From Apostichopus japonicus (Eukaryota > Echinodermata > Holothuroidea > Aspidochirotida > Stichopodidae), in the NCBI RefSeq assembly GCF_037975245.1, contig NC_092568.1:3627001-3691000 (forward strand): 64,000 nucleotides of DNA. Reading direction: 5' to 3'. Made by a program: the position numbers and the translations under genes. Shown in pieces: positions 1-64,000 of this stretch. The notes beneath the pieces were generated by a model, which worked only from the letters and a program-made list of their open reading frames with translations, was not told the origin of the DNA and searched no databases. Position 1 is the first letter of the stretch, and each line of letters opens with the position of its first letter.

Positions 1-1439
1 TCATTTTCATCATTTGCGGTCCTATCTGTGTGTCACCTATTTACACGTCTTCGTTTTACTTCAGAAGATCATTTGTTTCACTAATTCTAATATCCGAAAT
101 CTTCACATTTGCATGTATTACCCACAGTGCCGACGACTCAATACATATAGGCTAAGGGAAGAAATGTTGTTAATTTCGGTAACAATATTCAAAGTGTAAC
201 GGCATATTGCTCTACATACGTAATTCGACAGCACTTATAGGTACAAGATTCATGAAGCGATATTGCTTATCTCATTTTATCTTTATTTTCGCTTGGCAAC
301 TATCTTAACTTTCAAAATTAAAATCCTGTTAACAAAAAAAGATCAAATGCGTTCCATAAATTTAACATTAAATGAAATACAAACGTTATTAAATTAATCA
401 TTCAAGTCCAATAAATGATACTATGGTAGCCAGTACCTTTCCGAAATAATTACCTTGATATTTTCCTTAAAACTATATTCGTTAATGTTAAAATAATCTT
501 AAAATACTTACGCAAAGTAAACACATATGGAATGGCTTTAAATTGCTTGCATTTAAATATATGTTCCTTTACCAAAATTATTCAAGGTTAGCTACCTGGT
601 CACACCCCTTCCCCCCACAAAGGAAGGTTTATTTTAATGTTTGCGCAGATAAAAAAACGCTGTGAAAATAATTACAAAGTACAGATGTAAACTTGCAATA
701 ACATAAAAATTTGTTAGATTTTCTCGATTTCATTGTGGCAAAATGTACAGTTCACGGTAATGGTGTTTATAAAACAAAGATATGATTAATTATATGGAGA
801 ATAATACACTGAAACCATCTAATTTGAACAACGGAAAGGGATAGAGTATAATATAAAGCCCAAGATGATTGCGATATATCCAGAGATTTCTTTTGAACTC
901 GGATTGCCATAAGAGTTTACTGTAAACAGATTTACACGTTAAATAATGACGGTGTAACATACTACTTAACCTATATACCGGGGTTTGGAATGCTATGGTC
1001 TAGATTATTAAAATAGTTACTCCATGACTTTGTAATATAGTTAATAAGCCAATGGTATTCAAGAAATTGATTACTAATGCCCAAAATACTAACCATATGG
1101 TATTACATGTAGAAAGTACCATTTTCTTCTTGCTCGTTTACAAAGTAGATGCCCTTTCTGAACCAATGAGGGTAAGCAATGAGTTCATTGACTACTAAAA
1201 TTATTATTCCACAACGACTGACTCAGAATTAATGTGTCATTTTTCCTTTTCCCCGAGTGAAATCCCCTATTTACAAAAATATTGGGCTAAGGCTAACACA
1301 TCTTTCCAAAATTCATTCTACTCAAGTTAATTTGCATGCCTATTAACATCATCCCCATATACTTAAATATTCAATGTATATTCATAAACAACAGGAAACA
1401 AGTCCCTGACTACCGCTTTTTAACGTACGTGCAAAACAT

Positions 1440-1810
1440 GCAACGCAGTGTATGGATATGACAATCATTCTTAATACCACCTTCAGAATAATCTTGAATT
1501 ATATAGATTCGAGTTTCCACGATCTGGTTTCTGTCTCCAAACAAATCGAAAAATACAAATTACTAATGAACAACATTTTACCTTTAAGTGCAACGCAATG
1601 TATGGCTATGTCAATCATTTTTAATACCACCTTCCAGAATAATCTTGAATAATATAGATTCGACTTTACACGATCTGGTTTCTGTCTCCAAACAAATCGA
1701 AAAATACAAATTACTAATGAACAACATTTTACCTTTAAGTGCAACGCAATGTATGGCTATGTCAATCATTTTTAATACCACCTTCCAGAATAATCTTGAA
1801 TAATATAGTT
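1440..1810. repeat. Tandem repeat, ~150-bp period, unit 1
   Basis: About two and a half copies of a ~150-bp unit beginning near the motif GCAACGCARTGTATGG (starts near 1443, 1590, 1741). The counterpart in unit 2 is at 22190-22560. The short ORFs across it are by-products of the repetition. Confidence 0.8.
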
Positions 1811-2362
1811 TCGACTCAAACTATCTGTTTTTTTACCGTCATACTAGCGATGTCAATGTTGAAGGTAATGCTTAGGATGTAAAATCCTCTCCAAAAACCA
1901 AATAAATATCGTTCTGACAGCTGTAAAGAGACCATTTTAAAACCAGTCAATGTTCCTGCTCCCGCTGAAATGGACTTACTAATATTCATTTTTAAACCTG
2001 AAAATTCCACCAAAAATTTTTAAATGGTTGGGTAAACTGCGAAAAGATCGTTCGTTTGCTTCGCCAAAGAACCTAGTGTCATCAGCATATAGAGTCAATT
2101 TATATTCTCTTCCACCGATATCAATACCTCGAATGCAATCATCATTGTATATTAATACATTCAATATCTGAGCACATAAGATAAAAAAATATATGGGGAT
2201 AGTGGGTCTCCTTGCCGGCATCCTCTTTCAACAGGAAATTATTGTGATGGAAACCATTGATGAGGACAAAAGAGGAAGCACAGTTATAAAATGTTTCAAA
2301 ACACTTGAAGATACGTGTTTTTAATTCGTTTTTAAAGTATGTTTTCACGTCTATATTTTTAG

Positions 2363-2478
2363 TGCTGACGACATTCGTCACGTCATGAAGACGTATGGTG
2401 ATACTCTACTCACCGAGGATGTTGAAGAAATGCTGAGAGTTGCTGGGGTAGATGGAGATGGAAATATTGATTACATGG
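2363..2478 (+). CDS. Calmodulin-like gene, penultimate coding exon (unit 1 copy)
   Basis: A 116-nt exon between an AG acceptor (2361-2362) and a GT donor (2479-2480). It is a close duplicate of 23089-23204. It encodes the end of EF-hand 3 (ADDIRHVMK, very close to the calmodulin segment ending ELRHVM) and most of EF-hand 4 (loop [11 protein letters not shown]). One visible difference from unit 2 is a Pro to Leu change after GDTL. The frame is open. Earlier exons would lie left of the window, and no last exon is found between here and 9000. The gene may be truncated or may have become a pseudogene, but the exon itself shows no damage. Confidence 0.85.
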
Positions 2479-3960
2479 GTAATTAATTTATTTTTCTCAA
2501 TACAAATTGAAAGGACTAAAAGGAAACATAGTTCGTTACGACTATTAGTCATGTAAATTGTTTTAAATCAACTTGGAGATTGCAATCGGCATCTACGGTT
2601 TACTATCAAGTTGGGAAACCCCTAAAACTAAGGATGACTAATTAAGTAAACTATCCGGTATATCACATCACAATGTTTTCTCTACTTGAGTGTAATAATA
2701 TCGCCCTTAAAAGTAAAGGGTAAGCACCACGCTATATTTGTACATGGTAAAATACTGATGGACATAAGACGAAAGATTTAGACTATTATTAGTCGCGTCG
2801 AGTGCCAGACCGGAGTTAAAAGTAAATATGTTAAATGCCCCCTTTATTGTCTTTTGAAGTTACGTCATGAAACCTAGTATATATTATTCTTTATCAAATT
2901 TCTCACGGACCCCGGGACTGTACCCCAACTGAATCCCCACGAGTCAGGCGTGGTCCCTGGATCCAGATCATAATTCCGGATAATCCAAGTATAACTGCAT
3001 AGAACAGAAAGGATTAGTATGTTCACTCGTTCGAACGAATATTGTAGAAATTACACAATTATCTGTCTGTTTTCTACTAACACTTTCGTTTAGAACCTGA
3101 TACCACATGTCAGATGATTACATTGCATATTGATCGAAAATAATTATATTAATACGATTCCGATAATTTCATCGCACATCACGAAGCTAATTGTAAGTAA
3201 TAATTAGCGATGGTGATGCCGTTGGTACATAAAATTCGTTTTTTTTTTACAAACTTGCCTACACGTAATGACGTATTTCATAGCTTCTAGATCCCAGTTT
3301 TTTTGTATTGTTTCATTTACCACAATTTCTTTCAAGTCAACAAATCACACATCATCTGTATAAAATCGCAATCACCTTGCAGTCTGAAACTATAACGACA
3401 ATCCAAAATTAAAGATCTCAGGATAATTAACAACCATTTACACAACATTATTACATATTCATGACTAACGTTGCAACAAAAATGTACGAATTCCAGAAAG
3501 TGATTCATGTAACTGATTTATATTTCACACAATACAAACGAAATACTGCGTGGTATTGAAAATTAAGACTTTAGACATTTCCTACATGCGTTAAATAACC
3601 GCAATATAGTGACAATTTGATCTCCAAGTATTATATACCCAGATAATATACTCAGGTTTATAACACACTGCATAGAGCAACCGAAAGTAGGACAGACCCC
3701 GATTCGGATGGGGCCACAAACCGGATATTTGGAATACATCATCGTTGAGTATTGCCTCCAAAGTTAACAGACTTCCCAGTTCACTCTTTCAAATAGCACC
3801 AGTTACATTTCATACGTAAGGACTAACTACAACCGTTGAACCAATCTATACCGTTATATTGCTCGTCACAAGTAACACAACCGCCGTTTCCGTTGATGAG
3901 TGCGAAATCCATAGAAGAAACAAAAATTAAAAGCGTTAAGGAGTCATTTAGGTAAAGAAG

Positions 3961-4974
3961 ATGGATGCGAACGGAGTTGAAGTTACGATTTTACCCACCG
4001 ATTCGCCTGGTTATGTTTTTGAAGATCCGACACAAAGAACACTTTTGTCCGTTATAGTAATACTTGTGGCGGCTGTTGGCATTCCTGGGAATATATTGGT
4101 TATGATTGCTGTGACTTTCTCGAAAAGATTGCAAACCAAGACCAATTCATTTGTCGTGAATTTGGCGTGTTCTGATCTTGCAGCGTGCCTCGTCCTCCCG
4201 TTCCAAGTTGTCGCTTTGTTGAACGATAGTTGGCCATTGCCAGACCCGTTGTGTACCTTTGTTGCTGTTGTTGTCTGGGTTGGTCTTGGTAGCAGCGTAG
4301 TCAATCTCGCCTTAATCGCCTTTAACCGTTTCACGTTAATAACTAAATCACGTACTCACTACGACCAACTATATTCAAAGAGAAATCTTGTCCTTATGTT
4401 AGTTTCAGCATGGATCATTCCGATCGTCCTGGTTACGGCCCCACCCTTGTGTGGCCTTGGAGGAATCGGCTACTCGGAGCGGTATAAGATATGTTCAGCT
4501 GACTCAACTCATCCTTTATCGGATGTTTACGCATTCATCATCAGTGTTCTCGTTGGATTTCCATGTTTGATCATTATTATTACATGTTACGTCAAAATTT
4601 ATCGCTTCATTCGAGCTAAAAATCGCGAGCTGTTTTCCAACAACGCATGTAGAGGAGAAAGCACTGGCCACGCCCAATCAGCGGCCTTCAAAAGACAAGT
4701 GGAAGTGACAAAGAACTTGTTTTTGGTGGTGTGTTCGTACATCATCTGTATAATGCCCTTTGCTATCAACTGTTTGATACCACCCAGCTACCCTGCCATT
4801 CCTTGGGTGTCGATAATTCTTATTGCTAACTGTTGTTTGAATCCAATCATTTATGGACTAAAACATCCTCAGTTTCGAGATGTATTTCGACATATCCTAT
4901 CGTGCAAGTTTAGACTTATTCCAGAGCCATCGAAGCTATTGCAGACTCTCACAACCAGTTCTAACGGCGCATAG
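3961..4974 (+). CDS. Rhodopsin-class (class A) 7TM GPCR, copy 1
   Basis: Intronless 337-residue receptor. Seven hydrophobic segments are visible. Class A landmarks: G43-N44 in TM1, LACSD with Asp72 in TM2, Cys98 before TM3 and Cys178 in loop 2 (expected disulfide), W151 in TM4, P201 and Y210 in TM5, P266 in TM6 and NPIIY (294-298) in TM7. Two microswitches are altered: the DRY position reads NRF (122-124), and the CWxP motif reads CIMP (263-266). NRF/NRY plus NPxxY is reminiscent of Moody/Tre1/GPR84-like and melatonin-receptor-like groups, but the ligand cannot be named. The start ATG has A at -3 and G at +4. The N terminus is short with no signal peptide, and the C tail is short and Ser/Thr rich. 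It lies in what would be the last intron of the calmodulin-like gene copy, on the same strand. A possible polyadenylation signal AATAAA lies at 5113-5118. Confidence 0.95.
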   Translation: MDANGVEVTILPTDSPGYVFEDPTQRTLLSVIVILVAAVGIPGNILVMIAVTFSKRLQTKTNSFVVNLACSDLAACLVLPFQVVALLNDSWPLPDPLCTFVAVVVWVGLGSSVVNLALIAFNRFTLITKSRTHYDQLYSKRNLVLMLVSAWIIPIVLVTAPPLCGLGGIGYSERYKICSADSTHPLSDVYAFIISVLVGFPCLIIIITCYVKIYRFIRAKNRELFSNNACRGESTGHAQSAAFKRQVEVTKNLFLVVCSYIICIMPFAINCLIPPSYPAIPWVSIILIANCCLNPIIYGLKHPQFRDVFRHILSCKFRLIPEPSKLLQTLTTSSNGA

Positions 4975-6439
4975 AAGGCTAATTGGGTACTGTATTTCAA
5001 AATACGTGACAATTCTTCCATTAATACACACAGGAGTTTACTGATTTAGACGAAATGTCATGTTCCTTTGAGAAAACGAAAACGAAAAAAATGATTTAAT
5101 AACTCTTTTGACAATAAACTACGTTAACTGTGTTCCTAGTGATTCCCTTGTCCATTCTTGTTCTGGCATTTCTAAGAATATGATGTAACACTGTAAACCT
5201 GAAAATGGTTTAATATTTAGACAATGCTTTTTAGTGTTGATTTCAAATGTTTGGTGGCATTTTTTACTCTTCTTTAGCTTTCAAATATATTTTAGAATTT
5301 TCACTAATATTAATACATTAATAACATATAATACAAATGAATGTAACCCAAAATATATGCATTCAACTCTCAATATGAAAACCCGTTCAATAACAAATAC
5401 GTAGAGATTACTTGGCTCGGCAAGGCCTCCCAGATTTTTGCAATATGTTAAAACGGATGCATAATAGAGGAAAGACGGTTCGGTTTACTTCCTACAAAAA
5501 CAAAACTGATAAAACTAGTATGCTGACCACATATATGTTTGATTTATACAGCATCATGGATGTTGTCTCAAGGTAAACTAAAATTTCAGTTGTTTAGGGT
5601 ACTCTTCCAGCATATATAAATTGAAAAGAAATGTTGTTCATCCTTCTAAGAATGGTCGAAAGATGGTTTTGTAATGATAATAAATAATTGTGTCCGCTTT
5701 TCTGCTGTATCTGGTTTACCATTTTAACTTAATCCTAAATGATATTGTTGATGGTAGTGAGAACGATATTCAGCTGATAACAGTATATTATAATATTGTT
5801 CCGTTACGTCTCGAATCTCCGAAAGGAATATAATAACGGAGCGAGAAATTAGTATATTTAGGACAGAACCAGGATTTATTCACCTATATATACATATACA
5901 GCTTTACAACCTTTCTGAGGCTTAAGGCCAAAGACAACAAATTGTAACAAGCCAAGTCTCTAACTCTTAGACGAATTATCTATGAGTCGCATAACTAATA
6001 TTATTGGGATTTACCTACGCTTATATTAACATTAATGATTGACTTTACTCATTATCGTTTTCGGAAGATCGATTAGGCTATCCGGAAACAACTCACAGAA
6101 TGTCACATACCGTATTTTAACTTCCGAAACGAGAATCGCTTCCTTGTAATTGTCACTTTTTGGATTTCGGGAGAATCGCCAAGACGTGTAGCGTACTTTT
6201 AGAGACCTCCCGGAAACGACAACCGGAGATGTATGTTGTACCCGTAACAAAGAATAATATTTTGCTGAACCTTTAAAGTATAATATAATGATTTTCATTG
6301 CTGTTTGTTTTCGAAAGTGAATGTATTTACTCCATGTGTTATCCTCATGTCAACAACATTTATCTAATATGGCGGTTATGAAAGCTAGATTAATTCAATT
6401 TTAACATGAGAGTCTTTTATTATGAATAACAGTTTATGT

Positions 6440-6680
6440 TTCAAATTGCAATGAGTTGGAAAATCCAGAAGAGTGAAAAAGTTCCAGCCTCCACCGAGAT
6501 TCGAAACCAGTAAGGAAGTTCGTCATTCCATTGTCGGATTTTGCCACATGTATCGAACAATGGCTGGTTCTGGTTTGGTGTCATATTTTGCCCTAGTCTA
6601 GAGATCACCCATGATGATGCTAACCAAATCGGAATCCTAAGTTCGGATCTCGAAAGACATACTTTGAAGAGACTGTTAAA
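6440..6680 (-). mobile_element. tRNA-related SINE, deleted copy (unit 1)
   Basis: Matches the repeat at 28080-28310, 52200-52430 and 57872-58144, but most of the tRNA-like part is missing. The sequence jumps between two TTCGAA motifs that flank the missing segment in the other copies, consistent with a deletion between short direct repeats. The far end retains sequence also seen at 58100-58144. Confidence 0.7.
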
Positions 6681-6681
6681 T

Positions 6682-6735
6682 GAAATGGAAATAAACTACC
6701 AAGGCAAATGGAAATAAACTACCAAGGCAAATATA
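6682..6735. repeat. Short tandem duplication (~25 bp x2)
   Basis: The segment AATGGAAATAAACTACCAAG is repeated head to tail at the end of the unit 1 homology. No coding role is seen. Confidence 0.8.
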
Positions 6736-7310
6736 TATGTATATAACAAGACTAGAAGTACACATTATTAGAACCATACATGGAGACAATGAATAGTTCG
6801 TACATCTGTATAACGGGTACTACTAGTTTGCTCCTTCCAGTTAAGGATTATGTTTATATCAATGTAGTGAAAAATCTAGTACTCTATGATTACCTTCAGA
6901 AAGCTATGAAAAATACTTTCAACTTTGTTACAACTAACAGAACTATCGTGGCATCAACAACTGATCTAAGACGTAATACTTTAATGTCTACTTAAATATA
7001 TAGGAGTCAATAGTGAACCATACATTGTTTTATTACTGTAATCCGTTTTGCTGTACTACTTTAGTGATCTCAACTCATCCTTAGTTCTTCTGATTTGTTC
7101 ACATATTTTTTGTTCTATTACAACTCAATTACAATATCATTAAACGTGTTGTAAGTTAAAACAATAGCATTCTTTTGTTATTTGTCTGAATGTCATTTGT
7201 TCAAATTTTTAATAATCTACGTTATTCTACAACAAGAGCTATACTGCCGCGTAAGCAAGATGACATTGTTGAGATACACTTTGTTGATATATGAGAGGTT
7301 CCTGTTTCTA

Positions 7311-7332
7311 TATATATATATATATATATATA
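7311..7332. repeat. (TA)n microsatellite
   Basis: Short TA tract directly abutting the Penelope-like tail that starts at 7333. Confidence 0.9.
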
Positions 7333-7495
7333 GATAAGTGATTGGAGGTAAAACAGCCAATGTTTGGTTTTTGCAGAGCTTTCGAGCAAACTAGCTCTTC
7401 TTCAGTGCATGATCACCGAAAATGACAAGGAGTAGCAGGAATTTAAACTATTTTATAGAGAAGAGTGTCGGCAAAACTGCAAAACGTGCGACTTA
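7333..7495 (-). mobile_element. Penelope-like element 3' end fragment
   Basis: The reverse complement matches about 46980-47140, the 3' region of the intact PLE, through the hammerhead-like block and the flanking TGTTTGG/CCAAACA segment. Homology fades near 7495, so this is a strongly 5'-truncated insertion. Its terminal end abuts (TA)n, as in other PLE copies here. Confidence 0.85.
7372..7409 (-). ncRNA. Hammerhead-ribozyme-like motif in PLE tail
   Basis: On the minus strand: TGCA (stem I), CTGAAGA core, an extra A, a GAGC/GCTC stem II with a slightly shorter loop than at 47062-47100, GAA core, AGCT as minimal stem III, C as the cleavage-site base, then TGCA closing stem I. Same arrangement as 47062-47100. 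Activity is unproven, and stem III has no hairpin loop in a monomer. Confidence 0.5.
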
Positions 7496-7499
7496 GATG

Positions 7500-8340
7500 A
7501 GTGATTACGCCACTGCCGTGGCCAGACATTAAAACAATTTATGTGGTGAGAATATTTCTCATACTGGCCACCCGTGACCACTCAACTTAGTTGGGAGTGT
7601 TCTGTAATGCACCTGAAAGAAAAGTGCAATAACTTTTTACAAGATGCAAGTATTTTACCTGTGTGCATTTAATGTGTTTTCTGTTTTATCCCGTGGAATT
7701 TGACACAAAGGAACCTACTTGATGGTGTAAGTATGTATAGGATACGCCTTAGTTTTGTAACAATATATCTAGTTACAAAGGATACGGTGGGGAACGTAAT
7801 TTTTGTTATGTGGATACACCTTTAATATTGATGTCAACAACCCTATTGTTTTATATTGACATCAAAGGTAATTTGATGTCAACAAAGGTTAATAACTGGA
7901 AAAAGCACTTATTAGCCAAAGAACTCGATATTTCTACTTGGATAAACTTCACCCTTGGTATGTTGATCAAGTTTATCAAGTGCTGTAGATCTATTATTTT
8001 ATGCCAAAGATTCCCATCCAATAGGTAAAATGGTGGCCCTGCTGGTGACCCCTAGGCAGTTTGCCTCCTCTCTTTTCGCAATTAAGAAACTTGCAAAGCT
8101 TGTTTAAAAGAAAAAAGGTAGCTGGTAATAGTTTTATGCTTTTTACCTTCTTTCTGTAAATGTTCCACATTTCTGAAACAAAAGAGAAAAAGATTCATTA
8201 GTTCTTGTGGGCTTACGTAGTGTTGATTGTCTTAGTGATAGTCGTGTTGTGAACATGTATTTAATAATATATATAAAAAAGTGCTTTCAGATCAGAAAAC
8301 CACCCACTATGTTCACTTTGCAGATGTAACCATCAAACTT
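7500..8340. other. No recognisable gene
   Basis: AT-rich sequence with small ORFs only. No domain, splice-supported exon or structured repeat was recognised. Confidence 0.6.
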
Positions 8341-9650
8341 AACATGGAAGGTTTTGTCATTGTCAACTTAGAAGCATGGATACTTTCCATACTTGGCATA
8401 TGGATGCACAGCTCAATTGTTGTTGGTGTAGGTGAAAGGTCATCTGCGTCACCAGCAATCAATTATGTGAAAACCTTTTAAACATGATATCTCATGGTAG
8501 AAATCATGGATATACTCCTCGCATGTGGGATATGGATTTTTCATATTGAGTACATGGATCATGTAGTTGTGGTCATAGGCGTACGGGACCATTTCAGTTT
8601 GGGGGGGGGGCAGAAACTTTTGTGCCCGAAAGTTCCCGTGACACTATCTAAGCGGAGCGCCACCATCGGTTGGCGCGTGAAGTACAAGAACTTTTTGGCA
8701 AAAAATGCCTCTCAGATTGCCGGAAATGGCACTTCTGAGGCCTTGCAAGTTGCATTTAAACATTCTTTATTTTATAATCTCACGTTTTAGAAATTAACAC
8801 TTCCCCAAAAATTTGGTAAATTAGAAGAAGAAAAAATGGTAACATCACTTTGAAGGGGAAAAATAGGACAGTATATTTTTTAAGCTCCTATTTAGTTACC
8901 GTATATATTATTTTAACACAGTACTCAGCTACCTCCAGAAAAACATACATTGTTCAACGACACGTATGCGGGATAATGTCGATGTGTCAGGTGAGACTGC
9001 AGTTTGTCTCACAAAAAAGTAGAAAAAATAACAAAGAATATGATAAACATGTACTTCTAGGCTTATAGGCACTCCCTCCCCCCCCCCACCATCCATGAAA
9101 AAGAAAATGTTTCTTATATGCACTCATGTCGGGGATGTCCAGGTATACAGTTGACTAGTTAGATCACATGATGTCACCACGATTGTGAGCGGCGTTCCCT
9201 GTAAATAATTGTGGGCGATAGTGCAAAAAGCGCGGTAGCCCAGATGAGCTGCGCTTGCGGCGGTGTTACACGGAAATATTCGGGCATCATGATGCTAAAT
9301 AAAGAAAATCATTAGGCCTATATTAATATTAATGTCACAAAACATATTACATAAAACGCTCTCCACAGAGTTGTCGGGCAAAAATTCTAAGATTCGGGCA
9401 AGCTACTGCATATTTATATATATTTTTTTCTCCTCTTAGGCTGCCCGAATTTTTCAGAACTTTTGCCCGAATTTCTTGTCCTCTGGAAATTTGGGGGGGG
9501 GGGCCGCCTCGTACGCCTATGGTTGTGGTTGGAGCTTAAATATCATTTGAGGTCACTAGAGGTCAAACTCTGAAAACTTTTAAACATGATAGCTCAAGGT
9601 AGGAATGATGGATACTTCTCATACTTAGTGTGTGGATGTAACACATTGAG
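8340..9650. repeat. Degenerate tandem repeat, split by a transposon
   Basis: Three diverged copies of a unit containing an AACATGATATCTCA-like start and a downstream GGATACTTYTCATACTT-like motif occur near 8345-8480, 8482-8565 and 9585-9660. The transposon at 8574-9521 sits inside the array, so the last two copies were originally adjacent. Small ORFs across it are not convincing genes. Confidence 0.55.
8574..9521. mobile_element. Non-autonomous DNA transposon with CATAGGCGTACG termini
   Basis: Both ends carry the inverted 12-mer CATAGGCGTACG, followed by G-runs and GCCCGAA-type subterminal motifs in inverted orientation. The perfect 8-bp direct repeat GTTGTGGT flanks it at 8566-8573 and 9522-9529. 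Length 948 bp with no transposase frame. An 8-bp duplication fits hAT-type elements but does not prove the superfamily. Confidence 0.88.
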
Positions 9651-10201
9651 AACAAGATCCCTATTGTCATTAGTGGAGATGTGCATTGCCGCGTACAGTA
9701 GACTGACCCGTGATTCACGTCATAGTGTAATGGTACATCAAAATAGTGGTTCAGGACATTTATATTGGTGAACAAGATCTATGGAGTCATTAACTCCTCA
9801 ATGCATTTTGCATTCTGGTTTTGACTTAAGGCCAAGGAGTTGATAGTAATTACATATTTCTTTGAGAACATGTCATGAATTCAACATATGAGATGTTGAA
9901 TTTCCCAACCTCTGTTGATTGCAAAGTTCTTGAATTAATAGCATTGAAAGTTGTTAGTACCTCACAAGTGTATTTGGCACAATCATATGTCTAGTGGTAT
10001 CGCTGAGACGTTTCAGCGGGTCCTCCACCTGCCCTTCGGATGCTGCTGTTTCCATATTTATCTCATTTAACATTACCATGGCACGGCACGGCATGGTTGA
10101 TATTGATATGTTAAATTAAATGTAAGACAGGAAAAACAAATTAGCGTTCCGTATATATTGCCATCATATACGTGCTTAAGTGTGTGCACGCCATATACTC
10201 T

Positions 10202-10273
10202 CCTTTTAATGCTGACTCTGATCGTTAACTGATATAATTTGCAATCGATGAGTTAGGAGGTCAGCATTAAAGG
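10202..10273. repeat. Short inverted repeat
   Basis: CCTTTTAATGCTGAC at 10202-10216 is matched, with one extra T, by GTCAGCATTAAAGG at 10260-10273. This could be a small MITE remnant or a chance hairpin. Confidence 0.5.
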
Positions 10274-11466
10274 CAAAGCTTTATATTATTTAAGTTTCTA
10301 TACACAATTTATTCGTCAGGGTACTGAAGTGATAAGTAAGTGTTATGGTACCTACCTGTCTATTTACTATCATATTTATCATCTTTATTATTTATAACTT
10401 TGGTATATTACATTTTATGATATTCCAAAGTAAAGTTTCGATTTGAGGCGTCGTTCTTATTGGTCGGTTTTGTCATGTGACCTTCTTTGTAAGTGTCTGG
10501 AATTTTAACTTTGCCAACAAACTTGTTTGTTCGATATTGGGGGTAACCAGCAGTATCTGGTACAAACGCAGTTTGTATTTTAAGAAATTTAACGCAGCTA
10601 TATACCTGCATCAACATTTACTATACTATTTACGGTTGTATCCTACTAAAAAACAAGGATGAAAATAAAGTACATGTGTACATTGTAGTCAGTTAATCCG
10701 AGAAAATCACCAGCTGAAGAATGTAGCTATAATTAGCTGAACAAAGCTGGTCATCATCACTATCCTTTAATTAAAAGAACATTACTATCCTTACTATGGC
10801 GAAATTACTTTATACCAGTTGTCACGCTTTTATTTTTAGTGGGTGGGGGGGGGGGGTATTGCGATGAAGGGCGGGGGTCAGACGAGGAGTGGGGAGTTTG
10901 TCAGGTGCCAAGTACCAAGGTACCAGGATGAAAGGACCACAATTCTTCTCTTAAAGCTATATATGTCATGCATTTCAGTGGGCACAATGTTGCATATGTC
11001 ATCACCCAATGTTATCATCATACCAACTTCAGTTGATACAATATGACACTCTCATAAATATGCATTCGGTCAAGTACAATATAAGTAACTCCAATAGAAA
11101 AGTTAATGTTAGCACAATAGCCAAATGGAACTATCCAAAACTGAGTCCAGAAAAATGTAGGCTTGAAAAGATTCTGGCCCCAAAACGTCCAACCAAAATT
11201 TGGGGTCCACATGGGCCTAAAATATTAGCTGTGAACCAACAGTCAGGAACAATAGGGCACACCTCACTATATTACAGATACACAGCAAGTATCGCAAATA
11301 TCTATCACTCTGTATATGAGTTATCCCAGACTCAGAAAGGGCCACAGATGAACACACACACAATCTTGTTTTCTATTATATTAGCTACAGCCTACAACCG
11401 ATGACATTTCCCTTTATTCTAACCCTTTGTTTGGACAACCGATGAGTATTGTTCTCTATTGTTCGA

Positions 11467-11508
11467 CAACTGGTGACAGGAATTTCTTTTGTCCCATGTC
11501 ACCAGTTG
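11467..11508. repeat. 12-bp perfect inverted repeat (hairpin)
   Basis: CAACTGGTGACA (11467-11478) pairs with TGTCACCAGTTG (11497-11508) across an 18-nt loop. No T-run follows and there is no gene context. Confidence 0.6.
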
Positions 11509-14007
11509 TGAGGCCAACACATGACCACACACATACATACATGCCGACCTGACTGCATATGTTCCTTTGCTTCCAGTGAAGAACCAAACATAAATAATAA
11601 TTTCTTGGTTCTTTAAACTGGGAAATTGTAGCACATCATAGACATAGGTGCTCACACACCAGACAATTGACCTTTGACATATTACGTGGAATATGCAAAG
11701 ACAATATTATAGCACTGAAACTGGTGGATTTCGACTCTCAGAAGCCACAGTATTTACAAATTAGCTTCAACTACCAACGATGCTGTTCGGGATAATGTTG
11801 CACTTCGAAAATAACTTTTAGAATAAGTATCGGAATTTTTCATGACTGTACCTTCAGTAAATATGGTTGTGAAATGACAAACTTGTAGCACTTAGAGATA
11901 TATACATATTGTGAGTAAAGGTATCTCATAAATAATTCGCTGTGGTAATTCACACGTCTAATTTCTTTCAGTGTGAAATGGTTTATTTGCTTTAAAGGGA
12001 AATTAAATTTTTTACAGCACTGAAAAAGGTTTTGACTCTAGCGGGCTACCAGGCGATCTGCCCTTTCTTACAGGAGTTACTGGATAGACCAAGCCTGGGG
12101 TGGGAGTTGAACCCACCTTCTAGAAGCAAGACCATCTGTTACTGAATACTGCAACTCGTTTAATACTTTGCTGACACTGTTTGTAATATTGAACATAGAT
12201 ATGAAGATATCTGTATAAGACTAAGCAGTGAATAATTTGAACCAGAACACTGCTGGTCATAAGGTAGGTGGAAAGCTTTCTGACTTTCCATAAATAAAAC
12301 AACACAGTGATGTGTATATCACATGCGGCACATTTAACATACTATATAGTAACCCTTTGCCAAGGGGTTGTTCATACTTCCCACTGACATTTTCATGGAA
12401 AATTAAACATTTATGGTATAAGTGCTACTGGATATATGCTCCTTGTTTTTAAGCATGGTAGGATCTGCTTATCCATATTAGTCATACTACGCATATGAGA
12501 TTTCTCTGGACAACCATTAACTTTTATTCACTGATGGATACTGTAATTTTAGTCTAAGTTCTGTATGGAAATTCATAGTGGTCTTTAATAAAAAATAATA
12601 CGAACTAAATTTGGGCCAACAGAGATATTAGATACTAACCACAAGAACAATGCTAATTGTTGTTTTTGATTGACTATTAATATACTGCTATACTGTAGTG
12701 TTTGCATCGTAAATTTGAGCCTGGTGCCCTACTCAGAACCTTGTTTCGTAATGTAAACAAATTCACGGCTAACTATATTATGTTTTAGTCATATACTCTT
12801 TACCTAGACTAATAATAATATCAGCATTTAATTTATATTACACAGCCTAGTGAGAATAGGCCTAGGTCTAGGCTAATGTCACTTTATTAATAGCGAAAAT
12901 TAGTTAGGCTAGGCCTAGACGTAAGTTGGAGTTTGGGACTACTTGTGCACACAGCTAGGTCTACCGCAACTTAGACATATGTTTGATGTGCAATTTCACC
13001 GTATTCAATTGTCAGAGGTGACTTGTTTTGGCTATAATTTTATGATTTTGAGCCGCTTCCGTGGTATCACATTTAAGACTTCGAGTTCGACGGTAAGATA
13101 CGTGATGTTGAATGCTCACCAGCTGATCACTGTACAAATGGATAGTTGTGGCCAATGTATGATGACGTCGAAGTAAAATAGCTGTACATAATGATCAGAA
13201 TGTGCCGTAAAAGTTGACTTGAAATGAACGTATTTTAAAAATAGACAGTCGAATGATGAAAAACACTACATTGCACAATGTTTAAACCATTTAGTTTAGA
13301 AGGAAGGAAAGATTTGGGGCCGATTCACTTGTCGCATGTTCTATTGCTGTTGGGGCACATAAGAAATAAATATACATTCCGTGTGAGCCGGAACGGCCTT
13401 GTTCGTTGTGAAAGTTTTGATGATAAGGGGGGCATATTTTACGAAATCATATAGCGCATATAGAAGGGTCGTTGTTAAAGATGTTAAATTAATTCAAATA
13501 TATACAGATACGAAGAATAACAAAACTTTTAACTTTTAAAACTGTGTAAACTATGAAATTATGTGTAGAGAAACATACGTAATGTTTCTTTTAAAAGGTT
13601 TCATGAAATAATTTGACAAAGTTTTCCTTGATTTGAAACCGGAATTGTTAAAAACGATAATTTTTTACCGAATTTGCGTGAAAGAAGTACAATCAAAGTC
13701 GAAAATATACAGTTGAAATGTGTTTTGGCAACGATGAAATCCTTATGTGTGAATTAACCAAAAGTACCAACAAGTTCCCAGAGTATTAGATACTCTCTAC
13801 GGCGAAAAACCATCAAAAGGGCCACATTCTTAGACTGACTCCAAGAAATATTTTCAAGCGAGCGACATTTAAATGACATAATTTCGATCCGGTTCTGACC
13901 TTATTTGACACTCAATAACTTCAGAATGCAAACTATGTCAAACATATCTTCCTCAAAAATTGAAAAAATAACATTCTTTATTACGGTTTTTAAGCATTTT
14001 AAGAACA

Positions 14008-14049
14008 ATAAGAATAATAATAATAATAATAGTAATAATAATAATAAAG
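14008..14049. repeat. (AAT)n microsatellite
   Basis: Imperfect run of AAT triplets. Confidence 0.9.
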
Positions 14050-15039
14050 ATACCAGCCTAAACTGAATACAGAGGTACGTTTATATCATTCTTTGCTGAA
14101 GGAAACGACGGTAACCTTTAACATCAGTCAGGCTCGCAAACGCAATAATCATATGGTGTTGTCAAAACGGCAAGATCCATATCTGCAAGTTTGCTGTAAT
14201 GTATCATTTTGTTGAAAACCACGAATATTACAAAAAGATCTTAACATTTTGACGACACGTTCCAACATTTCAATACACATACGTCAATATATGGCAAAGG
14301 GATCGTCTGCAATTAGGGTCATACTGGTGCAAATAAAGCAACAACAACGGATATTTTTAGACAAATCTGTTCACGTCACGCTTCGACAGAGATATTGAAA
14401 GACAAAACCAGGCCTGAATAGTGCTTGCTTTTTACTGCTGTACCACAGGTGTTATCTCGGTATTACAGGCAGTATAGCAAGTATAGGTGCACAGTAAATC
14501 GGATAGTTAGGTCCATGTATTACAACGAGAGCATTTTACTTACAAAATGACCAATTTTGATGAGTAAAGCAGGATTATGGCTACGCCAAAGAATTTCCGA
14601 AATCGCAATTATTTTTGGAGAAAATTATCTAGCGACGAGATCAGTTCAGTAAGTACATACGACGTACAGAATATACAGATTTAAACATGGTATGTTAGCA
14701 TACAGTAACATGTGACGTCATGTGGTTTACCTTCTGTTTATCTTTTGCTAGATTTATTTGTCGTGCTACTTAGTGTATCTATACATCGGCTATTCATACT
14801 TACTATGTATAAATATGTTATATATATAACCTATGAAATAAATGAAGCCGTAGGTTAAACAGAACTTCTGGCAATATTATTTTTGGACGATTTTAACATA
14901 CGAGACCTACTGCATATGTAGAACAATCGTCCGTTTATTTCCATGGTGGAAATTCCAATTGAACTTTTGAACTGGGTTCAACTGGAATTTTCTATACGGA
15001 AATTGGCCCAAATATGAACTAGGTTGAAATGGGTGAACT

Positions 15040-15400
15040 GGGGTTCCCAACTGGTTCAACTATGTTTTACTGGGTCCAACTGGTTCAACTATGTTTTACT
15101 GGGTCTAACTGGTTCAAGTTCAACTATGTTTTACTGGGTCCAACTGGTTCAACTATATGTTTACTGGGTCTAACTGGTTCAACTATGTTTTACTGGGTCC
15201 AACTGGTTCAACTATGTTTTACTGGGTCCAACTGGTTCAACTATGTTTTACTGGGTCCAACTGGTTCAACTATGTTTTAATGGGTCAACTATGTTTTACT
15301 GGGTTCAACTGTTTTACTGGGTCAACTATGTTTTACTGGGTTCAACTGGGTGAACTATGTTTTACTGGGTTCAACTGGGTGAACTATGTTTTACTACTTA
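15040..15400. repeat. 29-bp minisatellite (left arm of foldback 2)
   Basis: About twelve copies of a 29-bp unit of the form TTCAACTATGTTTTACTGGG plus TCCAACTGG, degenerating toward 15300-15400 where shorter units occur. It reads open in several frames and so produces spurious ORFs of repeated Tyr/Trp/Gln/Leu and Cys/Phe/Thr/Gly runs. Confidence 0.92.
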
Positions 15401-15894
15401 AATTTTTAAATAGTTTGAACTGGGATTCTCAACTGGTGTTATCTACACTTATATAACACCAGACTATAAGGAGTTTTCATTTTTTAACAGTAGATCTATA
15501 CTGCATGAAAGGGTGTTAGCCACTGAAAATAAATGTTTGTTCTTGATTAGAGAACTCTGGGTTTGGTGTGATGACCAAACACAGAGCAAGACACATAAAA
15601 AATGGAGAACTCAACTGGATTGGATCAAAAGAAATTATAATTATGAATAACAAACAATGTACAGCTGATCTGGGCCCAGTCAAAGAATTAAATGAAACAA
15701 CTTACAGTCGTGAGGTGCGCACCCAAAATATAAAGAAATACACTTAATTTAAAAGTCTGATCTGCAGATCACCATGGTGAGTTGGCCTGCTGGTGACATC
15801 AAGTATTCTACGACCTCAGATCTTCCACGACATCAGATATTCTACGACATCAGTGTAGTTGAACCCAATAAATGGTATTATGAATGTCCGATCC

Positions 15895-16075
15895 CAACAA
15901 AATAGTATCCTTTAATTTATATGAAATAGTGTTCCAGGGTTTCCTTTCAGTAAAATAATGTCAATATCCTTTGTAGTAAAATAATGTCCTTTATAAGTGA
16001 TGGTGTCCTGGAATATCCTTTATTGTAAAATAATATCCTGTCAGTTTGATATCACAACTTCCATAAAATAATAAG
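15895..16075. repeat. Degenerate AT-rich repeat inside foldback 2
   Basis: Several diverged copies of a ~35-bp word containing TAAAATAATGTCCTTT. No coding potential recognised. Confidence 0.55.
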
Positions 16076-17429
16076 GTCTACAGTAACTTGATCTATGTAA
16101 ATTAAGGTTTAAAACAAACTACCCAAACATTAAACTATCTTTCTCTTCTTTTACAACTGCCTTGCTCAGATACTCATAGCCAACTGCCATCTCCCTATAC
16201 CCTCACAAAACTCCTTTGTTCCTAAAATATATACACACAGACCCCATTTCCTGTGAGGGCTAATTTCCAGGAAGAACAAGATAGTTGCCTAGCGACCCAG
16301 AAGAGAGTTGTTAATCAACCCTTTGCTGCCACAAGACAACATACAAATATACTGTACAAATGTATAGCCCTCTGTACAGTGAGCACTGCACAGTGCACTA
16401 ATAAACAAGTAAAACTATGGTACAAAAAACTTTATGAAAGAGCTGACCATCTTACACTGTACAAATAAAGCCTCACTTGAAATTAGATTGATAGTGTAAT
16501 CATATGTTCATAATGTTCAGTGTAGGGCATCCTCACATTTGTAGCATATAAACGTGTATGCTGTACACTTCACTAATGACTTTTGCAAAGTATGTTATTA
16601 TGCCAATAGGACACTTCATGTTTGAAACAACAATCGAGGCAATTGCGTAAATTTTGAAAATTGCTATCATGTTTGCTAGTTGACGATAGCTTTCCTAAAA
16701 TCATGCGGCTAAATATAGGTGTTAACTTGAGTATAACTAGGTTAGGCCCCTATAAGCTAGGCAACTATAACGTTAGGATATGTCTAACGTTAGTAAATGT
16801 ACCATGTGGTATACCTAGTACTGGAACCGGTTTGCTAGGCCTAGCCTATACTATAGTCCTAGGTCAATATATATAAAGTTTCTGTTCAATTCAAATATTT
16901 ATGATAAAGAGCACATTTACAATCAATTATAACGTTACAAGTATGTGTCAATAATATAAAGATACTGCAAGATCACAACGGAGGGTACTGAGCCTCGGTA
17001 ATAATTTAAAATTGTTGGCAAAATCGGTTAAAAATGCGATTATTCTGCGAAGCTTCTGTTGGCGTGTGTGGTTTGCGGATTCGGAATTTATAAATTTAGC
17101 GCTAACGCAAGACAAATGTCAAAGTTCAAATTTAGTCGGATCATACTATATTGCACCAATATTTTGCCTACCAATTGTTCAAATCGACGAACAAAGTATA
17201 ACATAATTTTTTCAAATATATTATATAGTAAATATTTCATATTTTTAATCATTGCGGTACAAAAATGTAATCGTTTAATAATAACTGTGATAAATATGAC
17301 AAAGATTTATTTTACACCCCTCATAAGTTGGCTAATTTAGCATTTTCAATATATTACGATACGGTTACTGCTTACGAACTTACATTATAATATTCTTGAT
17401 AAGTACGCCTAAAATAAAAGCAGTCAACA

Positions 17430-17890
17430 TAGTCCAAACCCAGTTGGGCCAGTGTGAAACCTAGTTCAACCCCAACAGGGCAAGTTCACCAGTAAACATA
17501 GTTCAAACCCAGTTGGGCTTGTGCAAACCAGTGAAACCTAGTTAAACCCCAGCTGGGTCAGTTCACCAGCCAATAGTCCAAACCCAGTTGGGCCAGTGCA
17601 AAACCAGTTGAAACCTAGTTCAACCCCAACAGGGCAAGTTCACCAGTCAACATAGTTCAAACCCAGTTGGGCTAGTGCAAAAACCAGTGAAACCTAGTTG
17701 AAGCCCAACTGGATCAGTTCAAACATAGTTCAAACTCAGTTGAGCCTGAACAAACCCAGTTGAACATTGTGTAAACCCAGTTGAACCTAGCTCATGTACA
17801 GCATAGCCCAGTTGGAACCCAGTAAGACCCAGTTAAACACAGTTAAAAACCAGTTAAACATAGTAGGCCCTAGTAGAACCTAGTTGATTT
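17430..17890. repeat. Diverged minisatellite (right arm of foldback 2)
   Basis: Repeats of CAAACCCAGTTGGGC, AACCTAGTTCAACCCC and related words. The reverse complement resembles the 15040-15400 array. A higher-order period near 140 bp is visible at the left end (similar blocks at 17437 and 17579). Confidence 0.8.
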
Positions 17891-18198
17891 TTTAACTGGG
17901 TTCTACTGGAATTTCTACCAGGTTTACTTCATATACAACTTTCAACGACTAAATTAAATACCTTGATAATAAAGTTTACAAAACGATCGAATATTATGAT
18001 CTTAAAAAAGTGCTTGGAATACTTTAAACTTAGAATTGGTTGGTATAAAGATATTTTGCCATTATTTCCATTCAGTGATAGGTCAAACACATAAGCCACC
18101 ACAATTTGTAAAATTAACTATTTACGAAATAAAACAACCCTTGGTATAATCGTCCCTCAATCCCTTTCCCTAACTGATCTTGCCAATCAAGTTATATA

Positions 18199-18615
18199 AA
18201 TAACTGTATTAATCAACGAGTTAAAGCTATAGCTATCCTTGGAATATTTCCTTAACAAGTGAACACATTATTGATACAAACTTGTTATGGTATTTCTTTT
18301 ACCCCAGTGCTCAAGCTGAATAAAATAGCTGGAGTAAGCCGAAAAGTGTAGAACCGTTCGATAATATATATGAACAGAGCTTACGTGAAAAGACACACTA
18401 AAATATGAATAACTGTATTTATCAACGAGTTAAAGCTATAGCTATCCTTGGAATATTTCCTCAACAAGTGAACACATTATTGATACAAACTTGTTATGGT
18501 ATTTCTTTTACCCCAGTGCTCAATCTGAATACAATAGCTGGAGTAAGCCGGAAAGTGTAGAACCGTTTGATAATATATATGAACATAGCTTACGTGAAAA
18601 GACACACTAAAATAG
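18199..18615. repeat. Tandem duplication, ~208-bp unit x2
   Basis: The sequence from AATAACTGTATT to the ACACACTAAAAT motif occurs twice head to tail (about 18199-18406 and 18407-18615) with few differences, just upstream of the calmodulin-like exon 2. Confidence 0.9.
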
Positions 18616-18814
18616 ATCAGTGACACTATGAAACGTTGACTCACTATAAGTATCCCACCTTGACCAACATTGACCCACCTTTGCTTCTGTCATCCCCATT
18701 TGCCCTCACAACACCCTCTGTCTAGAGGTAGTTTTAGACCTTTGTTTACATCACTGACTATTAATGCATTAACATAAACATTAATGTATTTTTACATCAA
18801 TTTATCGATAACAG

Positions 18815-18845
18815 GTCGATGAGCTAACACCAGAACAAAGGCATG
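18815..18845 (+). CDS. Calmodulin-like exon 2 (31 nt)
   Basis: Preceded by ACAG and followed by GTGAGT. Encodes ten residues ([10 protein letters not shown]) and one base of the Glu that begins EFKEAF. Its length equals the classical calmodulin exon 2. Its phase-0 start implies an intron directly after the initiator ATG, as in calmodulin. Confidence 0.82.
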
Positions 18846-21800
18846 GTGAGTAAGTCGCATGGTGTTCGTTTGGTGCAAGGTGCAATTGTGTTACACCTTT
18901 CATAGTTTCCTGGGTCTAACTAACAAAGAATTTTCCTTTTCCTTTTTGTACGTCATGTACCTACTGGTTATATAATTTGATTTCTTCTGCTCCTGTGTAT
19001 TAAGACAAACGGAACAATTTGCTGCCATATTTGATAACGTCAACACTGACATGAAAACATTCACAGTTTGTTGAACTTCGTTCACCATCAAATACAATAC
19101 TTTAGTCATAGACTTGATACATGCGAACTACTCACGTCGAACATTGAACCTAGTTCACAAGGTCATTCAGCTTTAGACAATAAATAATCCTACCATAGAA
19201 ATCTGACGGAAGTCTTCACATGATCAATCGAACTTTATCTCACGATTAATGCGGAAAAATAAGAGCAAATCAGAATATTTAAATTGACTTTAGAACTACA
19301 GCTACGAACAGGCAAACCTGCACGCATGATAAGTAACGAAGTATGAGTTGTTAACTCCGAATTCTCGGAGTTTAAAATAAAATAAATATAGTAACAGTAA
19401 GAAATAGTCTACGTATGTGCAAGTCTTTTATAAACTCCGAGTATAGCAAAAACAAAACCACCCATCTCCATCCAACATGCCTTTCTTCCCGTTTTGGGGG
19501 TGTTCTTTGCCTTAGCATGATCTGAATTCGTCAGAATCATAAGAATAAAGAAGTAAACTAAGTATTAACTCTTGTCATTGAAAACGTTTTAAATATGTCA
19601 TATCTTTATTGATTAAGGAAACATGTAATTCCGAGCTGGACTGGGTATTTGGGTGGAGGAGGGGAGGTTTCGCGACTCAAGTTCTTCTTTACCATGACGA
19701 CTATACCTGTTTGCTTTGATATCCAGAGTTCAAGGAAGCCTTCCTTCTATTTGACCAAGACAAAGATGGCGTCATCAGTGCCAATGAACTAGAAAAGGTG
19801 ATGAAGTTGCTGAAACAAGATACGAGTGAGGAGGAAATCAGAGAAATGTTTGACGAGGCTGACACTGATGGTATAAAAACCATAGACTGCGATAGAAACA
19901 AATTCTTTGAGTTTTATTTATCCAATGAACACGATTATAGTGTTGTTGAATATCGGGCATTCTTTCCCAATAACACGCTGGTAGGGTTGGAGCACGAATG
20001 CGACTGTGAGGGAGCATTTGTTCATTTTGTAAATTTATTCTTTAAGTGAGTATGTGAGAAACTGACAAATTCTTCACATATATTTATAAATTCTAAAATT
20101 TTACAGTTACATCCTATAAAACTATTTCATAAACTATTGGAGCACGAATATATATGTGCATCTAGATTCCAAATGATAACTTTGGAGAACGATGGGTACA
20201 TTTTGTTCCATTCTGCTAAGACTTTGGTTAACGTTACGTCACATCCTTAAATTAATGGACGTTAAATATGCAGTAACCACAATTGTGTCGTTTCCTTCAA
20301 ATTTCTTTCCATAGTACCGTATGTGTCCCCGATGTCTCTAATAATCACTTTAATGACAGCTCTATAGTTTTTGACAGTTCTTGATTGCGACCGGTACGTG
20401 TCATAGCTTGAAAACAGTATCTCACACATTTGTTTCAAAAGGAAATGGAGCTATCGATTTCAAAGAGTTTCTCACGATGATGGCGAACAAGATGTCAAAA
20501 CATAGTATTGACGATGGGATGAAACAAGCCTTCAAAGTCTTTGAGACTGATATTAAAGGCCACGTAAGGTAAGAGCTGGAGTTTATTTGACTTTTGCTAA
20601 CACCGAAAAACAAATAAAATGATGAAATTGTTTCGAGGATATTGCCTGACACTTAAACAAAATAATGCATATATAATTTGTACAATTATTTACATGATCA
20701 CTTTTTCATTTTCATCATTTGCGGTCCTATCTGCGTGACACTTATTTACACGTCTTCGTGTTACTTCAGAAGATCATTTGTTTCACTAATTCTAATATCC
20801 GAAATCTTCACATTTGCATGTATTACCCACAGTGCCGACGACTCAATACATATAGGCTAAGGGAAGAAATGTTGTTAATTTCGGTAACAATATTCAAAGT
20901 GTAACGGCATATTGCTCTACATACGTAATTCGACTGCACTTATAGGTACAAGATTCATGAAGCGATATTGCTTATCTCATTTTATCTTTATTTTCGCTTG
21001 GCAACCATCTTAACTTTCAAAATTAAAATCCTGTTAACAAAAAAACATCAAATGCGTTCCATAAATTTAACATTAAATGAAATACAAACGTTATTAAATT
21101 AATCATTCAAGTCCAATAAATGATACTACGGTAGCCAGTACCTTTCCGAAATAATTACCTTCATATTTTCCTTTGAACTATATTCGTTAATGTTAAAATA
21201 ATCTTTAAAATACTTACGCAAACTAAACACATATGGAATGACTTTAAATTGCTAGCATTTAAATATATGTTCCTTTACCAAAATTATTCAAGGTTAGCTA
21301 CCTGGTCACAACCCCCCCCCCCCCCAACACACACACAAAAAAAGGTTTATTTTAATGTTTGCGCAAATAAACAAACGCTGTGAATATAATTACAAAGTAC
21401 AGATGTAAACTTGCAATAAAATGAAAATGTGTTATATTTTCTCGATTTCATTGTGGCAAAATGTACAGTTCACGGTAATGGCGTTTATAAAACAAATATA
21501 GGATTAATTATATGGAGAATAATATACTGAAACCATCTAATTTGAACGTCAGTAGAACAACGGAAAGGAATGGAGTATAATATCTAGCCCACGATGATTG
21601 CGATATATCCAGAGATTTTCCAGAGATTGTTTTTCGAACTTGGGTTGCTATAAGAGGTTACTATAAACAGATTTACACGCTAAATAATTACGGTGTAACA
21701 TCATATTACTTAATCCTATATACCGGGGTTGGGAATGCTATGGTGTAGATTATTAAAAAAGTTACTCCATGACGTCGTAATATAGTTAATAAGCCAATGG

Positions 21801-24800
21801 TATTCAAGAAAATGATTATTAATGCCCAAAATACTAACCATATGGTATTAGATGTAGAAAGTACCCTTTTCTTATCAATTAGCTCGTTTACAAAGACGAT
21901 GCTCTTTCTGAACCAATGAGAGTAAGAGCGGGTTGATTGACTACTAAAATTATTATTCCACAACGACTGACTCAGAATTAATGTGTCATTTTTCCTTTTC
22001 CCCGAGTGAAATTCCCTATTTACAAAAATATTGGGCTGAGGCTAACACATCTTTCCAAAATTCATTCTACTCAAGTTAATTTTCATGCCTATTAACATCA
22101 TTCCCATATACTTAAATATTCAATGTATATTCATAAATAACAGGAAACAAGTCCCTGACTACCGCTTTTTAACGTACGTGCAAAACATGCAACTTTAAGT
22201 GCAACGCAGTGTATGGATACGTCAATCATTCTTAATACCACCTTCAGAATAATCTTGAATAATATAGATTCGACTTTACACGATCTGGTTTCGGTCTCCA
22301 AACAAATCGAAAAATACAAGTTACTAATAAACAACATTTATCTTTAAGTGCAACGCAATGTATAGCTATGTCAATCATTTTTAATACCACCTATCTTGAA
22401 TAATATAGTTTCGACTTCCACGATCTGGTTTCTGTCTCTAAACAAATCGATAAACACAAATAACTAATACAAAATATGTACCTTTAAGTGCAACGCAATG
22501 TATGGCTATGTCAATCATTTTTAATACCACCTTCCAGAATAATCTTGAATAATAAAGTTTCGACTTAAAGGATCTGTTTTTTAACCGTCATACTAGCGAT
22601 GTCAATGTTGAAGGTAATGCCTAGGATGTAAAATCCTCTCCAAAACCCAATAAATATCGTTCAAAAACATTTAAAAACCAGTCAATGTTCCTGCTCCCAC
22701 TAACATGGACTTACTAATATTCATTTTTAAACCTGAAAATTCCACGAAAAAAGTGATTGAGTAAATTGCGAAAACATCGTTCGTTCGCTTCGCCAAAGAA
22801 CCTGGTGTCATCAGCATAAGGAGTCATTTTATATTCTCTTCCACCGATATCAATACCTCGAATGGAATCATCATTGTTTATTAATACATTCAATAGCTGA
22901 GTACATAATTAAAAAATATATGGGGATAGTGGTTCGCCTTGCCGGCATCCTCTTTCAACAGGAAATTATTGTGATGGAAACCATTGACGAGGACAAAAAA
23001 AGGGAGCACAGTTATAAAAAATTTCAAAACATTTAGAGATATGTTTTTGAATCGTTTTAAAAGTATGTTTTCACGTCTATATTTCTAGTGCTGACGACAT
23101 TCGACATGTCATGAAGACGTATGGTGATACTCTACCCACCGAGGATGTTGAAGAAATGCTGAGAGTTGCTGGGGTAGATGGAGATGGAAATATTGATTAC
23201 ATGGGTAATTAATTGATTTTTCTCAATACAAATTAAAATGACTTAAAGGAATATATAGTAGCTAACGTCATGTAAATCGCTTGTAAGTCAACTTGGAGAT
23301 CGCAGTCGGCATCGAAGGTCTACCATCAAGTTGTGAAATCCCTCAAAATAAGGATGAACAATTATCTATATAGTTAACCCAAGTATACACTATCCGGTAT
23401 ATAGCTCCCGAATGTTTTCTTTACTTGAGTGTATTAATATTGCCCTTAAAAGTACAAGTACTGTGAATTATGAAAAAGAATTAACAAATGTGTCTTATAG
23501 TTGCGAGTAAGAACCACGCTACATTTGTACATGGTAAAATAAGATGAAGGACGAAAGATTTAGACTATTAATAGTGTCTAATTACACCCCCATTTTATTT
23601 TGAAGTTACGTCATGAAACTAGAATATATTATTCTTTATCAAATTTCTCACGGACCCCGGGACCCGGATTATAATTCCGGATAATCCAAGAATAACTGCA
23701 TAGGTGAGAAAGGATTAGTATTATTACTCGTTCGAATAAATATTGCAAAATGTTCACAATTATTATGTCCGAGGAGTTTTCTGCTTGCACTTTCGTTTAG
23801 AACCTGATACCACCTGATGTCCAATGAATACATTGCTTATTGATTGAAAAGTAATAATAATAATACGATTCTGATATCTTCATCACACATCAAAAAGCTA
23901 ATTGTAAGTAACAATTAACGATGGTGATTTCGTTGGTACATAAAATTGGATATTTAACAAACTCGCCTACACATGATGAAGTGTTTCATTAGCTTCTACA
24001 TCCCAGTTATTAGTGTGTATTGTGTTCATTTACCACAGATTCTTTCAAGTTCTTTCAAGTCAACAGATCAAACAACATCTTTATATAAAATCGCAATCAG
24101 CTTGCAGTCTGAAACTAAAGACAATCCAAGATTAACTTCCATTAGATCTCGTGATAACTAACAACCGTCCACACCACATTATTGCTTATTCATGGCTAAC
24201 GTTTAAAAAAAATATACGAATATCAGGAAGTGATTCTTGAAACTGATTTATATTTCACAATGCAAACGATACACTGCGTGGTATTGAACTAACGAACTTG
24301 GAAGTTCGTACATGCGCCATATAACCGCAATAAAATGACGGATTTGATTTCCAAGTATTATATAGCAAATGGACTCAAAGGTCAGGTTTATAACACACAG
24401 AATAAGGGACAAGTACCGGATATTTCGAGTACATCATCATTGAGTATTGCCTCCGAAGTTAACAGCCTTCCCAGTTCACTGTGTCAAATAGCACCAGTTA
24501 CATGTCATACGTAAATTACGACTTTAGACATTGCCTACATGTGTTAAATATCCGCAATATAATGACAATTTGATCTCCAAGTATTATATACCCAGCTAAT
24601 ATACTCAGGTTTATAACACACTGCATAGAGCAACCGAATGTGGGACAGACCCGACTCGGCTGGGGACAAACCCGGATATTTGGAATACATCATCGTTGAG
24701 TATTGCGTCCGAAGTTAACAGCCTTCTCAGTTCACTGTGGCATATAGTACCAGCATATCATACGTAAGGAATAACTACAACCGTTGAACCATTCTATACC

Positions 24801-26266
24801 GTTAAATTGCTCATTACAAGTTACAAGACTGCCGTTTTCGTTGAGGAATACAAACTCCAAAGAAGAAACAAAAAGTTAAAAACATTAAGAAGTCATTGAG
24901 GTAAACAAGATGGATACGAACGGAGTTGAAGTTACGATTTTACCCACCGATTCGCCTGGTTACGTTTTTGAAGATCCGACACAAAGAGCACTTTTGTCCG
25001 TTGTAGCGATACTTGTGGCGGCTGTTGGCATTCCTGGGAATATATTGGTTATGATTGCTGTGACTTTTTCGAAAAGATTGCAAACCAAGACCAATTCATT
25101 TGTCGTGAATTTGGCGTGTTCTGATCTTGCTACGTGTCTCGTCCTTCCGTTCCAAGTTGTCGCTTTGTTGAACGATAGTTGGCCGTTGACGGACCCGTTG
25201 TGCACGTTTGTTGCTATTGTTGTCTGGGTTGGTCTTGGTAGCAGCATAGTCAATCTCGCCTTAATCGCATTTAACCGTTTCACGTTAATAACTAAATCTC
25301 GTACTCACTACGACCAACTATATTCAAAGAGATATCTTGTCCTTATGCTAGCTTCAGCATGGATCATTCCGATCGTCCTGGTTACGGTCCCACCCTTGTG
25401 TGGCCTTGGAGGAATCGGCTACTCGGAGAGGTATAAAATATGTTCAGCTGACTCAACCCATCCTTTATCGGATGTTTACGCATTCATCAGCAGTGTTCTC
25501 GTTGAAGTTCCTTGTTTGATCATCATCATCACATGTTACGTCAAAATTTATCGTTTCATTCGAGCTAAAAATCGCGAGCTGTTTTCCAACAACGCGTCTA
25601 GAGGGGAAAACAAGGGCAACGCCCAATCAGCGGCCTTCAAAAGACAAGTGAAAGTGACGAAGAACTTGTTTTTGGTGGTGTGTTCGTATATCATATGTAT
25701 AATGCCCTTTGCTATTGCCTGTTTGATACCACCCAGCTACCCTTCCATTCCTTGGGTGTCGATATTTCTTATTGCTAACTGTTGTGTGAATCCAATCATT
25801 TATGGGCTAAAACATCCTCAGTTTAGAGATGTATTTCGACATATCCTATCGTGCAAGTTTAGACTTATTCCAGAGCCATCGAAGCTATTGCAGAGTCTCA
25901 CCACCAGCTCTACTGGCGCATAACAAGCTCATTGGGTACCGTTTTTCAGAATACGTGACAATTCTTCAATTAATCCACACAGAAGAACTGATTTAGTCGG
26001 AATATCATGTTGGTTTGAGAAAAAGAAAAAGATAAAATGATTGAATAACGCTTTAACCATATAGTACGTTAACTGTTTTCCTAATGATTCACTTGTCCAT
26101 TCCAAACCTTATAATGTTTTTATACCTAGACTACTCATTTTAGCGTTGATTCAAATATTTGGTCGCATTTTTTTTACTATACTTTAGCTTTCAAATATAT
26201 TTTGGATTATTCACTAATATTCACAATATAAATTAAGGTTAAATTAGTTTAATAAATGAATATAAC

Positions 26267-26335
<69 letters not shown>

Positions 26336-26429
26336 ATACTAGAACTCTGAGTTGTCTGAAGATCGCTATAAAGCGTGAAACTCCGAGTTACAACTACTAG
26401 TGTTCCACTAGTCTCATCAAGTATCAACA

Positions 26430-26466
<37 letters not shown>

Positions 26467-26483
26467 GTATATATATGTATGTA

Positions 26484-26566
<83 letters not shown>

Positions 26567-28713
26567 GCAATTATGCACTGCATATACAACTCATAATATG
26601 AGAATCCGTTAAATGTATCTTCAAGCTCAAAAAACTATACGTACAGATAAGTTGGCTCGGCAAGGCCTTCCAGTTGTTGGCAATCTGGTCAACCGGATAT
26701 GCATAATAGAGGAAAGACGGTGTCCGGTTTCTTTCCTACAAAAACCAAACTGATGAAACTAATATGCTAACCACGTATATATATTTGATTTATACAGCAA
26801 CATGGATGTTGTTGCAAAGTATACTGAAATTTCAGTTGTTAAGGGTACTCTTCTTGCGATAAATATTGAAAAACAAAAGGTTGTTCATTCTTCTAAAAAT
26901 GGTAAAAAGATGGTTTTAAGTATAAAAAAATAATGACTGTGTCTGCTTTGCTACTTTATCTGATTTACCAATTTGACTTCATCCTAAATGAGTGTTTGAT
27001 ATTGTTGATGTTAGTGAGAACGATATTCATATAATTACAGTATACAAATAATAAATGGTTATGAGTGCAATAGTGCAAATATTTCATGAGGTGAAAGATG
27101 GAATGTTCCATTCAACGAGGCGCAGCCGAGTTGAATGGAACAAATTACATCTTTCAACGAATGAAATATTTGCACTACTGCACGAATGGAAACCATTCAT
27201 TATTTGTTTTATACAACACCTTCAAATTTGGATATAATTGGATGTAAAATGCACTCATGCAACAGATTGTTTTGAACAGACAGGTTTCTCTGCTCTCTTA
27301 CCATTGAAAAAAGTGCTATCAAAAAAGTATAACACATGGTTCTATTTCATAGAGTGCAATAGAGCGGATTTTGCATGCAATCGACGAGCAATTGACCAAT
27401 CAAATGGCCGAAATATAATTAGGTGTTGTATAATATATTATAATATTGTTCCGTTACGTCTCGATTCTCCAAAAGGAATATAATGTGGAATACGGGGATG
27501 TAGCACGAGGCAAACTCAGACAAAAATGGAGCGAGAAATTAGTATATTTAGGACAGAACCAGGATGTATTCACCTATTGACACATATACAACTTTACAAC
27601 CTTTCTGAGGCTTAAGACCAAAGACAACAAAATGTAACAAGCCAAGTCCCTCTAACTCTAAGACGAATTATCTCTAACTGAATCCCATTACTGATCTTAT
27701 TGGGATTTACCTAAGCTTATATTGACATTAAAGATTGACTTTACTTGTTATCGTTTTCGGAAGATGGAGAAGGCTATCCGGAAACAACTCACAATCTTGG
27801 AAAGTCACATATTTAACTTCCGAAACGAGAGTCGCTTCCTTATATGGCCATTGTTGGCTTTCGGAGACTCTCTCGGAAACGACACCCGGAGATGCATGTT
27901 TTACCCGTAACAATCACAAAATTTAGTCGAACGTTTAACGTACAATATGATTTTCATTGCTGATTGTTTTTGAAAGTGAATGTATTTACTCAATGTGTTA
28001 TCCTCACGTCAACATTTAAATAAATTGTCGGTTATGAAAAACTAGATTAATTTAATTTGGACATCAGAGTCTTTTATTATGAATAACAGAATATATATTT
28101 CAAATTGTAATGAGTAGGAAAATCCAAACCAATTTAAATATTCGAACCCGGGCCTCCTGCTTTATATGCGGACACCCTAACCAACTAGGCCAAGGACGCT
28201 GATTGTATGTCCAGAGGTTTGAAACCAGTATGGAAGGTCGTCATTCCACTGTAGACTTTTGCCACTTGTATCGACCAATGCTAGTTCTGTTTTGGTGACA
28301 TATTTGAATGAATGATTTGAAGATCCGGAACAGTGGAAAAACTTCGTTCGTAAAACACAGTGCTTTAAGCAGTTACTTGAAAACGAACAAGGAAGTTGAT
28401 TTGAAATCAAAGTACAAAACATGTTTACAAAAACCACAACCAGACTAAACGGCGTTTCGTATGATTATAACAATTTGACCTTGGGGAATTTGATATGAAA
28501 TTACCAAACATGGATAATTATTACCCCCGAGGTGAACCGCTTGCACGCGACACCGCTTCATAAGACATATGTAAGAAATAGTACATCTATTCAGAAACCA
28601 CATTCATACATTCAATTGACAATTTTGATTGTGAATCATTGTGTTTTCTCCTTTTCTCTGTTTTTACAGATTATGTAAGAAAAGTTTCCTCAACTGTGCA
28701 AGAAATTGACTGA
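18815..28713 (+). CDS. Calmodulin-like EF-hand protein gene (assembled from 5 exons)
   Basis: Exons 18815-18845 (31 nt), 19727-19870 (144), 20442-20568 (127), 23089-23204 (116) and 28670-28713 (44, with TGA) join in frame. With an ATG exon they total 465 nt, or 154 residues, against 148-149 for calmodulin. The start [16 protein letters not shown] aligns with calmodulin ADQLTEEQIAEFKEAF. EF loops 1 ([12 protein letters not shown]) and 2 ([12 protein letters not shown]) are canonical. Loop 3 starts with Glu, has Lys at position 5 and ends in Asp. Loop 4 has Gly at position 1 and Asp at 12. I expect an N lobe that binds calcium and a weakened C lobe. From memory, vertebrate calmodulin has 31- and 144-nt exons at the same places and the same phase-1 last intron. 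Exons 4 plus 5 sum to 243 nt as in calmodulin, but the intron between them is displaced by 20 nt. The ATG exon is not located. The GPCR 24910-25923 lies in the last intron. Confidence 0.85.
19727..19870 (+). CDS. Calmodulin-like exon 3 (EF-hand 1 and start of EF-hand 2)
   Basis: 144 nt between the AG at 19725-19726 and the GT at 19871. Encodes [14 protein letters not shown] through FDEADTDG. Reading on past the donor gives unrelated sequence, so the long open frame to 20049 is intronic. Confidence 0.95.
20442..20568 (+). CDS. Calmodulin-like exon 4 (EF-hand 2 end, EF-hand 3 start)
   Basis: Acceptor AG at 20440-20441, donor GTAAGA from 20569. Completes the loop [12 protein letters not shown] and encodes KEFLTMM, closely matching calmodulin PEFLTMM, then the helix MKQAFKVFE and the first part of EF loop 3. 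Confidence 0.93.
22190..22560. repeat. Tandem repeat, ~150-bp period, unit 2
   Basis: Diverged copies of the repeat at 1440-1810 (starts near 22198, 22348, 22490), with a deletion in one copy. Confidence 0.75.
23089..23204 (+). CDS. Calmodulin-like exon 5 (EF-hands 3 and 4)
   Basis: 116 nt after TTTCTAG and before GTAATT. Encodes [10 protein letters not shown], the linker [14 protein letters not shown] and most of loop 4 ([10 protein letters not shown]). If the intron were retained, translation would stop after two codons. Confidence 0.93.
24290..24775. repeat. Direct duplication upstream of GPCR 2
   Basis: Two ~240-bp copies in tandem (about 24290-24530 and 24535-24775), each with a TCCAAGTATTATATA word and a GTTAACAGCCTTC word. 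Unit 1 has a single copy (about 3560-3830). It lies 135-620 bp upstream of the GPCR 2 start codon. Confidence 0.75.
24910..25923 (+). CDS. Rhodopsin-class (class A) 7TM GPCR, copy 2
   Basis: Intronless, 337 residues, same length and landmarks as copy 1: GN in TM1, LACSD in TM2, paired cysteines before TM3 and in loop 2, FNRF at the end of TM3, CIMP in TM6, NPIIY in TM7. It differs from copy 1 at about 25 positions, including TM5 (EVPCLI for GFPCLI) and TM6 (FAIACL for FAINCL). The start ATG has A at -3. It is nested, same strand, in the intron between calmodulin-like exons 5 and 6, about 1.7 kb after exon 5. The open frame and mostly conservative changes suggest a functional paralogue. Ligand unknown. 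Confidence 0.95.
   Translation: MDTNGVEVTILPTDSPGYVFEDPTQRALLSVVAILVAAVGIPGNILVMIAVTFSKRLQTKTNSFVVNLACSDLATCLVLPFQVVALLNDSWPLTDPLCTFVAIVVWVGLGSSIVNLALIAFNRFTLITKSRTHYDQLYSKRYLVLMLASAWIIPIVLVTVPPLCGLGGIGYSERYKICSADSTHPLSDVYAFISSVLVEVPCLIIIITCYVKIYRFIRAKNRELFSNNASRGENKGNAQSAAFKRQVKVTKNLFLVVCSYIICIMPFAIACLIPPSYPSIPWVSIFLIANCCVNPIIYGLKHPQFRDVFRHILSCKFRLIPEPSKLLQSLTTSSTGA
26269..26330. repeat. (TA)n microsatellite
   Basis: Pure TA tract immediately left of the 99-bp hammerhead-bearing element. The same tract follows GPCR 3 at 44316. Confidence 0.95.
26331..26429 (+). mobile_element. 99-bp element with 10-bp inverted ends and an internal hammerhead
   Basis: Begins TGTTGATACT (26331-26340) and ends AGTATCAACA (26420-26429), perfect inverted repeats with (TA)n on both sides. 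The centre is the hammerhead-like motif 26350-26395, related to the tail of the PLE fragment at 58242-58777. It could be a minimal PLE terminal remnant or a small ribozyme-bearing retroelement. It has no coding capacity. Confidence 0.75.
26350..26395 (+). ncRNA. Type I hammerhead-ribozyme-like motif
   Basis: Stem I AGTTGT (26350-26355) pairs with ACAACT (26390-26395). The core CTGAAGA is at 26356-26362. Stem II CGCT/AGCG (64-67 with 72-75) is closed by a U-U apposition at its base. GAA follows at 77-79. Stem III ACT/AGT (80-82 with 86-88) has a 3-nt loop. The cleavage-site triplet is GTT, ending at 26389. All invariant core bases are present except the usual G10.1-C11.1 pair, so activity may be reduced. 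Confidence 0.72.
26430..26562. repeat. (TA)n microsatellite with TATG/TGTA interruptions
   Basis: Long TA tract right of the 99-bp element. It produces spurious Tyr-Ile repeat ORFs on both strands. Confidence 0.95.
27041..27438. mobile_element. Hairpin MITE insertion (unit 2)
   Basis: Unit 1 reads straight from the CAGTATA word to TTATAATATTG near 5790, whereas units 2 and 3 carry ~400 bp here. Inside, 27044-27125 folds on 27126-27211 as a long imperfect hairpin (GTGCAAATATTTCAT and ATGAAATATTTGCAC arms, centre GCGCAGCC). A second inverted pair, TATACAACACCT and AGGTGTTGTATA, lies near 27213 and the right end. The small ORF 27055-27237 is the hairpin itself. Confidence 0.75.
28080..28310 (-). 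mobile_element. tRNA-related SINE (unit 2)
   Basis: On the minus strand, a box A-like TGGCCTAGTTGG (near 28180-28192) and a box B-like GGGTTCGAA (28141-28149) are spaced as in a tRNA. The same repeat recurs at 52200 (orthologous insertion) and independently at 57872. Sequence on both sides of the tRNA-like part is shared between copies, so it is a repeat family and not a lone tRNA gene. Confidence 0.7.
28670..28713 (+). CDS. Calmodulin-like exon 6 (last coding exon)
   Basis: Follows a pyrimidine-rich tract ending TTTTTACAG. Joined in phase 1 to exon 5 it gives [17 protein letters not shown] then TGA, aligning with calmodulin NYEEFVQMM with a five-residue longer tail. Duplicated in unit 3 with one silent change. 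The phase and position equal the last calmodulin intron. Confidence 0.8.
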
Positions 28714-31625
28714 ATTTTTTAAGTGGTGGATTCACACCAAATCAAAAGCGAAATGTCCTTTTTATAACAGTTTCTTTCCTTTGGTTTGCGGAGCGGAAAT
28801 ATATTTACAGAAACTCACGGTTAAAGTCATTTCCACGTTTTGATTACACCATTTTGCCTTCGACTTCATTTTCATTCCTTATAATCATTTGGCTATATCT
28901 ATTCAAACATCTTTCCGCATTATGACCAAGTTTACTCTTAAGTACTCGAAATAAGATAATAATTGATGACAAACATATGCTTTGTTACATGCTTAGATCA
29001 ATTGCAGGTAAATACGCAGGTAAATAATGCATATTAAAAAGTTCATCCCCAGAGACTTTTCATTGTCAGTCGTATAAAAACCGAATTACCATCCTTGAAG
29101 ATTTTCGAATTTGCTTTTGACTATACATATATTTCAATTATGATCACAAATGGAACTTGTAATTTATAACTTGAATACGTCGGTACCTTGCATAACCTCA
29201 ATGTGAGTTCCAAACGAAGAGCCATAACTTTGGATCACAAGACTAAGTGACAAACATACGAACGAACTAAGCCATAAACCATCGTTGATTAACCCAAAAT
29301 ATTTAGTTGGATTATTTGTAACAGTAATATCACATTTGTTGTTGTATTCATTCCCAAATCCAGTGCATTTTGTAAGAAACATTCAGTGAGTGATCCCATT
29401 CCCTATTATATTGCATAAATTTCTACGATCACCCCCATTATAGGGCGTTGGAACCAATGGTCTGAAAATGGCACTTGGTCTAGTGGCTGTGCGAAGCGTC
29501 CGCGACGTCACATGAAAGTGACTTCAAATATATATTACATACACGAATCCTGAACCAATTCTAAGACAATTTTACTTCTTACGTTAATTCTTTCTAATTC
29601 AACATATATATATATATATATATATATTTTAATAGTGTAAATATTAAATTTTGAAGTAATAGATATGTAAATAACTGAAAATGTGTCCGTCGAACATATA
29701 TTAATCAGTGAATGACGGCTACCGTGGAGCTACTGCCACGACTCTTAATTTTTCTTTGTGTTTTATGTCGGGCCGTTTAAAATAATTCATACAATTTTTA
29801 TACAACATTAGTATAATTTTTACAACTAATTCCGACCAGTTATTTTTTGTTATACCCAGCCGTTCAATGTCCGCATAGCACATACACAGTGTCAAGATGT
29901 GTGGGTATTTAAGCGTTGTCAAATATGGTACATAATTGTGGTACAATTGATATTTATCAAATGCAAAGTTATCTTTAGGATAAGATGCCGAATGACCTAT
30001 GTTACGTTGAATTCAGACTATTACAGTCAACGTAAATGGTGGATCGTGTTATGATGTCAATTTTACTCCTGGTATCACCCATTATCTCAGAGACGTTTAT
30101 GTGATAGACCAAGATAGACCAACTTTTTCACTGGGAGATCATTTTGGTTGCCAAGGTAGTATGTTATAAATGCACTTCCTAAACTTAAATAAGTCGTTTC
30201 GAGGCACATAGAGTGTAATCTTTGGAATAACATTATACTATATGTGCGCATTTCGAATGATTTCCATTTTGGCAAAGGCATAATGGTTCTCGTTGTAACA
30301 TATGACAACGTTTCTGTTTAAGTTAATTATTACTTAGGGAAATATTTACAGGGTACCACAATTATGAATCATCGCTTCAATGTAAACATTACATTTTTTG
30401 AATGTCAACACTGAGGTACCGATTATCATTGTATTATAATGTAGATAAGATATCCCAGAGCTGTTCAAACAATTGCGGACGATTATCCAATGTTCATATT
30501 TGGCCGCGATCACCATTAAACTTTGCAAATTAAGTCTGTAATCGTAAGAAAATGTAAATAGACTGGTTTCCTATCATTACTTGTACTACATGTTAGATTT
30601 TTGATTATTTTATTGAGTATATACCAGATAGATCATGTATCCCTAAACTCAAAGAAATGTGTTCCTTTGTAAAGGAATCACATCTATATGCATCACGAGT
30701 GCAGAACTTAAAACTTCGCCAGAACAACAGAACTTCAATGTCTGAAATTACCGAAATCAAGTAAACCAGATAGATCAACCCAAGAATGTCTTTGAAGAGT
30801 CACAGTTTGTCGTAAAAACTTTTATACTAAAGAAAATGCATCAAACGTCCATTGAAGCATTGCTCATACACGGTTCCACTTTTCATATTATCATATTAAG
30901 CTATATCGGATAATTGGTAGTTGAAAGCCAGTGGTCGTCTTTCTTCCTGACACAATAGTTCATGTTTGTAAAAGTAAATGGAGACAAACCATCAGGAAAC
31001 TGAGGGGGTAAGGTCTTGAGGTGATGTACGTGGATCGGGAAAGGGGGAAGGGGGGGGGGGGATTGTCAGTTAGATGTACTGTCGGTCGAGGCAGAGATTG
31101 CTGTTAGGCTTCAACCCGTTAAAGCTGAAAGAAGCAATTATTTTTAGTTCTATTTTTGCTTTTATTCCAAAGACCAAATCAATTTCATTTTTAAAGCAAC
31201 TTATGTGTTAATAAACTATACTTATATGTGATGTTTTATTATCAGAACTTTTGTGTTATATATCAACATTATTTAATACAAAATGACAACAAAGATTTTT
31301 AATTATATAATACTTGCATGCGTCCTGTTCTCTATTTTACTATACATCTTAACTTACCATATAAACATAATTTAAATGAAAACTAGAGGGATATATGGTA
31401 AAATATAGCAGAAATTTGTTTTCGGAGATTAGCAAATATCTTTGCCAAATCCTGTTCAGTGAATCTCATTTATACAATGTTTAAAGATGCTAAACTCATC
31501 GACACCTTGTCATGGTAATATAGACGGTATCTGTACAACGTTATGACGTATGGGCGTCTCTTTAGCTAGTATTTAGGCGATTAATTGCATATGTGTACGA
31601 CCATCAACGCCATGTAACATAGGGG
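28714..31625. other. 3' flank of unit 2 and unannotated DNA
   Basis: Up to about 30480 this is homologous to 52837-55459. No exon or repeat was recognised except a short (TA)n at 29605-29628. From about 30540 to 31625 nothing is recognised except a G-run at 31050-31063. Confidence 0.6.
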
Positions 31626-31884
31626 TGGCCTTCTATCGGGCTGAAGTTGGCGAACAATAACAGCGACCAATAGCAGCGAACGTTAAGCATTACCAGCGAC
31701 CATTACCAGCGAACAATAAGAGCGAACACTAAGGGGAAAATGATACTACGGAGAAGTTTAAGGGCAATTCGAATGTTACAAGGGGAAAAGTAAAGTTTAA
31801 AAAACTAAACTAATTGACACACTTATTTAACAGAGTGATGGGTGTGTTATCAGACAATAGAAGTTTTCAAATTGTGCAAGTAAT

Positions 31885-34835
31885 AGCTGGCAACCCTCTC
31901 TATCACCCCATCAAAACCACCTTGAGAAAAGATGTCATCAGAGAGGGCGATAATAACGCCAAAACTCGACGCAAAGTCTCATCTACCGTTTATGTACGGG
32001 TTTTCAACACGATTTTTGGCTAACAAATCAAATCTGTAACTCAGTATCACTGGGGTCCCCATGGTAGCTGACGTCACCCTCTATCACCCCATGCTATCAA
32101 ACCTCGGGGGACGGTATCATTTAAGGTGTTATTAACACCCAAACTCGACGCAAAGTCGCATTTACAGTTTATATACGGTTTTTCAACAAGATTTTTGGCT
32201 AACAAATCAAATCTGTAACTCAGTATCATTGGGGACCCCAAAGTAGCTGACATCACCCTCTATCACCCCATGCCATCAAACCTCGGGGGACGGTATCATT
32301 TAAGGTGTTATTAACACCCAAACTCGACGCAAAGTCTCATTAACCGTTTAAATACGGTTTTTCAACACGATTTTTGGCTAACAAATCAAATCTGTAACTC
32401 AGTATCATTGGGGTCCCCAAAGTAGCTGACGTCACCAGCTATCACCCCATGCCAACAAACCTCGGGGGACTGTATCAATTAGGGTGTTATTAACACCCAA
32501 ACTCGACGAAAAGTATCATCTACAGTTTAAATGAGGTTTTTCAACACGATTTTTGGCTAACAAATCAAATCTGTAACTCAGTATCATTGGGGTCCCCATG
32601 ATAGCTGACGTCACCAGCTATCACCCCATACCAACAAACCTCGGGGGACGGTATCATTTAAGGTGTTATTCACACCCAAACTCGACGCAAAGTCTCATTT
32701 ACAGTTTATATACGGTTTTTCAACACGATTTTTGGCTAACAAATCAAATCTGTAACTCAGTATCATTGGGGTCCCCATGGTAGCTGACGTCACCTTCTAT
32801 CACCCCATACCAACAAACCTCGGGGGACGGTATCATTTAGGGTGTTATTCACACCCAAACTCGACGCAAAGTCGCATTTACAGTTTATATACGGTTTTTC
32901 AACACGATTTTTGGCTAACAAATCAAATCTGTAACTCAGTATCATTGGGATCCCCATGGTAGCTGACGTCACCAGCTATCACCCCATAACAACAAACCTC
33001 GGGGGACGGTATCATTTATGGTGTTATTAAGACCCAAACTCGACGCAAAGTCGCATTTACAGTTTATATACGGTTTTTCAACACGATTTTTGGCTAACAA
33101 ATCAAATCTGTAACTCAGTATCATTGGGGTCCCCAAAGTAGCTGACGTCACCATCTATCACCTCATACCATTAAACCTCGGGGGACGGTATCATTTAAGG
33201 TGTTATTAACACCCAAACTCGACGCAAAGTCGAATTTACAGTTTAAATGAGGTTTTTCAACACGATTTTTGGCTAACAAATCAAATCTGTAACTCAGTAT
33301 CATTGGAGTCCCCATGGTAGCTGACGTCACCAGCTATCACCCCATACCAACAAACCTCGGGGGACGGTATCATTTAGGGTGTTATTAACACCCAAACTCG
33401 ACGCAAAGTCTCATTTACAGTTTATATACGGTTTTTCAACACGATTTTTGGCTAACAAATCAAATCTGTAACTCAGTATCATTGGGGTCCCCATGGTAGC
33501 TGACGTCACCTTCTATCACCCCATACCAACAAACCTCGGGGGACGGTATCATTTATGGTGTTATTAACACCCAAACTCGACGCAAAGTCGCATTTACAGT
33601 TTATATACGGTTTTTCAACACGATTTTTGGCTAACAAATCAAATCTGTAACTCAGTATCATTGGGGTCCCCAAAGTAGCTGACGTCACCATCTATCACCT
33701 CATACCATTAAACCTCGGGGGACGGTATCATTTAAGGTGTTATTAACACCCAAACTCGACGCAAAGTCGCATTTACAGTTTACATACGGTTTTTCAACAC
33801 GATTTTTGGCTAACAAATCAAATCTGTAACTCAGTATCATTGGGGTCCCCATGGTAGCTGACGTCACCAGCTATCACCCCATACCAACAAACCTCGGGGG
33901 ACGGTATCATTTATGGTGTTATTAACACCCAAACTCGACGCAAAGTCGCATTTACAGTTTATATACGGTTTTTCAACACGATTTTTGGCTAACAAATCAA
34001 ATCTGTAACTCAGTATCATTGGGGTCCCCAAAGTAGCTGACGTCACCATCTATCACCTCATACCATTAAACCTCGGGGGACGGTATCATTTAAGGTGTTA
34101 TTAACACCCAAACTCGACGCAAAGTCGCATTTACAGTTTACATACGATTTTTCAACACGATTTTTGGCTAACAAATCAAATCTGTAACTCAGTATCATTG
34201 GGGTCCCCATGGTAGCTGACGTCACCTTCTATCACCCCATACCAACAAACCTCGGGGGACGGTATCATTTATGGTGTTATTAACACTCAAACTGGACGAA
34301 AAGTATCATCTACAGTTTAAATGAGGTTTTTCAACACGATTTTTGGCTAACAAATCAAATCTGTACTCAGTATCATTGGGGTCCCCATGGTAGCTGACGT
34401 CACCAGCTATCACCCCATACCAACAAACCTCGGGGGACGGTATCATTTAAGGTGTTATTAACACCCAAACTCGACGAAAAGTCTCATTTACAGTTTATAT
34501 ACGGTTTTTCAACACGATTTTTGGCTAACAAATCAAATCTGTAACTCAGTATCATTGGGGTCCCCATGGTAGCTGACGTCACCCTCTATCACCCCATACC
34601 AACAAACCTCGGGGGACGGTATCATTTATGGTGTTATTAACACCCAAACTCGACGCAAAGTCGCATTTACAGTTTATATACGGTTTTTCAACACGATTTT
34701 TGGCTATCAAATCAAATCTGTAACTCAGTATCATTGGGGAGCAAAAACGTAGCTGACGTCACCCTCTACCACCCCTTACCAACAAACCTCGGGGGACGGT
34801 ATCATTTAGGGTGTTATTAACACCTAAACTCGACG
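31885..34835 (+). repeat. 179-bp satellite array, left arm (~16.5 copies)
   Basis: Unit length 179 bp, read from equal spacing of matching ORF starts (32598 and 32777) and of the CTCGGGGGACGGTATCATTT word. Each unit carries GGTGTTATTAACACC (7-bp inverted repeat), GGGGTCCCC and a TGACGTCA octamer (intact in about 15 of 16). Outer units are more diverged than central ones. Higher-order structure shows as a variant (CATCTATCACCTCATACCATT) recurring at 3- and 2-unit spacing. ORFs of 60-61 codons across it are repeat by-products. Confidence 0.97.
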
Positions 34836-37082
34836 CAAGCTATCCGATTTATATTCAGTGTAGAGAGAATGTGTCTCACATTATAGAAAGAAGAGAAATT
34901 AATTGAGAAAGCCGTAAATTAAAATGAAGCTATTAGGAAAGCTATGATTTTTTTTACGGAATACCGTTTATTATATACAAAGATACATAAGTAAACTTAA
35001 AATGACCCTACTCATATAGTATCGTTGAAATGAAATAACAAGAAACTTCCCCGATCAGTATATCCGGACCAATTCGGAATAGATTGTAGTGTCAGTGTAC
35101 AGTCACATTTCACCGTATTACAAGAGTTAGTCAAAATATAGTTAATATGTCTCCAATTTATGCATGTAGGCACCATCAGGATTTGAAAAATTTTCAAAAG
35201 GGGAGGGGGACACCCCCTCCCTTTATACCCCTCCCCCAGGGCGCGGATCACTGTCACAAATTACCCGGCTCTAAAAATGGTCTGGTGACAACCCTGGTAC
35301 TGATCACCCATATAGGAGAAGCATTTTGAGTGTGTTCACATAATTAACCCAGATGACCTCTGTATAACCTTTGGCATAAACTTACTAAACACCCATATGA
35401 CCCACTACTCAAGGACACTATGATCAAGTTTGGTCATCTTTCATTGATGTGTACACATGCTCTAACTTCACTGGAATGAAAATTTAAAAAATAGCTCTTT
35501 CGACTTTTAACTATTGGTGTATCATTTAGAGAGACCTGAATCCAGGTCAACAAAACGTACCTACACAATTCTGTGTAATCAACAACCGATGAAACCTCAA
35601 GTTTTTTGTTTCAGTCACTATTGGTTTAATCCGTACTATACCGTTAACCAACTCCTTTAAAGGGCATAATCAACAGGCATGCAGTTACCTAAATCTTGTT
35701 TTCTATCGTCGGCTAAATTCTTCAATCTCCTTTTATGTTCCAACAAAGGTACCCTCGTGATGTTTCAGAAGACATATATTGGATATGAAGGGATCAACTT
35801 GTATTTTATAAGTTACAAACGTCATATAATGAACAAAGGGTGTATGCGTGTTCCCTTTAAAGTGCACTCAACCAATGATAATGTTTCTCTGCCACAGATC
35901 TAGCACCTGCTGAATACAGATCTGATAAGATACACTGACCATCAAAAATACAAAAGCAGGAGCACTAATTCAATTAGTACAATTGTATCCATGCATGATA
36001 AGGCTATTTATCCCAGGTTGTGATGATCACTCTTGTTCCATGTTCTGAAGTTGCCCTTCATGAATTTTGAATATGTATTAACCAGGTAACAACGCCAGGG
36101 TTCTCGCCAGTCCGATTTAACCGGGCGGGGCTCCAGGTTTGAATTTGATTTTGGCTCTCGCCGATCGGTTCGAAAGTTGTGCGCCCTAGCTGTTTGAAAG
36201 TTGGGTGCCTGGTTTTATAGCTGTTATAAATAATCAACGTTAGCAAGTACTACTGAAACATTTTGACCTTTTTTAATGTGAATAAAACCATCGACTAAAT
36301 ATTCACACTTTTCAGTTCACTCTTCCTATTCCCAACTGCAACCAGGGCAAATAACACATTCCAGGTATCACGTAAGCGCTTCAGTATAGTGATATCGTGA
36401 CACAAACGATCCCTGCTTTTACACAGCAAAAGGTTGCGAACGAAGTTTGTGTTTTCTGGGTACTGAGAGATGCCAGAATGTTTGTATTTAAACATCGTAC
36501 ATAACCTAAACCAGGGCAGGAAAAAAATGAAGTCACAACTGAATCACCGTGACACACACAAAAAATAAATAGTCATTCAGTTTATGTAGCAGTTTATGTA
36601 ATGTTGACTCTAGTCAATGGTCAGCTGACTATTTTTCTTTATACTGTAGAGTATAACTAACAGCAATGTCCAGGTTATTGCCATACATTTGAAAATTTAA
36701 GAAATCATAGCTTTGTAAAGTAGCGCGAATTTCAAGTGGCTTGGCTGCTGGAAGAATCACCAAGACAAGTTTATTTTGTCTTTATTATTCGGCAGTCATG
36801 TATAACTCTAAGTTATTGAAAAATATTTGAGCATTTATAAATCATAGCTCGAAAATGTCAATTTCAAGCAGTTTGCCTACTTAGAAAAGGCGAAAATCGC
36901 GGAGCTTCCGGGGGCTTAGCCCCTTGGACCCACACAACGAACTTTGCCCCTTGACCACACGCCGAGAGTGCGATCGCTACGCTACGCGATCGCGCGGATA
37001 CCTTTGGCATCCGAATTGATCATCGGCACTTGAGACCACCCGGTTTGACAAAAAAGCGGGCGAGATCCTGCAGCTTTTTAAT
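34836..37082. other. Central spacer of foldback 1
   Basis: Single-copy-looking DNA between the inverted arrays. It includes a G/C-rich partly palindromic stretch (35195-35240) and a GC-rich patch with GCGATCGC palindromes (36890-37015). No gene recognised. Confidence 0.7.
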
Positions 37083-39405
37083 TTTAATGACAAATTCCAA
37101 AAGTAAGATTGATTTGTAAGCCAAAAACTGTGTTGAAAAACCGTATACTAACGGTAGATGAGACTCTGCCTCGAGTTTGGGTGTTAACACCCTAAATGAT
37201 ACCGTCCCCCGATTTTTGTTGGCATGGGGTAATAGAGGGTAACGTCAGCTACTTTGGGGACCCCAATGATACTGAGTTACAGATTTGATTTGTTAGCCAA
37301 AAATCGTGTTGAAAAACCGTATATAAACTGTAAATGCGACTTTTCGTCGAGTTTGGGTGTGAATAACACCATAAATGATACCGTCCCCCGAGGTTTGTTG
37401 GTATGGGGTGATAGCTGGTGACGTCAGCTACCATGGGGACCCCAATGATACTGAGTTACAGATTTGATTTGTTAGCCAAAAATCGTGTTGAAAACACGTA
37501 TATAAACTTTAAATGAGACTTTGCGTCGAGTTTGGGTGTTAATAACACCTTGAATGATACCGTCCCCCGAGGTTTGTTGGTATGGGGTGATAGAGGGTGT
37601 CGTCAGCTACCATGGGGACCCCAATGATACTGAGTTACAGATTTGATTTGTTAGCCAAAAATCGTGTTGAATAACCGTATATAAACTGTAAATGGGACTT
37701 TGCGTCGAGTTTGGGTGTTAATAACACCATAAATGATACCGTCCCCCGAGGTTTGTTGGTATGGGGTGATAGCTGGTGACGTCAGCTACCATGGGGACCC
37801 CAATGATACTGAGTTACAGATTTGATTTGTTAGCCAAAAATCGTGTTGAAAACACGTATATAAACTTTAAATGAGACTTTGCGTCGAGTTTGGGTGTTAA
37901 TAACACCTTAAATGATACCGTCCCCCGAGGTTTGTTGGTATGGGGTGATAGAGGGTGTCGTCAGCTACCATGGGGACCCCAATGATACTGAGTTACAGAT
38001 TTGATTTGTTAGCCAAAAATCGTGTTGAATAACCGTATATAAACTGTAAATGGGACTTTGCGTCGAGTTTGGGTGTTAATAACACCATAAATGATACCGT
38101 CCCCCGAGGTTTGATGGTATGGGGTGATAGCTGGTGACGTCAGCTACCATGGGGACCCCAATGATACTGAGTTACAGATTTGATTTGTTAGCCAAAAATC
38201 GTGTTGAAAAACCTCATTTAAACTGTAGATGATACTTTTCGTCGAGTTTGGGTGTGAATAACACCATAAATGATACCGTCCCCCGAGGTTTGTTGGCATG
38301 GGGTGATAGCTGGTGACGTCAGCTACCATGGGGACCCCAATGATACTGAGTTACAGATTTGATTTGTTAGCCAAAAATCGTGTTGAAAACACGTATATAA
38401 ACTTTAAATGAGACTTTGCGTCGAGTTTGGGTGTTAATAACACCTTAAATGATACCGTCCCCCGAGGTTTGTTGGTATGGGGTGATAGAGGGTGTCGTCA
38501 GCTACCATGGGGACCCCAATGATACTGAGTTACAGATTTGATTTGTTAGCCAAAAATCGTGTTGAATAACCGTATATAAACTGTAAATGCGACTTTGCGT
38601 CGAGTTTGGGTGTTAATAACACCATAAATGATACCGTCCCCCGAGGTTTGTTGGTATGGGGTGATAGCTGGTGACGTCAGCTACCATGGGGACCCCAATG
38701 ATACTGAGTTACAGATTTGATTTGTTAGCCAAAAATCGTGTTGAAAAAACGTATATAAACGTTAAATGCGACTTTGCGTCGAGTTTGGGTGTAAATAACA
38801 CCATAAATGATACCGTCCCCCGAGGTTTGTTGGTATGGGGTGATAGAGGGTGACGTCAGCTACCATGGGGACCCCAATGATACTGAGTTACAGATTTGAT
38901 TTGTTAGCCAAAAATCGTGTTGAAAAACCGTATATAAACTGTAAATGCGACTTTGCGTCGAGTTTGGGTGTTAATAACACCATAAATGATACCGTCCCCC
39001 GAGGTTTGTTGGCATGGGGTGATAGCTGGTGACGTCAGCTACCATGGGGACCCCAATGATACTGAGTTACAGATTTGATTTGTTAGCCAAAAATCGTGTT
39101 GAAAAACCGTATTTAAACTGTAAATGCGACTTTGCGTCGAGTTTGGGTGTTAATAACACCCTAAATGATACCGTCCCCCGAGGTTTGTTGGTATAGGGTG
39201 ATAGCTGGTGACGTCAGCTACGTTTTTGTTCCCCAATGATACTGAGTTACAGATTTGATTTGTTTGCCAGATGTGGTTTTGAATAACAGTATATATATGC
39301 TACGTTTTACTTGCAGTTGCCGAGTTAGTTGTTAATAACCCCCTGCCCGACATCGTCCCTCACGGTTGTTGACATACTTTGGTAGAGTGTAATGTCAGCT
39401 TTAAC
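37083..39405 (-). repeat. 179-bp satellite array, right arm (~13 copies, inverted)
   Basis: Reverse complement of the left-arm satellite. A dimeric higher-order repeat (358 bp) is visible: units with GAAAACACGTATATAAAC alternate with units with GAATAACCGTATATAAAC at 37440-38140 and again near 38340-38580. Units of the first type carry TGTCGTCA where others have TGACGTCA. The outermost unit (39240-39405) is strongly diverged. Confidence 0.97.
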
Positions 39406-39894
39406 GTTCACCCCACCCTTCTTCATGTTTCCCATTAAGCTTTGTTTCCAAATATATTATCTTTTACCCTAAACTTACGCTTTTCGCTGATATTCGGGGC
39501 AGGTCTGATATTTTAAGAGCTAAAATTTTGCTTTACCACGATAATGAGTTAGGCCATACCCTGACTTTGGGGATATTTTATACCCCGTTCCATAATTACG
39601 AGTTTGTCGGGTTTGAATCTCTTATAATAAATTATTTAATGCATGGAACGTCCAAAAGCCTGTCTTTCCCTCCTAATTGCAATCGATTGAAAGCATTCGA
39701 ACATTCAATTTGCTTTAAACACATCATTTTTGCCACATGGCCCATTACGAAGGCCACTACACAACTCCGTAGTATCATTTGCACTTTCTAGCATTTTTTG
39801 GTCGCCCTTATTGGTCGCTCTTATTGTTCGCTACTATTGGTCGCTCTTATTGTTCGCCAACTTCAGCCAGATTGGCCTTCTGAGCCCACAATCG

Positions 39895-40205
39895 TACACA
39901 CGGAGAGAGCGTTGTGGTCAAGTGATTAAGGCAGTGGACTTGTAATCTAAGGTTTGCAGGTTCGAGTCCTAGCCAGATCATTGTGTCCTTGTGCAAGGCA
40001 CTTTATCTGCCTAGTCTCTCTTCACCCGGGTGTACAATTACGGACCTGTTATATAAATTGTCAGTTGGGCGCTGTTTAGCTGCTGCCGTGTTGATATTGT
40101 TTCTAAATGATGTTTGACAGATTATAGCTTACCAGGGTATATTGCGATGCTAGCGGTTAGCGAACTATGCTTTATAAATGTAATGTTATTATTAATTGAT
40201 TTTTC
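39895..40205 (+). mobile_element. tRNA-derived SINE, deuterostome type
   Basis: Starts just outside the foldback target duplication. A box A-like TGGTCAAGTGATTAAGG and box B-like GGTTCGAGTCC form a tRNA-related head (about 39905-39982). The core GTGCAAGGCACTTTAT and CTCTCTTCACCC follows, then a 3' part ending with TATAAATG and an AT-rich tail. The core is a sequence I know from many invertebrate deuterostome SINEs. No cloverleaf acceptor stem is seen, so it is not a tRNA gene. Confidence 0.85.
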
Positions 40206-40569
40206 GTTGTTCCTTATGCGACGAAACACGTCAATCTGCTACATTTGAAAGAGAGAAAGAGATAGAGGGGGGGGGGGGGGGGCACCTGATAGACATTCAG
40301 CATTACAGAATGCTACCCGAATCTCTTCTTGACCATACTATAGACAAGGTTGAAAACTGTTTGTAAAAGTACCCATAAAGGAGTGTGAGATATCAACCAG
40401 TTTGAGACCATTTTTCCAGTGCTGGTTTTTTCATGTCCTGCGTCAAAGGATGCATACTGCCAGTATATAGGCAGTATATGAATACCATGTTTCGGATACA
40501 CTGTTCTTACTGTCAGTACGAATGTTTTGAAGCTGTAAATTGGAGGAAAGTATTGAGTGATACTAGTAG

Positions 40570-40577
40570 AATATATA

Positions 40578-40608
<31 letters not shown>

Positions 40609-40698
40609 GATATAATATGATATGATATGATATGATATATGATATATGATATGATATGATATGATATATATGATCCAGAGTAATATATATATATATAT
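40570..40698. repeat. (TA)n / (GATAT)n microsatellite
   Basis: TA tract passing into repeats of GATAT/TATGA, then TA again, abutting the transposon at 40699. Confidence 0.9.
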
Positions 40699-41941
40699 CA
40701 GGCTTGGGGCGATTACATCTGAATGTAATCGATTACGATTACGATTACTTGAGAATGTATGATTACAATTACGATTACGATTACAGCCTAAAGTTGAAGT
40801 AATCGATTACGATTACGATTACATTGTAATGTAATCGTGATTACAATCATGATTACATTGTGGTTATACTTGCACAATCCTCTGCATATCTGTTTAATAT
40901 AACTCTCTGCCGGGAAATAGGGCAATGAAATAGGGCAAAGGAAGGGCATTTACAGTATATACAGACAAAATTGTGGAAGTATATCTACAATTCCTACCAG
41001 GCATTACACATTTATGCCTTAACACGTTTAAGATGTGTTACCCATAAGCCCAGTAAAAAATACAATTTAAACAGACAAAGAGTAAACAGACAAATACTAA
41101 AGTAAAACAAATGAAGATTTTCATGCAACACTATATATTTTGTAAACTTATAATTTCTGCATAGCAGCAAAACTAAAAACTCTTTTACATTATAACACCA
41201 AAATAAAACTAAACAGCTTTGAAATGGGGCATTCCAATGATTCCACAGTACAAGGGACATGGAAGGCCAAAGTAAAAGTAAATTATTTTCATCAAAAAGT
41301 GGTCAACTCTGGTAATGAGAACAATAGACTGACATAAATAGCAATGTGCTTTCAATAGCTGCTACACCTGAGCCTTGTGGCCCACTAGACATGGCAAATG
41401 GAATTATTTATCAAATTTACTTACTTAAATGAATTTAAAGGGTGTATTTTGTCAGCCTGACTGTAATTGTTTGTTAAGTGTTTAATATACTAATGAAATA
41501 TTTTTCTATAATCAGCACACCATGTCAACTTATGTCAACCAGTTGTGTATGCAAAAGGATTGTGAACGCTGAGAGGCAGCATTGAACAGAATAATTCAGG
41601 TGATAAAAAATCCTTGAATATGGTGATCAAATCCCCAGTGCTTCTTAGTGTAAGTTTATTGTGTTAGAGAATTCTAGAAGCAGGACCACTTCTTTGGTCA
41701 CACTAAAAGCCAATAGTAAGATTTAGTTTTAATCATTTCTACTAATTTTGCCCTTCTCATTCAAATTTCACTGTAATCATAAATGTAATACGATTACGAT
41801 TACTTTGCCCTTGTAATCGATTACGATTACGATTACTTTGTAATTTTCACAAAAGTAATCGATTACGATTACGATTACTTCAATAAATGTAATCGATTGT
41901 AATCGATTACGATTACTGATTACGATTACCCCAAGCCTGAT
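40699..41941. mobile_element. Non-autonomous DNA transposon with GATTAC-array TIRs (hAT-like)
   Basis: Left end TCAGGCTTGGGGCGATTAC and right end its inverted counterpart (CCCCAAGCCTGA). Both ends carry ~150 bp of GATTAC/GTAATC hexamer arrays in mirror arrangement (40720-40860 and 41770-41930). The CAGGC-type terminus resembles hAT elements. The flanks are (TA)n on both sides, so the target duplication cannot be read. The ~900-bp centre has no transposase; the 82-codon minus-strand frame at 41012-41260 is not convincing. Confidence 0.82.
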
Positions 41942-41966
41942 ATATATATGTATATATATATATTTA

Positions 41967-41992
<26 letters not shown>
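41942..41992. repeat. (TA)n microsatellite
   Basis: TA tract after the GATTAC element, ending in a T-run. Confidence 0.9.
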
Positions 41993-41997
<5 letters not shown>

Positions 41998-42956
41998 TCG
42001 CTGTTACTGAAAAAACAACAACATGCAAACCAAAAACGAATATAGAGCTACAGGGCCAGATCGGCGACTTTGGGAGTGTAGTGCATGTTACACTGATTGC
42101 GTTCAATAGTACAATCAGGGAGCTGAACTCCCTGGTACAATGTAATGATTTGCATCGCCTTTAGCTTTTGAACTTTTTGGGATTCTATACCATCTAGCGA
42201 CGTCAAGGTTTAACATCACCCGATCTGAACAAGGTCAATTTTCTGAACAAAGAATGAATCACGTTTACATTGTTTACCGATATCCAAGTGTTCTGTTTAA
42301 CGAAACTCAAACGTCTAGGTATAGGTAAATATTTGAACATGATCCATTTGTTTTGAATCAATAAAAATGAAAATTTATCCATTGAGGAATCCCATATCAG
42401 AGAAATTATGACGTCATTGCGAATTTAAAAGTCCTGGTGCTGCCCCGAACAGCTCTTTTGATTGTGTGCAAGAAATTGAGAATATAACAGTTGTCTGCGA
42501 TATTACCAAGACGGGACAAGTCGTTCATAATTGGTACTTGTCGAAAGGTCATATTACGATTGAGTGTATACCGTGAAGTGTGCAACACCTAACAAGTTTA
42601 TGGTTGCATGGTTCACTGGTGATTTCTTTTGCTGTCATATAAATACAATTACAACCATAGTGTTTTCTGAATTGAGTTCCAAGTTCCAAAGAAATTGTGT
42701 TACACGGAAGTAGCAACAGTACAATTTTGTGCTACCAATCGTAGTAGGAATGCACTTGTTCCACACAATAACCAAATCTGAGTGACAACAAGGAAACTGA
42801 AATTTCAGGCGGTTGATGATACCAATGAAGTATTGGTTACGTGGTTTCACTAATAACTCACTTATTTTGAAAAAAAAACTATATATTACATAGACATAAA
42901 CTCAATTTAAACGAGTCGCAATATCTATCGTCCGAATTATCAAATCTCTGTGAAAC

Positions 42957-43964
42957 ATGACAAGCTCGGAAGTTGCGATGGCACCTACAGATTCGCCTGG
43001 GTATGTTTTTGAAGATCTATTACAAAGAACGGTCCTCGCGGTAGTTGTTGCTTTGGTCGCGGCGATTGGTATTCCCGGTAATGTGCTGGTAATGGTCGCC
43101 GTTGCCTCCTCCAGAAGGCTTCAAACCAAGACCAATGTATTTGTCGTGAATTTGGCGTGTTCTGATCTTACTACGTGCCTCGTCCTCCCGTTCCAAGTTG
43201 TCGCTTTGTTGAACGATAGTTTGCCATTGCCAGACCCTTTGTGCACGTTGGTTGCTGTTGTTTTCTGGGTTGGTCTTGGTAGCAGCATAGTCAACCTCGC
43301 CTTAATCGCCTTTAACCGTTTCACATTAATAACTAAATCTCGTACTCACTACGACCAAGTATATTCAAAGAGAAATCTTGTCCTTATGTTAGTTTCAGCA
43401 TGGATCATTCCGATCGTCCTGGTTACGGTCCCACCCTTGTGTGGCCTTGGAGGAATCGGCTACTCGGAGAGATATAAGATATGTTCAGCTGACTCAACCC
43501 ATCCTTTATCGGATGTTTACGCATTCATCAGCAGTGTTCTCGTTGAAGTTCCTTGTTTGATCATTATCATTACATGTTACGTCAAAATTTATCGATTCAT
43601 TCGAGCTAAAAACCGAGAGCTATTTCCAAACAACGCGTCTAGAGGGGAAAGCAAGGGCAACGCCCAATCAGCGGCCTTCAAAAGACAAGTGAAAGTGACA
43701 AAGAACTTGTTTTTGGTGGTATGTTCGTATATCATATGTATAATGCCCTTTGCTATTGCCTGTTTGATACCACCCAGCTACCCTTCCATTCCTTGGGTGT
43801 TGATATTTCTTATTGCTAACTGTTGTGTGAATCCAATCATTTATGGGCTAAAACATCCTCAGTTTCGAGATGTATTTCGAAATATCCTATCGTGCAAGTT
43901 TAGACTTATTCCAGAGCCATCGAAGCTATTGCAGAGTCTCACCACCAGCTCTACTGGCGCATAA
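42957..43964 (+). CDS. Rhodopsin-class (class A) 7TM GPCR, copy 3 (mosaic)
   Basis: 335 residues, intronless, with the same 7TM landmarks (GN, LACSD, FNRF, CIMP, NPIIY). Residues 1 to about 55 differ from copies 1 and 2 at many positions ([41 protein letters not shown]). From the QTKTN motif onward the DNA is nearly identical to copy 2, with some positions matching copy 1 (SKRNLVLMLVSAW). In the last 160 residues only about four changes from copy 2 are seen. The upstream flank is unrelated to that of copies 1 and 2, while the 3' flank matches copy 2 up to the (TA)n at 44316. This looks like a receptor whose 3' part was replaced by conversion or by a partial duplication. The frame is intact and presumed functional. 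Confidence 0.94.
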   Translation: MTSSEVAMAPTDSPGYVFEDLLQRTVLAVVVALVAAIGIPGNVLVMVAVASSRRLQTKTNVFVVNLACSDLTTCLVLPFQVVALLNDSLPLPDPLCTLVAVVFWVGLGSSIVNLALIAFNRFTLITKSRTHYDQVYSKRNLVLMLVSAWIIPIVLVTVPPLCGLGGIGYSERYKICSADSTHPLSDVYAFISSVLVEVPCLIIIITCYVKIYRFIRAKNRELFPNNASRGESKGNAQSAAFKRQVKVTKNLFLVVCSYIICIMPFAIACLIPPSYPSIPWVLIFLIANCCVNPIIYGLKHPQFRDVFRNILSCKFRLIPEPSKLLQSLTTSSTGA

Positions 43965-44313
43965 CAAGCTCATTGGGTACCGTATTTCAGAATACGTGAC
44001 AATTCTTCAATTAATCCACACAGAAGAACTGATTTAGTCGGAATATCATGTTCCTTTGCAAAAAAGAAAAAGGAAAATGATAAAATGATTGAATAACGCT
44101 TTAACCATATAGTACGTTAACTGTTTTCCTAATGATTCAATTGTCCATTCCAAACCTTATAATGTTTTTATACCTAGACTACTCTTTTTAGCGTTGATTC
44201 AAATATTTGGTCGCATTTGTTTACTATACTTTAGCTTTCAAATATAGTTTGGATTATTCACTAATATTCACAATATAAATTAAGATTAAATTAGTTCAAT
44301 AAATGAATATAAC

Positions 44314-44315
<2 letters not shown>
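43115..44315. repeat. Segmental duplication unit 3, first block
   Basis: Nearly identical to about 25080-26268, starting inside the GPCR coding sequence and ending at the (TA)n. The homology resumes at 50689 after the 6.3 kb insertion. Confidence 0.85.

Positions 44316-44380
<65 letters not shown>
44316..44380. repeat. (TA)n microsatellite
   Basis: TA tract equivalent to 26269-26330. The PLE begins directly after it. Confidence 0.95.
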
Positions 44381-44382
<2 letters not shown>

Positions 44383-46908
44383 CTTAGCCAGCAAATTGAT
44401 TCCAAAACCAGAAAACTGCAAAAAGAACTCCCCAAGAACGAGTTCGAAAGAAAGCTTGACTCCATTACCAAAATTTGCTTGAACCTCTCACATACCCTAG
44501 CTTCAAGACAATGTCACAAATTGAAGAGGGATAATGTCACGCAAAGAGTTAAGTCTTCTGGTGAAACCCAACTTGAAACCTCAAAAAGAACCAGGTCTCG
44601 CAGATTCCGTCGGAAAGAGATACAGACCGCATGCAACACCACCAAAAGTGCAGTTGTTACCATTGATTGCCAATTCTCGGCAGGAGAAACAAACCTACTC
44701 TCCAAAGGTCTAAATTTTTGCCCTAAACCACGGCAAGTAAACGCTCAGAAACTTTCTCTTGACCTAAATCTGTTCTATCGACGCTTACGTCTCCGTGAAT
44801 TTTTTGCCGACGAAAATGGCAATAACACCACGCAAGAAACCAACGACTTGCATTCCAATTTTAAGCCAAAAAGCTCGTGGAATCCACCCAAGGCCCATTG
44901 TGCGCCTCTTGAATCATTTATTTCGGCCATTGAAGAGGATGTCAAAACACACACCTCCGCCCCAGACTTCCGCGACAATCTCAACAAAACTGAGAGACAG
45001 GCCATTCATGAACTGCGGAAGCGCGATGACATTGTCATCAAGCCAGCCGACAAGGGTTCTGCAATTGTCGCTATGGGCAAACAATTCTACAGAGAGGAAG
45101 CCAACAGACTACTCAGCAACCCTCAACACTACAAACTCCTGGATTCTGATCCAACTCAAGAAATCACACAAAACGTGAAAAGAGTCATCCAAAAGATAGT
45201 CTCTAACGGTTCCATTGACCGCAAGTTAGGCCAAAACCTCCTGGAAAATGACCCAAAACCTGGTCGCTTTTATTTTCTGCCTAAAATTCACAAAGAAGGC
45301 AATCCCGGGAGGCCCATAATATCGGGTAATGGCACAGCGACTGAAAAAATTTCCAAATTCGTGGATCTCCTCATCCAACCTCTCGTTTCGGCCCTACCGT
45401 CCTATGTGCAGGACACTACGGATTTCATCCGGAAAATTGGGGAAATAAAAAATCTTCCCTTATCTTCTCTGTTAGTTACCTTGGATGTGTCTTCGTTATA
45501 CACAAATATCCCCAACGAAGAGGGCATTTCGGCCTGCACAAAAGCATTCAAACCGATACGTGGCAAAACCCCCACGAAGAAAGAATTGGCCGAATTAATG
45601 CAACTTATCTTGACCAACAATAATCTGGTATTTGGCAACAAACACTACCTCCAAATTCATGGCACCGCAATGGGTACCAAAATGGCACCGTCTTTTGCCA
45701 ACATCTTTATGGGAAACCTCGAGAAAGAATTTTTGTCTCGACAAAACTTGAAACCACACACGTGGTTACGTTACATTGACGATATCTTTATGATATGGAC
45801 CCATGGTGAGGCTAATCTAAAACTCTTCATTGATGACATAAACTCGTTTCATCACACTATCAAATTCACTGCTGATTTTTCTGGACATGGCGTTCACTTT
45901 CTGGACACCACCGTGACCCTACAAAATGGTTCACTCAAAACAGACTTGTTCAATAAACCTACGAACAAGCACAACTACCTCTTACCAAGCAGTTGCCATC
46001 CACGTCACTGTACCAGAAATATTCCGTACAGTCAAGCGTTGCGCATTCGACGCATTTGCTCCTCTGAAGTCGATTTTGATTCACGCACTAAAGAACTGTC
46101 ACAACACCTCCTAAACAGACAGTATTTTCGGGGTACTATTGAAAATGCCATCAAAAAGGCTAAAAGCAAACCCCGTACCGAAACATTGACGTACAAAACT
46201 CGTCCAACCAGTTCCAAAAGGGTACCATTGGTTACTGAATTCCACCCTGGTCTCCCACCACTGGCTAATATCATTCAGAAGAATTTTCACCTACTTCAAG
46301 GCACCGAACGCCTGAAATCAGTATTCCCAGAATTACCTGTCATCGCTTTTAAAAGACCCAGCAACCTACGGGATATCTTAGTTCGGGCATCCTTTCGGGA
46401 TGACACCCCATTAGGGGAAAGCAAAACAGAAACTACAGGATCATCGCCCTGTACACAAAATTGCAAAACGTGCTTACTTGTCGATTCGACCGGGGCCTTT
46501 CAGAGCAACCAAACCAAACGCACGTTCCAAATTCGGCACAAAATTAACTGCCTATCCAAAAATGTCATTTACCTCATCTACTGCAATATTTGTAACTTAC
46601 AATACATTGGAGAGTCAAAAAACACTCTTAGAATGAGAATGACACAACATAGATCGGCGATCAAAACAAAAAAGATCTACCAACCTGTTGCAAATCACTT
46701 CAATCTCCAAAATCATTCAATTGAGAATTTGCGTGTTATTGCCATTGACCAGAACGATTCTTGGACAGATAAATCTAGGAAAGCGAAAGAAAATTTCTGG
46801 GAACTAAACCTAAAGACCACGGCACCATTCGGTTTAAACATCAGAAACGATTTGCCGTCCCAGATAAACCAAAACAATTCCTTTACAATTACGACGGAAT
46901 CGGATTAA
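44383..46908 (+). CDS. Penelope-like reverse transcriptase with GIY-YIG endonuclease
   Basis: One open frame from the (TA)n junction to the stop before 46909. No ATG lies near the start, so the N terminus is missing. Counting from the TTG at 44479 gives 809 residues. The RT domain shows FYFLPKIHK, motif A TLDVSSLYTNIP (catalytic Asp near 336), motif B HGTAMGTKMAPSFANIFMG and motif C RYIDDIFMIW (YIDD near 432-435). A cysteine cluster (CTQNCKTC) precedes the endonuclease domain, which reads VIYLIYC then LQYIGES (YIG near 709-711), with Arg/His-rich helices and ENFWE downstream. This is the Penelope-like architecture: target nicking by GIY-YIG, priming of reverse transcription at the nick. No frameshift or stop is seen, suggesting recent insertion. 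Confidence 0.94.
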   Translation, partial: LSQQIDSKTRKLQKELPKNEFERKLDSITKICLNLSHTLASRQCHKLKRDNVTQRVKSSGETQLETSKRTRSRRFRRKEIQTACNTTKSAVVTIDCQFSAGETNLLSKGLNFCPKPRQVNAQKLSLDLNLFYRRLRLREFFADENGNNTTQETNDLHSNFKPKSSWNPPKAHCAPLESFISAIEEDVKTHTSAPDFRDNLNKTERQAIHELRKRDDIVIKPADKGSAIVAMGKQFYREEANRLLSNPQHYKLLDSDPTQEITQNVKRVIQKIVSNGSIDRKLGQNLLENDPKPGRFYFLPKIHKEGNPGRPIISGNGTATEKISKFVDLLIQPLVSALPSYVQDTTDFIRKIGEIKNLPLSSLLVTLDVSSLYTNIPNEEGISACTKAFKPIRGKTPTKKELAELMQLILTNNNLVFGNKHYLQIHGTAMGTKMAPSFANIFMGNLEKEFLSRQNLKPHTWLRYIDDIFMIWTHGEANLKLFIDDINSFHHTIKFTADFSGHGVHFLDTTVTLQNGSLKTDLFNKPTNKHNYLLPSSCHPRHCTRNIPYSQALRIRRICSSEVDFDSRTKELSQHLLNRQYFRGTIENAIKKAKSKPRTETLTYKTRPTSSKRVPLVTEFHPGLPPLANIIQKNFHLLQGTERLKSVFPELPVIAFKRPSNLRDILVRASFRDDTPLGESKTETTGSSPCTQNCKTCLLVDSTGAFQSNQTKRTFQIRHKINCLSKNVIYLIYCNICNLQYIGESKNTLRMRMTQHRSAIKTKKIYQPVANHFNLQNHSIENLRVIAIDQNDSWTDKSRKAKENFWELNLKTTAPFGLNIRNDLPSQINQNNSFTITTESD

Positions 46909-47061
46909 AATAATCCGAAGCGGATTAAAATAATCCGAATTTCTAAAACTTCTGCTCTATTCAGTAGAAACCAGTAAGTCGCTTTGCCTTTACAACCATG
47001 CCGACATCTTCTCTATAAAACAGTTTCAATTCCTGCTACTCCTTGTCACTTTCGGTGATCA

Positions 47062-47100
47062 TGCACTGAAGAAGAGCTAGTTTTGCTCGAAAGCTCTGCA
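47062..47100 (+). ncRNA. Hammerhead-ribozyme-like motif of the intact PLE
   Basis: TGCA (47062-47065) pairs with TGCA (47097-47100) as stem I. CTGAAGA core at 47066-47072, an extra A, stem II GAGC/GCTC with a 7-nt loop, GAA at 47089-47091, then AGCT and C96 as the cleavage-site base. Stem III (AGCT) is self-complementary with no loop, so it could form only between two RNA copies. PLEs are known to carry hammerheads with very short stem III. Activity is inference. Confidence 0.55.
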
Positions 47101-47220
47101 AAAACCAAACATTGGCTGTTTTACTTCCAATCATTTACCTAATTCAATTATTGTATCTCACTCGAGATCCAGCCTTTCTCTAAATGCAGCATAGTTGTTT
47201 AACAGTTTTTCCGTTATTCC

Positions 47221-47221
47221 C

Positions 47222-47253
<32 letters not shown>

Positions 47254-47256
47254 ATG

Positions 47257-47306
<50 letters not shown>
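47221..47306. repeat. (TA)n microsatellite
   Basis: TA tract with a few TATG/TGTA interruptions, right of the PLE. Confidence 0.95.
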
Positions 47307-47309
<3 letters not shown>

Positions 47310-48414
47310 CACTATATCCTACCTTTGGTCGACATCTGTTAAAAGTTAACATTTTGGTGGACAAATTATGTATATAGATATATATCTGTGAAAACACGTG
47401 TTATTGAGTTAATGAATGCCGAGGAACACTTCTACGGAACCCCTTTGCCATTATTTCATCTGTCTTTTTTACTACATAGTCGGTTAGAGATATACACTTT
47501 TTGGGCCTTTTTATATAATTGTGTATGAGAGGGGGTCATTGTATATGTCTACATTGAGTCATTTCTAAGGGACAGTATAAGTCTACTTCAAACCCTCATT
47601 TTGAGTGGGCAAAGTTATATCTTCATAAAACTAATGGAATAGTTGTGGTTGTAAAGAGATTTGACTAATTCTAACCAAGATCTGAACATTAAGATTAATC
47701 ATCGATCCTTTGATTGAATACCTTCTGTTAGACTACTACCACCCGAAATTAAATCACCTCACCACAAATTATGTGCTGAAAGTGCATTTAATAGTTAAAA
47801 TCTAACATGAATGTGTTAGAAAGACAGCATCGACATTCGTCAAATGGAATGTTGCAAATTTATAAATGGAAAATAAATATAGTAATTAGTAACTAATATC
47901 AATTTATGCTGTATTTTAAAAGGACCCCACACTTGTCCAGGAGTGTTGGAGGAAGGTGTGGTGAACTTGGTCCTTCCTCGAATTTCAAGGGATGAGGCCA
48001 CTATGTTGGACCCATTTTATTTTTTAAAGGGACAGTAGAAAGTCTGAGACGCAAGTCGTTAGGGGACAGAATTTCACCCGTGAGGTCTAGAGCAGCGACC
48101 TTTGTAACCCCTCCTCAGCCCTCCGTGAAAATGTACAAATGGGTTTTTAGCAGACTGTTAGCCAATAAAATCATCTAAAATTACGTTTTAGCCTGCTAAG
48201 GCAGACATTTTTCCGAAAATAAGCATGTAGTGATTCCTATGTACTCAGTTCCGCAAAAAAGAATCTTTCACTAGTGAGTGGTTTAGCATTAGTAAACAAT
48301 AGTCTTCATACGTTGCTTGACAACCACAATTACATGGATGATGTTTGATAAATTTTAGTGAAAGAAAAGTGTTTTGGTATTTTCTTTTCAAATATTTCTA
48401 AAGTTACAAACTTC

Positions 48415-48532
48415 AGCCTGTGAAGAGAGACCTGTTCAGTCGTAATTGCGATGGTGATGGTTTGGTCCTAACTGAGATTACAGGGAAATTGCACATATTG
48501 TTCCCTAGACCTGATAATGGATAATGGACTTC
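48415..48532 (+). pseudogene. Possible EF-hand exon relic
   Basis: After a TTCAG acceptor-like sequence, one frame reads VKRDLFSRNCDGDGLVLTEI and stops at TAA (48530-48532). NCDGDG at loop positions 1-6 and the preceding helix look like an EF-hand, but position 12 is Ile where Glu is expected. It lies in the 6.3 kb segment of unit 3 that has no counterpart in unit 2. It may be a relic of another calmodulin-like gene, or chance. Confidence 0.35.
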
Positions 48533-49496
48533 ACTGCGATCATTCCAAGGCAATCTAGACGAAGGATAGACTTTGAATGCAATGAGCATGGTTGATGATA
48601 TTGATTGCAGAAATATAGAGCGATATTCCGTATGTCAATTTCCTCCTAAGTCGTAAATGGAGAGTGGATTTTTTTCGATGTGGCGAGAATTTCCCATTAA
48701 ATTTTTGTCGAGGATTGCTTTGCATAATTTTGGGCTCATGAAACGATACAATGTTATAAATACCATACACAAACACAATACAAGAAACCAAACATTCAAG
48801 TAGGTCCTGTCTTTTCCAAACAAAATTACATTACTTCCTCTAAAAAACATTGCAAACAAAATTATATTACATCCTCTAAGAAACAAGCAAGCATACCATG
48901 CAAAAGTAAAACAAGGAAGGCAGACATACCATACAAACAATTTGTCTCACTTTTTGAAACAACAAAACAACAATCATGATAACAAATTCAAGGCAGTTGA
49001 AGTTGGAAATACCTACAGAATACCTCCACTATTTCTGGGGTTAAAATCTTTAGATGTGAATACATCTTGATCTTAGTGATCTTGAACCGAGGGAGAAATA
49101 TATTTCTTAGTTAAGTTGACTAGCCTAGCTACTTCAGCACAGTGTACAACAAAATATGTCAGTTAAGAGCTCTCCGATGGTGAGGAATGGCAGCAAGTAG
49201 CTATTATTATTTCTACTATTTCCAGTTTTTTACTTATGACATGCACACAGCCCCCCCCCCCCCCCGACAAGTAACTTGTTTTTTTTCCACAAAAGTGTAA
49301 AACTTGTGCACCAAGTAGCTCCATGTGGGTTTTCATGTTTCAAAAATCTCCAGGCCCTGACGGGGAATGTACCATCCTCAAAACCCCCTTACATGCTGCG
49401 TTAACACGCGTAGGTACACATTCAAACATTCCCAAAGAAATCATGCGTATGCCCATAGAGAAGATTGTTCCAATCTCATTATAGTATGCATTCAAT

Positions 49497-49903
49497 CTTG
49501 ATAAGGAAGATTAAAAGTCTCTTTGAGGAACTATGCCATCAGGATGTCGGTATAAGAGATCTAAGAAAATTGGCAGTCGACCATATTGGGGGCAATGCAG
49601 GATATATCGTATGCAACACAAGGTTTTGATTTATGAAGCAGTCTATTTATTCTGGCTGGAGTTCCTTCTAGAGTGCTGTTTTAGCTCACCCTGTGATGTC
49701 GGAGTATAAGATCACACTGATAAAATGGAAATATGCCCCTTACTGCCAAGTAGCCTTGCACTCACATCAGAATATGATAAGGAAGATTAAAAGTCTCTTT
49801 GAGGAACTACGTCATCAGGTTGTCAGTACAAGAAATCTAAGATAATAGGCAGTAGACCATATTTGGGGCAATGCAGAATATGTCGTATACAACACAAGGT
49901 TCT
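49497..49903. repeat. Direct repeat (~128 bp, two copies 280 bp apart)
   Basis: GATAAGGAAGATTAAAAGTC begins both 49499-49626 and 49779-49903. The copies are clearly similar with scattered substitutions. No coding function seen. Confidence 0.85.
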
Positions 49904-50618
49904 ACTGCCAAGTAACTTTGCACTCACGTGTTGCCTACAGTAACTGACATTAAGACCCAGCATGAACTGTCATTTTACAGAGACCAGAAATGAATATATT
50001 TATATTATGAAAATCCTTCTTGAAGGTGAGTTAGAAATTTGACAACACAATCTGGGGATGTATATGATCACTTTGCATTAAAATGTGCATTGTAAGTTAT
50101 ATATTACAGCTTGTCTTTTATATGGTTGTGGAGATAACCCCCAGTAGAATTTATACTTCTCTCATGTCAAGAGTATGGACTACATTTACATATCTGTGTT
50201 GCATTAAGTTTTTATCAGTGTTCGTGTCATTTGTTTCACTATCGTATGATACGACTAGTCTTAAACTACAACTATTGACAGCTTTGAAATGAAGATATAC
50301 CTATCAAACTTTTCCGTAAAACACTTAAAAAATGAAGTCCTCTTAATGGCCCAATTTGAAATCACTAACTTATACGTCATTCAACTTCAACACGTGGTTA
50401 ATGGTTGAAGACCAAATGCTAAAAAGACGGGAGTTAGACACAAAATAAATGGCGCTCTCCGGAACAAGGAAAAGTATTTCCATAGTGTGATAGGTACCTA
50501 TGAGTGGTCGCAAAATATTGCTCAAACAATACGTGGACACCAAATTGTCGACGTAATGTAGAAGTCCACGCAATGGCTCATTTACCATGAAATGTCGACC
50601 AAAGTATACATTTAGCTA

Positions 50619-50637
50619 TATATATATATATATATAT

Positions 50638-50688
<51 letters not shown>
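50619..50688. repeat. (TA)n microsatellite
   Basis: Right border of the 6.3 kb segment inserted in unit 3. Homology to unit 2 resumes immediately after. Confidence 0.95.
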
Positions 50689-50689
<1 letters not shown>

Positions 50690-51160
50690 GCATATATGCA
50701 CTGCATATACAACTCATAATATGAGAATCCGTTAAATGTATCTTCAAGCTCAATAAACTATACGTACAGATAAGTTGGCTCGGCAAGGCCTTCCAGTTGT
50801 TGGCAATCTGGTCAACCGGATATGCATAATAGAGGAAAGACGGTGTCCGGTTTCCTTCCTACAAAAACCAAACTGATGAAACTAATATGCTGACCACGTA
50901 TATATATTTGATTTATACAGCAACATGGATGTTGTTTCAAAGTATACTGAAATTTCAGTTGTTAAGCGTACTCTTCTTGCGATAAATATTGAAAAACAAA
51001 AGGTTGTTCATTCTTCTAAAAATGGCAAAAAGATGGTTTTAAGTATGAAAATAATGACTGTGTCTGCTTTGCTAATTTATCTGATTTACCAATTTGATTT
51101 CATCCTAAATGAGTGTTTGATATTGTTGATGTTAGTGAGAACGATATTCATATAATTACA

Positions 51161-51556
51161 GTATACAAATAATAAATGGTTATGAGTGCAATAGTGCAAA
51201 TATTTCATGAGTTGAAAGATGGAATGTTCCATTCAACGAGGCGCAGCCGAGTTGAATGGAACAAATGACACCTTTCAACGAATGAAATATTTGCACTATA
51301 CTGCACGAATGGAAACCATTAATTATTTGTTTTATACAACACCTTCAAATTTGGATATAATTGGATGTAAAATGCACTCATGCAACAGATTGTTTTGAAC
51401 AGACAGGTTTCTCTGCTCTCTTACCACTGAAAAAAGTGCTATCAAAAAAGTATAACACATGGTTCTATTTCATAGGGTGCAATAGAGCGGATTTTGCATG
51501 CAATCGACGAGCAATTGACCAATCAAATGGCTGGGAATATAATTAGGTGTTGTATA
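51161..51556. mobile_element. Hairpin MITE insertion (unit 3 copy)
   Basis: Counterpart of 27041-27438, so the insertion predates the unit 2/3 split. The hairpin arms are near 51166-51334. Confidence 0.75.
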
Positions 51557-52199
51557 ATATATGATAATATTGTTCCGTTACGTCTCGATTCTCCAAAAGG
51601 AATATAATGTGGAATACGGGGATGTAGCACGAGGCAAACTCAGACAAAAATGGAGCGAGAAATTAGTATATTTAGGACAGAACCAGGATGTATTCACCTA
51701 TAGACACATATACAACTTTACAACCTTTCTGAGGCTTAAGACCAAAGACAACAAAATGTAACAAGCCAAGTCCCTCTAACTCTAAGACGAATTATCTCTA
51801 ACTGAATCCCATTACTGATCTTATTGGGATTTACCTAAGCTTATATTTACATTAATGATTGACTTTACTTGTTATCGTTTCCGGAAGATGGAGTAGGCTA
51901 TCCGGAAACAACTCACAATCTTGGAAAGTCACAGATTTAACTTCCGAAACGAGAGTCGCTTCCTTATATGGCCATTGTTGGCTTTCGGAGACTCTCTCGG
52001 AAACGACACTCGGAGATGCATGTTTTACCCGTAACAAATCACAATATTTAGTCGAACGTTTAACGTACAATATGATTTTCATTGCTGACTGTTTTTGAAA
52101 GTGAATGTATTTACTCAATGTGCTATCCTCACGTCAACATTTAAATAAATTGTCTGTTATGAAAAACTAGATTAATTTAATTTGGACAAGAGAGTCTTT

Positions 52200-52430
52200 T
52201 ATTATGAACAACAGAATATATATTTCAAATTGTAATGAGTAGGAAAATCCAAACCATTTTAAATATTCGAACCCGGGCCTCCTGCTATATGCGGACACCC
52301 TAACCAACTAGGCCAAGGACGCTGATTGTATGTCCAGAGGTTTGAAACCAGTAAGGAAGGTCGTCATTCCACTGTAGACTTTTGCCACTTGTATCGACCA
52401 ATGCTAGTTCTGTTTTGGTGACATATTTGA
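52200..52430 (-). mobile_element. tRNA-related SINE (unit 3)
   Basis: Counterpart of 28080-28310 at the same relative position, with the box A- and box B-like words retained on the minus strand. Confidence 0.7.
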
Positions 52431-52792
52431 ATGAATGAGTTGAAGATCAGGAACAGTGGAAAAACTTCGTTCGTAAAACACAGTGCTTTAAGCAGTTACT
52501 TGAAAACGAACAAGGAAGTTGATTTGAAGTCAAAGTACAAAACATGTTTACAAAAACCACAACCAGACTAAACGGCGTTTCGTATGATTATAACAATTTG
52601 AACTTTGGGAATTTGATATGAAATTACCAAACATGGATAATTATTACCCCCTAGGTGAACCGCTTGCACGCGACACCGCTTCATACGACATATGTAAGAA
52701 ATAGTACATCTATTCAGAAACCACATTCATACATTCAATTGACAATTTTGATTGTGAATCATTGTGTTTTCTCCTTTTCTCTGTTTTTACAG

Positions 52793-52836
52793 ATTATGTA
52801 AGAAAAGTCTCCTCAACTGTGCAAGAAATTGACTGA
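52793..52836 (+). CDS. Calmodulin-like last coding exon (unit 3 copy)
   Basis: Identical in protein to 28670-28713 (one silent GTT to GTC change), with the same acceptor. No other exon of this copy is found upstream within unit 3, because the shared block starts inside the GPCR. It may therefore be an orphan exon. Its conservation could reflect recent duplication alone. Confidence 0.65.
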
Positions 52837-53218
52837 ATTTTTAAGTGGTGGATTCACACCAAATCAAAAGCAAAATGTTCTTTTTATAACAGTTTCTTTC
52901 CTTTGGTTTGCGGAGCGGAAATATATAACAGAAAATCACAGTTGACGTCATTTCCACGTTATGATTACACCATTTGCCTTCGACTTCATTTTCATTTCTT
53001 ATAATCATTTGGCTACATCTGTTAAAACATCTTTCTGTATTATGACCAAGTTTACTCTAAATTACTCAAAATAAGATAACAATTGATCACAAACATATGC
53101 TTTGTGACATGTTTAGATCAATTGCAGGTAAATACGCAGGTATTAGAAATAATGCATATTGAAAAGTTCACCGCCCACAGACTTTTCATAGTAAGAAGAT
53201 TGACATCCTTGAAGATTT

Positions 53219-53714
53219 TCCGGCCTGAACAAGCTAAAGACTAACACTGAGATGACCTTTTACGATCGAATATATTCATCAATACAGTATCAAATTTACA
53301 TCAAAAACGTTTCTTAAAGAGTGCACTAATATTATCATGATATATAAGAGATGTTTGTACCAGAAATAAGGATATGAAAACAAGTCCATTGGTATGTATA
53401 ACTTTCGTGCCTTTTTCCCCTTTCGTGAACAACTTTATAAGAGGGCATATCTTTCAGCTTTTGAAAAAAAAAACTTTTCTCTTCTTAGGCAATGATATAT
53501 ATATAACAATTGCAGTCTCTGAAAAATGTGATAACTGATGAATAAAAAGAAGGATTATTTAATTCAATTATCCACACTAGAATACTGACGAATACAAAAC
53601 AAATTGGGTATTCTCGCTATAAACCTTTTGGAGAGCAGAAAGAAATGGTACAGTTGAACCATCATTGTAGCATCCATTAATTAAAATTGCCACATTTCCA
53701 TCGAATCCTTAGAC
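53219..53714. other. Segment present in unit 3, absent from unit 2
   Basis: Unit 2 reads across this point near 29105. No terminal inverted repeat or target duplication was recognised, so insertion in unit 3 and deletion in unit 2 are both possible. Confidence 0.6.
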
Positions 53715-54786
53715 TATACAAATCTATTTAATCTTCCAATTATGATCACAAATGGAAATTGTACTTTATAACTTGAATACGTCGGTACCTTGCATAACAT
53801 CAATTTCAGTTCCAAAAGAAGAGTCATAACTTTGGATTACAAGACTAAGTGACACGCATACAAACGAAGTAAGCCATAAACCATCGTTGGTTAAGAAAGA
53901 AATAGTTGGATTATTTGTAACAGATAAGTCACATATGTTGTTGTATTAATTCCTAAATCCAGAGCATTTGTGAGTGATCCCATTCCCTATTGTATAATTT
54001 CTACAATCACCCCCATCAGGGCGTGGGAACCAGTGGTCTGAAAATGACCATGGTCGAGTGGATGTGCGAGGCTTCCGCGATGTCACAAGAAAGTGACTTC
54101 AAATATGTAATATATACACGAATCCTGAACCAATTCTAAGTCATTTTACGTTAAATCTTTTGAACTCAGCATACATATCTTAAAATACTGTAAATATTTA
54201 TTCTGAAGTAAAAGATATGTAAATAACTTATAATTTTCCGTCGAACATCAGTGAACATCAGTGAATGACGGAAGACGAAACGGCAGATGAAATAGCCACC
54301 CTGGTGCTATTTCCATGACTCTTAATCTCTCTCAGCTGTGGGCGAGAGAACATATCATGAGTTTTTACCTTTAGCATAATTATTCCTTGTGTTTATTTCA
54401 GGCCTTTTGAAATAGTCTATAATTTTGTTTACAACATTAATATAATTGTACAGCTAAGTTCTTCTTTTTATACCCAGGCGTTCATTGATCGCATAGCACA
54501 TACATATCAAGATGTGTGGGTATTTAGTTGTCATATATGGTACACAATTGTGGTACATTTGATATTTATCAAATGTCAAGTTATCTTTGGATAAAATATC
54601 GAATTACGGTGTTTGCTAATAAGTTCATCGTAAATGGTGGATCGTGTTATTAAAAGGATGTTGCCAATTTTACTCCTGGTATCACCCGTTATCTCAGAAA
54701 CGTTGATCTAATCGACCAAAAGTCTTCACTGGGAAATCATTTTGATCGCCTAGCTAGTATGTTAAAAATACACTGCCTAAGCTTAA

Positions 54787-55143
54787 AGAGTGTGAAGACT
54801 TGCGCACAAAGAAACGTCTCATGCCGGTAATCTGACCTAGTTTCGAATGAGGTGTAACAGAAGTGTTAGACACCACCATCGATCCAAGAAAATCCGCACA
54901 CAGCTTGCTACCGTCGGTAATTAGACACTAGTGTACAGTCAATACATACAGCTACGGTCAATACCCACAACACAGTGTACATAGCAGCGCTGGACATCTC
55001 AGGCCTAAATAAAAGACAACAAGGTATCACGTTTCATTACTGTCTGCATTTTATAGCGACAAGAAGAAAACTTCACTTGCAAGGAACGGAAAGTTAACTT
55101 TTTCAAAGTGCGGCACGTGGTTTGGGGCGAGTCTTCAATGCCT
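54787..55143. mobile_element. TTAA-inserting MITE (Kolobok/piggyBac-like)
   Basis: 357 bp. Left end AGAGTGTGAAGACTTGCGC, right end inverted AGGCATTGAAGACTCGCCC. TTAA lies on both sides (54783-54786 and 55144-55147). The paralogous site in unit 2 (about 30184-30200) has a single TTAA followed by ATAAGTCG, an empty site. The TTAA target and AG-starting TIR suggest Kolobok. There is no coding region. Confidence 0.9.
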
Positions 55144-55460
55144 TTAAATAAGTCGTTTCGAGGCACACAGACTGTTATCTTCGGAACAACATTACTATAT
55201 TTGCGCATTTGGAATGATTTCCCTATTGGCATAGCATAATGGTTCTCGCTGTAACAAATTGCAACGTTTCTGTTCCGGGCAAGTTACTTGTAACGTAGGT
55301 AAGTTTGTACAGGGTACCACAATTATGAATCATCTCCTCAATTTAAACATTACAATTCTGAATGTCAACACTTTGAGGTACCGATTATCATTGTATTATA
55401 ATGTAGAAAAGATATCCCAGAGCTGTTAAAACAATTGCGGACGATTATCCAATGTTCACT

Positions 55461-55611
55461 GGATGACAAGGAGTAGCAGGAGTAACAGGTCACTTTCGGT
55501 GATAATGCACTGAAGTGCTAGTTTTGCTCGAAAGCTCTGCAAAAACCAAACATTGCCTGTTTTTCTTCCAACCACTTTCCTAATTTAATTATTGTTTCTC
55601 ACCCGAGATCT
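55461..55611 (+). mobile_element. Penelope-like 3' fragment with inverted 5' piece
   Basis: 55485-55611 matches the intact PLE 3' region in direct orientation. The preceding ~17 bp (GACAAGGAGTAGCAGGA) is the same element in reverse orientation. The hammerhead core is damaged (the second GA of CTGAAGA and part of stem II are lost). (TA)n follows. Confidence 0.8.
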
Positions 55612-55620
55612 ATATGTATG

Positions 55621-55622
<2 letters not shown>

Positions 55623-55692
<70 letters not shown>
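55623..55692. repeat. (TA)n microsatellite
   Basis: TA tract between a PLE tail and the transposon at 55693. Confidence 0.95.
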
Positions 55693-55697
<5 letters not shown>

Positions 55698-57758
55698 TCA
55701 ATTCCATGGTGACTCGCGTGACATATTTACTAAAATTCCTCTCTATTTGATATCATTAAACAAATAAAGAAATTACCTGGGAGAAAAGCATTCATGTAGC
55801 AGTGAAGGTACGCCTTAATGCTTACAACAGTAGAGAAAAAATATTTATACCTCAAGTATTGGGGGTGAAATTGGCGAAAAACTAAATGTGACTCGCGTGA
55901 CAGATACTATTAGCAAAAATCAGAATGCACACACAAATGTTCGATTTCTTATGTCTTATGAAAATTTTTCCAATCACTTTTTATAATCATACCGAAGTTG
56001 AAAAACACCTCTACCTCAATTGCTATGCAATTTTGAAAAAATGTTGTAACGCATGAAAGTAACAATGAAGATGTATTGTGACTCGCGTGACAAGAAAACG
56101 TGACTCTCGTGACAAGTTCACTTTTCGGATAGTTCTAGACCAAATGCAGTAGTGAATCGAAGGTATAGATCTTGCATAGTGAAATATAACATTCATTGGT
56201 CTAGAAAGTGTCCAAAAGGTACTTCCCTTGGGAATGTCCAGATGATATTAATGTCCCCGAGTTACCTTCGTGACTGCAGACAGTAGGTAATATACTGTAC
56301 GGGTTGTACAGTTGTTAAGGCAATATATCGTGTCAATTAATATAAATAACAATATTTAGTCTGTTGAAGTCACTCATTGAAAGTTATAGAAGAAACAGAT
56401 CTATCAAAATGTGATTCAAATTACCATTCTCATTTGTCATATTTGAATAAACCAAAAGTGTAATATTTGAGAGGATACATTCACTCATAAAATTTTGGGA
56501 ATGATTGAGCAGTTAAAACCTTAAGGTTGTCAAGTCATAGCACATGGCATTGCCAGATACAAATATAGATTATGTTTTAGTATATCACTAAAAAATCAGT
56601 GACATGTGCTAACTTTCCAAATGTGGTGATAAAATAAGCAGTATATTGCGATAAATATTCATGATTTTAATTTATGATATTTCAAATGAAATTATTATAA
56701 TTAGTTGCAATATTTGTGCCCATATTATTCAAGTTGCCTAATTAAAGGGGAATGGATATATGATCAATATCTTTAATCAATGATTCATTCATCAAACTAT
56801 AACATCCCTGTAATTTTCACACAGTAAATAGGTAGAAACACTGTCTTGATTTGACGTGACTCGCGTGACGTGACTCGCGTGACATTCATAAAGGGTGATT
56901 TTCTCCAAAATTTGAATATCTTCTGAAAGGAAAATTCAGTAATCCTTTTGGGTATCTATGTGAAGACTTGATATTCATAATTTGGAGTAAAACTATTGTG
57001 CAGGCAAGGAGAAAAAAAAAACAGTCAATTTTGTGACTCACATGACAGTAAATCGAGGGTGTTTACTGTTTTCAATTCACCACTGTTGTCTAATGCCTTG
57101 ATGTCAAAATAAAATTGAAGCTATTAAGTGAGCACTATGCTATAGCAAATAAAGTTCGTCCAACACACAGTAAATAGGTAGAAACACTATCTTGAATTGA
57201 CGTGACTTGCGTGACGTGACTCGCGTGACATTCGTAAGGGTGATTTTCCGCAAAATTTGAATATCTTCTGGAAAGGAAAATTCAGTAATCCTTTTGGTAT
57301 CTATGTGAAGACTTGATATTCATTATTTGGAGTAAAACTATTGTGCAGGCAAGGAGAAAAAACAAAAACAGTAAATTTTTTGACTCGCGTGACAGTAAAT
57401 CGAGGGTGTTTTCAATTCACCACTATTGTCTAATGCCTTAAAGTCGAAAAAAAATTGAAGCTATTAAGTGAGCACTATGCTATAGCAAATATAATAAGTC
57501 CAAAAAACTGATGATACCTATGATTACTATGTACAAACCTGCACAAAATGAAATTTCACTGTATTTTTCATAATTTAGTTACAACGGGAACCATTTTTTA
57601 TTACCGACCCCGTAATAAAAAAAATGATGTTTCTGGGGCGAAAAAAATTATTTTTAGTAACTACAAGTATTCTATTTATTGGAAACTTATTCAATTTTAA
57701 TGTACAATAATTTTAAATTTTTTGGTATGATGTTGACCTTATCATGGAATTGACCATA
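55693..57758. mobile_element. DNA transposon with TATGGTCAATTCCATG TIRs and repeated 14-mer
   Basis: Left end TATGGTCAATTCCATG (55693-55708) and inverted right end (57743-57758) match over 16 bp. (TA)n lies on the left and a TATA-rich tract on the right. The interior has no transposase frame. It carries ten copies of GTGACTCGCGTGAC (up to two mismatches), all on the + strand, beginning at 55709, 55888, 56078, 56100, 56856, 56870, 57033, 57202, 57216 and 57380. Two large direct copies (offset 346 bp) lie at 56818-57163 and 57164-57490. A TA target would suggest a Tc1/mariner-like mechanism, but this cannot be proved in TA-rich flanks. Confidence 0.85.
56818..57490. repeat. Tandem duplication, 346-bp unit x2
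   Basis: Both copies begin CACAGTAAATAGGTAGAAAC and end with GCACTATGCTATAGCAAAT, each containing three 14-mer copies. Confidence 0.92.
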
Positions 57759-57762
57759 TACA

Positions 57763-58144
<382 letters not shown>

Positions 58145-58211
<67 letters not shown>

Positions 58212-58241
58212 AATATATATATATAAATATATATATATATC
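58145..58241. repeat. (TA)n microsatellite
   Basis: TA tract with TACA/TGTA interruptions between the SINE and the PLE tail. Confidence 0.95.
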
Positions 58242-58770
58242 ACAAAATTGGTGGATCGGATCTTGCTACTTAAAGTTTCACGCCGTAGCGATCTTCAGGC
58301 AAGTGATAGACTGAAGCCTAGTACCCCCTATATATATATACATGTATGTTAAGGCTTTTTTCTAGTACGGTTGAGTGATCTTAAGTGTCTGCATTTAGAC
58401 ACTAGTTCTGTTCGCTTGTTGAGAATTCTTTCCTTTTCAGAGTGTGCGTTGATGATCGCGAGTTTCTCCTGCAGGCACAGGCTGCATTGTGTGGTGCCGC
58501 TAAGTAGGGTGTTGGAATGCTTGAGAATTGACCACTCAATTTCGTAATCTTCCCCTTTATCATTCAAGTCCCAAATAAATTTGGATAGTTCTGTTTCCTT
58601 GGCGTAGGTTTTGTTTCGAAAAGATTTCGTGTGGTTGTTATACCTTAACTTGAATGGGCCACCGCACATGCCGATGTATGAGTTGGTAGTGTCATTGTGA
58701 TGAACTTCTGCCTTGTACACATGATGTTGTTCATGTAGCTACATTTTCGACCAGAAGTGACACATCGTGT

Positions 58771-58777
<7 letters not shown>
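58242..58777 (-). mobile_element. Penelope-like element fragment, second family
   Basis: A 5' truncated PLE on the minus strand: GIY-YIG region, then a 3' tail with a hammerhead-like motif ending at the (TA)n. Its sequence differs from the 44381-47220 family. A second TA tract (58778-58821) marks its other edge inside a Ty3/gypsy relic. Confidence 0.85.
58262..58303 (-). ncRNA. Type I hammerhead-ribozyme-like motif
   Basis: On the minus strand: stem I CTTGC/GCAAG, core CTGAAGA (58298-58292), U-U apposition, stem II CGC/GCG with a TACG loop, GAA, stem III ACT/AGT with loop TTA, cleavage triplet GTA, then stem I. Compared with 26350-26395, all three stems differ in sequence yet still pair, which supports a conserved fold. 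Confidence 0.75.

Positions 58778-58780
<3 letters not shown>
58349..58780 (-). pseudogene. GIY-YIG endonuclease domain of a broken PLE
   Basis: A 123-codon frame (58720 to 58349) contains NSYIGMCGG, LRYNNHTKSF, ELSKFIWDL and LNKRTELVSKCRH, typical of the C-terminal endonuclease of Penelope/Neptune-like elements. Upstream codons (CSYMNNIM) continue in another frame, consistent with a 2-nt TG duplication. The RT domain is absent. Not functional. Confidence 0.85.

Positions 58781-58821
<41 letters not shown>
58778..58821. repeat. (TA)n microsatellite
   Basis: TA tract at the junction between the PLE fragment and the gypsy RNase H segment. Confidence 0.95.
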
Positions 58822-58825
<4 letters not shown>

Positions 58826-59715
58826 TCATACATTGCAAGAGTATGAGTCCAACGCTGATTTGCGAGCTGATGCCTGTGGCGGTATTGCGCGACGGTCAGT
58901 GAATAACCAAGCAGTGGTTTGTGATCAATAACCAGCGTAAAAAGTCGCCCGTAAAGATATGAGTGAAATTTATTCACGCCAAACACACAAGCCAAGCCTT
59001 TCTTTCCATTTAATAGGTCTTTAGAGTTATTGAAGGCAGTTTTCCTACCCTTATTCTCATTTCCATTTAATTTCCTTCTTTAAATAAATCATAAAGTGGA
59101 GCCAAGGTAGTAGACAAAGTCGGTATAAACTTCCCATAGTAACCAGAACCAGGTGTGACTTCAACTCCGTCACATTTCGTGGCGCGGGCGCGTCCCTGAT
59201 AGCCTTTACCTTGGTTGATAAGGGATGTAGATCTTTCTCATCGATCATATGACCCTAGGTATTCGACCGAAGACGCCATGAACGTACAATTGTCTCTTCT
59301 AAGACGGAGCCCGGCATTTTATAATTGATTAAGTACTTCGTCTAGGATTAGCAAATGTTTCTTATCCGATGAACCGGTAATGAAGATGTTGCCTATGTAA
59401 ACCACCACATGAGGTATTCCCTGTAAGATACCTTCGATGGCGTGTTGAAATATCCCGGGGGCCGAGGATGTCCCAAGCGGTAAACGATTATATTGAAAAA
59501 GACCTTTATGGTTATTGATTACCCATAAGCTTGGAATCTTCATCCAACTGTAATTGCTGATATGCTTGACTACTTTAAAATATCGAACGTTTCTGTCTTA
59601 GGTCCACAATTTCGTTAGCATTGAAGAAGTTTTCAACACGTTCAATATATTGCGTCCACTCTTCTCTTCCTTCACGAAATTCGTCCAATTATCCGAATAA
59701 CGCCATTTCAACAAT
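58822..59715 (-). pseudogene. Ty3/gypsy retrotransposon relic (gag start joined to RT-RNase H)
   Basis: Read on the minus strand. From about 59715 a gag-like N terminus (LDEFREGREEWTQYIERVEN) is joined after ~50 codons to reverse transcriptase (AYQQLQLDEDS, then KGLFQYNRLPLGTSSAPGIF). The catalytic motif is changed to YIGN. Then come GLRLRRDNCTFMASSVEYLG, APAPRNVTELKSH and an RNase H segment (ACVFGVNKFHSYLYGRLFTL, DHKPLL). There are several frameshifts and stops. Large parts of gag, protease and RNase H are deleted and integrase is missing; the relic ends at (TA)n plus the PLE. An LTR may lie to the right (59790-60060) but was not proved. Confidence 0.85.
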
Positions 59716-61370
59716 AAAATGTGAAAATCCGACAAAAATGTCCTTTATGGCGAGAAAATAAATCTTCGCTACTTCTTGTCGTGTTCCCGCTTCAGTACAG
59801 GAGTTCGACAAGATGAAAAACACATTCAATACGCGTGAGTACATATGTCCGTTTTATTCGATAACTAAAAACACTCTGGTATGACCGTATGAGTGAGTAA
59901 CCTGGGAGTAGGAATATCTGACGTAAGTGTATAGAAATAAACGCAGTCGCTTAGTTATTCTACCACATGAATGAGGTTTACAAATAACTAAACCATTCGC
60001 TTTGTCAAATTTGAAGTGCAAATGTAACTTTTGCCATTTTCGTAATGGCAAAATAGCAAATATATGTAACTTATTTAACTATTGGTACACTGAGAATGAA
60101 AAATATGCTTAATGGTTTGTAAAGACAATACAAAGACAATGTAAAGACAATAACGGCCACCAACCCGAACTGCAATATGATTCGTGTTTGACTCGGTGGA
60201 ATCATCTTTGTTGTTTTATTGAAATTAACACCTCTAATTTGGTTTTATTTTGTTGTCTGGACAAAATTCCACAGGGGCCAACTTTGTTTTCCACAATCGC
60301 ACCGAAAAACACTCGAAAATTTAAGCCTAACAATGTTTTTGTTTTATTTTAGTGGCCGAAAATTGCTTATAAAAAGTAAGCCATGGCCTACCAACGCATC
60401 CTTCATCCTCCCAACATTTTGTAAGCAGTTAGCTTTTCAATCAGATTTCAACAAATAGATATCGCTACCAATCTTCCTTTCGTTGTAACTTTGCGATTTT
60501 TTGCCCCGGTTAAGTTGTCACTGCCTTCGCAACTAACGCCATCTTGAAAAGTGTAGAAATGGCGAAACAGCCGTTATGATTGAAAACTTAACGTTACTTA
60601 ACATTTAAACACAGCAGGCCGTGGTTCACTTTTTATTACCAATATTGTGTGATTTGTTTGCTCTGCCGAATTTTACCCATTGACTTATCATAGAGGCAAT
60701 CGTATGTTGTCCCTAGCGTTGTACTTTTGACGGTCGCCTATAAACCTCACTCCAAATGAAACCATAGTTAATTTTTCCAGGTGTCTGAGATCAGATAACA
60801 ACTTTGTTAAAGGTCAAGCGACACGTAAAGTTGACTTTGCATAATATTAAACTTAACAATTCTTACATTAACAAAAACCCAACACCGCGATTTTTTTCCG
60901 TCTCCAAAGGGGTAGAAATCGGTAAAAAGTACTATTACGTAATAGATTCAGTGACGTCACGGGGGGAGCGCAGAAGAGTGCAAACTGTATATGTTCTGCG
61001 CAGTGCATTGGGTATGGAGAAATCTCAAACTTCTCGAAAATATTACCTTTTTCAGCAGTCTGTTACAAGAAAGTTAAGATTTTGATTAAGATGAAAAATC
61101 ACAAATTGATACATAAGACATCGAGCAAAACATCCATTGACTTCTTTTTTCATAAATTCCTTGCATTTTCTTCCTATCAAGCAACAAAAAACTCAGCAAA
61201 AATCGGCTAGATTGACTCGTTCAGGGAAAGCCGAAAACAAATGACGTCATTTGTTTACCAAGTCGAAAGTGAATGATATCGTCGCATACGATATTGCTAC
61301 CACATACAGTTTCTATACACGCACTGTAGTACGCATATATACACAGCACAGCATAGCTTATACATATCGC
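59716..61370. other. No recognisable gene; possible promoter-proximal region
   Basis: Mostly AT-rich. From about 60940 it becomes locally richer in CG dinucleotides (GTGACGTCACGGGGG at 60951-60965, TGACGTCAT near 61242), which could belong to the 5' region of the pseudogene that follows. No exon identified. Confidence 0.5.
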
Positions 61371-61373
61371 GAA

Positions 61374-61433
61374 ATGGCTGCCGGTGGCATTGACACACAG
61401 TATTTAGATAGCAACGGCGAAGAAGTAAGTTAA
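61374..61433 (+). other. Short frame upstream of P2X7-like pseudogene
   Basis: ATG at 61374 opens 19 codons (MAAGGIDTQYLDSNGEEVS), ending at the TAA 61431-61433 in the same frame as the next ATG. The GTAAGT at 61425-61430 is also a strong splice-donor match, so this might be a small first exon. Unresolved. Confidence 0.35.
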
Positions 61434-63205
61434 ATGGAGGACATGGTGGACGATCGTGGGGAAGTTTTTCCCTATATGTTCGAACCGGAGACCAGCGAAG
61501 AGGAAGCGGGATCGGACAGCGATGTCGAAATTGATCGTCTTGACGGAATATAACGGTAACGTTACGCCAAGCGTACTTTACTTTATATAGGATAGTTGTG
61601 TCACTAGTTAGGCCTAGAACCGATAAATGTTTCCTAACTTTGCTCATACACTTAGCTAGCCAATTTGTTGATGGGGCAGCAAAATTAACATGAATGTGCG
61701 GTCGAGTAAAGTTAAGGAAGTTACTAAAGTTGTGGCAGCACATGCCCCAGGAACATGTCACACAGACATGTTTCATTTGGTTAGAAGATTGAAGGAGCCA
61801 ATTGGAAGAGTGCACAACAAATTCAGAGGTGGCCTATTATTAATTTCCTAGCAGTTGTAGGCCTAGTGGCAAATTAGTGAAGTTACCACAAATCAGGGAA
61901 AGGGTGGGGGGGGGGAGGGAGAAGGTGGCACCTCACACCAGCTTTTTGTCATTTCCGCTTGAGCTAATTTCATAACCAGATTTTCTCAATCTAGGGAATG
62001 GATTCAGAAGTGGGAAAGAGTTGGAAACGAGGCAATATCGGCCTGTTTTATTTTCCTTTGCAGCATTGTCCCAACAGAGGCAAGACTTCTAAGAAGAGGC
62101 TATCCCTTCCTTACTAGTGATGTTACTTGTAAGGAGCTTCAACAGTAGATTGCCCTTCAGAGGTGCCCCTTTTCTATTTTGACATGTTAGTACAGTATGC
62201 CCCAATAATTGAGGTTGGTATGAAGTCATTGAATTGGCTCTTTATTATTTGAACTGGTTTGTATTGTTTACAGGTGTCATTGTGGCCAATGTGCTGTGAT
62301 GCCTACAGCAAGGGAGTGTAGATGCTGCAGCGAAATAGATAAGGACTGTGATGGATGAAGAAGGTGCTGCATGCATCACCTGACACCCAGGTTTTGAAGC
62401 TATGTGCCTGAACACATTGTTTCTTCAGACAGCCTACTACATGTACCGTCAACAGTATGGTGGACGTGCACAGGAAAACAGGATCCAAGAGTAAGTATAG
62501 AATACATTATTTTTGTTGTATACCTTTATTCATTGCTCTGACCTGCTGTTGAAAGATGTAACAATACAGAGGGTGTATTCATAGTTTAGTTTTGTTTCGT
62601 TGTGAAAGGAATAACATTAAGATATAGATTTGATCAAGAAAATTTGTGCACCATAGTTCAAAACCTGCTTCTGATTAGGTCATTTTGACCAAAAACTGGT
62701 GTAATGTCCTTGAGGTTAACCCTTATCATGCTGACTGACATAGTAATCATTAACACTGAGCCATGGAACCAAATGCCACAAAAAAAATGTCCACCATGCT
62801 TGTGCACGATCCATTTACAAATTTTAGTCCCCGAGATGATGACAATGATCAGTTTGTATAAATGGCATAGCTAGGCTTACTTTAGGGGAGGCAGATTTAG
62901 GGGCCAAGCAAATTCTGGAAATCATATAGAAATTTATTTTAAAATTGACGTCCCCAGATGGCTACCAAGCTTTTGTGTGTCTTCATCTTTTATAGCTGGT
63001 TTTAATATGATTATTTTACAGGAAATACAGACACACAGCATACAGACAACTTGCACGGATGAGCTAGCAGTTTTTAGGGAAGGAGTTTTGTGTTGTTCTC
63101 CCATCCTATGCAGTAAGGAGGATTAGAGAAGCTTTACCATCTGAACAGTATGAAGGATTTAAATTATCAAGACTGAGAATGTGGACTGTTTATGCCAAGT
63201 CATAG
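61434..63205 (+). pseudogene. P2X7 ballast-domain-like gene, degraded (3 exons)
   Basis: Three exons with good splice sites: 61434-61555, 62274-62490 and 63022-63205. Exon 1 encodes GEVFPYMFEPE and an acidic stretch. Exon 2 encodes CHCGQCAVMPTARECRCCSEID, then HPGFEAMCLNTLFLQTAYYMYRQQYGG. Exon 3 encodes KYRHTAYRQLARM, then CVVLPSYAVRRIREALPS and EGFK. The Cys clusters, HPGF, AYRQ and VVLPS..VRRIR segments belong to the cytoplasmic ballast domain of P2X7, found alone in many invertebrate proteins. Damage: TAA at the end of exon 1, a frameshift near 62350, TGA before HPGF and TAG after RMS in exon 3. Possible polyadenylation signals AATAAA follow (63370-63375 and near 63565). I see no channel domain. 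Confidence 0.82.
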
Positions 63206-64000
63206 TATCATTTCTGCAAAGTTTTATGGAAACAGGGTTCAGTGCTGTCTGTTTTGTGGCTGAATGGTGAACATTTTGGAATTCCAGCTTACATTTTTCT
63301 GGTTCATGGTATTAACTACAATCTTGGATGAAATTTTACATTTTCAAGTTTGGGAAGTACATAACAGTAATAAATAATAAAAACTCAAGTTAATTTTTTG
63401 TATGTATTCTCTCTTGTAAGCAAAGCTGTCACTTCTAGTAGCCTGCCAACAAAATCTGGATGATTGAAATCTCAAATATACTAGATTAAAATAGAAGAAT
63501 AGTTTGAATTAAGTACCCTAAACCACTATGTCAATGGGATCTGGAGAGCTTAGGCTTTCATTTTAATAAAATTGTAATGAGAATCAATCTGAAATTGTTC
63601 ATTAATCCATGGAATATCAAGGTTACTTGATCATAAATGAGATAAAAAAAATCATATTTTATCCCATGCGGGGAACAAACAGCAAATTTCTGTCAATTCT
63701 TTTCGAGAAAAACAAAAAATTGGCAACATGTTTGAAACACCAAAGTTGCATACAAATAGTAAGTCAGCATGAACTTTACATTTATGAAGTCTAAGCTCTC
63801 TAGAAAGGAATACTTGTCATTGGAACTTTTTTTTAAATATAATGTTATCATTACTAATAGTTAGTTACAATGGAAACCAGATGTAAGTAAAACTTGAATG
63901 TAAAACTTTAGCAACTTCCCTAAAGGCTGGTAGCGACCTGTTAATTAACACTGCTCTGCAGCTGTGCCATACACCATGTGAACAGACGATTCACAGAGTC
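63206..64000. other. 3' flank, no gene recognised
   Basis: AT-rich sequence with candidate AATAAA signals. The 61-codon frame at 63609 has no recognisable features. Confidence 0.6.

Follow-up and report, generated by a model that had tools for sequence, protein, structure and literature searches.

A unit of 8,238 bp, at positions 31635-39872 of the 64-kb sea cucumber sequence analyzed here (the window), is best explained, with a probability of roughly three in four, as one non-autonomous foldback transposon, most likely mobilized by Mutator/IS256-type enzymes, with satellite arrays that grew in the element's own lineage and with one copy seen. How satellites originate and disperse is an open question, and the evidence tying them to transposons often consists of fragments. 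The present insertion is structurally complete, with its duplication, both ends, the subrepeats, and the long opposed arrays in one piece. It provides a test case for homogenization of satellites by pairing of arms and for their dispersal by a transposon, and this large non-coding example may help to explain how satellite DNA is built up and distributed by transposons.

Boundaries and Terminal Repeats

The unit is directly flanked on both sides by a perfect 9-bp direct repeat, TGGCCTTCT, which occurs exactly twice in the 64-kb window and whose reverse complement is absent from it. The features of the insertion are as follows.

31626..31634, no strand: left target-site duplication TGGCCTTCT, one of two window occurrences
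31635..31753, plus strand: left terminal inverted repeat (TIR), begins ATCGGGCTGAAGTTGGCGAAC, aligned to the reverse complement of 39765-39872
31650..31734, plus strand: left-end 13-bp subrepeats, a putative transposase-binding array (TRF period 13 and strict motif)
31885..34838, plus strand: left array of the 179-bp satellite, ~16.5 units (TRF, alignments)
34839..37108, no strand: central spacer, 2,270 bp, no recognized coding sequence (ORF list and Pfam scan)
37109..39402, minus strand: right satellite array, inverted, ~12.8 units (TRF, alignments)
39403..39764, no strand: 362-bp subterminal segment on the right, without a clear match on the left
39765..39872, minus strand: right TIR, reverse complement begins ATCTGGCTGAAGTTGGCGAAC (pairwise and lenient alignment)
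39798..39857, minus strand: right-end 13-bp subrepeats (TRF period 13 and strict motif)
39873..39881, no strand: right target-site duplication TGGCCTTCT, the other window occurrence

The element terminates in ATCKGGCTGAAGTTGGCG ends. Inverted alignment of the left TIR (119 bp) with the right (108 bp) gives 75.6% identity over 119 columns, with E 5.1e-21 in the pairwise comparison and E 5.1e-17 in a self-search of the window. The two ends diverge by ~24% overall, with matches at 25 of the 26 and 48 of the 53 outermost bases, and a lenient alignment indicates that weak similarity may extend inward from the left TIR. An earlier note on this DNA had proposed both the flanking 9-bp repeat and the inverted ends that it abuts, and both are borne out by these comparisons.

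The window was also scanned for inverted 14-bp ends with at most two mismatches, no more than 20 kb apart, and with at least two G/C per end, leaving out pairs with both ends inside the satellite arrays. Of 2,973 such pairs, exactly two are abutted by a direct repeat of 8-11 bp containing two or more G/C, the foldback element (9 bp) and 8574-9521 (8 bp). In a control in which the right flank was displaced, 38 offsets combined produced two overlapping hits, both in the 17.5-kb minisatellite.

Subrepeats are present at both ends, as had been claimed, with a period that TRF places at 13 bp and not at the ~12 bp first given. The strict motif GCGA[AC]CA[AT]TA is found in the 64 kb four times at the left end (starts 31650, 31663, 31696, and 31709), four times at the right end (39857, 39844, 39831, and 39818), and once elsewhere, at 43099 inside a GPCR gene. 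The window has many sites for the loose core GCGA[AC]C, 15 on each strand; the left end holds 6 of the 15 plus-strand sites and the right end 5 of the 15 minus-strand sites.

Opposed Satellite Arrays and the Segments between Them

The two arrays hold ~16.5 and ~12.8 units in opposite orientation around the 2,270-bp spacer, close to the ~16.5 and ~13 copies and the 2.2-kb spacer described in the earlier note. All 27 matches to a 26-bp word of the satellite (15 left and 12 right) fall inside the arrays, with 0 expected. The arms are complementary at 94% over up to 2,049 bp and, including the outer domain, extend about 3.2 kb on the left and 2.8 kb on the right; RNA from the unit could in principle fold into a kilobase hairpin, as had been suggested. 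These long inverted repeats are built mostly of tandem repeats (opposed 13-bp and 179-bp arrays), the structure that typifies Foldback elements, and together with the 9-bp duplication and the inverted ends they uphold the claim of a single mobile unit of foldback design.

The outermost unit of each array is decayed, with 83% identity to the consensus on the left and 72% on the right, and the innermost left unit is cut off; decayed edge units are the pattern expected if arrays are renewed from inside. The arrays start at nearly equal unit phase on their outer sides (31884 versus 39400, ~3 of 179 bp apart in a post hoc comparison) and at differing phases at their inner boundaries, 34838 and 37109. 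The segments between TIR and array measure about 131 bp on the left and 362 bp on the right and have no clear similarity.

The longest open frames of the spacer are 82 aa, and a 128-aa frame (39405-39791) lies mostly inside the right subterminal segment. To look for a MULE-domain transposase, 11 of the 38 listed frames were scanned against Pfam, comprising 10 of the 14 listed spacer frames of at least 50 aa and the 128-aa frame. The latter matched no family and the spacer frames none above the cut-off, their single sub-threshold hit being YoaP (E 0.16), and no transposase remnant was recognized in the frames scanned. Two open frames of the satellite returned no candidates from a protein collection, and DNA patterns of the element had 0 matches in viral contigs and prokaryote genomes, non-eukaryotic sets in which a copy is not expected. 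Two roles for the monomer were considered and rejected. Its RNA folds with a z of -1.36, equaled in 21 of 200 shuffles, which does not suggest a structured RNA, and its longest invariant run, 15 bp, is matched in 4,197 of 10,000 permutations, which does not suggest a core constrained as a binding site.

Variation within and between the Arms

Identity tests and trees used 26 core monomers, leaving out the unit at 31885-32063 and L16, R01, and R13, which are decayed or cut edge units. Monomer identity is 94.78% within arms versus 94.70% between arms (permutation p 0.31). The monomer tree includes a clade that crosses the arms (L03/L13/R07, support 100/98) as well as clades private to the left arm (L07/L10/L12, 99/95) and to the right (R06/R09/R11, 98/90), and each arm carries private duplicated dimers with 99.2-99.4% identity. 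Constraining the left arm as one clade is rejected (p-AU 0.00055), and with it the idea of arms as two wholly separate clades; labels are nonetheless more clustered than in shuffles, with 5 changes on the tree where shuffled labels average 8.6, and 5 or fewer reached by only 6 (L) or 4 (R) shuffles out of 500. As the monomers are not cleanly sorted by arm and the ~99% dimers are private, variants are shared between arms while short blocks have been amplified locally; because arm labels still cluster on the tree, exchange between arms, if any, is incomplete or old. A palindrome in mirror register, with unit k pairing unit k, is rejected, as none of the offsets tested stands out (93.3-96.2%).

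The private dimers suggest that amplification took place within the lineage of the element. The earlier note had left capture, spread by the transposon, and amplification within it side by side; of these, the dimers favor the last. An origin of the satellite from the TIR, as proposed for Tetris (discussed below), is not supported, since the best local scores of the 179-bp monomer against the two TIR regions and the spacer, on either strand, fall among those obtained from 60 single-base shuffles. No stretch common to the repeat and the outer TIR domain was found, and a Tetris-like birth of the satellite was rejected; capture may be its source.

How the Element May Have Formed and Moved

The structure suggests a route by which such an element might arise. 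Mobilization would be in trans, most likely by a Mutator/IS256-type (MULE, perhaps Phantom-like) transposase that recognizes the ~110-bp ends and duplicates 9 bp of target, with the 13-bp repeats probably serving as multiple binding sites for it. The arrays would enlarge and homogenize within the lineage by unequal exchange inside an arm and probably by exchange between arms paired as a hairpin or cruciform, which could account for the shared variants. The whole unit, arrays included, would then have inserted at its present site, although the arrays may have grown at another time or along another path than outlined here.

A different history, possible but distinctly less probable than even odds, is that two pieces of one genomic satellite pool entered a foldback element, with the likeness of the arms reflecting a genome-wide pool rather than exchange. 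The dissimilarity of the monomer to TIR and spacer, the different phases of the inner boundaries, and the variants common to both arms all speak for such a capture, but the 99% dimers private to one arm are not readily explained by it, and independent capture would produce the near-equal outer phases by chance in only ~4% of cases (7 phases out of 179, a post hoc estimate). Far more improbable is that there is no single transposon at all, the unit being either two opposed arrays beside a fortuitous short repeat or an assembly artifact of inverted duplication. Misassembly is frequent in satellite regions, and the evidence comes from one assembly window. Yet the arms are 94% rather than 100% complementary, differ in copy number, private variants, and subterminal segments, and are bounded by ends that the 9-bp repeat exactly abuts, an arrangement that the displaced-flank controls reproduced only in the minisatellite.

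The class of the transposase is a separate issue, as duplication length by itself does not fix a superfamily. Helitrons and Helentrons with satellite arrays are not known to have a target-site duplication or a long TIR, and this origin was rejected because both the 9-bp duplication and the ~110-bp TIRs are present. It is unlikely, though conceivable, that the foldback belongs to another group, whether P/Galileo-like, hAT-like, Merlin-like, or Rehavkus, a MULE outgroup, as long, internally repeated TIRs occur in unrelated superfamilies. P and hAT duplications are usually 7-8 bp, which counts against those groups here; Merlin duplications are 8-9 bp, and both Merlin and Rehavkus stay compatible with 9 bp. 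Galileo has a P-type transposase (PMC3688188), and Rehavkus is tabulated with 9-bp duplications, TIRs of 26-400 bp, and a minisatellite (PMC6446971). The exact 9-bp duplication and symmetrical ends nevertheless suit MULEs, for which the latter paper gives 8-11 bp, a range that includes the Mutator-like length previously claimed.

Relation to Known Foldback Elements

The insertion adds a satellite-armed example to an already known foldback design. The TU elements of sea urchin, for which the Tetris paper (PMC4079207) cites Lieberman 1983, are reportedly echinoderm foldbacks with long inverted repeats, tandem ~15-bp repeats in the outer domain, and 8-bp duplications, versus 9 bp in the sea cucumber element; they are not known to have arms made of 179-bp satellite. 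Foldback (FB) of Drosophila and Galileo are likewise similar in structure, with long, internally repetitive inverted arms. Galileo differs in its P-type transposase, and tandem repeats in its TIRs hold extra transposase-binding sites, as far as the available text describes (PMC3688188). The earlier note named TU and FB as the nearest designs; the closest published ones found here are Tetris and, for the short terminal subrepeats, Tm1 (PMC4079207 and PMC3169594).

The likeness to Tetris, of Drosophila virilis and americana (Dias et al. 2014, PMC4079207), is one of structure, by description. In the portions of that account available, Tetris is a foldback whose inverted repeats consist of a flanking domain on the outside and tandem ~220-bp repeats inward of it, with a non-coding middle and 8-10-bp duplications. 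Its authors place it in Mutator, propose a TIR origin for the repeat, and also describe satellite arrays of the repeats with as many as 66 copies. The allelic pair of complete Tetris copies has three or four left-arm repeats, against ~16.5 and ~12.8 units here, and its TIRs reach 1,735 bp, against arms of about 3.2 and 2.8 kb. Its repeats share 37 bp (~80%) with the flanking domain, whereas no such likeness was found in the sea cucumber element, and short terminal subrepeats, present here, are not described in those portions.

Tm1, a Mutator/Foldback family of root-knot nematodes (PMC3169594), offers a different parallel. According to the sections available, its TIRs consist of 13-15-bp tandem repeats, unequal in number at the two ends, and duplications of 8-10 bp, mostly the 9 bp seen here, are given for 45 of 53. 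Non-coding copies occur alongside one encoding a Phantom-like transposase. A purine-rich motif follows its subrepeats, to which GGGGAAAA at 31733 bears a weak resemblance. Tm1 differs in terminal sequence, no satellite arrays are described in those sections, and the two elements for which they give a length measure 1,080 and 2,593 bp.

With this insertion, a Tetris-like architecture is also seen in an echinoderm, a member of the same phylum as the sea urchin hosts of TU. A broader proposal, offered tentatively, is that an intact mobile foldback may carry satellite-scale arrays for its arms; hairpin exchange and local dimer amplification would reshape them, and each transposition would seed an inverted satellite pair at a new site, in this case between genes, making the family both carrier and generator of host satellite.

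Genomic Neighborhood

The foldback element sits between GPCR genes in a tandem GPCR region. The product of a neighboring GPCR gene has 90% identity to Apostichopus japonicus, in keeping with a holothurian host. Among the best 80 matches of the window's self-comparison, none represents a further copy of the element and none spans the insertion site, as a paralogous empty site in the GPCR region would. Elsewhere in the window, 8574-9521 is a small, unrelated candidate with inverted ends and an 8-bp direct repeat, and a second repeat-armed foldback likely lies at 14.9-17.9 kb.

Structure and Insertion of the Element

As far as one copy allows, the element has the structure that defines a foldback transposon, and it works like one. 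Its coordinates and copy counts, proposed in an earlier note, were upheld by mapping of the arrays and ends:

31626-31634 and 39873-39881, 9-bp target-site duplication TGGCCTTCT, with no other occurrence in the window
31635-31753 and 39765-39872, terminal inverted repeats (TIRs) just inside the duplication, left ATCGGGCTGAAGTTGGCGAACAATAA and right, in reverse complement, ATCTGGCTGAAGTTGGCGAACAATAA
31885-34838 and 37109-39402, satellite arrays of period 179 in opposite orientation
Between the arrays, a spacer of 2,270 bp

In pairwise alignment the two inverted ends are 75.6% similar over 119 columns, with 25 of 26 bases matching at the very ends of the element and perhaps weak traces of similarity further inward. 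The ~12-bp subrepeats described earlier are indeed present in the ends, with a measured period of 13 bp. Matches to a strict motif of these units, GCGA[AC]CA[AT]TA, number four per end and one elsewhere in the 64 kb (within a GPCR gene); the looser core GCGA[AC]C recurs often across the window.

A window-wide scan for direct repeats abutting inverted 14-bp ends covered 2,973 end pairs, AT-simple pairs and pairs inside arrays being excluded. A non-simple repeat of 8-11 bp abuts two of these, the element (9 bp) and one other (8 bp), and 38 controls with displaced right flanks gave two overlapping hits in total, both in a minisatellite at 17.5 kb. Taken with the 25/26 end match, this result makes single insertion of one unit by far the simplest reading. 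The other pair looks like a separate short transposon, for which a hAT-like identity is a guess from duplication length:

8574-9521 (8566-9529 with duplications), small transposon candidate of 948 bp, both ends starting CATAGGCGTACG, 8-bp duplication GTTGTGGT

Evolution of the Satellite Arms

Among 26 core monomers (15 left, 11 right), identity is 94.78% within arms versus 94.70% between arms (permutation p 0.31), and the monomer tree rejects the left arm as a single clade (p-AU 0.00055). In this tree L03/L13/R07 form a variant type common to both arms (support 100/98), and other clades are private to one arm (L07/L10/L12, 99/95; R06/R09/R11, 98/90). Arm labels are clustered, with 5 changes against a shuffled mean of 8.6 (a count this low arose in 6 or 4 of 500 shuffles), as near-copies within an arm would produce; within-arm dimers reach 99.2-99.4% identity. 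The arms have accordingly shared variants, through exchange or through descent from a common array, after which short blocks multiplied separately in each arm. Units at the array edges have decayed: the outermost are 83% and 72% identical to consensus, the next units inward 95% and 98%. The TIRs are now ~76% similar whereas the arrays are still near 95%, the pattern that concerted evolution would give.

The outer array boundaries lie at nearly equal phase and the inner ones at different phases; the former, noticed after the fact, is a mild hint that both arms came from one inverted ancestor. Tetris, the published transposon closest in design for satellite-like repeats inside TIRs, has repeats with 37 bp in common with its own flanking domain (PMC4079207), whereas the consensus 179-bp monomer has no detectable similarity to the TIRs or spacer of the element. 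A seed repeat may have been captured before amplification.

For a 700 x 700-nt arm duplex the predicted energy is -1206.7 kcal/mol, and a transcript of the element could form a hairpin. piRNAs have been reported from transposon-derived tandem repeats of a D. virilis Helitron (PMC12910113).

Proposed Mobilization and Relatives

No Pfam family scored above cut-off in 11 scanned frames (10 of the 14 spacer frames of at least 50 aa and a 128-aa subterminal frame). With no recognisable coding sequence, the element would have had to be mobilised in trans, by an enzyme encoded elsewhere. Its 9-bp duplication falls inside the 8-11 bp listed for Mutator-like elements (PMC6446971). Tm1, which carries a Phantom-type transposase, has TIR subrepeats of ~14 bp and mostly 9-bp duplications (PMC3169594), and the TIR tandem repeats of Galileo hold extra transposase-binding sites (PMC3688188); by analogy with both, the 13-bp units probably serve as such sites. 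A Mutator-like class for the transposase is inferred; a less likely candidate is Rehavkus, for which a minisatellite and 9-bp duplications are given (PMC6446971).

The short terminal subrepeats thus likened to Tm1 are combined here with Tetris-like repeats, and the satellite arms are unusually long. Patterns of the element had no hits in viral or prokaryote DNA collections, which say nothing about a repeat of eukaryotes, and two reading frames of the satellite matched nothing in a protein collection. Among the literature matches listed, from a search with most subscription journals outside it, no paper describes a sea cucumber foldback element.

Surroundings in the Window

Three genes of one type occur in the window, the second to the left of the element and the third to its right:

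3952-4974, 24889-25923, and 42954-43964, rhodopsin-type GPCR genes in duplicated surroundings

Against P0001 of A. japonicus the three copies show 89-92% identity, and the blocks around them, among those listed, are ~76-96% identical. The third (coding region 42957-43961; Pfam 7tm_1) has top A. japonicus matches at 90% and 84%, with Holothuria leucospilota lower at 57-58%, which places the host among sea cucumbers close to Apostichopus. Each copy of a large duplicated block carries a 151/140-bp tandem repeat (1439-1816 and 22181-22543). A tRNA-derived SINE-like sequence, identified by eye (39905-40070; no RNA family match), starts ~25 bp beyond the right duplication and is followed at 40571-41989 by a CGATTA/TGTAATCGATTAC repeat cluster with AT microsatellites, partly inverted. 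An 841-aa open frame at 44383-46908 has reverse transcriptase and GIY-YIG domains and so is a Penelope-like element, which may be intact.

A second foldback-like element is probable at 14944-17920. Its ends, TGGTGGAAATTCCAATTGAAC and GTTCTACTGGAATTTCTACCA, are complementary at 18 of 21 positions, and its arms are opposed AACTGGGTTCAACTATG-type minisatellites with an inverted-arm score of 75 versus 42 on the same strand (scores of 200 single-base shuffles averaged 19 and reached at most 30). Repeat-armed foldbacks may recur in the A. japonicus genome. A possible imperfect 9-bp duplication, GTTTATTTC/GTTTACTTC (8/9 by eye), lies 1-2 bp from these ends.
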